From Granulicella sp. (GTDB lineage: Bacteria; Acidobacteriota; Terriglobia; Terriglobales; Acidobacteriaceae), in contig DAHWOF010000022.1 of NCBI GenBank assembly GCA_027335345.1, positions 1 through 47,139 on the forward strand: 47,139 nucleotides of DNA, read 5' to 3'. How positions within the stretch are numbered: the stretch's first letter is position 1; every line of letters starts with the position of its first letter. A model generated the notes under the pieces. That model saw only the letters and a program-made list of their open reading frames with translations. It did no database searches and was not told the DNA's origin. Below, piece after piece: positions 1 to 47,139 of the stretch. The translations under genes were made by a program, and so were the position numbers.

Positions 1-2420
<2,420 letters not shown>

Positions 2421-2452
2421 TGGCTTTGGCCCCCTGCCATCCCGACGCCACG

Positions 2453-3859
2453 TTATCCCTCCCGCGTAGGCAGTTGAATGAAGAAGCGGCTGCCACGTGT
2501 TTCCATGGCGGCGAAGCCAAGCCTGCCGCCATTCGCGCCAACGGCCCATCTTGCAATGGCCAGGCCCAACCCATCCCCGCCAGCATCCCGCGCCCGCCCC
2601 GGATCGCTGCGGAAGAAACGGTCGAAGATCCTCTCGCGATCCTCCTCGGGGACACCCGGCCCTTGATCGACTACCGAGAACTCCGCCATTTGGTCTGCGC
2701 ATCGGCTCACGTGTAGCCTGATCGTGGACCCTTCCGGAGAGTACTTCACCGCATTCTCCACCAGGTTGAGCATGGCATGCCGTAGCACGTACCGATCAGC
2801 GTACACGAGGACGGAAGAATCGCCGGAGATGTCTATCGTCTGCCGCCTCTCGTCGGCCAGCACTCCAACGAGCGCAACGGTCTCCTGCACCAGATCCATC
2901 CAACAGAAAGTGGTCCTGTTCAGCGCAATCTGGCCGGCGTCCGCTCGGGAGATCAGCAGGAGCCGGTCCACCAGGTTCGTCAGCCGCATCACCTCTTCCA
3001 GCATGCTCTCGACCGTCTCGCGGTACTCCTCCGCGCTGCGATGCTTCTCCAGCGCCACCTCGCCCGCGGCTCGCAGGCAGGCCAACGGAGTGCGTAACTC
3101 ATGGGAGGCGTCTGCCGTAAAGCGCTTGAGCTGCTCAAAGGAAGCCTCCAGGCGCGCCAGCAATCCATTCAGGACGCGGGCCATGTGTCCCAGTTCATCG
3201 CTAGGGTTCTCCACCGCCAGCCGCCGACTCAGTTGATCCGCGGTAATTTGCTCTGCCGCAGTCGCCATCTTCTCCAACGGCAGCAGCGCCTTGAGCGTTA
3301 ACCGGTAGATCCCAACTCCCGCCAGCAGCAGGGTGGGAAAGAACGCCAGCACAAGGATGTCCCGCGACCTGCGAACCTGCTCCTCTACGGGGAGCAGGCT
3401 GTAGCCGATGCGAATCAGCAATGGCCTGCCATTGATGGAGTGAATGTGACTAATGAGCAGCACAGGCACGCCGTTGGCAAGACGAATGGTGCGCGGGTTA
3501 TAGATATGGAGACCCTCGTGCGGAAAGGGCGCTCCGCCTAACAGAAGACCGGCGAGCCGCGGATTACGAAAGAGAATGCGCCCTTCGGGAGTCATGACCT
3601 GCAACAGCCGATGCACCCGCATCTCGCCTTGCAGGGTGTTGTGATACCTTAGGTCGATTGTGAGGGCGCCGGTGGGGGTGAAATAAAGCAACCCTTCCGC
3701 GGTTTCCATGTCCTGGATCTCGTAGCGAAGAAGCTCCGACGAGAGCTGCCACCGTAGCAGCAGGGTTGCCACAGCGATGAAAATCAACAGAATCGCACCG
3801 AAGACTGAGGTGTACCAAAGGGTCAGCCGGGTTCGCAGATGGGTCGGTCCGAGAGTCAC
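2453..3859 (-). CDS. Membrane sensor histidine kinase, CusS/heavy-metal-sensor type
   Basis: Sensor kinase of a two-component system, 468 aa. Order of parts: first membrane helix (about residues 12-36), periplasmic sensor loop (about 37-166), second helix (167-189), HAMP linker, HisKA with the phospho-accepting His253 in ASHELRTPLA, and a HATPase domain with N-box (NLVENAV, 365-371), G1 (DQGPG, 398-402) and G2 (GDGLGLA, 428-434). All catalytic motifs look intact. The GTG start overlaps the stop of the upstream response regulator by 4 bp, so the two are translationally coupled. Architecture and size match the CusS family that senses copper, silver or other envelope signals, but the ligand cannot be read from the sequence. 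Confidence 0.93.
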   Translation of the reverse strand: MTLGPTHLRTRLTLWYTSVFGAILLIFIAVATLLLRWQLSSELLRYEIQDMETAEGLLYFTPTGALTIDLRYHNTLQGEMRVHRLLQVMTPEGRILFRNPRLAGLLLGGAPFPHEGLHIYNPRTIRLANGVPVLLISHIHSINGRPLLIRIGYSLLPVEEQVRRSRDILVLAFFPTLLLAGVGIYRLTLKALLPLEKMATAAEQITADQLSRRLAVENPSDELGHMARVLNGLLARLEASFEQLKRFTADASHELRTPLACLRAAGEVALEKHRSAEEYRETVESMLEEVMRLTNLVDRLLLISRADAGQIALNRTTFCWMDLVQETVALVGVLADERRQTIDISGDSSVLVYADRYVLRHAMLNLVENAVKYSPEGSTIRLHVSRCADQMAEFSVVDQGPGVPEEDRERIFDRFFRSDPGRARDAGGDGLGLAIARWAVGANGGRLGFAAMETRGSRFFIQLPTREG

Positions 3860-4539
3860 TCTTTCTCCTCCCGCAGAGCAAATCCAACGCCACGCACCGT
3901 CTGCAACAGCCGACGATCAAAGGGGTCGTCCACCTTCCGCCTCAAGCGCGCAATCTGCACGTCGATCACGTTGTGGATCGGAGTAAATCGCGATGTCTCT
4001 CTCCAGACATCCCGCGCCAGCATCTCACGGGAGACCACTGCCGGGCTGTGCTGAAGAAGATATTCGAGCAGCTCAAACTCCCGCGGCGTCAATGCCAGCT
4101 CTTTGACCCCCCGAAACGCTCGGCGCGTCTCGATGTCAAGACGAAGGTCTGCTACCTCCACCCGCACCGGCAGCTTTTGCTCCGCGCGTCGCAACAGCGC
4201 TCGAACGCGGGCTAGCAACTCGGACAAGGCAAAAGGCTTTACCAGGTAGTCGTCGGCGCCCGCATCCAAACCCTGGACGCGATCTTCAACTCCATCGCGG
4301 GAGGTAAGGATCAGCACGGGGCAGGTCTCACCCCTCCTGCGGAGCCAGCGTAGCACCTCAAATCCGCTCCGCCCCGGCAGCATAAGATCGAGCAACACCA
4401 ACGAATAGGTTTGTCTTTCAAGCCGCGTCATCGCCTCAACGCCGTCGGTCGCAACCTCCGCGGCAAAGCCTTGTTGCTCAAGTCCCTGGGCGACGATGGC
4501 CGCAAGCTTTTCCTCATCTTCAACGATCAATAACTGCAT
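3856..4539 (-). CDS. OmpR-family response regulator, CusR-like
   Basis: DNA-binding response regulator, 227 aa. The receiver domain (about residues 1-115) has the acidic pocket VEDE, phospho-acceptor Asp51 in LVLLDLMLPG, and the conserved Lys in YLVKPF. The C-terminal winged helix (about 130-225) has the OmpR-type LTPREFELLEYLL segment. The start was set at the ATG encoding MQLLIVEDE because the longer open frame upstream adds 39 residues unlike any receiver domain. It overlaps the kinase gene by 4 bp and diverges from a cluster of exported-protein genes, the probable targets. Confidence 0.93.
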   Translation of the reverse strand: MQLLIVEDEEKLAAIVAQGLEQQGFAAEVATDGVEAMTRLERQTYSLVLLDLMLPGRSGFEVLRWLRRRGETCPVLILTSRDGVEDRVQGLDAGADDYLVKPFALSELLARVRALLRRAEQKLPVRVEVADLRLDIETRRAFRGVKELALTPREFELLEYLLQHSPAVVSREMLARDVWRETSRFTPIHNVIDVQIARLRRKVDDPFDRRLLQTVRGVGFALREEKE

Positions 4540-4619
4540 GGAAGCTCGCCATCCAAATGGCTGGTGCACCGTCTTGAGAATACAACCCGGCGGAACAAAA
4601 GGTGGCGTTCCAATCAAAT

Positions 4620-4635
4620 GTAAGAAAATCGTAAG
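4620..4635 (+). promoter_or_regulatory. Direct repeat GTAAG-N6-GTAAG, candidate response-regulator box
   Basis: Two GTAAG elements at 4620-4624 and 4631-4635 with an 11-bp period, one helical turn. Tandem half-sites on one face of the helix are typical for OmpR-family regulators. The repeat lies in the divergent promoter between the response regulator and the exported-protein genes, where autoregulation would be expected. Assignment by position and spacing only. Confidence 0.35.
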
Positions 4636-4657
4636 GAGCAGTTGCATCGATCCCATG

Positions 4658-4676
4658 CTTCACTCAAGGAGTGAAG
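4658..4676 (+). promoter_or_regulatory. Perfect hairpin abutting the ribosome site of the exported-protein gene
   Basis: Inverted repeat CTTCACTC-AAG-GAGTGAAG: 8-bp perfect stem with a 3-base loop. It ends directly against the GGAGG ribosome site (about 4676-4680) of the gene starting at 4687. In the mRNA it could control ribosome access or mRNA stability; in DNA it could be a dimer operator. Function is inferred. Confidence 0.4.
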
Positions 4677-4686
4677 GAGGTGGAGC

Positions 4687-5511
4687 ATGACCCGGAGCGC
4701 AATGAAATTCCTGGGACTGGTGGCAGCCTTGACCTCCATGTTCGGTTCAAGGGCTGGCGCAACAACACGAATGCTTGATTGGAGCATTCCTCCCGGTACT
4801 GCCATCCCGATAGAATTCACGCACACGGTGAGCGCCGACAAGGCGAAGGTCGGCGACTTGGTCGAAGCCAGGACGATGCAAGTGGTGTACCTCGGCCATG
4901 CCCGCGATCTGCCCAAGGGGTCCTATCTTCTAGGCCACGTGGTCAAGGCACAGCCGGTTCGCCCGGGCGTCAGCGCATCGATGCTAGAGTTCCGGCTTGA
5001 TGAGATTGTCACCCGTCAAGGAGTGATCGCTTCCCGGCTGTACGTCCGGGCACTGACGGGTTCCGTGGAGGCGTCCGAAGCCGGCTATCCAATCACTCCT
5101 ACGTACATGGATTTATCGAATGAGCGCGTGCTGATTGGCGGAGATGAGATATTGAACTCCAGCCGAAACGTCTACTCCCCGGTCTCAGAAGATGAAGGAC
5201 TGGACGTTGTGGGGCAGGATTTGAGAGACGGCGTCTTCGAGCGTTTGCGGTCTGCACAGACGATGAACGGCAACACCCTTTTGCGATGCGATGGAACCGC
5301 GACAGTGCAGTCCGTAGGCATCTTCTCCGGTAGCGCCTGTGGCCTTTATGGCTTTGATATGACGTCGCTCACGCACACCGGTAGAAACGATCGCGGAACT
5401 GTGGAGCTCGACTCAAAATACTTCACCGTCAAGCTCTATGCCGGCAGCACGGCCTTGTTGCAAGCTGCGCCAGACTCCACGGCCTCCAAGCCGGCGGCCG
5501 ACCCGCTCTGA
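4687..5511 (+). CDS. Exported protein of unknown function
   Basis: 274 aa with an N-terminal signal peptide (hydrophobic segment about residues 7-18, likely cut after AGA at about 25). I do not recognise the family. The mature part is mixed polar/hydrophobic without membrane helices. It has a beta-rich look with PKGSYLLGHVVKA near residue 77 and a Cys pair in the C-terminal third. The ATG has a strong GGAGGTG ribosome site directly behind a hairpin. It is first in a row of three genes for envelope proteins, divergent from a CusRS-like regulatory pair, suggesting an envelope-stress or metal-response role. No catalytic motif was seen. Confidence 0.8.
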   Translation: MTRSAMKFLGLVAALTSMFGSRAGATTRMLDWSIPPGTAIPIEFTHTVSADKAKVGDLVEARTMQVVYLGHARDLPKGSYLLGHVVKAQPVRPGVSASMLEFRLDEIVTRQGVIASRLYVRALTGSVEASEAGYPITPTYMDLSNERVLIGGDEILNSSRNVYSPVSEDEGLDVVGQDLRDGVFERLRSAQTMNGNTLLRCDGTATVQSVGIFSGSACGLYGFDMTSLTHTGRNDRGTVELDSKYFTVKLYAGSTALLQAAPDSTASKPAADPL

Positions 5512-5602
5512 CGGCGCGGCATTCATCAATGAGGGATGGACCGCTCTCTCACCTTCGGCTCACATCCAAGCCACCCTTGGCTCCGTTCGCGAAGGAAGAC
5601 AA

Positions 5603-6883
5603 ATGTCTCAGTGTCGCGCCGCTCGCTTTTTTCGCTCTTTGCTTCCGGAGCGAACCTTGGCCTTTATTGCCATATTCGCCTGCTCAAGCGCATTTATATC
5701 CGCCGTTCCCCCTTGTGATGGCGCGTTCCGACGCTGGGAGCCAGGCGCTCCCGGAGTCGTCTGGGCAGAACAAGGCATAGTGTTCGCCGCGACTGATTTT
5801 GATCGTCAGATAGTCACCCATTTGATTGGAGTTCTGCCACAAATGCTTGTATTGGTTATGTTCCTCTGGATTCTCTTGTCCAGCTATGCGGTTCCTGAAG
5901 TCTGGGCGGCTCCTATGACCTTTCCTGCGGCGTCTCCCATCTCAGCCGGGGATATGGTCTTCCGCATACAGCCTTTCATTTTTACCGGGACCGAGGAGCG
6001 GCGTGAGGCCATCGCCGAAACTGTGGGCTTGTATGGATTGAGCAGCAAAATCACATTCATTCTTGAGGAGATGCCTTTCCAATATAACCAGATCGGCTTG
6101 CCGACGCCTGTCTATCATGTAGAGCACAGTTGGGGCCCTGGCGACATCAGCTTCCTGCCTCGGTATACGTTTTGGGAGCAGGATGGAATCGGCACGACCA
6201 ATCGGCTATCCGTAATCGCCGGGGCTCTGATTCCGGTAGGTCCGCATAACGACTCCAACGCCTTCGGCCGTCTCCCTGAGGTCTTACAGCCGGGATCCGG
6301 GGCCTGGGCCACGAAGAACGGTTTAATCTTCACCCGCCAGACATTGAATGCTGAAATTGATGGCTACGGCGGATTTGTTCACCATACCGTGTCCGGTGGG
6401 TACCAGCTCGGCAACGAATATTTCGCAGATGACAGCTTGCAGCGCCGGATCGCTCCAAAATTGGGTGACACCGGAGTGCCGAATGTGGAGACCTTTCTGT
6501 TGCTCGAGACCAACTTCATTGTCAGCGAGAAGGATACTGAATCTCCCTCCCTCTCCTCGTCCTCCGGTTCCTCAGCTTTGATCTCGGCGCCGGAGCCCCA
6601 AGAGGGGAGCACACGGCCAGTGGACCAGGGTTTGGAGCCGCTGTATCAGGACACATTGAACCCCATGCAGGGCGACGGCCTTGTGGGTATGAATCCGGTC
6701 GTGAGCACAGGAAGCACATTGCTGCAGTTCGACCCCGGTATCCGCTTCGTAGGAAAAAACTGGGGCTTTGCCGTAGTTGCGGAAGTTCCTGGGTACCAGA
6801 GCGTACCGGCGGGAGCCTCTGAGCGCAACATGGGGGTGCTTTTGGTGTATCGCCATGTCTGGTTCACCCGGCATCATCTATGA
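5603..6883 (+). CDS. Outer-membrane beta-barrel-like protein (phenol-degradation MetA/transporter-like)
   Basis: 426 aa from the ATG at 5603, which has a GGAAG ribosome site. Residues from about 105 onward alternate hydrophobic and polar positions with many aromatic residues, ending in an aromatic/basic strand (VYRHVWFTRHHL). This resembles the 'MetA-pathway of phenol degradation' outer-membrane family (PF13557), whose members are probable channels. The N terminus is odd: a hydrophobic stretch at about residues 20-33, then a second signal-like segment at about 80-103 ending in PEVWA|AP. An in-frame ATG at 5843 begins exactly at this second segment and would give a 346-aa protein with a conventional signal peptide. 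A Ser/Pro-rich loop lies at about 310-345. The family call is by general resemblance. Confidence 0.72.
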   Translation: MSQCRAARFFRSLLPERTLAFIAIFACSSAFISAVPPCDGAFRRWEPGAPGVVWAEQGIVFAATDFDRQIVTHLIGVLPQMLVLVMFLWILLSSYAVPEVWAAPMTFPAASPISAGDMVFRIQPFIFTGTEERREAIAETVGLYGLSSKITFILEEMPFQYNQIGLPTPVYHVEHSWGPGDISFLPRYTFWEQDGIGTTNRLSVIAGALIPVGPHNDSNAFGRLPEVLQPGSGAWATKNGLIFTRQTLNAEIDGYGGFVHHTVSGGYQLGNEYFADDSLQRRIAPKLGDTGVPNVETFLLLETNFIVSEKDTESPSLSSSSGSSALISAPEPQEGSTRPVDQGLEPLYQDTLNPMQGDGLVGMNPVVSTGSTLLQFDPGIRFVGKNWGFAVVAEVPGYQSVPAGASERNMGVLLVYRHVWFTRHHL

Positions 6884-6955
6884 ACCGAAGATGACATCCG
6901 ACGGGCAAAGGTTCGAGAGATTTTGCAGTCACAATTCAAGCAACGAGGTACTTGC

Positions 6956-7468
6956 ATGGCTTTTGTATCGCACATCGTTCGGAGAAGAGGATCCGCCCCT
7001 CTCGCCGCCATCTTGCTCGCCACAGCCGCATTCTCAGCCTGCTGCCCAGCCTACGCGAAGCCGCGTAGCACGGCCTCACCTAAGGCCGGCTGTGCCTACG
7101 TGCCGGTGTCGAATGCTCCTACCCCAAAATCTAGCGCTGCAACCCTTCAGCAGCCTCAGGCAACGGCAATCAGCGGCATCGTCAAGGTTCAGGTTCTCGG
7201 CGTAGCCATCCCGTTCACTTCCTTCGGAATTATCCACCGCCTGCAGACTGTTCCCGGGGTGGCGAGTGTTCAGTTCAACCTGAAAGAGGGCGAAGCAATT
7301 CTGACCCTCAAGCCTGGAGCCTACATAACAGATGAGATCTTGCGTGATGCGGTCCGCGATGCAAGCTACAGCCCAGGCAAGATTGAGTGGGCATCAAAGC
7401 AGGTACAAGAGGCGCACGGCCAGGCGCAGAACTGCGAGATGTCCCCCAAGACTCAGAAGGTGGGATAA
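6956..7468 (+). CDS. Exported MerP/HMA-fold protein lacking the metal-binding CxxC
   Basis: 170 aa. The signal peptide ends near AYA (residue 34), and a low-complexity linker runs to about residue 70. A C-terminal ferredoxin-like domain (about 72-145) resembles MerP and other heavy-metal-associated domains: beta strand, helix with the VPGVASVQF turn, and a final helix with DAVRDASYSPG. In MerP the first loop reads GMTCxxC; here it is GVAIPFTSF, so both metal-binding cysteines are missing. The start was chosen at the ATG with GAGG upstream. It is last of three genes for envelope proteins next to a CusRS-like pair. It may bind another ligand or act as a structural partner; metal transfer by the usual thiolate mechanism is unlikely. 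Confidence 0.75.
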   Translation: MAFVSHIVRRRGSAPLAAILLATAAFSACCPAYAKPRSTASPKAGCAYVPVSNAPTPKSSAATLQQPQATAISGIVKVQVLGVAIPFTSFGIIHRLQTVPGVASVQFNLKEGEAILTLKPGAYITDEILRDAVRDASYSPGKIEWASKQVQEAHGQAQNCEMSPKTQKVG

Positions 7469-8018
7469 CCCTACCCCCAATGTCCGGCTTTCTTGTCCGA
7501 GCACAGGCTGGGAAAGCCGGGAGGTTGAACCAAAGACTGCGGACGGCCCGAATGAGTGTGAGATCATGGCGCTGCGCTCCGGGCAGCGCTTGGCGTTGCG
7601 AGAGACCCCTCCCGCGGAGACGTCGCTGCGCGGCGGGAGCGCGTTCGTGGCTTCTATCGAAATACTGAGCTTTATGGGCGAGGCGCATGTGCGCGCGCCT
7701 GCCGATTGGCGTCGTCCAATCAGGCCGAGTCCATGTCATCCTTGAAGCCGTAGTTCGGGCCGCTACTTCAAACCAAAAGCCATAAAGCGCAAGCCAGAGA
7801 CGTGGTATCCAGGTCTCGCAAGAGACTTCCATGATTCCATCCGGCGCTCCATTGCCTCTTTGCTGCCCGTTACCTTTATCCTGCCAAGAAGCCAACTGCC
7901 TCGCCCGCGGGAGACGCAGAGACTTCAGTCACAAACGGAGAGCCGTTGAGGTGTCCTTGACCGGCATGGGCTAAGCCTTCTAATACCGTCAGACTCAGTC
8001 AGCATCGAAACCGGCTGA
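7469..8018. other. 550-bp intergenic region, no convincing gene
   Basis: Open frames on both strands lack ribosome sites and recognisable domains. The first half is GC-rich with short inverted segments. Near the right end is a 6-bp inverted repeat, ACTCAG (7993-7998) and CTGAGT (8015-8020), partly overlapping the CRP/FNR-type site described next. Confidence 0.6.
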
Positions 8019-8059
8019 GTGACTTTTGTCATAGCTTGAGCCCTTGCACTCAGTAAAAT
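8019..8059 (+). promoter_or_regulatory. CRP/FNR-type site plus -10 element driving the nitrate operon
   Basis: The palindrome GTGACTTTTGTCAT (8019-8032) has the TGAC-N4-GTCA core of CRP/FNR-superfamily regulators. A TAAAAT -10 hexamer lies at 8054-8059. The dyad centre (8025.5) is about 41 bp ahead of the start site expected 7 bp after the -10, the class II geometry of FNR-activated promoters. A nearly identical site precedes the octaheme cytochrome gene. Confidence 0.65.
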
Positions 8060-8138
8060 CTTGCGTGAGGGACCTGCTCACTTTGTGCAACTGGTCGCTT
8101 CACTTCGAAGCAGCAAAGACACGACGAGGAACTTCACT

Positions 8139-9311
8139 ATGACGCAGGAGCAATCAACGGCACGACTTCAATTGACGTTGGGTACTGGCGCGTTTGCGCT
8201 CTGTTTTGCAGTCTTTGGTTCTCTCTCCGCCATGATGCCGATCCTCAAGCGTCAGATGCACCTCACGGCCGTCCAGACAAGCATCGCGATAGCCCTTCCC
8301 GTTCTTCTGGGCAGCATCGGGCGAATTCCGCTGGGCATGCTCACTGACCGCTTCGGCGGACGCGTGGTCTTCAGCGCCGTCATGATGCTCTCCCTTATCC
8401 CCGCATTTCTCATGGGCGGGGTTCATGACTTCAACCAGCTCCTGATTTACGGATTCCTGATCGGAATTGGCCTTGCCAGCTTTTCGGTGGGAGTCGGCTT
8501 CGTCAGTGGCTGGTACACGGCGGAGCGTCAGGGCTTTGCGTTGGGCGTCTACGGCGCCGGAAACATCGGGCAGTCTCTGGCTGCGTTTGGAGCGCCCGTC
8601 CTGGCAACAGCCTATGGATTCCGTTGGGGCTTCTGGACCTTCGGCCTCCTGCTGGCCGTCTGGCTCGCGATCTTTGCCGTGGCGGCTCACAATGCTCCGC
8701 AGCGCGGCAGCGCAAAGAGTTTTACAGAAACCCTTCGTCCCCTCAGCGATCGTCGCAGTTGGGTGCTCAGTATCTACTACTTTCTCACCTTTGGCGGATT
8801 CGTTGCCATGGCCGTCTATCTGCCCATCTTCCTCACTGAGATGTTTCACCTCACCCCGGAGAATGCTGGCCTGCGATCCGCGGGATTTGTAGTCCTGGCG
8901 ACACTGATGCGCCCAGTGGGGGGAATCCTCGCAGACAAGGTTGGGGGTCGCAGCATCCTGATGTGGGTCTTTCCCGCCACCGGCTTGATGGCCGCACTCA
9001 TGGCCGTTCCCCTGATGGCCACTTTCACCGTAGGAGCTCTGGGCATGGCCGCAGCCATTGGCCTGGGCAATGGAGCGGTCTTCAAACTGGTTCCTGAATT
9101 CTTTCCTCAGTCGGTCGGCAGCGTCACCGGTCTGGTTGGCGCAGCCGGCGGTCTGGGTGGATTCTTTCCGCCTCTGGTGCTAGGCTTTGTCAAACAGAAG
9201 ACCGGAACATTCTTGCCCGGTTTTCTGCTGCTCAGCGCCTTCTGCCTGCTGTGCCTCCTTCTGCTGGCAACTCAGCGCAAATCACAACCTGCAATGGTGA
9301 CTGCCGAATGA
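8139..9311 (+). CDS. narK: NarK/NasA-type MFS nitrate/nitrite transporter
   Basis: 390-aa inner-membrane carrier with about 12 helices that moves nitrate in and/or nitrite out. It belongs to the nitrate-nitrite porter branch of MFS. It has the loop 2-3 motif [10 protein letters not shown] and the two Gly-rich nitrate signature regions, [15 protein letters not shown] (about residues 140-155) and [15 protein letters not shown] (about 330-345). The start is the ATG at 8139 with GAGGAA upstream; an upstream TTG in frame adds 26 unlikely residues. Its TGA overlaps the ATG of the next gene (ATGA), so it is the first gene of the operon. Transport direction cannot be read from the sequence. Confidence 0.92.
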
Positions 9312-10393
9312 CCCCTGCCAGAAACTCACTCCGTCAGCCGCGGCTCTCCGATGCCACTCATGCCATGTTCTGGGGCCTGGCAACCGCCTCTCTGTTGATC
9401 CTCGGCATCCTCACTGGCAGCCGCGGCCTGCGCGATTTCGACCCAGCGCTCGTCTCCTATGCGGGAGCCGCGGTGCTCTCCGGCTTTGGCATCGGCTACC
9501 GCTACGCCATGTGGCTTCGCCGCCCTCCCACCCGTCTTTACTGGTATCGCGGCTGGCAGATCTTTCTTGCTCCCCAGAAGCTTCTTTCAAACCTCGCTCA
9601 TCTGGCGCGGATCGCCTGGAACACCATTGTGCTCCAGCGGTTTATCGAGCGGCGCTCCCATCTGCGCTGGACCGCGCACTGGTTCCTCGCCTGGGGCTGC
9701 ATCCTCGCCGCCGCCGTCACCTTTCCCCTCTCCTTCGGCTGGATTCGATTTGAGACCGCGCGCACCAATCAGGAGATCTACCGAGCCTTCATGTTTGGCA
9801 TCCCGCTCGGCAGCTTCCATCTCGGCACGCCCTTCGCCGAAATGACCTTTGACATCCTCGACATTGCCGCCGTCATGGTCTTGATCGGTGTATTCTTCGC
9901 CCTCTGGCGTCGCGGCCACGACCATGGCGCATGGTCCGTGCAGCAGTTTTCTGACGACATGCTGCCGCTCATCCTTCTCTTCGCCATCTCCACCACAGGC
10001 CTGTTCCTCACCGTCTCCACCCACCTGATGCAGGGCATCTATTACGGTTTTCTCTCTCAACTCCATGCCGTTACCGTGATCTTCACCCTGCTCTACCTTC
10101 CCTTCGGAAAGTTCTTCCACATCTTTCAGCGCCCCGCGCAGATTGGCGTCAACTTCTACAAGCAGGCAGGGGCCTCTGGACCGCAAGCCCGCTGCCATCG
10201 CTGCGGCCAGGAGTTCGCAAGCCGCATGCACATTGACGACCTCAAATCCGTTCAGGCGGCTCTGGGCATCCGGTATCAACTCTCCAATGGCCTGCACTAT
10301 CAGGACATCTGTGCCGCCTGCCGCCGCAAGAATCTGGCACTCACCCAGGATGGCCTCTGGAAGTCCTACGACAACAGGTTGAGAGGTAACTAG
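9308..10393 (+). CDS. NarI-like membrane cytochrome b with four-Cys C-terminal tail
   Basis: 361 aa, about six membrane helices (near 18-36, 48-66, 123-145, 183-201, 217-237, 250-270). It resembles the NarI/DsrM/HdrE group of di-haem quinol-oxidising cytochromes b. Possible haem-ligand histidines in or beside helices include His124, His171, His239, His253 and His271. After the last helix comes a soluble domain of about 85 residues with CHRCG (296-299) and CAACRR (335-338), a probable zinc or Fe-S site. The start overlaps the narK stop. Inferred role: pass quinol electrons to the molybdenum subunit encoded next. The exact family and haem count need alignment. Confidence 0.75.
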
Positions 10394-10407
10394 TTGAGAG
10401 GTAACTA
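10378..10407 (+). repeat. Tandem 15-bp duplication over the cytochrome b stop codon
   Basis: Two perfect adjacent copies of GTTGAGAGGTAACTA at 10378-10392 and 10393-10407. The first copy encodes the last residues and most of the stop codon of the cytochrome b gene. The second supplies a GAGAGG ribosome site 11 bases ahead of the nitrate reductase ATG at 10413. Confidence 0.9.
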
Positions 10408-10412
10408 AAGGA

Positions 10413-12635
10413 ATGGCAAAACTCCCGTGCCCGGCTCCGGAGATCGTCCAGCAGTACGGTCCAAGTCTTCATACCATTCCCTCCGGGGGATGGGTCCGCA
10501 ACCCGCAGGACGAGCATCTGGTCAAGACCCACTGTTGCTTCTGCGGCCAGCAATGCGGCATTCAACTGCGCGTCAACAACAACAAGGTGGTCGGCTTTGA
10601 GCCTTGGGAAGACTGGCCCTTCAATCAGGGCAAACTCTGCCCCAAAGGCATCAAGCGCTACATGCAGGACGAACACCCCGACCGGCTCACCAGCCCCTTG
10701 GAACGAGTGGAAGGCAAAGGTTTTGCCCCGATCGGCTGGGATGCTGCCTTGGATCGCGTTGCTTCCGAGATTCAACGAATTCAAGGCAAGTATGGAAAAG
10801 ATTCCTTCGCCGTCCTCACTGGCGCCTCCCTGGTCAACGAGAAGGCCTATCTGATGGGCAAATTTGCCCGCGTCGCACTGCAGACCGCCAACATCGATTA
10901 CAACGGCCGCCTGTGCATGGTCTCCTCCGCTACAGCATCCAAAAAAGTCTTCGGCATCGACCGCAGCGCCAATCCCTGGAGTGACATCGTTCTCGCCGAT
11001 GTGATCCTCGCGGCAGGGGCAAACATATCCGAGACCTCGCCCATCACAACCGACTATTTCTGGAGAGCCCGCGATCGAGGCGCCAAGATCATCATCATCG
11101 ATCCCCGCATGACCCCGATTGCGCGCAATGCCGACCTGTACATCCCCGTTCGTTCCGGAGGCGACATCGGCATCTTCAACGGCATGCTCCACATTATGAT
11201 CCAGCGTGGCTGGATCGATCATGACTTCATTGCGCAGCACACCACCGGTTTTGAAGAAGTGGCCCGTTCGGTCGAAAAGTACACGCCGGAGTACGCTGCG
11301 AAGATCGCCGGCGTTCCCCCTGCAATGATCATCCGAGCCGCCGAGCTCTTTGGCCCTGCCAAAACCAGCTTCGTACTCCATGCCAAAGGCATCGAGCATC
11401 ACTCCAAAGGAGTCGAGAACTGCATCGCCGCCATGTCCCTCGTCCTTGCCTCCGGCCGTATCGGCCGCGAGGGCTGCGGCTACGCCATGATCACCGGCCA
11501 GGGCAACGGACAGGGAGCCCGCGAGCAGGGTGGAAAGTGCGACCAGCTCCCGGGGAACCGCGATATCTCCAACCCCGAGCATCGCAAGTACATCGCCGAG
11601 GTGTGGGGCGTCCCCGAAGAGTCCATCCCCCAGAAAGGACTCTCGGCCATCCCCCTGGTCGAGGCGATCCACGAAGGCAAGATCAAAGGTCTGATCTCCA
11701 TCTGCTTCAATCCCATCGTCTCCCTGCCAGATGCAAATTTCACCCGCGCAGCCTTCGAAAAGCTCGAGTTTTACGCCAACATCGACTTCTTCCTCTCCGA
11801 GACCTCGCGCTACGCGGATATCGTCCTCGCCGGCTCTCTGATGGAGGAAGATGAGGGAACCACCACCAACACTGAAGGCCGCGTGATCCGCCACCGCAAG
11901 GCAGTACTTCCCCCGGAGGGAGCGCGTGAAGACTGGAAGATCATCTGTGATATCGCCCGCCGCCTCGGCCATGGAGACAAGTTCAACTTCTCCGGCACGG
12001 AAGAGATCTTCAACGAGTTGCGGGTCGCCACCAAAGGAGGCGTCTCCGACTACTTCGGTATCACCTGGGACAAGATCGAGAAGAACAACGGCGTATGCTG
12101 GCCATGCCCAACACCCGAACACCCGGGGACTCCGCGTCTCTACGAGAACGGAAAGTTCGGTCACCCCGACGGCAAAGCGCACTTCATTCCCGTCGAATGG
12201 CGACCATCCGCCGAGATGCCGGACGCTGAATACCCCATCATCTTGACCACTGGCCGCGTAGTCGCGCACTTCCTCTCCGGCACACAAACCCGCAGAATCG
12301 GGGCTCTCATCGACCAGACACCTCAGCCCCTCTGTGAGATTCATCCCCAGCTCGCAACAAAGCTGGGGATCGCGGATGGGGACTATGTCAAAGTGGAGAG
12401 CCGCCGGGGTAGCGTGGTCGTTCACGCCATGGTCGTCAAGACGATTCGCCCCGATACGGTCTTCATCCCATGGCATTGGCCGCTGGATCGTTCCGCCAAC
12501 AACCTGACCGTCCGCGCCATCGATCCGCAGTCCTTCATACCGGAGTACAAGATCTGCGCCGTGCGCGTCTCCAAAGCCGACGCTCCTCATGATGCAATCG
12601 CCTCGCTCGAAGTACAGGCCGGAGGTGTCCGTTGA
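10413..12635 (+). CDS. Molybdopterin nitrate reductase catalytic subunit, Nas/Nap-type
   Basis: 740-aa bis-MGD molybdoenzyme, predicted to reduce nitrate to nitrite. The N-terminal [4Fe-4S] motif has Cys41, Cys44, Cys48 and Cys76 (C-x2-C-x3-C-x27-C). The segment [15 protein letters not shown] places Cys168 where Nap/Nas enzymes have the Mo-ligand cysteine; a Sec/Cys formate dehydrogenase motif is not seen. The [20 protein letters not shown] segment and the C-terminal molybdopterin dinucleotide-binding domain (about residues 615-730) are present. There is no twin-arginine signal, so it should act in the cytoplasm. Flanking genes for a nitrate carrier, cytochrome b, ferredoxin and Rieske protein support respiratory rather than assimilatory use. 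Another oxyanion or a formate dehydrogenase-like substrate is less likely. Confidence 0.87.
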
Positions 12636-13258
12636 TCCGCAGAGAGTTCTTCATCGATTACTCGCGCTGCATCGGTTGCAGGGCATGCGTTCAGGCCTGC
12701 GCCGAGTGTGATACCCACCGCGGCAACAGCATGATCCATCTGGAGACCATCGAACGACGCGACACCCTGCAGACCGCGCCGCAGATCTGCATGCATTGCG
12801 ACGACCCGGTCTGCGCCCGTGTCTGTCCTGCCGACGCCATCAAGAAAACCCCGGACGGCGTTGTACAAAGCTCGCTCAAACCGCGCTGCATCGCCTGCTC
12901 CAACTGCGTCGTCTCCTGTCCGTTCGGCGTGCCAAAGTACATGGCGGAGTTCGAACAGATGATGAAGTGCGATATGTGCTATGACCGCAGCAGCATCGGC
13001 AAAAAGCCCATGTGCGCCACCGTGTGCCCCTCCGGCGCGCTCACCTACACCACCATGGAAGAGGTGCAGCGCACCCGGCCCGGCATCCCCGTCAACTCCT
13101 GGAAGTTCGGCGGCGAAGAGGTCACCACCAAGGTGCACGTCATGGTTCCGCGCGAAACCACACGCGTCGAAATTGACCTGATTCAGATCCAGCCCACGCC
13201 GCAGGCCCTGCCGGCGGATCCGTACGATGTAGCTCTCATGTTGGAGATGGCGCAATGA
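12632..13258 (+). CDS. Four-cluster [4Fe-4S] electron-transfer subunit (DmsB/NrfC type)
   Basis: 208 aa. Four cysteine groups are visible: [11 protein letters not shown] (13-23), [24 protein letters not shown], and a split CDMC...CATVC group. This is the pattern of DmsB, PsrB and NrfC subunits that wire molybdoenzymes to membrane partners. The start is TTG in a TTGA overlap with the molybdoenzyme stop, with a strong GGAGGTG 5-8 bases upstream. There is no signal sequence, so it probably sits on the cytoplasmic face with the catalytic subunit. The last ~60 residues after the final cluster are not typical of the family and may contact the cytochrome or Rieske partner. Confidence 0.92.
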
Positions 13259-13785
13259 ACCCTCAAGTGGACAACAGTGAAAATCCGCAACACTGCATAG
13301 CCTGCAGCAATCCCAGATACCAGCAGGACTTTCCCATCGAGTGGGAGGGCGACCACTATGTCAGCCGCCGCGAGATGGTCAAGTTCCTTACCCTCGGCTC
13401 GCTTCTCTTAGCCGCTGCCAACTGGATCACAACGCTTGCGAAGCGGTGGATCCGCCAAGACTCCAACGCCGTACAGTTGCTTGGACCGGCAACTTCGCTC
13501 GAAGCCAACGGATCCATGCTCTTTCGCTATCCCACCGCAGACTCCCCCTGCATCGCCATACGAACGCCCAAGGGAGCCCTCGTCGCCTATTCGCAGGTCT
13601 GTACCCATCTCTCCTGCGCCGTTGTCTATGACAAGGCAGGAAATCGCATCGAGTGCCCCTGCCATCGCGGCGCCTTCGATGTTGAAAACGGAGCTCCTAT
13701 CGCCGGGCCTCCCACGCGGCCGCTGGCAAAGGTCACCATCGAGCAGCGCGGAGACAAGATCTACGCAACCGGCATGGAGGTGTAA
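13255..13785 (+). CDS. Tat-anchored Rieske [2Fe-2S] protein
   Basis: 176 aa. The Rieske fold is clear: CTHLSC (Cys116, His118, Cys121) and CPCHRGAF (Cys134, Cys136, His137) give two Cys and two His ligands plus the disulfide pair. A membrane helix at about 42-60 is preceded by [10 protein letters not shown], a twin-arginine motif, as in QcrA-type Rieske proteins, so the cluster should face the periplasm. Before it lies a short cytoplasmic segment with CIAC (14-17). ATGA overlap with the preceding gene. In this operon it suggests a quinol-oxidising half-complex like the Rieske/cytochrome b of haloarchaeal nitrate reductases. A role as the exit route to periplasmic cytochromes is also possible. 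Confidence 0.92.
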
Positions 13786-14016
13786 ATGAGCATCCGCACC
13801 CAGGGATCCACCCTCTTCAGCGCCATTCTGATCCTGGTGGGCACCACGATCGTCGTGCAGTTGTGGCTGCTCACCTTCTCCATGGAAGCCCTGCTCAGCC
13901 ATCGCTTTGCGATCCTGATCCCGGCTGCTGTCGCCTCCACCATCCTCCTGCTCGTCAACGCAGGACTTCTGCGCTACGTCTTCCGCTTTGACCGCGAAGC
14001 AGGTAGAGAAAACTGA
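13786..14016 (+). CDS. Small two-helix membrane protein of the nitrate operon
   Basis: 76 aa starting directly after the Rieske stop codon, with GGAGGT upstream. Two hydrophobic helices (about 10-30 and 41-63) and a short charged tail. No Cys, His pair or other cofactor motif was recognised. Its place directly after the Rieske gene suggests a structural subunit of the membrane complex. I do not recognise a named family. Confidence 0.8.
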   Translation: MSIRTQGSTLFSAILILVGTTIVVQLWLLTFSMEALLSHRFAILIPAAVASTILLLVNAGLLRYVFRFDREAGREN

Positions 14017-14040
14017 GCAGCAGGCAGAGAAAGCTGAGCA
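13999..14040 (+). repeat. Imperfect 21-bp tandem duplication over a stop codon
   Basis: Two adjacent 21-bp copies (13999-14019 and 14020-14040) differing at two positions. The first covers the last codons and stop of the small membrane-protein gene; the second lies just after it. This is the second such stop-codon duplication in the operon. Confidence 0.8.
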
Positions 14041-14063
14041 GCACACAAAGTCGCTTGCATAGA

Positions 14064-14095
14064 TAGCAACCACATGCGTGGGCAGGTGGTTGCTA
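14064..14095 (+). terminator. Strong hairpin after the nitrate operon
   Basis: TAGCAACCAC and GTGGTTGCTA form a perfect 10-bp stem with a 12-base loop. It lies 48 bp after the last gene of the operon and ahead of the cytochrome promoter, where a terminator or mRNA-stabilising hairpin would fit. No T-tract follows, so factor-independent termination is uncertain. Confidence 0.5.
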
Positions 14096-14177
14096 CCCTC
14101 AGCGTTATCCTCACCCCTCAACACACCCTCTCTCCCTCTCAACCCTCCGCCACTGGACCTGCCTGGCCTCGACCGCT

Positions 14178-14220
14178 GTGACTTAAGTCATTGTCCAGAC
14201 CGGCCTTGGAAGGCGATAAA
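14178..14220 (+). promoter_or_regulatory. CRP/FNR-type site plus -10 element upstream of the octaheme cytochrome
   Basis: GTGACTTAAGTCAT (14178-14191) contains the perfect 12-bp palindrome TGACTTAAGTCA and differs at only two central bases from the site before narK. A GATAAA -10-like hexamer lies at 14215-14220, putting the dyad centre about 42 bp ahead of the inferred start. The implied leader to the ATG at 14333 is about 105 bases long; no stable structure was recognised in it. Confidence 0.6.
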
Positions 14221-14332
14221 GAGAGAACGCCCTTCCTCCTTCATCTCCCGAGAGCTGGAAGAACGCGTTGAATGCCCATGCCATATCCATGTACCAGCGA
14301 GCGTGCGGGCAAGGGCAGAGGAGCAGGGGAGC

Positions 14333-15679
14333 ATGAGAGCATTCTTCGTCGGGTTGTGTACGTTCGTCTTCTTTTCCGTACCAGCACTCCAGGCGCAAAC
14401 TCCGAAGGGGACCGGCGCCGCTGCACACCTCACGCCGCCAAAGGTTGTTCATCCAAAGTTTTCCGCTCAGGGGCAGGCGTGCCTCGCCTGCCACTCCGCA
14501 TCCACGCCGGCGCTCGTTCAACAGTGGAAAGATAGCAAACACTACCAGCACGGCGTCGACTGTTACTCCTGCCACAAGGCAAATCCAGACGACCCCGCAA
14601 CCGTGGATCACTACGGCCAGAAGGTCGCCATCATCGTCACGCCTAAATACTGTGGAAACTGCCACGCCAAGGAAACTGACCAGTACGAGCACAGCCGCCA
14701 TGCGCAGGCAACCCAGTTCATCGGCTCTCTGGACAACGTGCTCGGCGAGGTGGTCGAGGGAGCCCCGGCCGTCCAGAGCGAGTGCGTGCAATGCCACGGA
14801 AGCAAGGTGAAGTACCTTGGGGACGGCAAGTTCGACTCATCCACCTGGCCGAACAGCGGCGTGGGACGGGTGAATCCCGACGGCAGTCTTGGCTCCTGTG
14901 CCGCCTGCCACGGACGGCACAGCTTCAGTGTCGCCCAGGCTCGCGCCCCGGAGACCTGCGGCAAATGCCATATGGGTCCAGACCATCCGCAGATTGAGAT
15001 CTACAACGAGTCGATGCACGGCATCCTCTACCGCGCCAACCGCGACAAGATGAACCTCAACAGCAAGACCTGGATCGTCGGCAAGGACTACACTGCCGCG
15101 CCAACCTGTGTCACCTGTCACATGGGCGGCACGCCAGATCATCCTGAGCCGACCCACGACACCGGAACTCGCCTGAGCTGGACCTTGCGTCCTGCAGTCA
15201 GCATCCACCAGGCTGATTGGCAGAACAAGCGTGCGGCAATGCAGGACGTGTGTCTGAACTGTCACGCCAGCGGCATGGTTAACAACTTTTATAAACAGTT
15301 TGATGACTCAGTGAACTTCTATAATGCCAAGTATGGCGAGCCCTCAGCCGCAATCATGAAGAAACTCACTGACACCGGCGCCATCACCACCACGCCCTTC
15401 GATACCCAGATCAAGTGGGATTACTTCGAGATGTGGCACCACGAGGGTCGCGCCGCGCGTATGGGCTCGGCCATGAACGGCCCGGACTACACCCAATGGC
15501 ACGGCTTCTATGAAGTTGCAAAGGACTTCTACATGAGATTCCTTCCTGAAGCAGAGAAGCTTTCGCCCGGCATTACCAAAGATGTTGTCAACTCACCGGA
15601 CAACATCTGGCTGAAAGGCCTCAGCAAGCAACAGATCCAGCAGGAGATCGACTACTACAAGAAGAGGTACAATCAGTAG
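14333..15679 (+). CDS. Octaheme cytochrome c, hydroxylamine-oxidoreductase (HAO) family
   Basis: 448 aa, periplasmic: signal peptide about residues 1-21 (cut near LQA|Q). Eight CxxCH haem sites have their first Cys at 50, 77, 107, 151, 189, 209, 259 and 307. The stretches VGRVNPDGSLGSCAACH, ETCGKCHMGPDHPQIEIY and the C-terminal YFEMWHHEGRAARMG followed by YTQWHGFYE are typical of the HAO family, not of NrfA or tetrathionate reductase. The start is the ATG with AGGGGAG upstream. HAO-like proteins without ammonia oxidation genes usually reduce nitrite. Next to a nitrate reductase and sharing its regulatory site, this is the likely nitrite reductase. At 448 aa it is shorter than ammonia-oxidiser HAO. 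No NapC/NrfH-type partner gene is adjacent. Confidence 0.88.
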   Translation: MRAFFVGLCTFVFFSVPALQAQTPKGTGAAAHLTPPKVVHPKFSAQGQACLACHSASTPALVQQWKDSKHYQHGVDCYSCHKANPDDPATVDHYGQKVAIIVTPKYCGNCHAKETDQYEHSRHAQATQFIGSLDNVLGEVVEGAPAVQSECVQCHGSKVKYLGDGKFDSSTWPNSGVGRVNPDGSLGSCAACHGRHSFSVAQARAPETCGKCHMGPDHPQIEIYNESMHGILYRANRDKMNLNSKTWIVGKDYTAAPTCVTCHMGGTPDHPEPTHDTGTRLSWTLRPAVSIHQADWQNKRAAMQDVCLNCHASGMVNNFYKQFDDSVNFYNAKYGEPSAAIMKKLTDTGAITTTPFDTQIKWDYFEMWHHEGRAARMGSAMNGPDYTQWHGFYEVAKDFYMRFLPEAEKLSPGITKDVVNSPDNIWLKGLSKQQIQQEIDYYKKRYNQ

Positions 15680-15831
15680 CTCTGGAAGCGGAGCCCTCTT
15701 GCGACTCGTCCCGCCGGAGTGCTCCGCCACGACCATCGAGATCGGTAAACCCTCGGAGCTCGACCTGCAACAGCCTTCGTGCGACGTTCCGCGCCGAGCG
15801 GAACCACCCCAACCCGGAGGAACAACCGTCT

Positions 15832-16434
15832 TTGGCAATCGCTCCCGATCTACAGCCGCTTCTCGCCGGCGTTGCGGCGATGCACAAGCACCTATGCCCC
15901 AGACAGGTTCTGGGGCTGCGCATGGGGCTCCTTGCCGGCGAGTTGCTCGGGCTGGAGTTGCCCCAGCAGAACAAGCGTCTCCACACGTTCGTCGAGACCG
16001 ATGGCTGCTTTGTCGATGGAGTCACTGTAGCTACTGGCTGCTCGGCAGGCCACCGTACCCTGCGCGTCATGGATTACGGCAAGGTGGCCGCGAGTTTCGT
16101 GGACACCAAAACAGGCAGAGGCGTCCGCATCTGGCCCCATCTGAACTGCCGGACCAACGCCGGGAAATACGCCCCCCAGGCCGCGAATCGTTGGCAGGCT
16201 CAGCTTCATGCCTACCAGATCATGCCCGCGGCGGAGCTTCTATCCGCAAGCAGCATTGAGCTGCTCATCGATCTCAAAGCGTTGATCGCTAAACCTGGGG
16301 TTCGCGTGAACTGCAACGCCTGTGGAGAAGAGATCCTCAACCAGCGAGAGGTGATCCAGGACGGCCAGACGCTCTGCCGCGCCTGCGCGCACGGCGGCTA
16401 TCTTCGCATCGTGGACGATGGCATCCCAAGCTGA
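15832..16434 (+). CDS. FmdE-family protein with C-terminal zinc-finger-like motif
   Basis: 200 aa. The N-terminal part (about 10-130) matches the FmdE family (formylmethanofuran dehydrogenase subunit E-like): MHKHLCPRQVLGLRMG near residue 17 and ETDGCFVDGVTVATGCSAGH at 55-74, the family's metal-binding and fold-defining segments. The C-terminal NCNACGEE and LCRACAHGG (Cys161, 164, 182, 185) form a probable zinc site. The TTG start has GGAGGAA about 10 bases upstream. Archaeal FmdE works with a molybdenum/tungsten enzyme. Here the neighbours are a molybdenum nitrate reductase and a cytochrome, so a cofactor-related role is conceivable but unproven. Confidence 0.75.
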   Translation: MAIAPDLQPLLAGVAAMHKHLCPRQVLGLRMGLLAGELLGLELPQQNKRLHTFVETDGCFVDGVTVATGCSAGHRTLRVMDYGKVAASFVDTKTGRGVRIWPHLNCRTNAGKYAPQAANRWQAQLHAYQIMPAAELLSASSIELLIDLKALIAKPGVRVNCNACGEEILNQREVIQDGQTLCRACAHGGYLRIVDDGIPS

Positions 16435-16749
16435 CGGGGTAGCGCAAACCTCCGCGGGCGCAAGGATCTCCACCCTGCAGTTCCTTCCCGCATTTTCTGT
16501 GTGGATGGGTCCCCAAAGATGTTTTGGTGCAGGGTTTTCATTGGGGAACGGGCCTATCGAGGTCGGGGATCTCTGTGCGTCTACACTGCTGTAGCGCGAC
16601 TCAGGACGCAGCATCAAGCTCTGCCTCACAGGGCGCGGGTTTCTCCGTGTGAGTGGGTCTCATGAACCGGGCTGGTTATGCCGTCATCATAGAAAAGCCC
16701 TCGCAAAATGGCCTCGGCATCAGGTTGGGCGAGCCCGGAGAGAGAAAAG
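16435..16749. other. 315-bp region between convergent genes, nothing recognised
   Basis: It lies between the stop of the FmdE-like gene and the stop of the convergent carboxylesterase gene. No open frame with a ribosome site and no T-tract hairpin was seen. Confidence 0.5.
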
Positions 16750-18303
16750 CTACAACGTCCCTTGCCACAGCCTGCGCTCTGGCCCGGCAGGATCGCCCTC
16801 GACATGACTGACCGCATCCAGCAGCATGGTCTGGCGCGATGTCACGTTGTACTGTGGCCACACCGGCAAACCTTCTGCCGCAGGAACGCGGCCTTTGAGA
16901 AAAGCAACCCACGCCTCATGCACCCGTCCGGCGAGGCGTTTTTCTTCCTCGGGAGCGGTCGCCGACAGCCGGTTCCACACCAACCCCAGCTCTTCGGTGT
17001 GATACGCCTCGCCGGCAAAGCGGCCCGTCGCCCTGGTATAGTCCAGCCGGTACATCCAGGTCGGTCCGTAGGCACACTGCGCCTCCGCCACGCGTACTGA
17101 AGGAATCCAGTACTCTTCGGCCGTCGTCGAGCGGACACGGCGCTCCTCCACCGTCATCTCCGGATAGAGCTTCGCATACTGCGCCGCCACCTTGTCAAAC
17201 CTGCTCACGCTTACATTGCCCAACTGCTCCGCGTCAGGATCGCTCTCCGGCTTCGGCCCCAGAAAAAACGCGCTCTCTTCGCGATTGGTCCCGATCAGCA
17301 GCCGCTTGCCGCGCGCGCAGCCTTGGCGAAGATTCTCGATCGGAAACGCCGTGAGCAGTTGGCCGTCGACCTCCGGGCGCAACGGAAAATGCTCCGGCCA
17401 ATCCTTCAAAAAGCGTTGCTGGGCTGCAATCAGCACCTCGGCCTCCGCCCCGCCGATGGCATGCGTCTCGTGTCCGCCCAGCGTTTGGAACGCCGCTCCG
17501 AAGCCCTCCGCCACGCTATCAGCCGCCGCATGCGACGCCACCCGCTCCGCTCCGCCCGACTCCGAGATCGCGCTCTGGAACAGCTTCTGCGCCGTAGGCG
17601 TACCTAACAAAATATCAGTGAGCTTCGCCCCCGCCGATTCACCGGCAATCGTCACCCGCTCCGGGTCTCCACCGAAATCGGCGATGTTCTCCTTCACCCA
17701 CTTCAGCGCCGCCAGAAGATCGTGCAAGCCATTGTCGGCGCTGCCCGCATAGCTGCTTCCCAGCAAGGGTCCCATGTCCAGAAACCCGAAGACTCCCAAC
17801 CGGTAGGCCACCGTCACAACCACAATCCCATCCTGCGTAAACGCTCCTCCACGGCTCATCGGGTCAGAGCTCGCGCCCTCCTCAAAGCCGCCACCGTGGA
17901 TCCATACCAGCACCGGATGCGGCCCAGTCTTGGTCGGCGTCCAGACGTTCAGGTATAAGCAGTCCTCGGAGCAGCCCCGCTCCGAGCGCCCCGCCTGCAT
18001 CGCCGCAGGAGCGAAGTCCAACGCATCCCGCACTCCGGTCCACGCCGCTGCGGGCTCTGTCGGCCTAAATCGCAGCGGACCCACAGGAGGCGCCGCAAAC
18101 GGAATCCCGCGAAACACGCGCACGCCCTCTCGCTGCACTCCGCGCAACCGGCCCAGAGGCGTAGAGACGATCACCTCCTCGCTCGTCTTCTGCGCGTAAC
18201 CATTGGAGAGATGCATGCCCACGCCGAACGCACACGCAGACCCAACAAACCTGCGGCGGCTGATATGGCTCGACCAAGCCAAAGAGCCTTCTTTCAACCT
18301 CAC
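16750..18303 (-). CDS. Tat-exported type B carboxylesterase
   Basis: 517-aa alpha/beta-hydrolase that should cleave carboxylic esters in the periplasm. A twin-arginine signal SRRRFVG lies at about residues 15-21. Family features: GIPFAAPPVGPLRF, EDCLYLNVWTP, oxyanion-hole HGGGF (136-140), nucleophile Ser223 in GESAGA, and an AYHTEELGLVW segment where the family has its catalytic His. The start was set at a GTG with a strong GGGAGGA ribosome site; a longer open frame upstream adds residues that do not look like protein. It lies 16 bp after a VOC-fold gene and is probably the last gene of a four-gene operon. Natural substrate unknown. Confidence 0.9.
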   Translation of the reverse strand: MRLKEGSLAWSSHISRRRFVGSACAFGVGMHLSNGYAQKTSEEVIVSTPLGRLRGVQREGVRVFRGIPFAAPPVGPLRFRPTEPAAAWTGVRDALDFAPAAMQAGRSERGCSEDCLYLNVWTPTKTGPHPVLVWIHGGGFEEGASSDPMSRGGAFTQDGIVVVTVAYRLGVFGFLDMGPLLGSSYAGSADNGLHDLLAALKWVKENIADFGGDPERVTIAGESAGAKLTDILLGTPTAQKLFQSAISESGGAERVASHAAADSVAEGFGAAFQTLGGHETHAIGGAEAEVLIAAQQRFLKDWPEHFPLRPEVDGQLLTAFPIENLRQGCARGKRLLIGTNREESAFFLGPKPESDPDAEQLGNVSVSRFDKVAAQYAKLYPEMTVEERRVRSTTAEEYWIPSVRVAEAQCAYGPTWMYRLDYTRATGRFAGEAYHTEELGLVWNRLSATAPEEEKRLAGRVHEAWVAFLKGRVPAAEGLPVWPQYNVTSRQTMLLDAVSHVEGDPAGPERRLWQGTL

Positions 18304-18319
18304 GGCTTCCTCCCGTCGC

Positions 18320-19153
18320 TTATCTCGCTTCGAATTGCAACTCGACACCAAAGAGATCTCTGGGAGCAAGAAGAATGCGCTCCTCGGAAGTCGCGAAAGG
18401 CACTCCTTCCGCTTCAAGGCACCTCGCCACAATCCCGAGATCTCTCACTCGGACCGACACTGATGTTAGCAACGGCAGCCTGTGTCTGTCAGCCGTCGAG
18501 ACCACCTCCAACCGTCCTCGCTCGAGGGCAAACCTCAAGCCGCCGTGCGGGGCGAGTTGCTTCTCGGCGCCGGTGAATTTGGCTAGGAACCCCTCATGCG
18601 CTCGTGGATCCGGTGCGGCAAGCGTCACCGTAGCGATCTCTTCTGCTCCATTCGGGTGCTGCTGAAACTCCGTGTTCCAGAAGTTCTCAGGATAGTGTTG
18701 TTGGCAAACAAAGAATCCAGCATCCGGCGCCGCCGGATCGGTGGCAAACGCCAGTGTGAAGCCTACCTCGGTCAGCGATCCATCGGGCCTTTTCGCATTG
18801 CGCTTGAAAGAGAACGGATCAAAGTCCCCAATCCCTTCCGCCGCAAACTGTGCAGCATCAGACGTGGCATCCTCGCTACGCAGAGCGAGCATCGCCACTC
18901 CCTCCCGCTGGCGCACAAAATCCCGCACAAACGCTCCAAAGCTGAATTGGCGTGGCCGATGCGGAACGATTAGTTCGGCGGCGGCGCCGAGTGTAAGCAG
19001 CTCGATAAAGGAGCCGGCAAACTGGATCAGGCGATTCTCCGTTCCCCAGGGATGCTGATTGCGGGGACCGACCTTGAAACCCAGCCGGCGATAGAGATCC
19101 GCCGCCTGATCCAAATCGCGAACAGCAACGACAATGTGGTCAATGTGGCGCAT
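18320..19153 (-). CDS. VOC/glyoxalase-fold protein
   Basis: 277 aa, with a vicinal-oxygen-chelate module at the N terminus (MRHIDHIVVAVRDLDQA, then LYRRLGFKVGPRN) and a second, weaker module in the C-terminal half. It resembles the glyoxalase-like group of about 270 aa (PF13468 type). His4 or His6 and glutamates such as Glu50 (FIELL) are possible metal ligands. No signal peptide, so cytoplasmic. It sits between an FAD amine-oxidase-like gene and a carboxylesterase gene, with 27-bp and 16-bp gaps, suggesting one small-molecule pathway. Substrate not predictable. Confidence 0.82.
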   Translation of the reverse strand: MRHIDHIVVAVRDLDQAADLYRRLGFKVGPRNQHPWGTENRLIQFAGSFIELLTLGAAAELIVPHRPRQFSFGAFVRDFVRQREGVAMLALRSEDATSDAAQFAAEGIGDFDPFSFKRNAKRPDGSLTEVGFTLAFATDPAAPDAGFFVCQQHYPENFWNTEFQQHPNGAEEIATVTLAAPDPRAHEGFLAKFTGAEKQLAPHGGLRFALERGRLEVVSTADRHRLPLLTSVSVRVRDLGIVARCLEAEGVPFATSEERILLAPRDLFGVELQFEAR

Positions 19154-19180
19154 CGAGCGAGCTTAACAATCGTTCCATCT

Positions 19181-20281
19181 CTAGCCCTGTCCATGCAATC
19201 GCTGCATCACTTCAGACACAGCCCGTTCCGCGGCGCTGGCGGCGCCCGCGATATAGCCGGGTTCGATCTCACTTGTCTCACTTCCGGCAAGCGAAAGCAG
19301 CTTCCGCCACTCGCCTGTAACCCATGGCTTTGCGGAGGGGCTTGGATGACCTCCGGCGCTCCGGTCCGCCGCTGTTGCGGTCAACGGATCCGCCGCCCAA
19401 TCCTTGAAGAGGGTGGCGCACGGATCTCGGGCCTCAGCCCCGAAGAGATGTGCAAGTTGCGCGAGGCAAGCCTTGGTAAGCGCCGCGGACCCCAGCGATG
19501 CTCGGGCGTCAGCAGAAATACCGGGGAAGCCAAACAGTGCCGCTCTTCCCGAGGCTGTTGTCGCGTCATGAATCTCCGCCAACGGCCCAACCAGGCTCTG
19601 CGCAGTGCCTGAAAATCCAGCGTCGCGCCAGAATGGGCGATCGTAGATGGCAAGAAACTTTGCGTGCGGAGCCATCCACGTGGGCGTCTCCATCCAAAGC
19701 TCTTCCACGTATGGGTCCATCGCCGGAGAGAACGAAATCCGCGCCAGTAAGCGAGGAGGAACCGCCGCAATCAACTGTTCCGCCGCGAGCGCATCCTTCC
19801 AGCCGCCCTGTCCCTCAATCGCCAGTTCTACATGGGCGGATCGAATCGTCATCCGCATCACGCGCGCATTCAGTAGCACGCGGCTCTCAGGGAAACCCTT
19901 CGCCAGAGCTTGAATCAGGGCTCCGGTCCCACCGGCAATACGCATCGACTGCGGCTCCTGATGCGTGGCTCGATAGCGCCATGGCGTCTCGCGCGACATG
20001 CGGTGGAAGACCACATCGCCTTCGCTGTGCTGTGGAAACGCCGCCACGCCCAACTCCCGCACCAGAGCCGCTACCTGTGGCTGCGCCTCCGGCCAAAACC
20101 AGGAGGGCCCCAGATCGAAACCATCCTCCGCGGGCGCGCCTGACGCGTCCACTGAGAGAACTCGTCCACCGAGCCGATCACGAGCTTCTATCAGCCTGAA
20201 GTCAATGCCCGCCGCATGCAGCAGCCTTCCGGCATAAAGACCGGCCAGTCCCCCGCCTACGATGGCAACCGTTGTTTGCAT
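19181..20281 (-). CDS. FAD-dependent amine oxidase-like protein
   Basis: 366-aa flavoprotein of the monoamine-oxidase superfamily. The N terminus has the dinucleotide motif VAIVGGGLAGLYAGRLL, then LIEARDRLGGRV, the classic GRxxS/GGR region of this family. A substrate domain occupies about residues 90-280. The C terminus (GYIAGAASAAERAVSEV) is the FAD-contacting segment, in which most MAOs have GxxxAGE followed by an SG pair. It is shorter than typical MAOs (about 450 aa). No export signal. It probably shares an operon with the VOC and esterase genes. The substrate could be an amine or another reduced ring. Confidence 0.85.
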   Translation of the reverse strand: MQTTVAIVGGGLAGLYAGRLLHAAGIDFRLIEARDRLGGRVLSVDASGAPAEDGFDLGPSWFWPEAQPQVAALVRELGVAAFPQHSEGDVVFHRMSRETPWRYRATHQEPQSMRIAGGTGALIQALAKGFPESRVLLNARVMRMTIRSAHVELAIEGQGGWKDALAAEQLIAAVPPRLLARISFSPAMDPYVEELWMETPTWMAPHAKFLAIYDRPFWRDAGFSGTAQSLVGPLAEIHDATTASGRAALFGFPGISADARASLGSAALTKACLAQLAHLFGAEARDPCATLFKDWAADPLTATAADRSAGGHPSPSAKPWVTGEWRKLLSLAGSETSEIEPGYIAGAASAAERAVSEVMQRLHGQG

Positions 20282-20366
20282 CCGGCTCCGTTTCTCGCTA
20301 AGGCCTTACGCCGCATCTATCCAAAGGCGCTTGCGCTTACAGCCTGCAAGCCATCCACCTCATCGT

Positions 20367-21317
20367 TCACGAAGTTCCGGCAAGGTCGCTGCTTGATTTG
20401 TTCGCAGCATGGGCTGGCTTATGACGATGGTGATGCAGGACGTGTTTGTCGATGTCCGGCCAGAACTCGCGGAAGACGTTGGCCAGGGCATCACGCCCAA
20501 TGGCATAACCAAACTTCTCCGTAAAGTCCTTCGTCACGCCTTGTTCGTCTGGGTAATAGGCTAACGAGATGGCCTGGGAGGCGCCCCGGCCCAGGATCTC
20601 GGCGGCATTGAAGGTATTCTTTCCCTGATAGTTCGGCGTTATAAAGATGCGGGTGGCGGCATACCATCCGCGCTTCCATATGCCGCCCGTGCCCATGGCG
20701 AAGTAACGCTCGTCCTCGTGAAGCGGAACAGGCAAGATCGCGTACACCCAATAGTTGCCGTCTGTCTTATCCAGGAAGCCACGCCAGTAGTAAGCCCAAT
20801 AGCCATCCACGCCCTTCCCCAAAGAGGGGTGGGCGTCGTCACCCTTGGCCAACAAGGAGGTAATTCCCACGAAGACGAACGCAGAGTAGTCGAAGCTCTG
20901 CTCGGTGGCAACCCCGTACGCTTCGCGAGTGGTCGGCGGCGGCGGCGTCACCCCTGCGCTGACGGCACGGTAGTTGGGCATCAGGTTCAGAATCCGCTTC
21001 GGCTGTGGAAGAAGGCCATCCTGCGCAGCCGGAGTCTGCCCAGCAGCACTTTGCGCCGCCCGAGTCTGCTGGCTCGAACTCTGCCCGGCCAGGCTCTGTG
21101 GCTGCGGCGCCTCCGGCAGATCGGCAGCAAGAGCGACCTCCTGCCCAGCATCTGGCTCCGGCTGGCGGGATGTTGAAACCGCTCCGTCTGAAGCTGCTAC
21201 CCATGAATCCTCTGCTACGGCGTCTTGCTGTTTCTGGGCATCACCTTGAACCGGCAAGGAGAGCAGAGCTATCGCAGCGAACACCGGCACAGACCATCGA
21301 AAAATCCTCAAACGCAT
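20367..21317 (-). CDS. Exported protein of unknown function
   Basis: 316 aa. Signal peptide about residues 1-27 (cut near GDA|Q), a Ser/Gln/Ala/Pro-rich linker to about residue 95, then a conserved-looking domain rich in Tyr, Trp and Phe: GYWAYYWRGFLDKTDGNYWVYAILP, ERYFAMG, WKRGWYAATR. The tail is rich in His and Lys. No known motif was recognised; the pattern suggests a periplasmic or outer-membrane-associated protein. The ATG is 85 bp ahead of the amine-oxidase-like gene on the same strand, so it may head that operon. Confidence 0.78.
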   Translation of the reverse strand: MRLRIFRWSVPVFAAIALLSLPVQGDAQKQQDAVAEDSWVAASDGAVSTSRQPEPDAGQEVALAADLPEAPQPQSLAGQSSSQQTRAAQSAAGQTPAAQDGLLPQPKRILNLMPNYRAVSAGVTPPPPTTREAYGVATEQSFDYSAFVFVGITSLLAKGDDAHPSLGKGVDGYWAYYWRGFLDKTDGNYWVYAILPVPLHEDERYFAMGTGGIWKRGWYAATRIFITPNYQGKNTFNAAEILGRGASQAISLAYYPDEQGVTKDFTEKFGYAIGRDALANVFREFWPDIDKHVLHHHRHKPAHAANKSSSDLAGTS

Positions 21318-21811
21318 TCACTCCCCTTCGCTGATTTCGCAGGCCTGATCAGCGCTCGTTCCGTTCAACTTTATGATCCCGATCCCTTCATGGGCCGCCC
21401 GGATTCGGCTGCTCACGACCATGATTCCCATTGCTTCATCACCAACCATAGAGAGCAAAGCAGCGAGCCAACGAACAGAGATCGACCCCGCGCCTCAGCA
21501 CCAGAAGTGCGTCACGACGCCTTGCTCACCCAGCAGACCAAGGCTTCTGGCGGAGGATCGCTCCGGGTGACGCAGAAGCGGACCCGAGCACCCGGCAGAA
21601 GGATCTCAACCCAAGGTAAACAGAGCTTTCAGCGATGATGGCTCTCGCATTTAGACGACGATTTCGTCTTCGAAGTCGCATTTATTTCCTACAACCCTGC
21701 GGAGAATACACCTGACACCTCAGCCATTCTGATCATCCTTGCCATCTTTTGGGCCTCGGCGATCCTTCTCCGCCGCCAACACGCAGCATCCGATCCACCC
21801 GTCGTTCCCTT
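21318..21811. other. 494-bp spacer after murC, with one small hairpin
   Basis: No gene with a ribosome site was recognised on either strand. An AGACGA-N5-TCGTCT hairpin lies at about 21655-21671. On the minus strand it is flanked by two copies of AAATGCGA and could mark the end of the dcw transcript; there is no T-tract. Confidence 0.45.
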
Positions 21812-23281
21812 CTACATGCGAGCCTCCCTAGGATCCGCGCCGGGCCCGCGCGGGTCGGCTGCGAGCGAATTCATCCGCAGAGCCTGCAGCAACAGCGGCC
21901 CTGCCTGTGAGACGCTCCCGGCGCCCAGCGTCAGTATCATCTCCCCGGGCCGCGCCTGCTGGGCAAGACGCTCGATCGCCTCCGCCATCGACGCCGCATA
22001 GGTCACGCGGCCACCCTCTTTCTCCCTTATCGCCGCCGCCAGCGCCTGGCCCGTGATCCCCTCGATCGGATGCTCGCTGGCTGCATAGATATCCAACACC
22101 GTCACCGAATCCGCCTCCTCAAAGGCGGTCGCGAACTCTGCCATCAGATCCCGCGTCCGGCTGTAGCGGTGGGGCTGGAAGAGCACCAGCACGCGTCCAT
22201 AGCCACACTCCCGTGCAGCCTGCAGCGTGGCTCGAATCTCCGTCGGGTGGTGCCCGTAGTCATCGATCACCGTCACCCCACCTTCAACGCCGCGTACCTG
22301 GAAGCGCCTATCCACGCCTCGAAACGACGCCAATCCCGCGGCAATCTTCTCCGGCGCCAAGCCGAGCTGCACGCCGATCGCTACCGCGGCAGTGGCATTC
22401 AGGACGTTGTGCCGTCCTGGAACATGCAGCTCAAAGGGTCCCCATACCATGCCCCGTGCATTCACCTCAAAGCGCGCGCACGGCCGGCAGGCTCTGCCGC
22501 CGTCATCGCAAGCAGCGCTGGAGCCCGTCTCAGCCGGCAGAAGGCGCAAGCGAAAGTCGGCTTCCGGCCCAGCGCCGTAGGTGTACACCTTGCGCCGCAC
22601 GCGGGGCAAGATCTCGCGCAGCCGGGGGTCGTCGACGCAAGCCGTCACGGCTCCGTAAAACGGAACCTTGTCCATGAACTCGACAAAACAGTTCTCCACA
22701 TCGCTCATATCCGCATAGGAGTCCATATGCTCCCGATCCAGGTTTGTCACGATAGAGAGAATCGGCGACAGCTTGAGAAAGCTGCGGTCGCTCTCATCGG
22801 CCTCGGCCACAAGATACTGTGAGCGACCCAAACGGGCATTGGACCCCAACGCGTCCACTCTGCCGCCCACCACCACGGTTGGGTCCAGTTCTCCTCCGGC
22901 CAGCACGGCAGCCACCATCGAGGTTGTTGTCGTCTTGCCATGCATTCCCGCCACAGCGATCCCGTACTTCAGCCGCATCAACTCGGCCAGCATCTCCGCT
23001 CGCTGAATCACGGGTATCTTCTGCTCCCGCGCCACCAGCACCTCCGGGTTGTCCGGCACGATGGCCGAACTGGTCACCACTACATCACTGCCGACGGCGT
23101 TGCTGGCTGCATGGCCTACATAAATGGCCGCCCCCAACCGTTGCAGACGCTCAGTTACCGGCGAGGAGCGCAGATCCGAGCCTGAGACGCTATAACCCAT
23201 TGTCAGCAGGATCTCCGCGATCCCACTCATTCCGATCCCACCAATCCCTATGAAATGCACCCTCTGCGACGGTGCAAACAT
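21812..23281 (-). CDS. murC: UDP-N-acetylmuramate--L-alanine ligase
   Basis: Adds L-alanine to UDP-MurNAc, the first amino-acid step of peptidoglycan precursor synthesis, in the cytoplasm. 489 aa from the ATG encoding MFAPSQRVHFIGIGGIGMSG. The N-terminal nucleotide-fold motif GIGGIGMSG, P-loop GMHGKTTTTSM, EADESDRSFL, TNLDREHMDSY and the FQPHRYSRT segment are all typical of MurC. A longer frame upstream (to 23482) gives 67 residues of poor quality and was not used. It is the last gene of the dcw cluster, separated from murG by a plus-strand gene. The C-terminal ~20 residues are Arg/Gly/Pro-rich and variable. Confidence 0.95.
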   Translation of the reverse strand: MFAPSQRVHFIGIGGIGMSGIAEILLTMGYSVSGSDLRSSPVTERLQRLGAAIYVGHAASNAVGSDVVVTSSAIVPDNPEVLVAREQKIPVIQRAEMLAELMRLKYGIAVAGMHGKTTTTSMVAAVLAGGELDPTVVVGGRVDALGSNARLGRSQYLVAEADESDRSFLKLSPILSIVTNLDREHMDSYADMSDVENCFVEFMDKVPFYGAVTACVDDPRLREILPRVRRKVYTYGAGPEADFRLRLLPAETGSSAACDDGGRACRPCARFEVNARGMVWGPFELHVPGRHNVLNATAAVAIGVQLGLAPEKIAAGLASFRGVDRRFQVRGVEGGVTVIDDYGHHPTEIRATLQAARECGYGRVLVLFQPHRYSRTRDLMAEFATAFEEADSVTVLDIYAASEHPIEGITGQALAAAIREKEGGRVTYAASMAEAIERLAQQARPGEMILTLGAGSVSQAGPLLLQALRMNSLAADPRGPGADPREARM

Positions 23282-23723
23282 CGCATGTTCCGGCAACCTT
23301 GCCCCCTTCTTTCTTTTCTTATTGTCCCACCTCATCCTCTGCAAGCTTGAGTTTCGGGCACGGCCGCTTTCAGGCCTTCCCTCTATCCTGTTCGCAGCGC
23401 TCCTGGGTAAACCGGCACTCCGGCCCTGCCTCACACCAGTCCGGAGCAATCTATATAAATAATTGAAATATAAGGAGATCAACTTTCAGCGTGAACCTGT
23501 TCCTGGCCAAGACAACTCCACCAGCCACCGGCTCCCAGCCCCGGACCCCAAAAGTACTGCAAAGTTCATCAGTCCAACCTGCGGCCGTCGCAACTTAAAT
23601 TCAATGATTTGTGTCTAATCGTACCGAGAGCCTGAGCGTGGACAACGCCAGACTTTGAGACTCCTGCCCGTACTCGCAATCCGGATCAACGGTATCTTGA
23701 GGCGGCTGGAAGGGTAACCGATC
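23282..23723. other. 442-bp divergent promoter region between murC and the YXWGXW gene
   Basis: It contains an AT-rich block (about 23449-23475, TATATAAATAATTG) that stands out in this GC-rich DNA and may hold the murC promoter and/or that of the plus-strand gene. A very short frame starting at a GTG near 23491 follows AGGAG at too long a distance and is not counted as a gene. Confidence 0.5.
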
Positions 23724-24506
23724 ATGAAACTCAGAGGCGCAGTTCGCAACGTCTTCGCCGCTATAACCATCGCAGCAGCGGCCTTATCTGTCTTGCTGCC
23801 GGCAACTCCGTCCCAGGCGATGATCTTCATCACGGCCGGCTATGCTCCGCCCCCAATTCCTGTCTACGCCCAGCCGCCTTGCCCGGGCGATGGATACCTG
23901 TGGACGCCTGGCTACTGGGCGTGGGGCGGAGGAGGCTACTTCTGGGTGCCCGGCGCCTGGGTGCTTCCGCCTTACGCCGGCGCCCTTTGGACCCCCGGCT
24001 ACTGGGGATGGAATGCCGGTTACTATACCTGGTTCCCGGGCCACTGGGGTCTCTCCGTTGGATACTACGGCGGCATCAACTACGGCTTTGGATACTTTGG
24101 CGTCGGCTTCTACGGCGGCTTCTGGGCTGGGAGCCACTTCATGTACAACCGCGCCTACACCAATTTTTACCCCGGCTTCCGCGGAAACTTTTATAACCAT
24201 CCCTACGCCGGCTTCAGCGGTCGTCCGGGAGGAGCTTCCTTCACCCAGCAAGTGGCGTTCCGCGGCGGTGCAGCCTTCCGGGGCTCCGCCATCGGCGGTG
24301 TTAGCCATGGCGGCTTCGGTGCATCCGGAGCCATGAGCAGCGCTAGTCACTTCTCCAGTGGTGCTGCCGGCGAGCACTTCGGCGGTTCCGGAAATAGCCT
24401 TGGCGGTGCGACTGGCAGTCACTTCGGAGGTGCTGCCGGTGGCATCGGCCGTTTCGGCGCTGGCGGTAGTCACTTCGGCGCTAGCGGCCTTGGCCATGTA
24501 CGTTAA
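23724..24506 (+). CDS. Secreted YXWGXW-repeat protein with Gly/Ser/His-rich tail
   Basis: 260 aa. Signal peptide about residues 1-32 (cut near SQA|M). Residues about 50-115 contain four aromatic repeats of the type GYWxWGGGGYFWVPG and LWTPGYWGWNAG, characteristic of the YXWGXW/WxxGxW repeat family (PF12779 type) of Gram-negative envelope proteins. The rest is Gly/Phe/Tyr-rich, ending in repeats of SHFGG and GASG. It lies on the opposite strand inside the dcw cluster, 76 bp from the murG stop, and must have its own promoter. Function of the family is not established; a cell-surface structural role fits. Confidence 0.85.
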   Translation: MKLRGAVRNVFAAITIAAAALSVLLPATPSQAMIFITAGYAPPPIPVYAQPPCPGDGYLWTPGYWAWGGGGYFWVPGAWVLPPYAGALWTPGYWGWNAGYYTWFPGHWGLSVGYYGGINYGFGYFGVGFYGGFWAGSHFMYNRAYTNFYPGFRGNFYNHPYAGFSGRPGGASFTQQVAFRGGAAFRGSAIGGVSHGGFGASGAMSSASHFSSGAAGEHFGGSGNSLGGATGSHFGGAAGGIGRFGAGGSHFGASGLGHVR

Positions 24507-24582
24507 GGCTGCCTCTATGTGAATGCGCCGCTTTGCAAGGGATTTGGAGGGACTCTCGGAGCAAGATCGATATCCCTGCTGT

Positions 24583-25716
24583 CTACCCCGCCAACCGCAG
24601 CACCATCTCCGCAATCCGATCAAGCGCGCCCGGCTTGGCCAAGGCCCGTGCGCGCTCTGCCATCGCTCTCCGACGCGGTTCATCCCGGAGCAGCCCCAGC
24701 AACGCTTCTCGCAGCGTCTCGGCGGTGACATCCTTTTGCAGCAGCATCTCTGCCGCGCCAGCCGCGACCATCGCCTCTGCATTCCTGCGCTGGTGGTCAT
24801 CCGCAGCCGTGGCCAGCGGCGCCAGCAGGGAGGGCTTGGCAGCCGCGCATAACTCGGCTACGGTGCTCCCGGCCCGGGCCAGCACCAGGTCAGCCGCGGC
24901 GTACTGCTGCGGCATGTCCGTCAGGAACGCCTCCACCACCCAGCGCGCGGCGTCAGCCCCGCTGGCCGCATAGGCCGCTCTTGTAGACTCCAACTGCCTG
25001 GCTCCGGCCTGATGAACAATGGTCAGCCCTGGAACCTCCTCCATCAACTGCTTCGCGATCAACGGCATGGTCTGGTTGAATATCAGGGCGCCATTGCTGC
25101 CGGCAGTCACCAGCAGCCGCGGAGCATGGTGCTCCGCAACTGCCTCTGCCCTCGGCGCTGCGGCAAAGATCTCCGGCCGCACCGGAACCCCCGTGACCTC
25201 GGCACCGCGAAAGTACGGCGCTGTCTGGGCAAAGTTCACTGCGGCCGCGTTCACATGCCGCCCCAGCCACCGGTTGGTGAGCCCTGGCACGGCATTGGGC
25301 TCATAGGCCAGAGTAGGAATCCGGAGCAGCAACGCCGCAATCATCGCCGGTCCGCTGGCGTAACCGCCTACGCCTACCACCACCTGAGGCTGGAACTCCC
25401 GCAACAGAGCGACACAGCGCAGCACACCCAACGGTAGATCCATCATGGTCCGCAGCCGCGTCATCAGGCTTACATTCTTCCACTGGCCGGAGCGCACCAG
25501 CTCCAGCCGAAAGCCTGCCTCCGGCGCCAGCCGCGTCTCCAGCCCGCGCGCCGTCCCAACCAAACACACCTCGGCTTCATATCGATCGCGCAACGCCCGC
25601 CCAATCGCCAGCGCCGGCATCACGTGCCCGCCCGTGCCTCCTCCGGCAATCATCACTCGCAACGCTTTGTCTCTCACTCGGTTCGCAACCCGATCCTTTG
25701 CGGCCTTGCCCGGCAT
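24583..25716 (-). CDS. murG: UDP-GlcNAc transferase to lipid I
   Basis: Membrane-associated GT28 glycosyltransferase that converts lipid I to lipid II. 377 aa from the ATG at 25716; an ATG at 25653 (MIAGGGTGGH) is an alternative start. Motifs: GGGTGGHVMPALAI, GVGGYASGPAMIAA, YEPNAVPGLTNRWLG, TAGSNGALIFN, and the UDP-GlcNAc site ARAGSTVAELCAA. Typical length for the family. It follows ftsW by 58 bp and ends facing the convergent YXWGXW gene instead of running into murC. Confidence 0.95.
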   Translation of the reverse strand: MPGKAAKDRVANRVRDKALRVMIAGGGTGGHVMPALAIGRALRDRYEAEVCLVGTARGLETRLAPEAGFRLELVRSGQWKNVSLMTRLRTMMDLPLGVLRCVALLREFQPQVVVGVGGYASGPAMIAALLLRIPTLAYEPNAVPGLTNRWLGRHVNAAAVNFAQTAPYFRGAEVTGVPVRPEIFAAAPRAEAVAEHHAPRLLVTAGSNGALIFNQTMPLIAKQLMEEVPGLTIVHQAGARQLESTRAAYAASGADAARWVVEAFLTDMPQQYAAADLVLARAGSTVAELCAAAKPSLLAPLATAADDHQRRNAEAMVAAGAAEMLLQKDVTAETLREALLGLLRDEPRRRAMAERARALAKPGALDRIAEMVLRLAG

Positions 25717-25774
25717 CGGCGACCGGCTTCCGGCTCGCTATCTCCGCCGGAAAGCCATCCTTGACCCTCGGGCT

Positions 25775-26866
25775 TCAATCGATCTCGCGGGTCATATTCA
25801 ACAGCACGCCCATGCAGGCCAGGGTCACAAAGATGCTGGTTCCACCTGAGGAGATCATGGGAAGCGGCAAGCCCTTGGTCGGCAACAGGGCCAGCACCAC
25901 GCTCATATTGAAGAACGCCTGCACCAGCACGATCGTGGTCAAGCCAAAGGCCAGAAACCGCGCAAACGGGTCGGTAGAAAGATACGCCGCCCGGAGCCCG
26001 CGATAGCCCAGAATGCAGAACGCCGTCAGCACGCAGAGAGCGCCAATCAACCCCAGCTCTTCACATATGTTGGCGAAGATGAAGTCGGTGTGCGGCTCGG
26101 GAAGGTAGAAGAGCTTCTGCCTTCCCTCCATCAATCCCAAACCGCGAATCCCTCCTGTCCCCACCGCGATCAGCGACTGCAAGATGTGGAACCCAGCCCC
26201 GCGAGGATCAGCATCCGGATGCATGAAGACGAACATGCGCTTGGCTCGCCAGGCCACATGGAAGAGCATGTAATAGATCACCGGCGAGGCGGCGGCTCCG
26301 CCCACCAGAACCCACTTCAACGGCATCCCGGCCAGAAACAGCATCAGCGTCATCACCGCCGCACACACCAGGGCCGTCCCCAGATCCGGCTCCTTCAAAA
26401 TCAGCGCAATGAAGAGCAGCGGCGGAATCACAGCCGGCAGAATCGTCTCCTTGAAGTCGTCGATGGCGTGAATGCGCGTCTGCAGATACCAGGCCAGAAA
26501 CAGCACAATCATCGGCTTGGCCAGCTCGGAGGGCTCCAACGTGATGCCGGGGAAACGCACCCAGCGATGCGCTCCATTCATCCCGCCCCAGGCAAAGACG
26601 GAGAGCAGCAATGACCCCGTGATGCCCATCAGCGCAAAGACCAGCTTGGCATTGTTGTACTTCTTGTAATTCACGCGCATCAGCGCAAACAGCACGATCA
26701 TGCCCGCCAGGGCATATCCGGCCTGCTTACTGACATACGCATACGGCGAGCCCAACGTCGCCTTGGCCAGCACCGCGGAGGCTGAAAAAACAGATACCAG
26801 CCCAAACAGAACCAGCAACAGCACGATGCCGAACAACCATTTGTCAACGCCAACGCGCTTTGCCAT
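25775..26866 (-). CDS. ftsW: Peptidoglycan polymerase FtsW (SEDS family)
   Basis: 363-aa integral membrane protein with about 10 helices; SEDS glycosyltransferase that polymerises lipid II at the septum together with the class B PBP. Motifs: GAHRWVRFPGITLEPSELAK, ILKEPDLGTALV with the catalytic-type Asp, LPEPHTDFIFANICEELG, and the C-terminal LPLPMISSGGTS. The FtsW assignment over RodA follows from its place between murD and murG. The start is the ATG encoding MAKRVGVDKW. Confidence 0.95.
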   Translation of the reverse strand: MAKRVGVDKWLFGIVLLLVLFGLVSVFSASAVLAKATLGSPYAYVSKQAGYALAGMIVLFALMRVNYKKYNNAKLVFALMGITGSLLLSVFAWGGMNGAHRWVRFPGITLEPSELAKPMIVLFLAWYLQTRIHAIDDFKETILPAVIPPLLFIALILKEPDLGTALVCAAVMTLMLFLAGMPLKWVLVGGAAASPVIYYMLFHVAWRAKRMFVFMHPDADPRGAGFHILQSLIAVGTGGIRGLGLMEGRQKLFYLPEPHTDFIFANICEELGLIGALCVLTAFCILGYRGLRAAYLSTDPFARFLAFGLTTIVLVQAFFNMSVVLALLPTKGLPLPMISSGGTSIFVTLACMGVLLNMTREID

Positions 26867-26908
26867 CCGCCTCTACACCCATGCAGCCCCGAACGCTACA
26901 CCCAGCAC

Positions 26909-28294
26909 TTAGGAAATTGCCGCCACCAGCTTTTTGAAGACTCGTCCGCGCTGCTCGTAGTTCTCGAACTGGTCAAAGCTGGCGCACGCCGGAGCCAGTA
27001 GCACCGTATCGCCTGGCGTCGCCGTCTTCTGTGCCAGCGCCACCGCTTGTTCCAGCGTCCCGGCTCTCTCTATCTTCACCATCCCGTCGAGTTGGCGCTC
27101 GATCTTTTCCGCGGCTGAACCAATCGTGATTACCGTTTTTACCCGCTCCCGCAACAACGGCTCCAGGACACGGTAATCGGAGCCTTTGTCCTTCCCCCCC
27201 AGGATCAGGTGAACTGCGCCGGTAAAAGCCTCCAGAGCCTTGATGGCCGCGTCCACATTTGTCGCCTTGGAGTCGGTGTAATACCTCACCCCACCGGTCT
27301 CGCGGACAAACTCCAGGCGGTGCTCCACGGCCTTGAAATCTCGCACCGCCGCGCGGATCGTCTCGCTCTCCACACCAGCCAGCCGCGCCGCGCATACTGC
27401 CGCCAGCACGTTCTCCTGGTTGTGCCCGCCAACCAGCGAAATCTCTGCTACCGGCATCACCGGCTCGGGCCTGGCTCCTTCCCGTGGCACATAGACAATC
27501 GACTCGCCGTAGACAAAGGCTCCCTGTTTGATAGCGCGCCGCCGGCTGAACCAGAACACCTGAGCGCCTCGGCCGGGGGGCGCAGTTCGTGCCGCCACCA
27601 TCTGTGCATTGGCGTCATCCGCGTTCAGCACCAGGAAGTCCTCGGCGCTCTGGAACTCCGTAATCCGCGCCTTCAGCGCCGCGTAGTGCTCAAAGCTTCC
27701 GTGCCGGTCCAGATGGTCCGGCGTGATATTCAACAGCAGCGCAATGCGCGGCTTGAAGCTCTCCACCGTCTCCAATTGGAAGCTCGAAACCTCCAGCACG
27801 CTCCAGCTCTCCGGCGTGCTCTCATCCACCATCGAGGTCACCGGCCTCCCAATGTTTCCACCCACCAAGGTCGGTCTGCCGGACGCCTTCAGAATCTCTC
27901 CGATCAGTGTCGTCGTGGTGGTCTTTCCATTGGATCCGGTCACCGCTACCACTTCGCCCTGCAGATACTCGGCCCCCAGCTCCAGCTCGCCGATAATGTG
28001 CGCACCCATGGCGCGCACCTGCTTCAACTCCGGCGTTGAAAGCGGCACGCCCGGGCTCACCACGATCAGATCCTGGCGCCGAAACGTCAGCAGCCCATGG
28101 CCGCCGGTCTCCACCATGAAGCCCTGATCAAGCATCTCGGAGATCTCCGCAATCAGCGTAGCCGGCCGGGCATCGCTCACCGTCACCCGGGCCCCGCGCG
28201 CCTTCAAAAAATGCGCCGCCGAGATCCCGCTCTTCCCCAGGCCCACCACCAACACGCGCTGATTCTTCAACTGATTTTGCTTCTTCATCTCCAT
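26909..28294 (-). CDS. murD: UDP-MurNAc-L-alanine--D-glutamate ligase
   Basis: Adds D-glutamate in peptidoglycan precursor synthesis. 461 aa from the ATG encoding MEMKKQNQ; the next Met, two residues on, is equally possible. A longer frame (to 28351) adds an unlikely N terminus. Motifs: VVGLGKSGISAAHFL, P-loop VTGSNGKTTTT, LLNITPDHLDRH, the C-terminal YTDSKATNVDAA, and GGKDKGSDY. The gene is preceded by a 281-bp spacer with three hairpins that separates it from the inserted hydrolase gene, so murD-ftsW-murG may have a separate expression level. Confidence 0.95.
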   Translation of the reverse strand: MEMKKQNQLKNQRVLVVGLGKSGISAAHFLKARGARVTVSDARPATLIAEISEMLDQGFMVETGGHGLLTFRRQDLIVVSPGVPLSTPELKQVRAMGAHIIGELELGAEYLQGEVVAVTGSNGKTTTTTLIGEILKASGRPTLVGGNIGRPVTSMVDESTPESWSVLEVSSFQLETVESFKPRIALLLNITPDHLDRHGSFEHYAALKARITEFQSAEDFLVLNADDANAQMVAARTAPPGRGAQVFWFSRRRAIKQGAFVYGESIVYVPREGARPEPVMPVAEISLVGGHNQENVLAAVCAARLAGVESETIRAAVRDFKAVEHRLEFVRETGGVRYYTDSKATNVDAAIKALEAFTGAVHLILGGKDKGSDYRVLEPLLRERVKTVITIGSAAEKIERQLDGMVKIERAGTLEQAVALAQKTATPGDTVLLAPACASFDQFENYEQRGRVFKKLVAAIS

Positions 28295-28385
28295 AAAACG
28301 TCCAGACCGGCTTCGGTTGCCCTCAAGAGATTCACCGCCAACCACACGCAAACTACCCGCGATGACATCTCACGCCTGCATCCCT

Positions 28386-28426
28386 AGCCTTAAGAAGGCT
28401 ATCATCCTGCCATCACCGGCAGGATG
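28386..28426 (-). promoter_or_regulatory. Twin hairpins upstream of murD
   Basis: Two perfect adjacent hairpins: AGCCTT-AAG-AAGGCT (28386-28400) and CATCCTGCC-ATCACC-GGCAGGATG (28403-28426, 9-bp stem, 6-base loop). They lie in the dcw transcript about 90 bp ahead of murD. Neither is followed by a T-tract. Processing, stability or attenuation are possible roles. Confidence 0.5.
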
Positions 28427-28540
28427 CGCACTCTACGGCAAAGGCCACAGACCCGTTGGAGCCGACGCTCCGTTGGCGTTTGACCAGCGCACCCAGCTCT
28501 CTGTCGATCTCGACGATCGCCTCGACGATCATCCCGGCGA

Positions 28541-28557
28541 TCCCCCTCAATGGGGGA
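28541..28557 (-). terminator. Short hairpin just after the hydrolase stop codon
   Basis: TCCCCC-TCAAT-GGGGGA: 6-bp perfect stem with a 5-base loop, 18 bp after the stop of the alpha/beta-hydrolase gene in the direction of transcription. No T-tract follows. Confidence 0.35.
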
Positions 28558-28575
28558 GACATCCTGGCGAAATCC

Positions 28576-29277
28576 TCAGCCCCCCAGCCACTCCACCAGC
28601 GCACGGGTCACCGCCTGTGGCTGCTCCACGGTGGAGGCGTGGCCACAGCCAGGAACCTTGACCAGCCGGGCCCCGGCGACTCCATCAGCGATCTCGGCGG
28701 CCAACTGCGGCGGCGTCAGATCATCACCCTCACCCACCAGAACCAACGTCGGGCAGCGAATCTCCTTGAGCCCAGGCCGCGAGTCCGGGCGGTTCACAAT
28801 CGCGGTCTGCTGGCGAACGAATCCCTCCACTCCCGTCTCCTCCGCCATCTGCCGAAAGAGATTGCGCAGAGACTCATCCTGCCGGCGCGAGCGGTCCACC
28901 AGACGAGGGAAAAGTTCGTCGGAGATCTCCTGGATGGGAACGCTCCGCGCCCGGTCGATCAGGGCGCGCCGATCGGCCGTCTTCTCCGGCGAATCGGGCC
29001 GCGCAGTGGTTCCCAATAGCGCCAGCTTCACCACTCGCTCCCGGGCCTGACGCAGAATCTCAAAGCTGATGTAACCGCCCATCGAGAGGCCAGCCAGCGC
29101 AAATCGTTCTGGCGCTGAGGCCAGAATGGAGCGCGCGATCGCCTCTACACTCTCATGGAAACTGTGCTGCGCAACCGTCACAGGTCCAAATCTCCATAAT
29201 GACGGAAGCTGTTCCGCATAGAGCCGCGGGGTAAAGAGAAGACCTGGGATACAGACAATAGGAAGCTCGTTCTTCAT
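28576..29277 (-). CDS. Alpha/beta hydrolase inserted in the dcw cluster
   Basis: 233 aa, compact alpha/beta-hydrolase. The nucleophile elbow is GLSMGGYIS, the acid is probably the Asp in VGEGDDLTPP, and the His is in PGCGHAS, so the catalytic triad looks complete. No signal peptide: cytoplasmic. The ATG has AGGAG upstream. It lies between mraY and murD on the same strand, a place normally without a foreign gene. Substrate unknown; resemblance is to the general esterase/MenH-like group. Confidence 0.87.
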   Translation of the reverse strand: MKNELPIVCIPGLLFTPRLYAEQLPSLWRFGPVTVAQHSFHESVEAIARSILASAPERFALAGLSMGGYISFEILRQARERVVKLALLGTTARPDSPEKTADRRALIDRARSVPIQEISDELFPRLVDRSRRQDESLRNLFRQMAEETGVEGFVRQQTAIVNRPDSRPGLKEIRCPTLVLVGEGDDLTPPQLAAEIADGVAGARLVKVPGCGHASTVEQPQAVTRALVEWLGG

Positions 29278-29374
29278 CGCGGAATCTCCTGCCGACTACC
29301 ATCCTTGTTCCTCCGGACAGCCGATTTCAAGCAGGAATTCGCGCCGAGGAGGTTTGGCGGCCGGTCTCTGTTCA

Positions 29375-30511
29375 TCATCGTAGCTTGAGCGTGGTCAGGG
29401 CAAACAGGGCAAAGACCAGCGCCATGATCCAGAACCGCGTAATCACCTTGGACTCCGACCAGCCGAGCAGCTCAAAGTGATGATGCAGCGGCGCCATCCT
29501 GAAGATCCTCTTGCCATTGCGCAGCTTGTAACTCCCCACCTGCAAGATCACGCTCAGGATCTCTAGAACAAACACTCCGCCGATAAACGGCAACAGTAGC
29601 TCCTGTTTGATGATCACCGCAACCGTGCCAATCACCCCGCCCAGCGCCAGCGAACCTACGTCGCCCATAAACACCTCGGCTGGATGCGCGTTGTACCATA
29701 GAAACCCGATGCTGGCTCCCACCATCGCCCCGCAGAAGATGGTCAGCTCACTGACCATCGGCATGCGCTGCAGTTCGAGATAGTCGGCAAAGACCACATG
29801 CCCGCTCACATAGGTCAAGACCGTCAGGGCCCCCGCTGCGATAATTGTGCAACCGATCGCCAACCCATCCAGCCCGTCGGTCAGATTCACCGCGTTGCTG
29901 GAACCGGTGATCACTAGCATCACAAACACCACAAACGGCAGAAATGCCAGTGGCCAGAGATGCGGATGGCCCAACAGTGGCGTAAGAATCAGGTCCGGCC
30001 GAAAGCGCTTGATGAACGGAACCATCAACCGCGTGGAGTACGCATGCTCGCTGCGCATCGCCACCAGGGCCACAGCGATGGCTCCGCTGGCGATGAACTG
30101 CAGCAACAGCTTCTGCAAGGACCTGAGCCCCAGGTTTCTCTTCTTCACCACTTTGATGTAATCGTCGGCAAAGCCAATCGCCCCGAAGGCGATGGTGGCG
30201 AACATCACGATCCATATGTAGGGATTGGTCAGGTTGGCCCACAACAGAGTCGGCACAAGGATGGAGATGCAGATCAGCACCCCTCCCATGGTCGGCGTTC
30301 CACCCTTTTTCTGGTGGCTCTTGGGGCCTTCCTCGCGAATGTACTGGCCAATCTGGAACTGCCGTAGCCGGTCAATCACAAACGGACCGATCAGCAGCCC
30401 GATCAGCATCGCCGTCATGCTGGCAAAGGCGCAGCGAAAGGTGACGTAGCGAAAGATCCGGAAGACCGGAATATACGGAAACAACCTTTGGTAAAGCAAC
30501 CAATAGAGCAA
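29375..30511 (-). CDS. mraY: Phospho-MurNAc-pentapeptide translocase MraY
   Basis: 378-aa polytopic membrane enzyme making lipid I from UDP-MurNAc-pentapeptide and undecaprenyl phosphate. Motifs: KKGGTPTMGG, FADDYIKVVKKRN with the Mg-binding Asp pair, NAVNLTDGLDGLA, and the C-terminal MAPLHHHFELLGWSE. Ten helices are expected. The start is a TTG, accepted because the family usually begins MLYWLLY, with GAGG about 10 bases upstream. Confidence 0.95.
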   Translation of the reverse strand: MLYWLLYQRLFPYIPVFRIFRYVTFRCAFASMTAMLIGLLIGPFVIDRLRQFQIGQYIREEGPKSHQKKGGTPTMGGVLICISILVPTLLWANLTNPYIWIVMFATIAFGAIGFADDYIKVVKKRNLGLRSLQKLLLQFIASGAIAVALVAMRSEHAYSTRLMVPFIKRFRPDLILTPLLGHPHLWPLAFLPFVVFVMLVITGSSNAVNLTDGLDGLAIGCTIIAAGALTVLTYVSGHVVFADYLELQRMPMVSELTIFCGAMVGASIGFLWYNAHPAEVFMGDVGSLALGGVIGTVAVIIKQELLLPFIGGVFVLEILSVILQVGSYKLRNGKRIFRMAPLHHHFELLGWSESKVITRFWIMALVFALFALTTLKLR

Positions 30512-30652
30512 CGGATCTCGCCTCGTCAGTGTCTTCGAATCAGATCATCGAATCGCGGTTCTGGGCCCATCTTACCCTCTCTTGCGCGCCCTCTCTTGCG
30601 TGTCTATTCTTCCCGCCTCAAAAGTGAAAGACCAACCCAGCCCGGCGACGGC

Positions 30653-32098
30653 TCATGCAGAACCCAGAGACTCCAGGGCCCGCTCCAGCCTTACTCCGCG
30701 CGATGCCTTGAGCAGCGCCACGTCTCCCTCGCGCAGATACCGGCGCAGCCACTCCCCGGCCTGCTCTGGCGTCTCGACAAACTCCGCCTGCGCCGGTCCG
30801 GATCCCTGGGGCAGAGTTCGTGCTCCATCCACCAGCTCCCGCGCCAGCCCGCAGACGCCCAGCACCACATCGATGCCCTGCATCGCCTCTCCGCAGGCAG
30901 CGTGCAGCCGAGCGCCCTCCGGCCCCAACTCCAGCATCTCTCCCGCCACCACAATTCTCCTGCGGGCTTCGGTCCTGCGCAGCGCCTCCACCATGGACTG
31001 CAGCGCCAAGGGGTTGGAGTTATACGTATCGTTCACCACCTGCGCGCCTCGCCAAGCGATCACATTGCCGCGCTTCTCGGTCGGCCGCATCTGCTCCAAA
31101 GCGCGGCACGCAACCTCCAGCTCCACGCCGCGGATGCAGGCCACAGCCACTGCCGCAAGCGCATTCATCACGTTGTGCCGCCCCGCCAGAGAGAGCTTAA
31201 CTCGCCTGCGAGTTGGCTGCACTCTGTCCGCGCAGACCTCCACGGAACCAGCCCTGAGCTCCGCCACCAGCTCAAACTCCATTCCTCTTAGCCCGTGGTC
31301 CTGGATCGCCTCCGCGCGCACGGCACAACCTTCGCTGGTTCCATACAGTACGGCGCGATCCTCGATGCCCGCGGCGAAGCCCCGCACCAGCGCGTCATCG
31401 CCGTTCAGAAAGGCGATTCCGTTGGCCGGCAACGCCTCCACCAGTTCATACTTGGCGCGCGCAATCCCCTGGATCCCGTCGGCAAAAAACTCCAAATGCA
31501 CAGGACCCACATTGCTCACCACCCCCCAGTCCGGTTCGGCCATCGCCGCCAGCGCACGAATCTCTCCCCCATGATTCATGCCCATCTCCAGCACCGCCGC
31601 TGAATGCTGCCGCTGCAAGCGCAGCAGCGTCAGGGGCACGCCAAAGTGGTTATTCAAGTTCCCTTCCGTCTTCAACACTTGGAACTTTGTCTCCAGAGCA
31701 GCGGCAATACACTCCTTGGTGGTAGTCTTTCCGGCCGATCCCGTCACGCCGATCAGAATCCCTCCCCAGGCTCGCCGCACCTCATGGGCCAGCCGCTGCA
31801 TCGCGGCCAGCACGGCATCCTCTGCTCCGCCGCCGACCGCGGGGACCCGCACCAGCCGCTCCTCCGCAACCCCCGGTGGAGGCGTCCAGTTCTCGCTCAC
31901 CACAGCAGCCACCGCACCCCTGTCCAGGGCGGACTCCACAAAGCCATGCCCATCCAGCCGTTCGCCGCGCACCGCAAAGAATAACTCGCCCGCGCCGATC
32001 GTTCTGGAATCGATCGCGTACCCCACCGCCTCCGCGCCACGATCGAACCTTCCCTGCGCCTGCATCCAGCCCTCAATCTGTCCCAGCGTCAGCCTCAC
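30653..32098 (-). CDS. murF: UDP-MurNAc-tripeptide--D-Ala-D-Ala ligase
   Basis: 481 aa; adds the D-Ala-D-Ala dipeptide to complete the pentapeptide precursor. Motifs: YAIDSRTIGAGELFFAVRG near the N terminus, P-loop VTGSAGKTTTKE, EMGMNHGGEI, and NDTYNSNPLALQ. The GTG start has GAGGTG just upstream. It follows murE by 65 bp. The 141-bp spacer to mraY contains a 12-bp direct repeat (CCCTCTCTTGCG at 30575-30586 and 30589-30600). Confidence 0.95.
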   Translation of the reverse strand: MRLTLGQIEGWMQAQGRFDRGAEAVGYAIDSRTIGAGELFFAVRGERLDGHGFVESALDRGAVAAVVSENWTPPPGVAEERLVRVPAVGGGAEDAVLAAMQRLAHEVRRAWGGILIGVTGSAGKTTTKECIAAALETKFQVLKTEGNLNNHFGVPLTLLRLQRQHSAAVLEMGMNHGGEIRALAAMAEPDWGVVSNVGPVHLEFFADGIQGIARAKYELVEALPANGIAFLNGDDALVRGFAAGIEDRAVLYGTSEGCAVRAEAIQDHGLRGMEFELVAELRAGSVEVCADRVQPTRRRVKLSLAGRHNVMNALAAVAVACIRGVELEVACRALEQMRPTEKRGNVIAWRGAQVVNDTYNSNPLALQSMVEALRRTEARRRIVVAGEMLELGPEGARLHAACGEAMQGIDVVLGVCGLARELVDGARTLPQGSGPAQAEFVETPEQAGEWLRRYLREGDVALLKASRGVRLERALESLGSA

Positions 32099-32163
32099 GC
32101 GCTCACCTCAGCCTTCCTCCAACCGTCGTCTCCCTCAAATCCACTCCAGAGCCCTACGCCAAG

Positions 32164-33804
32164 TCAGCCTTCCTTAGCTCCCAATCGCAGAGCGCGCAGC
32201 ACAGCCTCGGCCTCCGCCACATCGTCAAAGGCCACAACCCCGTGCGCAAAGGTCTGCGTCTTCTCATGCCCCTTGCCGGCCAGCAGCACTACGTCTCCCG
32301 GCCGCGCCGCGTCAATCGCTCTCGCAATCGCCGCTCTCCGGTCCACCTCCACCAGGCACTCCGCCGGATCTCTGCTCACAGACTCGGCCTGGGCCTCACG
32401 GACGCCGGGAAGAATCTCTTCGATGATCCTCTCTGGATCCTCACTACGCGGATTATCACTGGTCACCACCACCACCTCGCTGCCTTGGGCTGCCACCCTG
32501 CCCATCCTAGGCCGCTTGCCGCGATCTCTGTCGCCTCCACAGCCGAACATGGTAATCACCCGCCCATCCCGTTCCCGCACCAGATCTCTGGCCAGCGCAA
32601 TCAGGTTCGCCAGCGCATCCTCCGTGTGGGCGTAGTCCACCACCACCAGAAAGCCCGCATCCTGGCAGCCACTCACCACCTCAAATCTGCCCGGCGCCGG
32701 GCGCAATCGCCGCGCCGCCGCGGCGATCTCCTCCAGCGCGAGACCGCGTGCATGAGCCGCGCAGGATGCTGCCAGAAGGTTGAAGACATTCACCCGCCCG
32801 GTCAGCGGAGCTTCCACCGCGACCGCGCCCTCCGGCGCTCGCAGCCTGAACCGCATCCGCCCCGCGTCCAGCACCAGATCCTCAGCTCGCCAGTCGCCGC
32901 GCTCGATTCCATACGTCATCCTCTGGCAACCCGCCGCCGCAGCAAGCATCTGCTCTGCGGCAGCATCCTCCGCATTGATCACCGCGACGCGCGGCGGAGC
33001 GGCGCCCACCCCCTCAAACAGCCGCTGCTTGGCCCGCCTGTACTTCTCCATGGTTCCGTGATAATCCAGGTGGTCCTGGGTAAGATTGGTGAAGATCGCC
33101 ACATCTACCGGAATACCCCAGACTCGCTCCTGAGCGAGCGCGTGCGAGCTCATCTCCATCACCGCTTCGCTGCAACCCGCCTCCACGCCTTCGGCAAAGA
33201 CCGCCAGCAGATCCCGGCTCTCCGGAGTGGTATGTTCGCTCGCCCTCACCCGGCCGGCTAGATGGGTCTCGATGGTTCCCAACAAAATGCAACTCCGCCT
33301 GGCCCAGCTCAGCATCTGCTCGAGCAAAAATGCGGTCGTCGTCTTGCCGTTGGTCCCGGTAACAGCGCTGATTCTCAACCTCTTCTCCGGCGCTCCAAAC
33401 ACCGCCGAGCTTAACTTTGAAAGCGCCCTCCGCCCACTATTCGCGCTCCGATCCACCCTTGCCAGAGCCAGTTCCGGCTGCCGAACCCGCAGGCCGGCGA
33501 AGACCTCCGGCGAGTCCGTCACAATCCCCACCGCGCCCTTCTCAATCGCCGCGTCGATGTAGCTGTTACCATCCGTGACTCCTCCTTGCATGGCGACGAA
33601 CACGTCTCCGGGTCTCACCCGCCGCGAGTCATACTGCACCCCACTCACCTGCACATCAGGCCGCCCCGCGGTCTCTACCGCGCCCATCCCCGCTATCGCT
33701 TGGCTCCACAGCATATCCGTAAATCCGTCTTTCCCAGCGCCTAAATCTGCCGGCCTGCGGACTGAAAGCCCGACCAGAGTTCCCGACTCCACAAGCCCCG
33801 TCAC
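32164..33804 (-). CDS. murE: UDP-MurNAc-dipeptide--meso-diaminopimelate ligase
   Basis: Adds the third residue of the stem peptide. The motif DNPRSEDP (Asp450-Asn451-Pro452-Arg453) is the signature of meso-DAP-specific MurE, so this organism should make DAP-type peptidoglycan. Also seen: YDSRRVRPGDVFVAM, P-loop VTGTNGKTTTA, TNLTQDHLDYH and FGCGGDRDRGKRPRMG. The GTG start at 33804 lies 3 bp after the ftsI stop. An ATG at 33714 would remove 30 unconserved residues and fits the usual MurE length better, so the start is uncertain. 546 aa as given. Confidence 0.94.
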   Translation of the reverse strand: MTGLVESGTLVGLSVRRPADLGAGKDGFTDMLWSQAIAGMGAVETAGRPDVQVSGVQYDSRRVRPGDVFVAMQGGVTDGNSYIDAAIEKGAVGIVTDSPEVFAGLRVRQPELALARVDRSANSGRRALSKLSSAVFGAPEKRLRISAVTGTNGKTTTAFLLEQMLSWARRSCILLGTIETHLAGRVRASEHTTPESRDLLAVFAEGVEAGCSEAVMEMSSHALAQERVWGIPVDVAIFTNLTQDHLDYHGTMEKYRRAKQRLFEGVGAAPPRVAVINAEDAAAEQMLAAAAGCQRMTYGIERGDWRAEDLVLDAGRMRFRLRAPEGAVAVEAPLTGRVNVFNLLAASCAAHARGLALEEIAAAARRLRPAPGRFEVVSGCQDAGFLVVVDYAHTEDALANLIALARDLVRERDGRVITMFGCGGDRDRGKRPRMGRVAAQGSEVVVVTSDNPRSEDPERIIEEILPGVREAQAESVSRDPAECLVEVDRRAAIARAIDAARPGDVVLLAGKGHEKTQTFAHGVVAFDDVAEAEAVLRALRLGAKEG

Positions 33805-33807
33805 CCT

Positions 33808-36147
33808 TCAACGAGCGAACCGAACCACAATCTGCGTTCCCTGCGGCACCATAGTCCCGGCTGCCGGCGCTTGATCCTGCGCCAACCCGCTGCCCAGCAT
33901 CCTCAGGCGCAGCCCCATGCCCTCCGCCTTTTCCACCACCGCACGCAGGTTATCGCCATGGAAGTCCGGCACCGCAACGCGCTTGTCGGCATCGATCACC
34001 ACCTCTCCGTCGCCTCTGGTCTGCACCGGCGGCGGAATCACGGGAGCATTGACCTGTCCATCGGGGACGGCGTCTCTCAGGGATGACGTCGTATCTCCGT
34101 TCTTATGAAAAGCCTCCACCACTGGCTCAGGGAGGGCTGCCGGCGCCGGGGCGGAACGCGTCGGCTGCACCGCCGCCGACATCTCCTCGGCGCCGCCCGT
34201 TGCTTCGGCCGGCGACTGCCGCAGCGGATCATCCGCCGGCAGGCTGTTCACCTCGTCGTAGATGGCGTTCAGGTCTCCAATATGCTGATCCGGCTCATCG
34301 TCCGGCTCCGCCGTATTCTGTACTTCTTCCCTCTGCTGCTCGGTCTGCAAAGGCTCATCGTGAGGCACGCCAAGATACTCCAGCACCTCCTGGGCCACTT
34401 GGCGGAAGACCGGAGCCGAGACTGCCGTGCCGTAGCGGCTGCCCACGGTGGGATTGTCAATCACCACCGCTATGGAGATCGCAGGATGATCCACTGGAGC
34501 GAACCCCGCAAAGCTCGCCACCACGTTGGTGTGGGAGTAGGCATGGGTCACAGGATCCACCTTCTGCGCCGTTCCCGTCTTCCCCGCCGAGCTGTATCCA
34601 TCCAACTGGGCCGGCTTCCCGGTTCCATCCAAAACCACCGCCTGCATCATCTGACGCATCGTAGCCGCCGTCTGCTCGCTGATGATCCTTCGCGCTCCGT
34701 CCGGCAACTTCGCCGGCAGTCCCTCCTCCGGATGGAAGGGCTCAGCCACAAGTTTGGCCCCCGGACTCTGATTGCTCTGGCTTTGGCTATCCGTTGACTG
34801 CAGGAGAATATGCGGCGGCAGGTAGACCCCCCCGTTGGCGATTGTCGATACCATGGTGACCAATTGAATCGGCGTCACCGCGATCTCCTGTCCAATGGCG
34901 AGGGAAAGAATGCTGGTCGATCCCCAGCGGCGCGGCGGACGCAGCAGACCGCGTGTCTCGCTGGGCAGTTCGATCCCTGTACGCTGGCCAAATCCAAAGG
35001 CGCGAATGTACTTATAGAAGGTGTCCGGCCCGACTTTCAAGGCCATCTTCGCCGCCGCCACATCGCTGGAGATCTCCAGCGCCTTCTCCACCGTCACCAA
35101 CCCATAGTGATGCCGCCGATCCTCCTCATCGTCGTGCAGCGTGCGTCCATACATGGTCATCTCGCCGCCTTGGCAATCCACCATGTCCGTCGGCTTCACC
35201 CCCGCCGCATCGATCGCCGCGGAGTACGTCACCAGCTTGAACGTCGAGCCCGGTTCATACACGTCGCTCACGGCCAGATCGGTCAGGTCCCTGGGATCCA
35301 CATGCAGCGGATCGTTGGGATTGAATCGCGGGCTCACCGCCAGCGCCAGAATCTGCCCTGTATTCGGGTCCTGCACCACCACGGTCCCGTGCAGCGCCTT
35401 CACCTTGGCCATCTGCGCGTCCAGCGCCTGTTCGGCCATGTACTGAATGTTGGCGTCGATGGTCAGCGCCAGATTCTCTCCCGGTATCGGATCGCTCTCA
35501 TCGGAGCCCAAAACATGCCGCTTGGCGTCAATCGCGGTCAGCTCATGTCCCGGCTCCCCATGCAGATCCTGGTCGAACTCTTCCTCCAGACCGCCCAGCC
35601 CGGTGTCATCCGTGCCCACATACCCCAGCACATGGGAGGCCAGCTCCCCATTGGGATAGAAACGCTTGAACTCCTTTTGGAAGTAAATCCCCTTCAGATT
35701 AAGCTGGCGCACCCGGGTGGCAATCTCCGGCGTCACCTTGCGCGCTACCCAGGCAAAGTTCCGGGAGGCGTTGAACCGCGCGTCCATCTGCTTCTCCGTC
35801 GTGAAACGGTCCAGCGGATCGCTGTGAACAATCCTGGAGAGCAGCATGGCATCCTCGGCGCGATTGGCCCCCAGCTCGCTCGGCACCGCGTAGATGCTGT
35901 CCACCAGCACCGTCATCGCCAAAGCGTGCATCTCGCGGTCATAGAGCACACCGCGATGCGGCGCCACTTCAAAGGTCCTTTGCTGTTGTTGCTTGGCTCG
36001 CTCCACCCACTCGCTGTGCTGAATTACTTGCAGCCATATCAGCCGCAGCGCAATCGCCGCCGACCAGGCGCAGAAAAACAGCGCCACGTAAGCAAACCGC
36101 ACCCTGCGGATGGGTGCGGTCAGCTTCTGCCGTGGCGTCTGATTCAT
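33808..36147 (-). CDS. ftsI: Division transpeptidase FtsI (class B PBP) with C-terminal PASTA domain
   Basis: 779 aa from the ATG at 36147. One N-terminal membrane helix (about 20-40), a PBP dimerisation domain, then the transpeptidase: nucleophile Ser301 in EPGSTFK, second motif SSD (360-362) and KTG (523-525). The second motif is normally SxN; here the Asn is Asp. A Pro/Glu/Asp-rich linker (about 610-720) leads to one PASTA domain (about 725-779, VPDFHGDNLRAVVEKAEGMG). It crosslinks septal peptidoglycan with FtsW. A TTG start 14 codons upstream is possible. Length exceeds E. coli FtsI (588 aa) because of the linker and PASTA. Confidence 0.93.
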   Translation of the reverse strand: MNQTPRQKLTAPIRRVRFAYVALFFCAWSAAIALRLIWLQVIQHSEWVERAKQQQQRTFEVAPHRGVLYDREMHALAMTVLVDSIYAVPSELGANRAEDAMLLSRIVHSDPLDRFTTEKQMDARFNASRNFAWVARKVTPEIATRVRQLNLKGIYFQKEFKRFYPNGELASHVLGYVGTDDTGLGGLEEEFDQDLHGEPGHELTAIDAKRHVLGSDESDPIPGENLALTIDANIQYMAEQALDAQMAKVKALHGTVVVQDPNTGQILALAVSPRFNPNDPLHVDPRDLTDLAVSDVYEPGSTFKLVTYSAAIDAAGVKPTDMVDCQGGEMTMYGRTLHDDEEDRRHHYGLVTVEKALEISSDVAAAKMALKVGPDTFYKYIRAFGFGQRTGIELPSETRGLLRPPRRWGSTSILSLAIGQEIAVTPIQLVTMVSTIANGGVYLPPHILLQSTDSQSQSNQSPGAKLVAEPFHPEEGLPAKLPDGARRIISEQTAATMRQMMQAVVLDGTGKPAQLDGYSSAGKTGTAQKVDPVTHAYSHTNVVASFAGFAPVDHPAISIAVVIDNPTVGSRYGTAVSAPVFRQVAQEVLEYLGVPHDEPLQTEQQREEVQNTAEPDDEPDQHIGDLNAIYDEVNSLPADDPLRQSPAEATGGAEEMSAAVQPTRSAPAPAALPEPVVEAFHKNGDTTSSLRDAVPDGQVNAPVIPPPVQTRGDGEVVIDADKRVAVPDFHGDNLRAVVEKAEGMGLRLRMLGSGLAQDQAPAAGTMVPQGTQIVVRFAR

Positions 36148-36322
36148 CCTTGAATCCCTGTTCCCGTGCAAAGCTCCCTGCAACTTCAAAGCGATCGATT
36201 TCTCGCCAGGCTCTATCTCTTCCGCTTCTTTCCTGGCTGCCAGTGCCTATCTTCTTTTGCCAACGAATCGAATTCGTTTTGAAAGCAGCTCGAAGATCGC
36301 AGCTCTCCTGTTCCGGACCTCT

Positions 36323-36853
36323 TCAATTGCCGACTCGCGGACCCGCAAGCGCCGGCACGTGGGCCTGCGCCATCACTGCGGCTCCACTCATGCCGTCGGG
36401 CCGCACCACCTGGCCAGGCTGCGGGGATTCCATCCCCAACTGCTTCGCAATCCGGTCAATCCGCTCCGGATCGCTCAACTGCGCCTCAGTGAGCTCCAAC
36501 TGCCTGTTCTTCTCCTGCAACTGCTCCACCTGAGTCTTCTGGGCCTCCACCCGGTAGCCCACCTCAATGGCCGAGAAGTGCTGCCAGACATAAACCATCG
36601 TGAGCAAAAAGAACACGATCATCGCAATGGTGAAGCTGCGCACCTCCCGCCGCCTCTCCGGATCGTCCTCCTTGACCAGGCGGCTGTTGTCGATGTGCTT
36701 GGCAAAGAACATCTCCGGCGTCGGCCCGCGGCGCCGCGCTCGCTGCTGCTCGAACAGGGCGCGGTTCCGCTCCGCCACGCTCCAACCACGGCGTGTGCCG
36801 CTCCCGCTCTGCATCTCCGTTATCTGCTGTCCTGCCATCACCATGGTCGCCAT
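36323..36853 (-). CDS. ftsL: FtsL-like division protein
   Basis: 176 aa, bitopic. A cytoplasmic segment of about 72 residues, charged and unusually long for FtsL, is followed by a single helix (about 73-90). A leucine/glutamine heptad coiled coil (about 92-122) and the family-like ending DPERIDRIAKQLGMESPQPGQVV come next. It sits between rsmH and ftsI, the canonical place for ftsL, whose product links FtsB/FtsQ to FtsWI. The ATG with GGAGGTG upstream was chosen; a GTG further upstream adds 16 residues. FtsL sequences diverge, so the call relies on topology and synteny. Confidence 0.85.
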   Translation of the reverse strand: MATMVMAGQQITEMQSGSGTRRGWSVAERNRALFEQQRARRRGPTPEMFFAKHIDNSRLVKEDDPERRREVRSFTIAMIVFFLLTMVYVWQHFSAIEVGYRVEAQKTQVEQLQEKNRQLELTEAQLSDPERIDRIAKQLGMESPQPGQVVRPDGMSGAAVMAQAHVPALAGPRVGN

Positions 36854-36947
36854 CGCGACACCTCCACCGAAACTCGTCTTCCGTCTTTCAACCTCTCTCA
36901 AACCACCCTTTGGAAATCACGCAACCTCCACGAACCCAAACGCGTTA

Positions 36948-36965
36948 CAACCCGGGCCGGGGTTG
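36948..36965 (-). promoter_or_regulatory. Hairpin in the rsmH-ftsL spacer
   Basis: CAACCC-GGGCCG-GGGTTG: 6-bp GC-rich stem with a 6-base loop in the 192-bp gap between rsmH and ftsL. In most bacteria these genes nearly overlap, so the spacer is long. A related CAACCCCGGCCC segment lies at about 37024-37035. Confidence 0.3.
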
Positions 36966-37045
36966 CGGATGGGGGAAGGGACTTTTTGTTGCTATGGTTG
37001 TCTTTCGCCTGAAAGCACGGCTGGACAACCCCGGCCCGATCTCTC

Positions 37046-37987
37046 TCAACTTTTTCGCTTCGAACCTCTCTCCGCCGCCCGGAGTTTTGCGCTCCTGGCT
37101 CGGGGATTTCTTATCGCCTCTTCTTCGCCGGCTGTCACCGGCTTCCGGGTCAAAATCTCCACCTGTCCCTGCCTGGCAGCCTCCCGAAAAGCGTCCTTCA
37201 CCAGCCGGTCCTCCAGGGAGTGGAAGCTGATCATCGCCACCCGTCCGCCCGGCTTGAGCAGGCTTTCGGCTCCGGTTACCGCTCGGAGCAGCGCCTGAAT
37301 CTCGCCCAGCTCATCATTCACTCGAATTCGCAGCGCCTGAAAGGTTCTTGTCGCGGGATGAATCTGACCACCCTCTGCGTGGCCTCGCTCCGATCTCTTT
37401 ATTGGCGGGGCGGCGGCCGATACGACGCGAGCAAGCTCCGCTGTTGTCGAAATCGGCCGCGCCCGCACAATAGCTCTGGCGATTCTCCGCGACCTCCTTT
37501 CCTCTCCGAATTCGTAAATCAGGTTGGCAAGATCTTCTTCGTCCGCCTGATTTACCACTTGTTCGGCCGTCAAGCCCCCGCGCCTGTCCATCCGCATATC
37601 CAAGGGGCCCTCCTGCCGGAAACTGAATCCTCTGTGCGCTTCGTCCAACTGCAGGCTGCTGACGCCGAAGTCCGCCAGCAATCCATCCAGCGTTCCCGGC
37701 TCAACGATCGAGGCAATCTCGGAGAAGGGCCGCTCCACAAACTCGACCTGCGGCATACGCTCCCCCAGTTCCCCAGCCAACTCCTCCAGCCGGGCTTTGG
37801 CCAGCTCCATCGCCTGCGCATCGCGATCCAGGCAGATCAGCCTTCCCCCAGCTCCCAGCCGGCGCGCAATAGCCTCCGCGTGACCGCCCAAACCGAGCGT
37901 CGCATCCACTATCACGCCCCCCAGGCGCACATTCAGAAAGTTCAAACTCTCTTCTAAAAGAACCGGTACATGTTGCGGTTTCACCAT
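37046..37987 (-). CDS. rsmH: 16S rRNA (cytosine1402-N4)-methyltransferase
   Basis: 313-aa SAM-dependent methyltransferase that modifies C1402 of 16S rRNA in the ribosomal P site. Motifs: HVPVLLEESL, SAM-binding DATLGLGGHAEAI, LADFGVSSLQLDEAHRGFSF, GPLDMRMD and the C-terminal ISFHSLEDRLVK. The ATG has GGAAGG upstream; the longer frame overlapping mraZ is unlikely. It follows mraZ by 37 bp in the standard dcw order. Confidence 0.95.
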   Translation of the reverse strand: MVKPQHVPVLLEESLNFLNVRLGGVIVDATLGLGGHAEAIARRLGAGGRLICLDRDAQAMELAKARLEELAGELGERMPQVEFVERPFSEIASIVEPGTLDGLLADFGVSSLQLDEAHRGFSFRQEGPLDMRMDRRGGLTAEQVVNQADEEDLANLIYEFGEERRSRRIARAIVRARPISTTAELARVVSAAAPPIKRSERGHAEGGQIHPATRTFQALRIRVNDELGEIQALLRAVTGAESLLKPGGRVAMISFHSLEDRLVKDAFREAARQGQVEILTRKPVTAGEEEAIRNPRARSAKLRAAERGSKRKS

Positions 37988-38024
37988 GCCTTCCGCCTCA
38001 TGCGTCCCGCTCAGGGACTTCAAA

Positions 38025-38462
38025 CTAAATTCCAACCAATCCCAGTGCGTCAATATCCGCATCCGTCAGCGGATTCTCGGCCAGTTGCGCCCGATGCTTG
38101 GCATCGTTGGCAACCACCAGATAGGTCTGCATTCCCAGCACAGCCACGTCTCCAGCCAGCGTCGCGTCCTCGCGCAGCAACTGCGGAATCAACAGCCTTC
38201 CCTGCGCATCCATCTCCACCACCTGGCCGTAGTAGTTGGTCACATCCAGAAACTTCTTCTTGGCCCCGCTGGAGGGCGCCTTGGCCAACGCGTCCTCAAT
38301 CCGTTCCCACTCCTTCATCGGGTACAACTCGGCCCGCTTGCCATCCTTGCTGGTGATAAAAAACTGCGGACCATAAAGCTCATCCACACGGCGCTTGAAG
38401 TCGGCCGGGACCTTCAGCCGGCCCTTCTCGTCCACGCGCGTTGGATGATTGCCACGAAACAT
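38025..38462 (-). CDS. mraZ: Transcriptional regulator MraZ
   Basis: 145 aa. Two AbrB/SpoVT-like DNA-binding modules, the first with FRGNHPTRVDEKGRLKVPADF and the second with VEMDAQGRLLIPQLLR. MraZ binds tandem repeats ahead of its own gene and controls the dcw cluster; four such repeats are visible upstream. It is the first gene of the cluster. The ATG is well placed, and the length is typical. Confidence 0.95.
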   Translation of the reverse strand: MFRGNHPTRVDEKGRLKVPADFKRRVDELYGPQFFITSKDGKRAELYPMKEWERIEDALAKAPSSGAKKKFLDVTNYYGQVVEMDAQGRLLIPQLLREDATLAGDVAVLGMQTYLVVANDAKHRAQLAENPLTDADIDALGLVGI

Positions 38463-38603
38463 CTCAAAACCTCACTCCCAATCCCGAATCGCAACTTCCT
38501 GGCAAGGAGAGGTATCCGCCTCGACTCCCTCCTGCTTCCTTACAACCCTTGGCCTTCCATTCGGGGTCCATCTGCCTTACTATCGGCATTAGCTGTTCTC
38601 TTT

Positions 38604-38643
38604 TGACCAATTCAGACCACTTTCTTCCACTTCTTTCCACTAA
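38604..38643 (-). promoter_or_regulatory. Four tandem MraZ boxes
   Basis: Read on the minus strand, four consecutive 10-bp units: TTAGTGGAAA, GAAGTGGAAG, AAAGTGGTCT and GAATTGGTCA. This matches the known MraZ operator, short GTGG/TGGG repeats at 10-bp period (AAAGTGGNNN in Mollicutes, TGGGN-type in E. coli). They end 141 bp ahead of the mraZ start codon and so mark the dcw promoter region. Confidence 0.8.
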
Positions 38644-38751
38644 GAATGGAGTGTTCGGCGACGGATAGCAAGCGAAATCTCCTGGATTTCTGCCCTGTTT
38701 TCCTTTGGAAATGTGGAAAATCCATGATATAGCGATATTCCGCTACCCAAC

Positions 38752-38765
38752 CACAATATATTGTG
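38752..38765. promoter_or_regulatory. Perfect palindrome CACAATATATTGTG
   Basis: 14-bp perfect dyad in the AT-rich block about 110 bp upstream of the MraZ boxes. It has the symmetry and length of a dimeric repressor or activator operator. The binding protein is unknown. Confidence 0.45.
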
Positions 38766-39067
38766 TTGTTCCGATTGATTCGCCCCTAGCTGGCTACTTG
38801 TCAGTAGCGTTTGCCCTGATGTAGGCGAACTAAAAGCGAAAGTTCACCGCCGTCGCAAGACGAGCCTTGCTCCCCCCGCTCCAGGACGAGTCCTTCAGCC
38901 TCAGTCCGGGGCCCTTCCGGGGCTGTCTTCAAACGCCGCGCGGAAGCCTGGAGAACTTCATCGAACCGTCTTCCCATCCTGCTCTGTCCATTCGCTTTCA
39001 TCAGACCCAGCAGAGCCCAAGGCCCGCTGCGGGAGTTCAGCACCGCATCTGGACTTCAGCCCCAGCG

Positions 39068-39775
39068 TTAGAAGGCCAGGCTCTCGCCTGTTTCTCTCCT
39101 CTTCAGAATCCAGAGCAGATACAGCAAAACCCCAAAGTTGATAGCCAGCAGCGCCAGCTTGTATAAGGAGAACCTCACCAGCAGCTCAAATCCCTCCCAA
39201 GGCAGCCCGAGCGCTGTAAGAATCACCGTAAAGTACCCGGCCCAGCGCTTCTTCAAAACCAGTCCGGCGCCCTCCACTACGCAGACGGCCGCATACAAAA
39301 ATGAGAGCACGCCTGCCTTGCGCAACTCATGCGGATCAATGAATTGAACATGGTCCAGCAGAACAGAGACAAAATGTCTCTCAGGATCGATTCCCAGAAC
39401 GTCTACCACGTGCATCAGCACGCTGCGCATATTCCGGTTGACCAGATGCAACGCTCCGGCGCCCACAGCAGCAAAGAAGAGCGCCTTGCCAAGCTTGAAC
39501 AGCCCCACCAGCAAGAGACCACGCTGCCGATCACTCTGCGTCCAAGCCTGCTCCTGGCTTGGCGCCTGGCCCGGTCCATTGGCTTGCCCCTGCACGCTGG
39601 TCTGCTCCCGCACCCCTTGCGCCAGTGGAAGACCGTCCTTCGACTTTGTCAATAAAGAAGAACCCAGGGGCTCACCTTCCACCGAAGCATCTGCGTCACC
39701 GACGGAGCCACCGCAGCTCGTCCCGGCTACAGCATCCTTCGCCGCCTGGCCACCCACCGGCTCCTGCCCGCTCAA
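39068..39775 (-). CDS. DUF2127 family membrane protein
   Basis: 235 aa. The C-terminal ~150 residues match the DUF2127 family: GLLLVGLFKLGKALFF, LGIDPERHFV, LSFLYAAVCVVEGAGLVLKKRWAGYFT, and FGVLLYLLWILKRR. About four membrane helices. The first ~85 residues are Gly/Gln/Ser-rich and unlike the family; the TTG start overlaps the dxs stop (TTGA), suggesting coupling. A start further inside cannot be excluded. Function of the family is unknown. Confidence 0.82.
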   Translation of the reverse strand: MSGQEPVGGQAAKDAVAGTSCGGSVGDADASVEGEPLGSSLLTKSKDGLPLAQGVREQTSVQGQANGPGQAPSQEQAWTQSDRQRGLLLVGLFKLGKALFFAAVGAGALHLVNRNMRSVLMHVVDVLGIDPERHFVSVLLDHVQFIDPHELRKAGVLSFLYAAVCVVEGAGLVLKKRWAGYFTVILTALGLPWEGFELLVRFSLYKLALLAINFGVLLYLLWILKRRETGESLAF

Positions 39776-41643
39776 GCGCCCACCGGCTTCTTCAGATAGG
39801 GGCGAATTTTGGCCATGGCAGCCTCAGCCGTCAGCCCATGCTTGGCGCGCAGCAACTCCACCTTGCCATGCTCGATGAATGTATCCGGCCAGCCCACTCG
39901 CACTACAGGCAGATCCATCTCCAGCGCATTCATCACCTCCAGCACGGCCGAACCAAATCCGCCGGCCAGCACATGATCTTCCATGGTCACCAATAGCTCA
40001 CAGCGCATGCCATATCGTGCCAGACAGTCTGCATCCACGGGCTTGGCAAACCGCGCATTGATGACCGCAGTGCTGTATCCTTCGTCGCGCAGCAGCGCCG
40101 CCAGACGCTCGGCCTCGGCCACCATGTTGCCCAGCGCAAAGATCGCCACCTCGTCTCCGTCCTGCAGCACCTCGGCCTTGCCGATCTCCAGCGCCATGGG
40201 CCGCTGTTTGACCACCGCGCCCGGGCCGGTTCCGCGCGGGTAGCGAATGGCGCTGGGACCATCATGCAGAAGGGCGGTGAACATCATGTCCTGCAGCTCA
40301 TCCTCGTCCTTGGGGTCCATGTGGATCAAGTTCGGCACGCCGCGCAGATAACTGATGTCGAAGAGCCCATGGTGAGTGGGCCCATCGTCCCCGCTCAGTC
40401 CGCCACGATCCATGCAGAAGACCACCGGAAGCCGCTGCAGGGCGACATCATGCACCACCTGGTCAAACGCCCGTTGCAAAAACGTCGAGTAGATGGCGCA
40501 GAACGGGCGATACCCCTTGGTGGCCATCCCCGCGGCAAAGAGCACCGCGTGCTCTTCGGCGATTCCAACATCGAAGTAGCGTTTCGGATGATGCGGCCGG
40601 AACAGATCCAGTGCCGTGCCATTGGGCATCGCCGCTGTAATCGCCACTACCTTGTCATGCGCATCGGCCAGCCGAATCAAGCTCTCGGCAAAGATCTCCG
40701 AGTAGGTCTTCTGTCCCGCCGCCTTGGTCTCCCCGGTCTCCGGATCGTAGGGCCCCAACCCATGAAACTTCTTCTGTTTCTCCATCGCCGGTTGGAATCC
40801 GCGCCCCTTCTGGGTGAGCGCGTGCAGCATCACCGGCCGCTGCTGCTTCTTCAGGAACTCGAAGGTCTCAATCAGCAGCGGAAGATTATGCCCATCCACC
40901 GGTCCATAGTAGGTAAGGCCGAACTCCTCAAAGATCATGCCCCGGCCCACGATTCCCTTGGCTGCCTCCTCTGCCTTGCGTGCGATATGCCTCGCCGCTT
41001 TGCCGCCAAACCTCTCCAGCAGTATGGCCGCGCGGTCATGCAAACTTGCGTAAGCCGGGTTGGTGGCGATTTTATGCAGATACTGAGCAATCGCCCCCAC
41101 GTTCTTGTCGATCGACCACTCATTGTCATTGAGAACCACGATCAGCCGCCGGGTAGAGGCCATGTTGTTCAGCGCCTCAAAGCTGATGCCGTTGGTAAAG
41201 GCGGCATCGCCGGCCAACGCCACCACGTGCTCCTCCCCTCCGCTCATATCGCGCGCTACGGCCATGCCCAGGGCTGCGCTCAGCGCCGTTCCGGCATGTC
41301 CTGCGCCAAAGCTGTCGTGCTCGCTCTCACTACGCAGCATAAAGCCGCTCAACCCGCCCGGCTGACGGATGGTGTCAAAGCGGTTTTCGCGTCCGGTCAA
41401 CAGCTTATGCACGTAGCTCTGATGGCTCACATCAAAAACAAAGCTGTCGCGCGGCGTCTCAAAGACGTAATGCATGGCGATGGTCAACTCCACCACGCCC
41501 AGGTTCGGCCCAATGTGACCACCCGTCTTCGCCACACTCACGATCAAGCGTTCACGGATCTCCTCGGCCAACTCTTCAAGCTGGGTGATGTTGAGCTTCT
41601 TGACATCGGCCGGCGATTGAATCCGGCTAAGATAATCACTCAT
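39772..41643 (-). CDS. dxs: 1-Deoxy-D-xylulose-5-phosphate synthase
   Basis: 623-aa thiamine-diphosphate enzyme joining pyruvate and glyceraldehyde 3-phosphate, the entry step of MEP isoprenoid synthesis that also feeds undecaprenyl phosphate for the cell wall. Motifs: GGHIGPNLGVVELTIAMH (catalytic His region), VSHQSYVHKLLTGR, the ThDP site GDAAFTNGISFEALNN ... VVLNDNEWSI, AEEHAVLFAAGMA and DRGGLSGDDGPTHHGLFD. The ThDP motif has GDA where most DXS have GDG. The ATG encoding MSDYLSRIQSP was chosen; the 27 extra upstream residues look untranslated. Length is typical. Confidence 0.95.
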   Translation of the reverse strand: MSDYLSRIQSPADVKKLNITQLEELAEEIRERLIVSVAKTGGHIGPNLGVVELTIAMHYVFETPRDSFVFDVSHQSYVHKLLTGRENRFDTIRQPGGLSGFMLRSESEHDSFGAGHAGTALSAALGMAVARDMSGGEEHVVALAGDAAFTNGISFEALNNMASTRRLIVVLNDNEWSIDKNVGAIAQYLHKIATNPAYASLHDRAAILLERFGGKAARHIARKAEEAAKGIVGRGMIFEEFGLTYYGPVDGHNLPLLIETFEFLKKQQRPVMLHALTQKGRGFQPAMEKQKKFHGLGPYDPETGETKAAGQKTYSEIFAESLIRLADAHDKVVAITAAMPNGTALDLFRPHHPKRYFDVGIAEEHAVLFAAGMATKGYRPFCAIYSTFLQRAFDQVVHDVALQRLPVVFCMDRGGLSGDDGPTHHGLFDISYLRGVPNLIHMDPKDEDELQDMMFTALLHDGPSAIRYPRGTGPGAVVKQRPMALEIGKAEVLQDGDEVAIFALGNMVAEAERLAALLRDEGYSTAVINARFAKPVDADCLARYGMRCELLVTMEDHVLAGGFGSAVLEVMNALEMDLPVVRVGWPDTFIEHGKVELLRAKHGLTAEAAMAKIRPYLKKPVGA

Positions 41644-42017
41644 GCTGGAAACCTGTGCTTTTGCAACAACTACGGTAGAACTCTCCTGTATTGAGACGGA
41701 TGGACGATCTTTCCAGTGTACCAACCCGGCCGCAAACCAAGCAGCGGCCGCAACTTCTTCCGCCCCGCCTCTTCGGGTTCTTAGGCTCCAGATCCTTTCA
41801 AAACTTCAACTTGCGGAGCGTCCCCTCTAAGCCTCGCTCCCTACCCCGCTCCCGGTACTCCACCGCGCGAAGCCGGCTCAAACAACACCCCGGCAGCCGC
41901 CGGCTCTTGCCCCTGTCTCCGAACCCCTTCCATTTTCCCCACCCTCACGCGCCGTTCCCCATCTTGCATCCCCGCCCCCACTTCGGTCAGCCGTCAATAA
42001 CCGTTCATCACCAAGAC
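41644..42017. other. Divergent intergenic region between dxs and the secreted hydrolase gene
   Basis: No gene seen. Mostly pyrimidine-rich on the plus strand, with CCCC-type runs around 41830-41970. The promoter of the plus-strand gene lies just beyond the right end. Confidence 0.5.
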
Positions 42018-42047
42018 TTGCACTTGAGAGCGGCAGCGTACTATAAA
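42018..42047 (+). promoter_or_regulatory. Promoter of the secreted hydrolase gene, leaderless geometry
   Basis: TTGCAC (42018-42023), an 18-bp spacer and TATAAA (42042-42047) resemble a sigma-70 promoter. Transcription should start about 7 bp later, within the tandem ATG ATG at 42052-42057, leaving no room for a ribosome site. Confidence 0.55.
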
Positions 42048-42051
42048 CGCC

Positions 42052-43146
42052 ATGATGCGTAACCCGCTCTTGGCCTCGATCCTCCTCGCACTTGCCTCGG
42101 CATCCTGCTCCTCGAACGCCCAAACTGTTCTGCCACTCTGGCCGAACGGGGCTCCGCCGTCACCTCAGACGTCTATACCCGCGAACCGGATCGCCCATCT
42201 GCCGCCGGGTGAGATCAGCAACGTGACCGCGCCCTCCCTGACCGTTTACTTCCCCAGCGGCCGCGGCAACGGGGCAGCAGCCCTTGTCTTCCCCGGCGGG
42301 GGCTACCAGATCCTGGCTTGGGACAAGGAGGGTCTGGCTCCCTGCCACTGGCTCAACTCTCTCGGCATCACCTGCATCCTGGTCAAATACAGGGTCCCCC
42401 AGCCTCCCGGCGAGGCCGGCCACTATCCTGCCGATCTCGCTGATTTGCAGGACGCTCGGCAAGCCATGCGCATCACTCGCGCGCACGCTGCCCAGTGGGG
42501 GATCAACCCCGTCCACATTGGCGTCATGGGCTTCTCTGCCGGGGCCAACCTAGCCATCCTCCTCTGCACTCACCCCGAAGACAGCCAGGCTGACGCCACC
42601 CCAACGGCCTCCCAAGGCAAAACCGACCTCAGCGCCCGCGCCGACTTCGCCATCCTCGCCTACCCCGCTTACCTCGCCATGCCGCCTGACCATACGGAGA
42701 TCTTCCCCGCCTACCAACCCGATCAATACACGCCGGCTACCTTCCTGATCCAGGCGGAGAATGACCACAGCTACGGATTCAACGCCCTGGTCTATTACCG
42801 GGCCCTCATGCACGCACACGTCCCGGCAGAGCTCCACTACTACGCCACCGGCGGTCACGGCTTCGGCATGAATCCTCCCGGAACCCCGGAAGAGCATTGG
42901 TCCAAACTGGCCGCCAATTGGCTGCGCGCCATCAACGTCCTTCCATCCCCGGGGGGTCGCGCTTATGGCCCCAATGAAGTTCCTGATCCGTGCATGATGC
43001 CGGAAGCTCTCACTCCCAACGGGCGTCGCGTCAATTCCCCCATGCCGGGCACCAACCCTCCCAACACAACGAATCCAGCCAACACTCCGAACATCGAGAA
43101 CCAGACCCCCAGCCCTTATCCGAACTGCTGGCATTCGCAGCCATAA
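42052..43146 (+). CDS. Secreted alpha/beta hydrolase (acetylxylan-esterase/BD-FAE-like)
   Basis: 364 aa. Signal peptide about residues 1-23; a Cys within ASASC could make it a lipoprotein. Alpha/beta-hydrolase features: oxyanion loop VFPGGGYQIL, nucleophile elbow GFSAGANLAIL, acid in QAENDHSYGF, and His in GGHGFGM. It resembles the esterase group found with xylan-degrading genes. The tail (about 310-364) is Pro/Asn-rich with PNTTNPANTPN. The second ATG (42055) may be the true start if the mRNA is leaderless. Substrate is inferred to be a carbohydrate ester. Confidence 0.88.
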   Translation: MMRNPLLASILLALASASCSSNAQTVLPLWPNGAPPSPQTSIPANRIAHLPPGEISNVTAPSLTVYFPSGRGNGAAALVFPGGGYQILAWDKEGLAPCHWLNSLGITCILVKYRVPQPPGEAGHYPADLADLQDARQAMRITRAHAAQWGINPVHIGVMGFSAGANLAILLCTHPEDSQADATPTASQGKTDLSARADFAILAYPAYLAMPPDHTEIFPAYQPDQYTPATFLIQAENDHSYGFNALVYYRALMHAHVPAELHYYATGGHGFGMNPPGTPEEHWSKLAANWLRAINVLPSPGGRAYGPNEVPDPCMMPEALTPNGRRVNSPMPGTNPPNTTNPANTPNIENQTPSPYPNCWHSQP

Positions 43147-43188
43147 CAAAGATCATCTCAGCCGCCTTCCCGAAGTACAATCGTGCTC

Positions 43189-43782
43189 ATGAATTCACTC
43201 GCCGCCGCTCTTCTGCTCGGCGCCATCAGCACTCCTCTTGCGCTGTGCGCTCAATCCTCAGCCCCGAGCATCCCGCCGCCCGGAGTAGCGAACCCGGCCA
43301 TGGCTCCATCCGTCGCAGCCTTCGCCAACTCCTCCAAGTCCGCTTTCACCTACACGCCCCTCAAGCTGCCCCATCTCTCTGCCGGAGTGCTGGAGTTGCT
43401 GAAACTTGAAGGGGAGTTCTCCGCGGCCGTGGCAGCAGGTGGCGGCAAAGCCTTCAGCTCCTGGTTCGCCGACGACGGCATCACCCTCAACAACGGCCAG
43501 CCGGCCGTCCAGGGCCGCTCGGCCATCGCCGCCGTCGCCAACTGGAACCCGGCAACTTACAAGCTGAGCTGGTACGCGGAGGGAGCGCAGATGGAGCCCT
43601 CGAATCAATCCGGCTTCACCTGGGGGCACTACGACGCCACCACCATCGGCAAGGACGGCAAGTCCACCACCACCTCCGGCCGCTACATCACCTTCTGGAA
43701 GAAGGTGCATGGCAAATGGAAGGTAGCCCTGGATGCGAGCGCCGACGAACCACCCCCGACCAACGGTCTCCCCACTCCCTGA
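43189..43782 (+). CDS. Secreted DUF4440/SnoaL-like (NTF2-fold) protein
   Basis: 197 aa. Signal peptide about residues 1-20 (cut near CAQ). The NTF2-like domain (about 65-185) shows LEGEFSAAVAAGGGKAFSSWFADDGITL, GRSAIAAV, and the final RYITFWKKVHGKWKVALD strand pair typical of DUF4440. The ATG at 43189 is preferred to a GTG two codons upstream. It lies 42 bp after the hydrolase gene. Ligand or catalytic role unknown. Confidence 0.85.
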   Translation: MNSLAAALLLGAISTPLALCAQSSAPSIPPPGVANPAMAPSVAAFANSSKSAFTYTPLKLPHLSAGVLELLKLEGEFSAAVAAGGGKAFSSWFADDGITLNNGQPAVQGRSAIAAVANWNPATYKLSWYAEGAQMEPSNQSGFTWGHYDATTIGKDGKSTTTSGRYITFWKKVHGKWKVALDASADEPPPTNGLPTP

Positions 43783-43876
43783 GCAAGACGCGTTGAGATA
43801 CCGAGCCTGAAACACGATTCTCTCCGAAGTCGGAACCGTAAGCTTCTTTGATATCCTAGCCACGGAATCGATACAC

Positions 43877-43972
43877 ATGGCGAGGATCATGATGGTCTTT
43901 CCGCCATACGATCACGACCTGAACGGCGCCAGGACTACCTCCGGCCTTGTTGCGTTGCGATACGCCCCATAA
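43877..43972 (+). other. Possible tiny ORF or gene remnant (31 codons)
   Basis: An ATG-to-TAA frame whose start MARIMMVFPPYDHD resembles the first strand of B12-binding/radical-SAM or GT-B proteins (KILLVFPPY type), then stops. No clear ribosome site. It may be a degraded gene start in the 256-bp gap before the glycosyltransferase gene. Confidence 0.2.
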
Positions 43973-44038
43973 AGCCAAGATCGCGCAGAGGCTCCATGCT
44001 TCTCCTCTGCTATGATTCTGATTCTCAGGAGTGTGCTA

Positions 44039-45814
44039 GTGGCCTTTGTGTCTTCTTCCAACCCCAAGATCTCCGCAAACAATCGTAACTACATCTTTTT
44101 CTTCGCTGCACTCGTCCTCACCCTCCTCGCCGTCAACATCCTGCAGATTCACTTCATTGGCGACTTCGGCTGGGATGACGGCAGCATCACTGTGGCATAC
44201 GCACGCACCTATGCCCAAACCGGACGTATCGCCCTGACGCCTGTCTCCGAACAGGTCGAGGGATTCTCATCGCCGGCTTGGTTCTGGCTCCTGGCGGCTT
44301 GTTACAAGATAGCCCATCCTGGATTCCTTGGCATGTTGCAAGTCAGCCAGGTGCTGGCCTCTCTCTGCTCTGCTCTGGCCTGCGGCGTCTTCTACCTTCT
44401 CCTCTACAAACGGATCGGCGCTCCGATGGCCATGCTTGCTTGCCTCACGCTTGGGCTTAGCAACATGTTTCTCTATGAAGATGCAAACGGTATGGAGATG
44501 AGCTTGCTCAGTCTTCTGGTTGCCCTATGCATCGTGGCCTTGCAGCGCAGGAACTCCTTCCTGTTGATCCTGACCACGATTCTTGCAACCACCGTACGCT
44601 TCGAGGCAGCTTTTTATCTCTGGTGCGCCGGAGTAGCCATCTTTCTCTCCGCGAATCGCCAGTCCAGGCGAAGGGGAGTTCAGATTGCAGCCTCTACCGT
44701 CCTGGCTTGGCTGGCGGTTGACATCTGGCGATTGCTGGTCTTTCACACCTTCATGCCCAATACGATCTTTGCCAAGCGCTGGGCTCCCTACACGCGTCAC
44801 GGAATGGCGGCCTTTTGGAGCCACCTGGGCGGATTGCTTGGTCTCTACGATTGTCTCGCCGTGTTGATCGCAGGCGTTCTATGGCTGTACTTTACTCAGG
44901 ATGTCGCTAACTTCCGCCTTGATGAGAGTTCGGCCGGCGAAGCATCCTCCCTGCTTTCCAACGATTCTCTGCGCTTTTGCATCGGCTATACGGTTGGCGT
45001 AACTTTCTTTAATCTCATCATCGGCACAAACTCCGGATACCGGGGGCGCATGTACTACTCCTGCTTCATTCCGGCCATTCTTCTCATCTTCTATCTGTTC
45101 CTGTCGTACAGGCGAAGATTGCCAGCTGCGTGGACAGCCTTTGTCCTCGTCCTCTGGTGGGCTTCAACATTCACCATCCACTATCGCTATCTCGACTTTC
45201 ATGAGGCCTGGTCTCTCGCCCTTCGTTCGGACGGCCTCGGAACGAGCGCCCCTGCATCCAACTTATTCGAGAGGTTGCTGCTCCATTATCGGGTTCCCTA
45301 CGGGCCAAACATGTACGGAATCACCGCTCACCAGTTTGCGACGACGGGGAGAGCTGTCGACGATATCCGTAAACAATTGGATATGGCCACCATTACTTTC
45401 ATGGTTCCCGATGTTGGCGGAGCCTCTCTGTGCTGCGAAAACATTCGGATCGTCGATGCCGGGTTATTGACCAATACCGTCCTGGCCCACGATGGATATT
45501 CGGCTTTGGCGCAAGTCCTGACCACGGAGAATCCGGATGTCATTGAGACTCATATCCCGTGGTCGCGTGCTGGAGACATCTACCATATTCCACAGTTCAT
45601 CGCTAACTATAGCCCCGTGATCTATCACGACAACTTCTTCTGGATACGCAACGACATCCTCCATCGCCTGGAGAATATTCAACCGTATACTGAGATCAGC
45701 CTTCCCGATGCTCTCGCCATCAAGGCTCGCTACCTCAATGAAGCTCAAGAGACCTCTAACTACGACTATGAGCATCTCCAGTCCCTCAAGAAAACCATCA
45801 CGTTCTTCAGGTAG
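44039..45814 (+). CDS. GT-C type membrane glycosyltransferase
   Basis: 591 aa, about 10 membrane helices then a soluble C-terminal domain (about residues 400-591). The first periplasmic loop has FGWDDGSITVAYARTYAQTG followed by VEGFSSPAW, like the DD-Y-RYA...VEGY signature of GT-C enzymes that use polyprenyl-phosphate sugars, for example AftB-type arabinofuranosyltransferases. Asp46/Asp47 are the likely catalytic acids. The GTG at 44039 has CAGGAG 8 bases upstream; an ATG at 44012 has no ribosome site and adds 9 residues. It is followed by a GT2 gene, suggesting surface polysaccharide or protein glycosylation. Donor sugar unknown. Confidence 0.85.
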   Translation: MAFVSSSNPKISANNRNYIFFFAALVLTLLAVNILQIHFIGDFGWDDGSITVAYARTYAQTGRIALTPVSEQVEGFSSPAWFWLLAACYKIAHPGFLGMLQVSQVLASLCSALACGVFYLLLYKRIGAPMAMLACLTLGLSNMFLYEDANGMEMSLLSLLVALCIVALQRRNSFLLILTTILATTVRFEAAFYLWCAGVAIFLSANRQSRRRGVQIAASTVLAWLAVDIWRLLVFHTFMPNTIFAKRWAPYTRHGMAAFWSHLGGLLGLYDCLAVLIAGVLWLYFTQDVANFRLDESSAGEASSLLSNDSLRFCIGYTVGVTFFNLIIGTNSGYRGRMYYSCFIPAILLIFYLFLSYRRRLPAAWTAFVLVLWWASTFTIHYRYLDFHEAWSLALRSDGLGTSAPASNLFERLLLHYRVPYGPNMYGITAHQFATTGRAVDDIRKQLDMATITFMVPDVGGASLCCENIRIVDAGLLTNTVLAHDGYSALAQVLTTENPDVIETHIPWSRAGDIYHIPQFIANYSPVIYHDNFFWIRNDILHRLENIQPYTEISLPDALAIKARYLNEAQETSNYDYEHLQSLKKTITFFR

Positions 45815-45967
45815 CATGCAGCTTCACGCTCCGTCCGATTCAACCGATATTCGTCCAGCTCAGCCATCTCCAAGCCATCTCCGGGCCGCCTCAGAGCAAC
45901 TGCATCACTCCACACTGCGGACAACCACCCCAAATCACGCCCGTAATCACTGCCAGTGATAGATGCC

Positions 45968-46873
45968 ATGGCTACTGTTGATGTGATCATTCCGGCGTTC
46001 AACGCGGCCCGATATCTCCCGGCCGCACTGGAAAGTGTGGCCTCGCAATCCTTCTCCGACTGGCGGATCGTGCTCGTCGACGATGGAAGCACCGACAACA
46101 CCTCGGAGATTGTCGCCCCATTCATGGACCGGCTCGGGGCAAAGCTTCGCTATATTCGGCAAGTCAATCGCGGGCTTCCGGCGGCAAGAAACGCCGCTAT
46201 CCGGGCCTCGGACTCCGAATTGTTGGCCTTGCTCGACGCCGACGACATATGGCTTCCTTGCAGGCTTGCGGAGTCGGTACGCGCACTCCGGGAACGGCCC
46301 GAGGCCGGCCTCGCCTATGGTCTGGTGACGCACATCGATGCCGATGGCATTCCCCAAAGCACATTCCTGGGAAATCGCCATCATGCGGAGGGAAGGATCG
46401 CTCCGCAGATTTACATGAAAAAGGTGGATCTTCCCTGCCCAACGATCACCTTCCGCAGGCGATGTGTTGAAGAGATCGGCCTATTCGATGAAAGCATGCG
46501 CGCTACCGAGGATCGCGACCTCTGGCTCCGGATCGCTCTGCGCCATGAGGTAGCTTTTATCCCGAAGGTGATCGCGTACTATCGGTGGTCTGCAAGCTCC
46601 ATGTCCAGAGACACGCAGCGGATGGTGGATGCGCAGAAACAATTCGTTCGCAAACACTATGGCTCCGCCGGCTGCGGTCTGATTCCTCGTCAGGTGGCTT
46701 ACGCTCGTATCTATAAGCAGCGCGCCGATGCACTCAAGGCGCAGGGAAAGACTCGAGCCGCTCTCTTGAGCGCCCTCCGGTCCGTAGCAACCTACCCCCT
46801 GGACCTCGATAACCTCCGGACCTCCGCCTCCCTCTTTGCGAGCTGGATTCGCACCGGCAAGAACCATTCCTGA
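45968..46873 (+). CDS. Family 2 glycosyltransferase
   Basis: 301 aa, GT-A fold, no membrane helix. DVIIPAFNAARYL at the N terminus, nucleotide-binding VDDGSTDNT (38-45), RGLPAARNAAI, the DXD-type LLDADDIW (Asp90, Asp92, Asp93), and the acceptor-side RATEDRDLWLRIA. The ATG at 45968 is preferred to a GTG 4 codons upstream. It probably acts with the GT-C gene 153 bp upstream in building an extracellular glycan. Confidence 0.92.
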   Translation: MATVDVIIPAFNAARYLPAALESVASQSFSDWRIVLVDDGSTDNTSEIVAPFMDRLGAKLRYIRQVNRGLPAARNAAIRASDSELLALLDADDIWLPCRLAESVRALRERPEAGLAYGLVTHIDADGIPQSTFLGNRHHAEGRIAPQIYMKKVDLPCPTITFRRRCVEEIGLFDESMRATEDRDLWLRIALRHEVAFIPKVIAYYRWSASSMSRDTQRMVDAQKQFVRKHYGSAGCGLIPRQVAYARIYKQRADALKAQGKTRAALLSALRSVATYPLDLDNLRTSASLFASWIRTGKNHS

Positions 46874-47116
46874 TCCGACAGGCAAGCCGTGCGGCCCGCA
46901 CGCTCGTTGCGCCGAGTTGAACAGAGAGTAGACCAGGGAAAACTCCATGCAGCCCACAAGGGCTCTCCTGGCGCACCACGGACAGAGCCCGCAACCGACA
47001 GGGCTATCGCATGAAGAAAAGGCGAAGGCGCATCGGTCAGGGTTGACGAGAGGGATACAGGTAGATACTTCTGCATCTGGTGTTGGTCGGCTGTTCTGTT
47101 TCCAGGAGGTGATGAT
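46874..47116. other. Intergenic region at the right edge
   Basis: No gene seen. A TTGACG at about 47043-47048 could be a -35 element, but no good -10 lies at standard distance. Confidence 0.4.
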
Positions 47117-47139
47117 GGAAACCGAACATCCGCTGCGCC
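47117..47139 (+). CDS. Start of a gene cut by the right edge
   Basis: A strong AGGAGGTG ribosome site (47106-47113) precedes ATG ATG; the second ATG (47117) has the better spacing. Only seven complete codons (METEHPL plus Arg) are visible, too few to identify the product. Confidence 0.6.

Follow-up and report, generated by a model that had tools for sequence, protein, structure and literature searches.

The window, a 47,139-nt contig stretch from the metagenome-assembled genome (MAG; 3.65 Mb, 85% complete) of a soil acidobacterium, contains a run of genes for nitrate reduction and two copies of a palindrome (Table 1). All genes named in the preliminary description are there, on the + strand and in the order it gave, as judged from domain profiles and open reading frames. 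That description took them for one operon. This holds for the tight run from narK to the DUF6755 gene, whereas the octahaem gene starts 316 nt beyond the latter. Because of this gap and the palindrome upstream of it, the octahaem gene may be transcribed separately. No narJ gene was found within the module's gene run. In an Rfam scan nothing reached the gathering scores, and scans for promoters and terminators gave chance-level results.

Table 1. Genes and palindromes of the nitrate-reduction locus, with positions in the window.
Feature	Position	Strand	Basis or remark
Palindrome TGACTTTTGTCA	8020..8031		upstream of narK; candidate regulator site
NarK-family nitrate/nitrite transporter	8139..9311	+	TIGR00886 210 bits, under cut-off 311.7
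NarI-like cytochrome b, zinc-ribbon-like domain at C-terminus	9308..10393	+	PF02665 20.2 bits, just under cut-off 22.9
NasC-type Mo-bisPGD nitrate reductase catalytic subunit, without signal peptide	10413..12635	+	NF047855 804.6 bits; Cys-Met and TGQ; tree
Ferredoxin subunit, four [4Fe-4S] motifs	12632..13258	+	PF13247 and other Fer4 families; 17 Cys
Rieske protein, Tat-type, membrane-anchored	13255..13785	+	PF00355; twin-arginine motif; one long helix
DUF6755 two-helix membrane protein	13786..14016	+	PF20540 67.6 bits
Palindrome TGACTTAAGTCA	14179..14190		upstream of octahaem gene
Secreted HAO-family octahaem cytochrome	14333..15679	+	eight CXXCH; PF13447
FmdE domain and DksA-type zinc finger, putative accessory protein	15832..16434	+	PF02663 105 bits

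The palindrome TGACTTNNGTCA occurs twice in the window, against 0.08 matches expected, and in six places in the whole assembly. None of the other four places is at a clear nitrogen-gene promoter, as judged by eye from the reading frames. A similar site is found upstream of the G345 relative L113.

A survey of conservation gathered 302 cytochrome b loci, of which the best 80 were examined. NarK, the NarI-like cytochrome b, the NasC-type Mo subunit, the four-cluster ferredoxin, the Tat-type Rieske protein and DUF6755 form a conserved module: all six genes are present in 40 of the 80 loci, and a further 17 want only a NarK match. The remaining 23 are mostly cut contigs or fusions of NarK with cytochrome b, an arrangement seen in 15 of 109 loci. 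The run was also found on the two Deinococcus plasmids examined, and in these plasmids and in locus L035 homologues of the FmdE/zinc-finger protein are close to it. Hosts available in culture include Edaphobacter aggregans DSM 19364, Herpetosiphon and Deinococcus wulumuqiensis, the last with the genes on a plasmid. In L147 the Mo gene is split over two frames. In L093 and L063 cytochrome b and the Mo subunit are present, and a Rieske gene was not found in the available sequence. Co-occurrence of these genes in other genomes, on which the preliminary description had staked its reading, is thus borne out, and so is the linkage of a Rieske protein and a NarI-like cytochrome b to a catalytic subunit of the Nas type.

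The catalytic subunit scores below the cut-off of the NasC equivalog NF047855 (1100 bits). It is no NarG (TIGR01580, 58.9 bits against a cut-off of 1084), and it lacks the Tat signal of a Nap catalytic subunit: a loose twin-arginine pattern occurs in only three of 74 N-termini, that of the window not among them, with no hydrophobic signal helix. In a tree with ten outside references, four of them formate dehydrogenases, and with long branches, the Mo clade is sister to NasC-type enzymes encoded near nirB; formate dehydrogenases and NapA/NasA lie elsewhere. That the subunit is itself a formate dehydrogenase is most improbable and was rejected on active site and tree: its best solved relatives by sequence are indeed formate dehydrogenases (534 bits), and TIGR01591 gives 626 bits, just below its cut-off of 666, but the NasC model scores higher, the clade falls outside the four formate dehydrogenase references, linkage and fusion with NarK speak against it, and in an alignment with formate dehydrogenases, NapA and NasA the module has Cys-Met (76 of 76 sequences) and TGQ (73 of 76; VGQ in three) where formate dehydrogenases carry Cys or Sec with His or Gln as the next residue, and RGxNNVQG, so that Met and Thr (or Val) stand in place of His/Gln and the active-site Arg. 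Judged from these residues, the active site is of the nitrate-reductase type. Signature and tree together support nitrate as the substrate, and the grouping with a non-nitrate clade that would have undone the earlier reading is not seen.

The predicted fold of the cytochrome b is nearest to EtfD and NarI; Foldseek alone gave no significant match in the PDB. The HHalign comparison of the family with NarI is weak (probability 15%), yet it aligns the two C-terminal histidines. H123, H252 and H270 are invariant and match three of the four histidines that bind haem in NarI. The position of the fourth, the distal-haem ligand H66, is taken in a hand alignment by an invariant alanine (Ala133), so the full four-histidine set of NarGHI is lacking. 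A search for a bc-type cytochrome b gave no bc-type Pfam match and no PDB sequence match; NarI appears instead in the list of fold matches, and no bc-type cytochrome b is among the matches listed. The Rieske protein was detected in 66 of the 80 loci (the others being mostly cut contigs) and carries a twin-arginine motif (RR) in 65 of the 66. In alignments of 66 and of 46 sequences, the ligand Cys and His of its boxes CxHxxC and CxCH are unchanged throughout, and its nearest solved relative, by sequence as well as by fold, is AioB. DUF6755 follows the module. At E 0.001 it is found in 52 of 60 acidobacterial module genomes and in one of 336 others (37 of 60 and one of 336 over the family cut-off), and in 51 of the 52 it lies within 5 kb of cytochrome b.

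The octahaem cytochrome belongs to the HAO family. Its nearest solved relative is the Ignicoccus octahaem protein (4qo5), followed by hydroxylamine oxidoreductase, with a best stretch of about 200 residues and weaker flanks. In this family a tyrosine cross-link separates oxidative from reductive members; the alignments to HAO end short of that region. The protein is a candidate ammonifying nitrite (or hydroxylamine) reductase. As a fixed part of the module, which the preliminary description had made it, it does not survive: a relative is nearby in only five of the 80 loci, 53 of the 60 carriers have the module without it, and of the 68 genomes with matches of at least 200 bits, 61 lack the module. 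On these locus and genome counts it was rejected as an obligate subunit. Since no module genome carries both the octahaem cytochrome and NrfA, the one seems to stand in for the other. A search for a PF03264 donor in the seven octahaem carriers gave only partial NapC-like matches, in frames of 477-1027 aa. In our assembly the sole such match is partial, in a 488-aa frame elsewhere. Also elsewhere in it is a cluster of 5-haem NapC-like, cytochrome b-like and 11-haem proteins, which could feed the octahaem cytochrome.

What happens to nitrite in the carriers bears directly on the role of the module. The counts cover the 60 acidobacterial module genomes, set against the 336 others; the genomes are not independent samples. 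In four of them (L145-L148) nrfH-nrfA lies in the module's own gene run. NrfA is found in 32 of 60 module genomes and in 65 of 336 others (Fisher p 1.4e-7), and a full-length NrfH match accompanies it in all 32. These observations favor the nitrate-to-ammonium physiology proposed earlier. Neither NrfA nor an octahaem match of at least 200 bits is present in 21 of the 60 carriers, and nitrite may therefore be their only product. The sirohaem nitrite reductase partner of the NasC family is not a feature of the module family as a whole: the NIR_SIR domain was not found in 38 of 60 carriers, and NirB exceeds its cut-off in two of 60. The classical Nar, Nap and NrfAH parts were said to be missing, and searches of our assembly, at 85% completeness, indeed gave no NarG, NapA or NrfA (zero PF02335 matches). 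The same genome gave no match to copper nitrite reductase. It has four NIR_SIR matches, and nothing in it passes the NirB cut-off. Since the incomplete MAG does have NIR_SIR domains, the module may here serve assimilation in part.

The module is, in our view, probably a respiratory nitrate reductase, bound to the membrane and facing the cytoplasm, with a catalytic subunit taken over from the assimilatory NasC family. The role looks respiratory because nrfHA occurs in the run of four genomes, NrfA is enriched and 38 of the 60 carriers are without the sirohaem domain. We infer the electron path, quinol as the donor, the topology, the role of the Rieske protein and the substrate of the octahaem cytochrome as follows. 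NarK would import nitrate and export nitrite. The NarI-like cytochrome b would oxidize (mena)quinol; the electrons would travel by way of the four-cluster ferredoxin to the Mo site and there reduce nitrate to nitrite. DUF6755 and the periplasmic AioB-like Rieske protein would be standing parts of the complex. The Rieske protein probably lies on the P side of cytochrome b, the side on which the NarI distal haem lacks a ligand here. Conversion of nitrite to ammonium would follow in the periplasm; many carriers would use NrfHA for it, and in our genome the octahaem cytochrome is the probable catalyst. In arsenite oxidase the Tat signal of the Rieske protein co-exports the Mo subunit; by analogy, the module's Rieske protein could do the same, which would reverse the topology.

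Against the respiratory reading stands the assimilatory function of the closest characterized relatives of the Mo subunit. The same complex might feed nitrogen assimilation, as a membrane-linked enzyme in which quinol replaces NADH or ferredoxin. The sister position to enzymes near nirB agrees with this, as does the presence of the module in Herpetosiphon, Sorangium and Deinococcus, which are aerobic genera. We nevertheless hold it unlikely, given that 38 of the 60 acidobacterial carriers show no NIR_SIR domain, that NirB exceeds its cut-off in two, and that four runs include nrfHA. RIC/ScdA-type clusters, which 14 of the 80 loci have near the module (confirmed with Pfam in L037 and L147), and a CRP-type regulator adjoining the run of L147 also argue against it.

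Quinol oxidation could alternatively be bifurcated, one electron going through cytochrome b to cytoplasmic nitrate and the other through the Rieske protein to cytochromes of the periplasm, either NrfA or the octahaem cytochrome. The constancy of the Rieske protein, the replacement of H66 by alanine while H252 is kept, and the lack of any full-length match to a donor of the NrfH type among the seven octahaem carriers fit such a scheme, and transfer from Rieske to eHao has been proposed for Caldithrix (PMC5317091). It is improbable all the same: every NrfA carrier has a dedicated NrfH, most carriers have no octahaem cytochrome, the multihaem cluster elsewhere in our assembly could offer that cytochrome another donor, and L093 and L063 show no Rieske gene. 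Moreover, nitrate takes two electrons and nitrite six, at odds with a 1:1 split. A Nar-like path for quinol is likelier than a split between nitrate and the octahaem cytochrome. Equally doubtful is an arrangement in which cytochrome b has given up its distal haem and docks a Rieske protein instead, so that quinol electrons go partly to cytoplasmic nitrate and partly to a nitrite-reducing cytochrome in the periplasm. If true, this would be a second, independent origin, outside the cytochrome bc family, of quinol bifurcation with a Rieske protein, and in some lineages the same protein would contain the nitrate importer.

Among known systems, NarGHI shares the plan of a Mo subunit, a four-cluster ferredoxin and a NarI-fold cytochrome b, together with NarK, but the module's Mo subunit is not NarG, only three of the four NarI haem histidines are kept, Rieske and DUF6755 are extra and narJ is not in the run. 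Arsenite oxidase AioBA likewise joins a Rieske protein to a Mo subunit of the DMSO reductase family; AioA, however, belongs to another Mo family (its entries match our subunit at about 100 bits only), is not known to work with ferredoxin or cytochrome b subunits, and oxidizes arsenite. The octahaem cytochrome shares the eight-haem HAO family with 4qo5 and hydroxylamine oxidoreductase. In the haloarchaeal system, too, Rieske and cytochrome b go with a nitrate reductase. The analogy is loose, since our cytochrome b is NarI-like and our Rieske protein is nearest to AioB among solved proteins. The cluster of Caldithrix abyssi is the closer published precedent: a Nap with Rieske/cytochrome b and an octahaem HAO-type enzyme (eHao) adjoining, without NrfAH (PMC5317091). 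It differs in its periplasmic NapA with NapM/NapGH, no nitrate transporter being described there, and its Rieske and cytochrome b are presented as bc1-complex-like (PMC5317091). The NasC-type assimilatory enzymes of Bacillus and Paenibacillus (NF047855) share the family, the Cys-Met and TGQ active site and the lack of a signal peptide. Those known work in assimilation with NirB/NADH or like partners (PMC3475470); the module adds a NarI-like membrane anchor, Rieske, DUF6755 and the company of NrfHA or the octahaem cytochrome.

In the open PMC literature, outside of which most subscription journals lie, we found no description of the gene set, of DUF6755 or of the NarK-cytochrome b fusion. A 2023 survey confines NasC/NasA homologues to assimilation and to work in the presence of oxygen (PMC10100899). 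The module appears to give a NasC-type subunit a part in the respiration of nitrate to ammonium among soil phyla. Of the 32 genomes with both module and NrfA, 21 show neither NarG nor NapA over the family cut-off (one of the 21, G073, has a NarG match below it), so surveys of narG and napA only would miss the first step there. DUF6755 gains a context, and the transporter-cytochrome fusion and the pairing of Rieske with NarI-like cytochrome b are testable in cultured hosts.

The genes for NarK, a NarI-like cytochrome b, a NasC-type molybdopterin (Mo) subunit, a four-cluster ferredoxin, a Rieske protein and the two-helix protein DUF6755 form a conserved module. A cytochrome b search, one genome per species, gave 302 relatives. 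Among the best 80 of these, 40 loci have all six genes and 17 more have five, only the NarK match being missing. Apart from the octahaem gene, the gene set named in the preliminary description does recur in other genomes. The other 23 are mostly cut at contig ends or have NarK-cytochrome b fusions. Neither ferredoxin nor Rieske was seen in the available sequence of loci L093 and L063, nor DUF6755 in L084. By record titles, the 80 loci are from Acidobacteriota, Planctomycetota, Armatimonadota, Chloroflexota (Herpetosiphon) and Myxococcota (Sorangium), with single MAGs titled Cyanobacteriota and Actinomycetota. Mo and Rieske relatives are also present on four Deinococcus plasmids; the two inspected have the genes for cytochrome b, Mo, ferredoxin, Rieske protein and DUF6755 together with one for a nitrate transporter, and FmdE is encoded close by.

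In the window (contig 9 of a 3.65 Mb assembly, 85% complete), the genes described earlier are present on the plus strand, consistent with family searches (see table). From narK to the two-helix gene, adjacent genes overlap or lie at most about 20 bases apart; a gap of 316 bases then precedes the octahaem gene. The family names fit although several scores are below the curated cut-offs: the Mo subunit has 804.6 bits with the NasC model (cut-off 1100) and 626 with Fdh-alpha (666), cytochrome b 20.2 with PF02665 (22.9) and NarK 210 (312). By cytochrome b, the nearest named relatives are Acidobacteriota genomes, the top one 95% identical. The cell-wall and division genes downstream are an ordinary chromosome context.

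Features of the window, with strand and basis of assignment
Feature	Position	Strand	Basis
Small protein, probably secreted; C-terminal part like heavy-metal-associated domain	6923-7468	+	Pfam search without match; C-terminal part by eye
narK	8139-9311	+	family search
Cytochrome b gene	9308-10393	+	family search
Mo subunit	10413-12635	+	family search
Four-cluster ferredoxin	12632-13258	+	family search
Rieske protein	13255-13785	+	family search
Small two-helix protein, DUF6755 (PF20540)	13786-14016	+	family search
Octahaem cytochrome	14333-15679	+	family search
FmdE-zinc-finger gene	15832-16434	+	family search
murC-murG-ftsW-murD-mraY-murF-murE-ftsI-mraW, then dxs	21812-41724	-	by eye from ORFs

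Within the phylum Acidobacteriota, 60 of 396 genomes have a cytochrome b match of at least 77 bits and are taken as module genomes, 12 weaker matches being left out. At E 0.001, 52 of the 60 have DUF6755 vs. 1 of the 336 others (37 vs. 1 above the family cut-off); in 51 of the 52, its gene and that for cytochrome b share a contig and are no more than 5 kb apart. A protein combining an FmdE domain and a DksA-type zinc finger is encoded near the module in two phyla (the window; L132, 5421-6014; L144, 15793-16410; L035, 8058).

NarK and cytochrome b make a single open frame of 535-874 residues, transporter N-terminal, in 15 of 109 loci (L006, L010, L016, L018, L019, L020, L023, L024, L088, L094, L101, L103, L105, L107 and L109), at least one frame ending at a contig edge. 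The product is predicted to be a transporter-reductase anchor fusion. It should be noted that the two locus sets overlap (L079 and L146 look like one contig), with possible double counting of some genomes.

Since the top-scoring solved relatives of the Mo subunit are formate dehydrogenases, the question of nitrate or formate was tested on the active site. All 76 module sequences have Cys-Met at the Mo ligand position, which the NapA and Nas references share, whereas the four references for formate dehydrogenase have Cys or Sec there, then His or Gln. The second position reads TGQ in 73 and VGQ in three, all myxobacterial; it is TGQ in NapA and Nas and RGxNNVQG in formate dehydrogenases. The preliminary description named placement in a non-nitrate clade as a refuting outcome; in the tree, the module subunits instead form one clade, closest to Paenibacillus and Mycobacterium enzymes encoded near nirB, with formate dehydrogenases and NapA/NasA outside that grouping. 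Because the tree is quick, has several long branches and includes ten outside references, it counts as support, not proof. Residues and tree position both argue against a formate dehydrogenase, and the predicted substrate is nitrate.

The role of the module looks respiratory. At L145 (genome G051) and L146 (G063), nrfH-nrfA are followed directly by the genes for cytochrome b and Mo. The order at L147 (G181) and L148 (G038) is cytochrome b, Mo, ferredoxin, Rieske, 2-TM protein, MFS, nrfH, nrfA, MFS. A RIC/ScdA protein is encoded nearby, as is a CRP-type regulator (both Pfam-checked in L147, whose Mo gene is split over two frames). Counted within the phylum only, NrfA is present in 32 of the 60 module genomes vs. 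65 of the 336 others (Fisher p 1.4e-7, kinship uncorrected). A full-length match to NrfH is present in each of the 32, of which 21 have neither NarG nor NapA above cut-off. NirB exceeds its cut-off in just two of the 60, and 38 have no sirohaem nitrite/sulfite reductase domain (NIR_SIR) at E 1e-5. Counting against a respiratory role, 21 of the 60 lack NrfA as well as any octahaem match of at least 200 bits.

The octahaem cytochrome is HAO-family, its closest solved protein being Ignicoccus octahaem 4qo5, with HAO second. Its earlier placement within the module does not generalize: a relative is nearby in only 5 of the 80 loci (L049, 73%, divergently placed; L057, 42%; L042, 34%; L048, a 62-residue piece; L051, 23%, remote), and there is no mutual enrichment (7 of 60 module genomes vs. 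61 of 336 others, p 0.27). Of the 396 genomes, 91 have a match with E no higher than 1e-30, and 68 have one of 200 bits or more; none of the seven module genomes among the 68 has NrfA. NrfA and octahaem occur together in three genomes of the whole phylum, about 17 being expected (p 3.9e-6, kinship uncorrected). As NrfA rarely co-occurs and 61 of the 68 are without the module, the octahaem looks like an NrfA stand-in, mostly used outside the module. NarG, NapA and NIR_SIR are all absent in five of the seven; the exceptions are G308, with NarG, and the window's own genome, with NIR_SIR. In that assembly, 5-haem NapC-like, cytochrome b-like and 11-haem proteins (the last two judged by eye) are in a row at C46:4000-10000 (L165), a possible alternative electron route or octahaem donor.

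Against 0.08 matches expected, the window has just two copies of the palindrome TGACTTNNGTCA, one ahead of narK (8020) and the other ahead of the octahaem gene (14179); the whole assembly has six. Of 76 loci, 10, mostly close relatives, have the looser TGACN4GTCA in front of the module, vs. about 0.5 predicted from the rate elsewhere. Among 18 octahaem genes, it precedes only those of the window and of G345. The latter genome is without the module, and its octahaem gene (L149 / L113), 82% identical to the window's, has a like palindrome upstream. In the window, the octahaem gene would be tied to the module through this common palindrome, a candidate regulator site.

The module is like Nar in overall plan, and its catalyst is Nas-type. 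Its set of partner genes is reminiscent of the Nap/Rieske-cytochrome b/eHao cluster in Caldithrix abyssi (PMC5317091). In Bacillus bataviensis, another Rieske-type gene and an hcp gene are linked to nasC (PMC3475470). We found no paper in the open-access literature (PMC) describing this gene set. Finally, the NIR_SIR domains of the window's own assembly (C120:952-2675 and C19:2460-3662) are in two adjoining frames of 445 and 362 aa, which by arrangement alone look like DsrA and DsrB, and in one 630-aa frame; the host may handle sulfite too.
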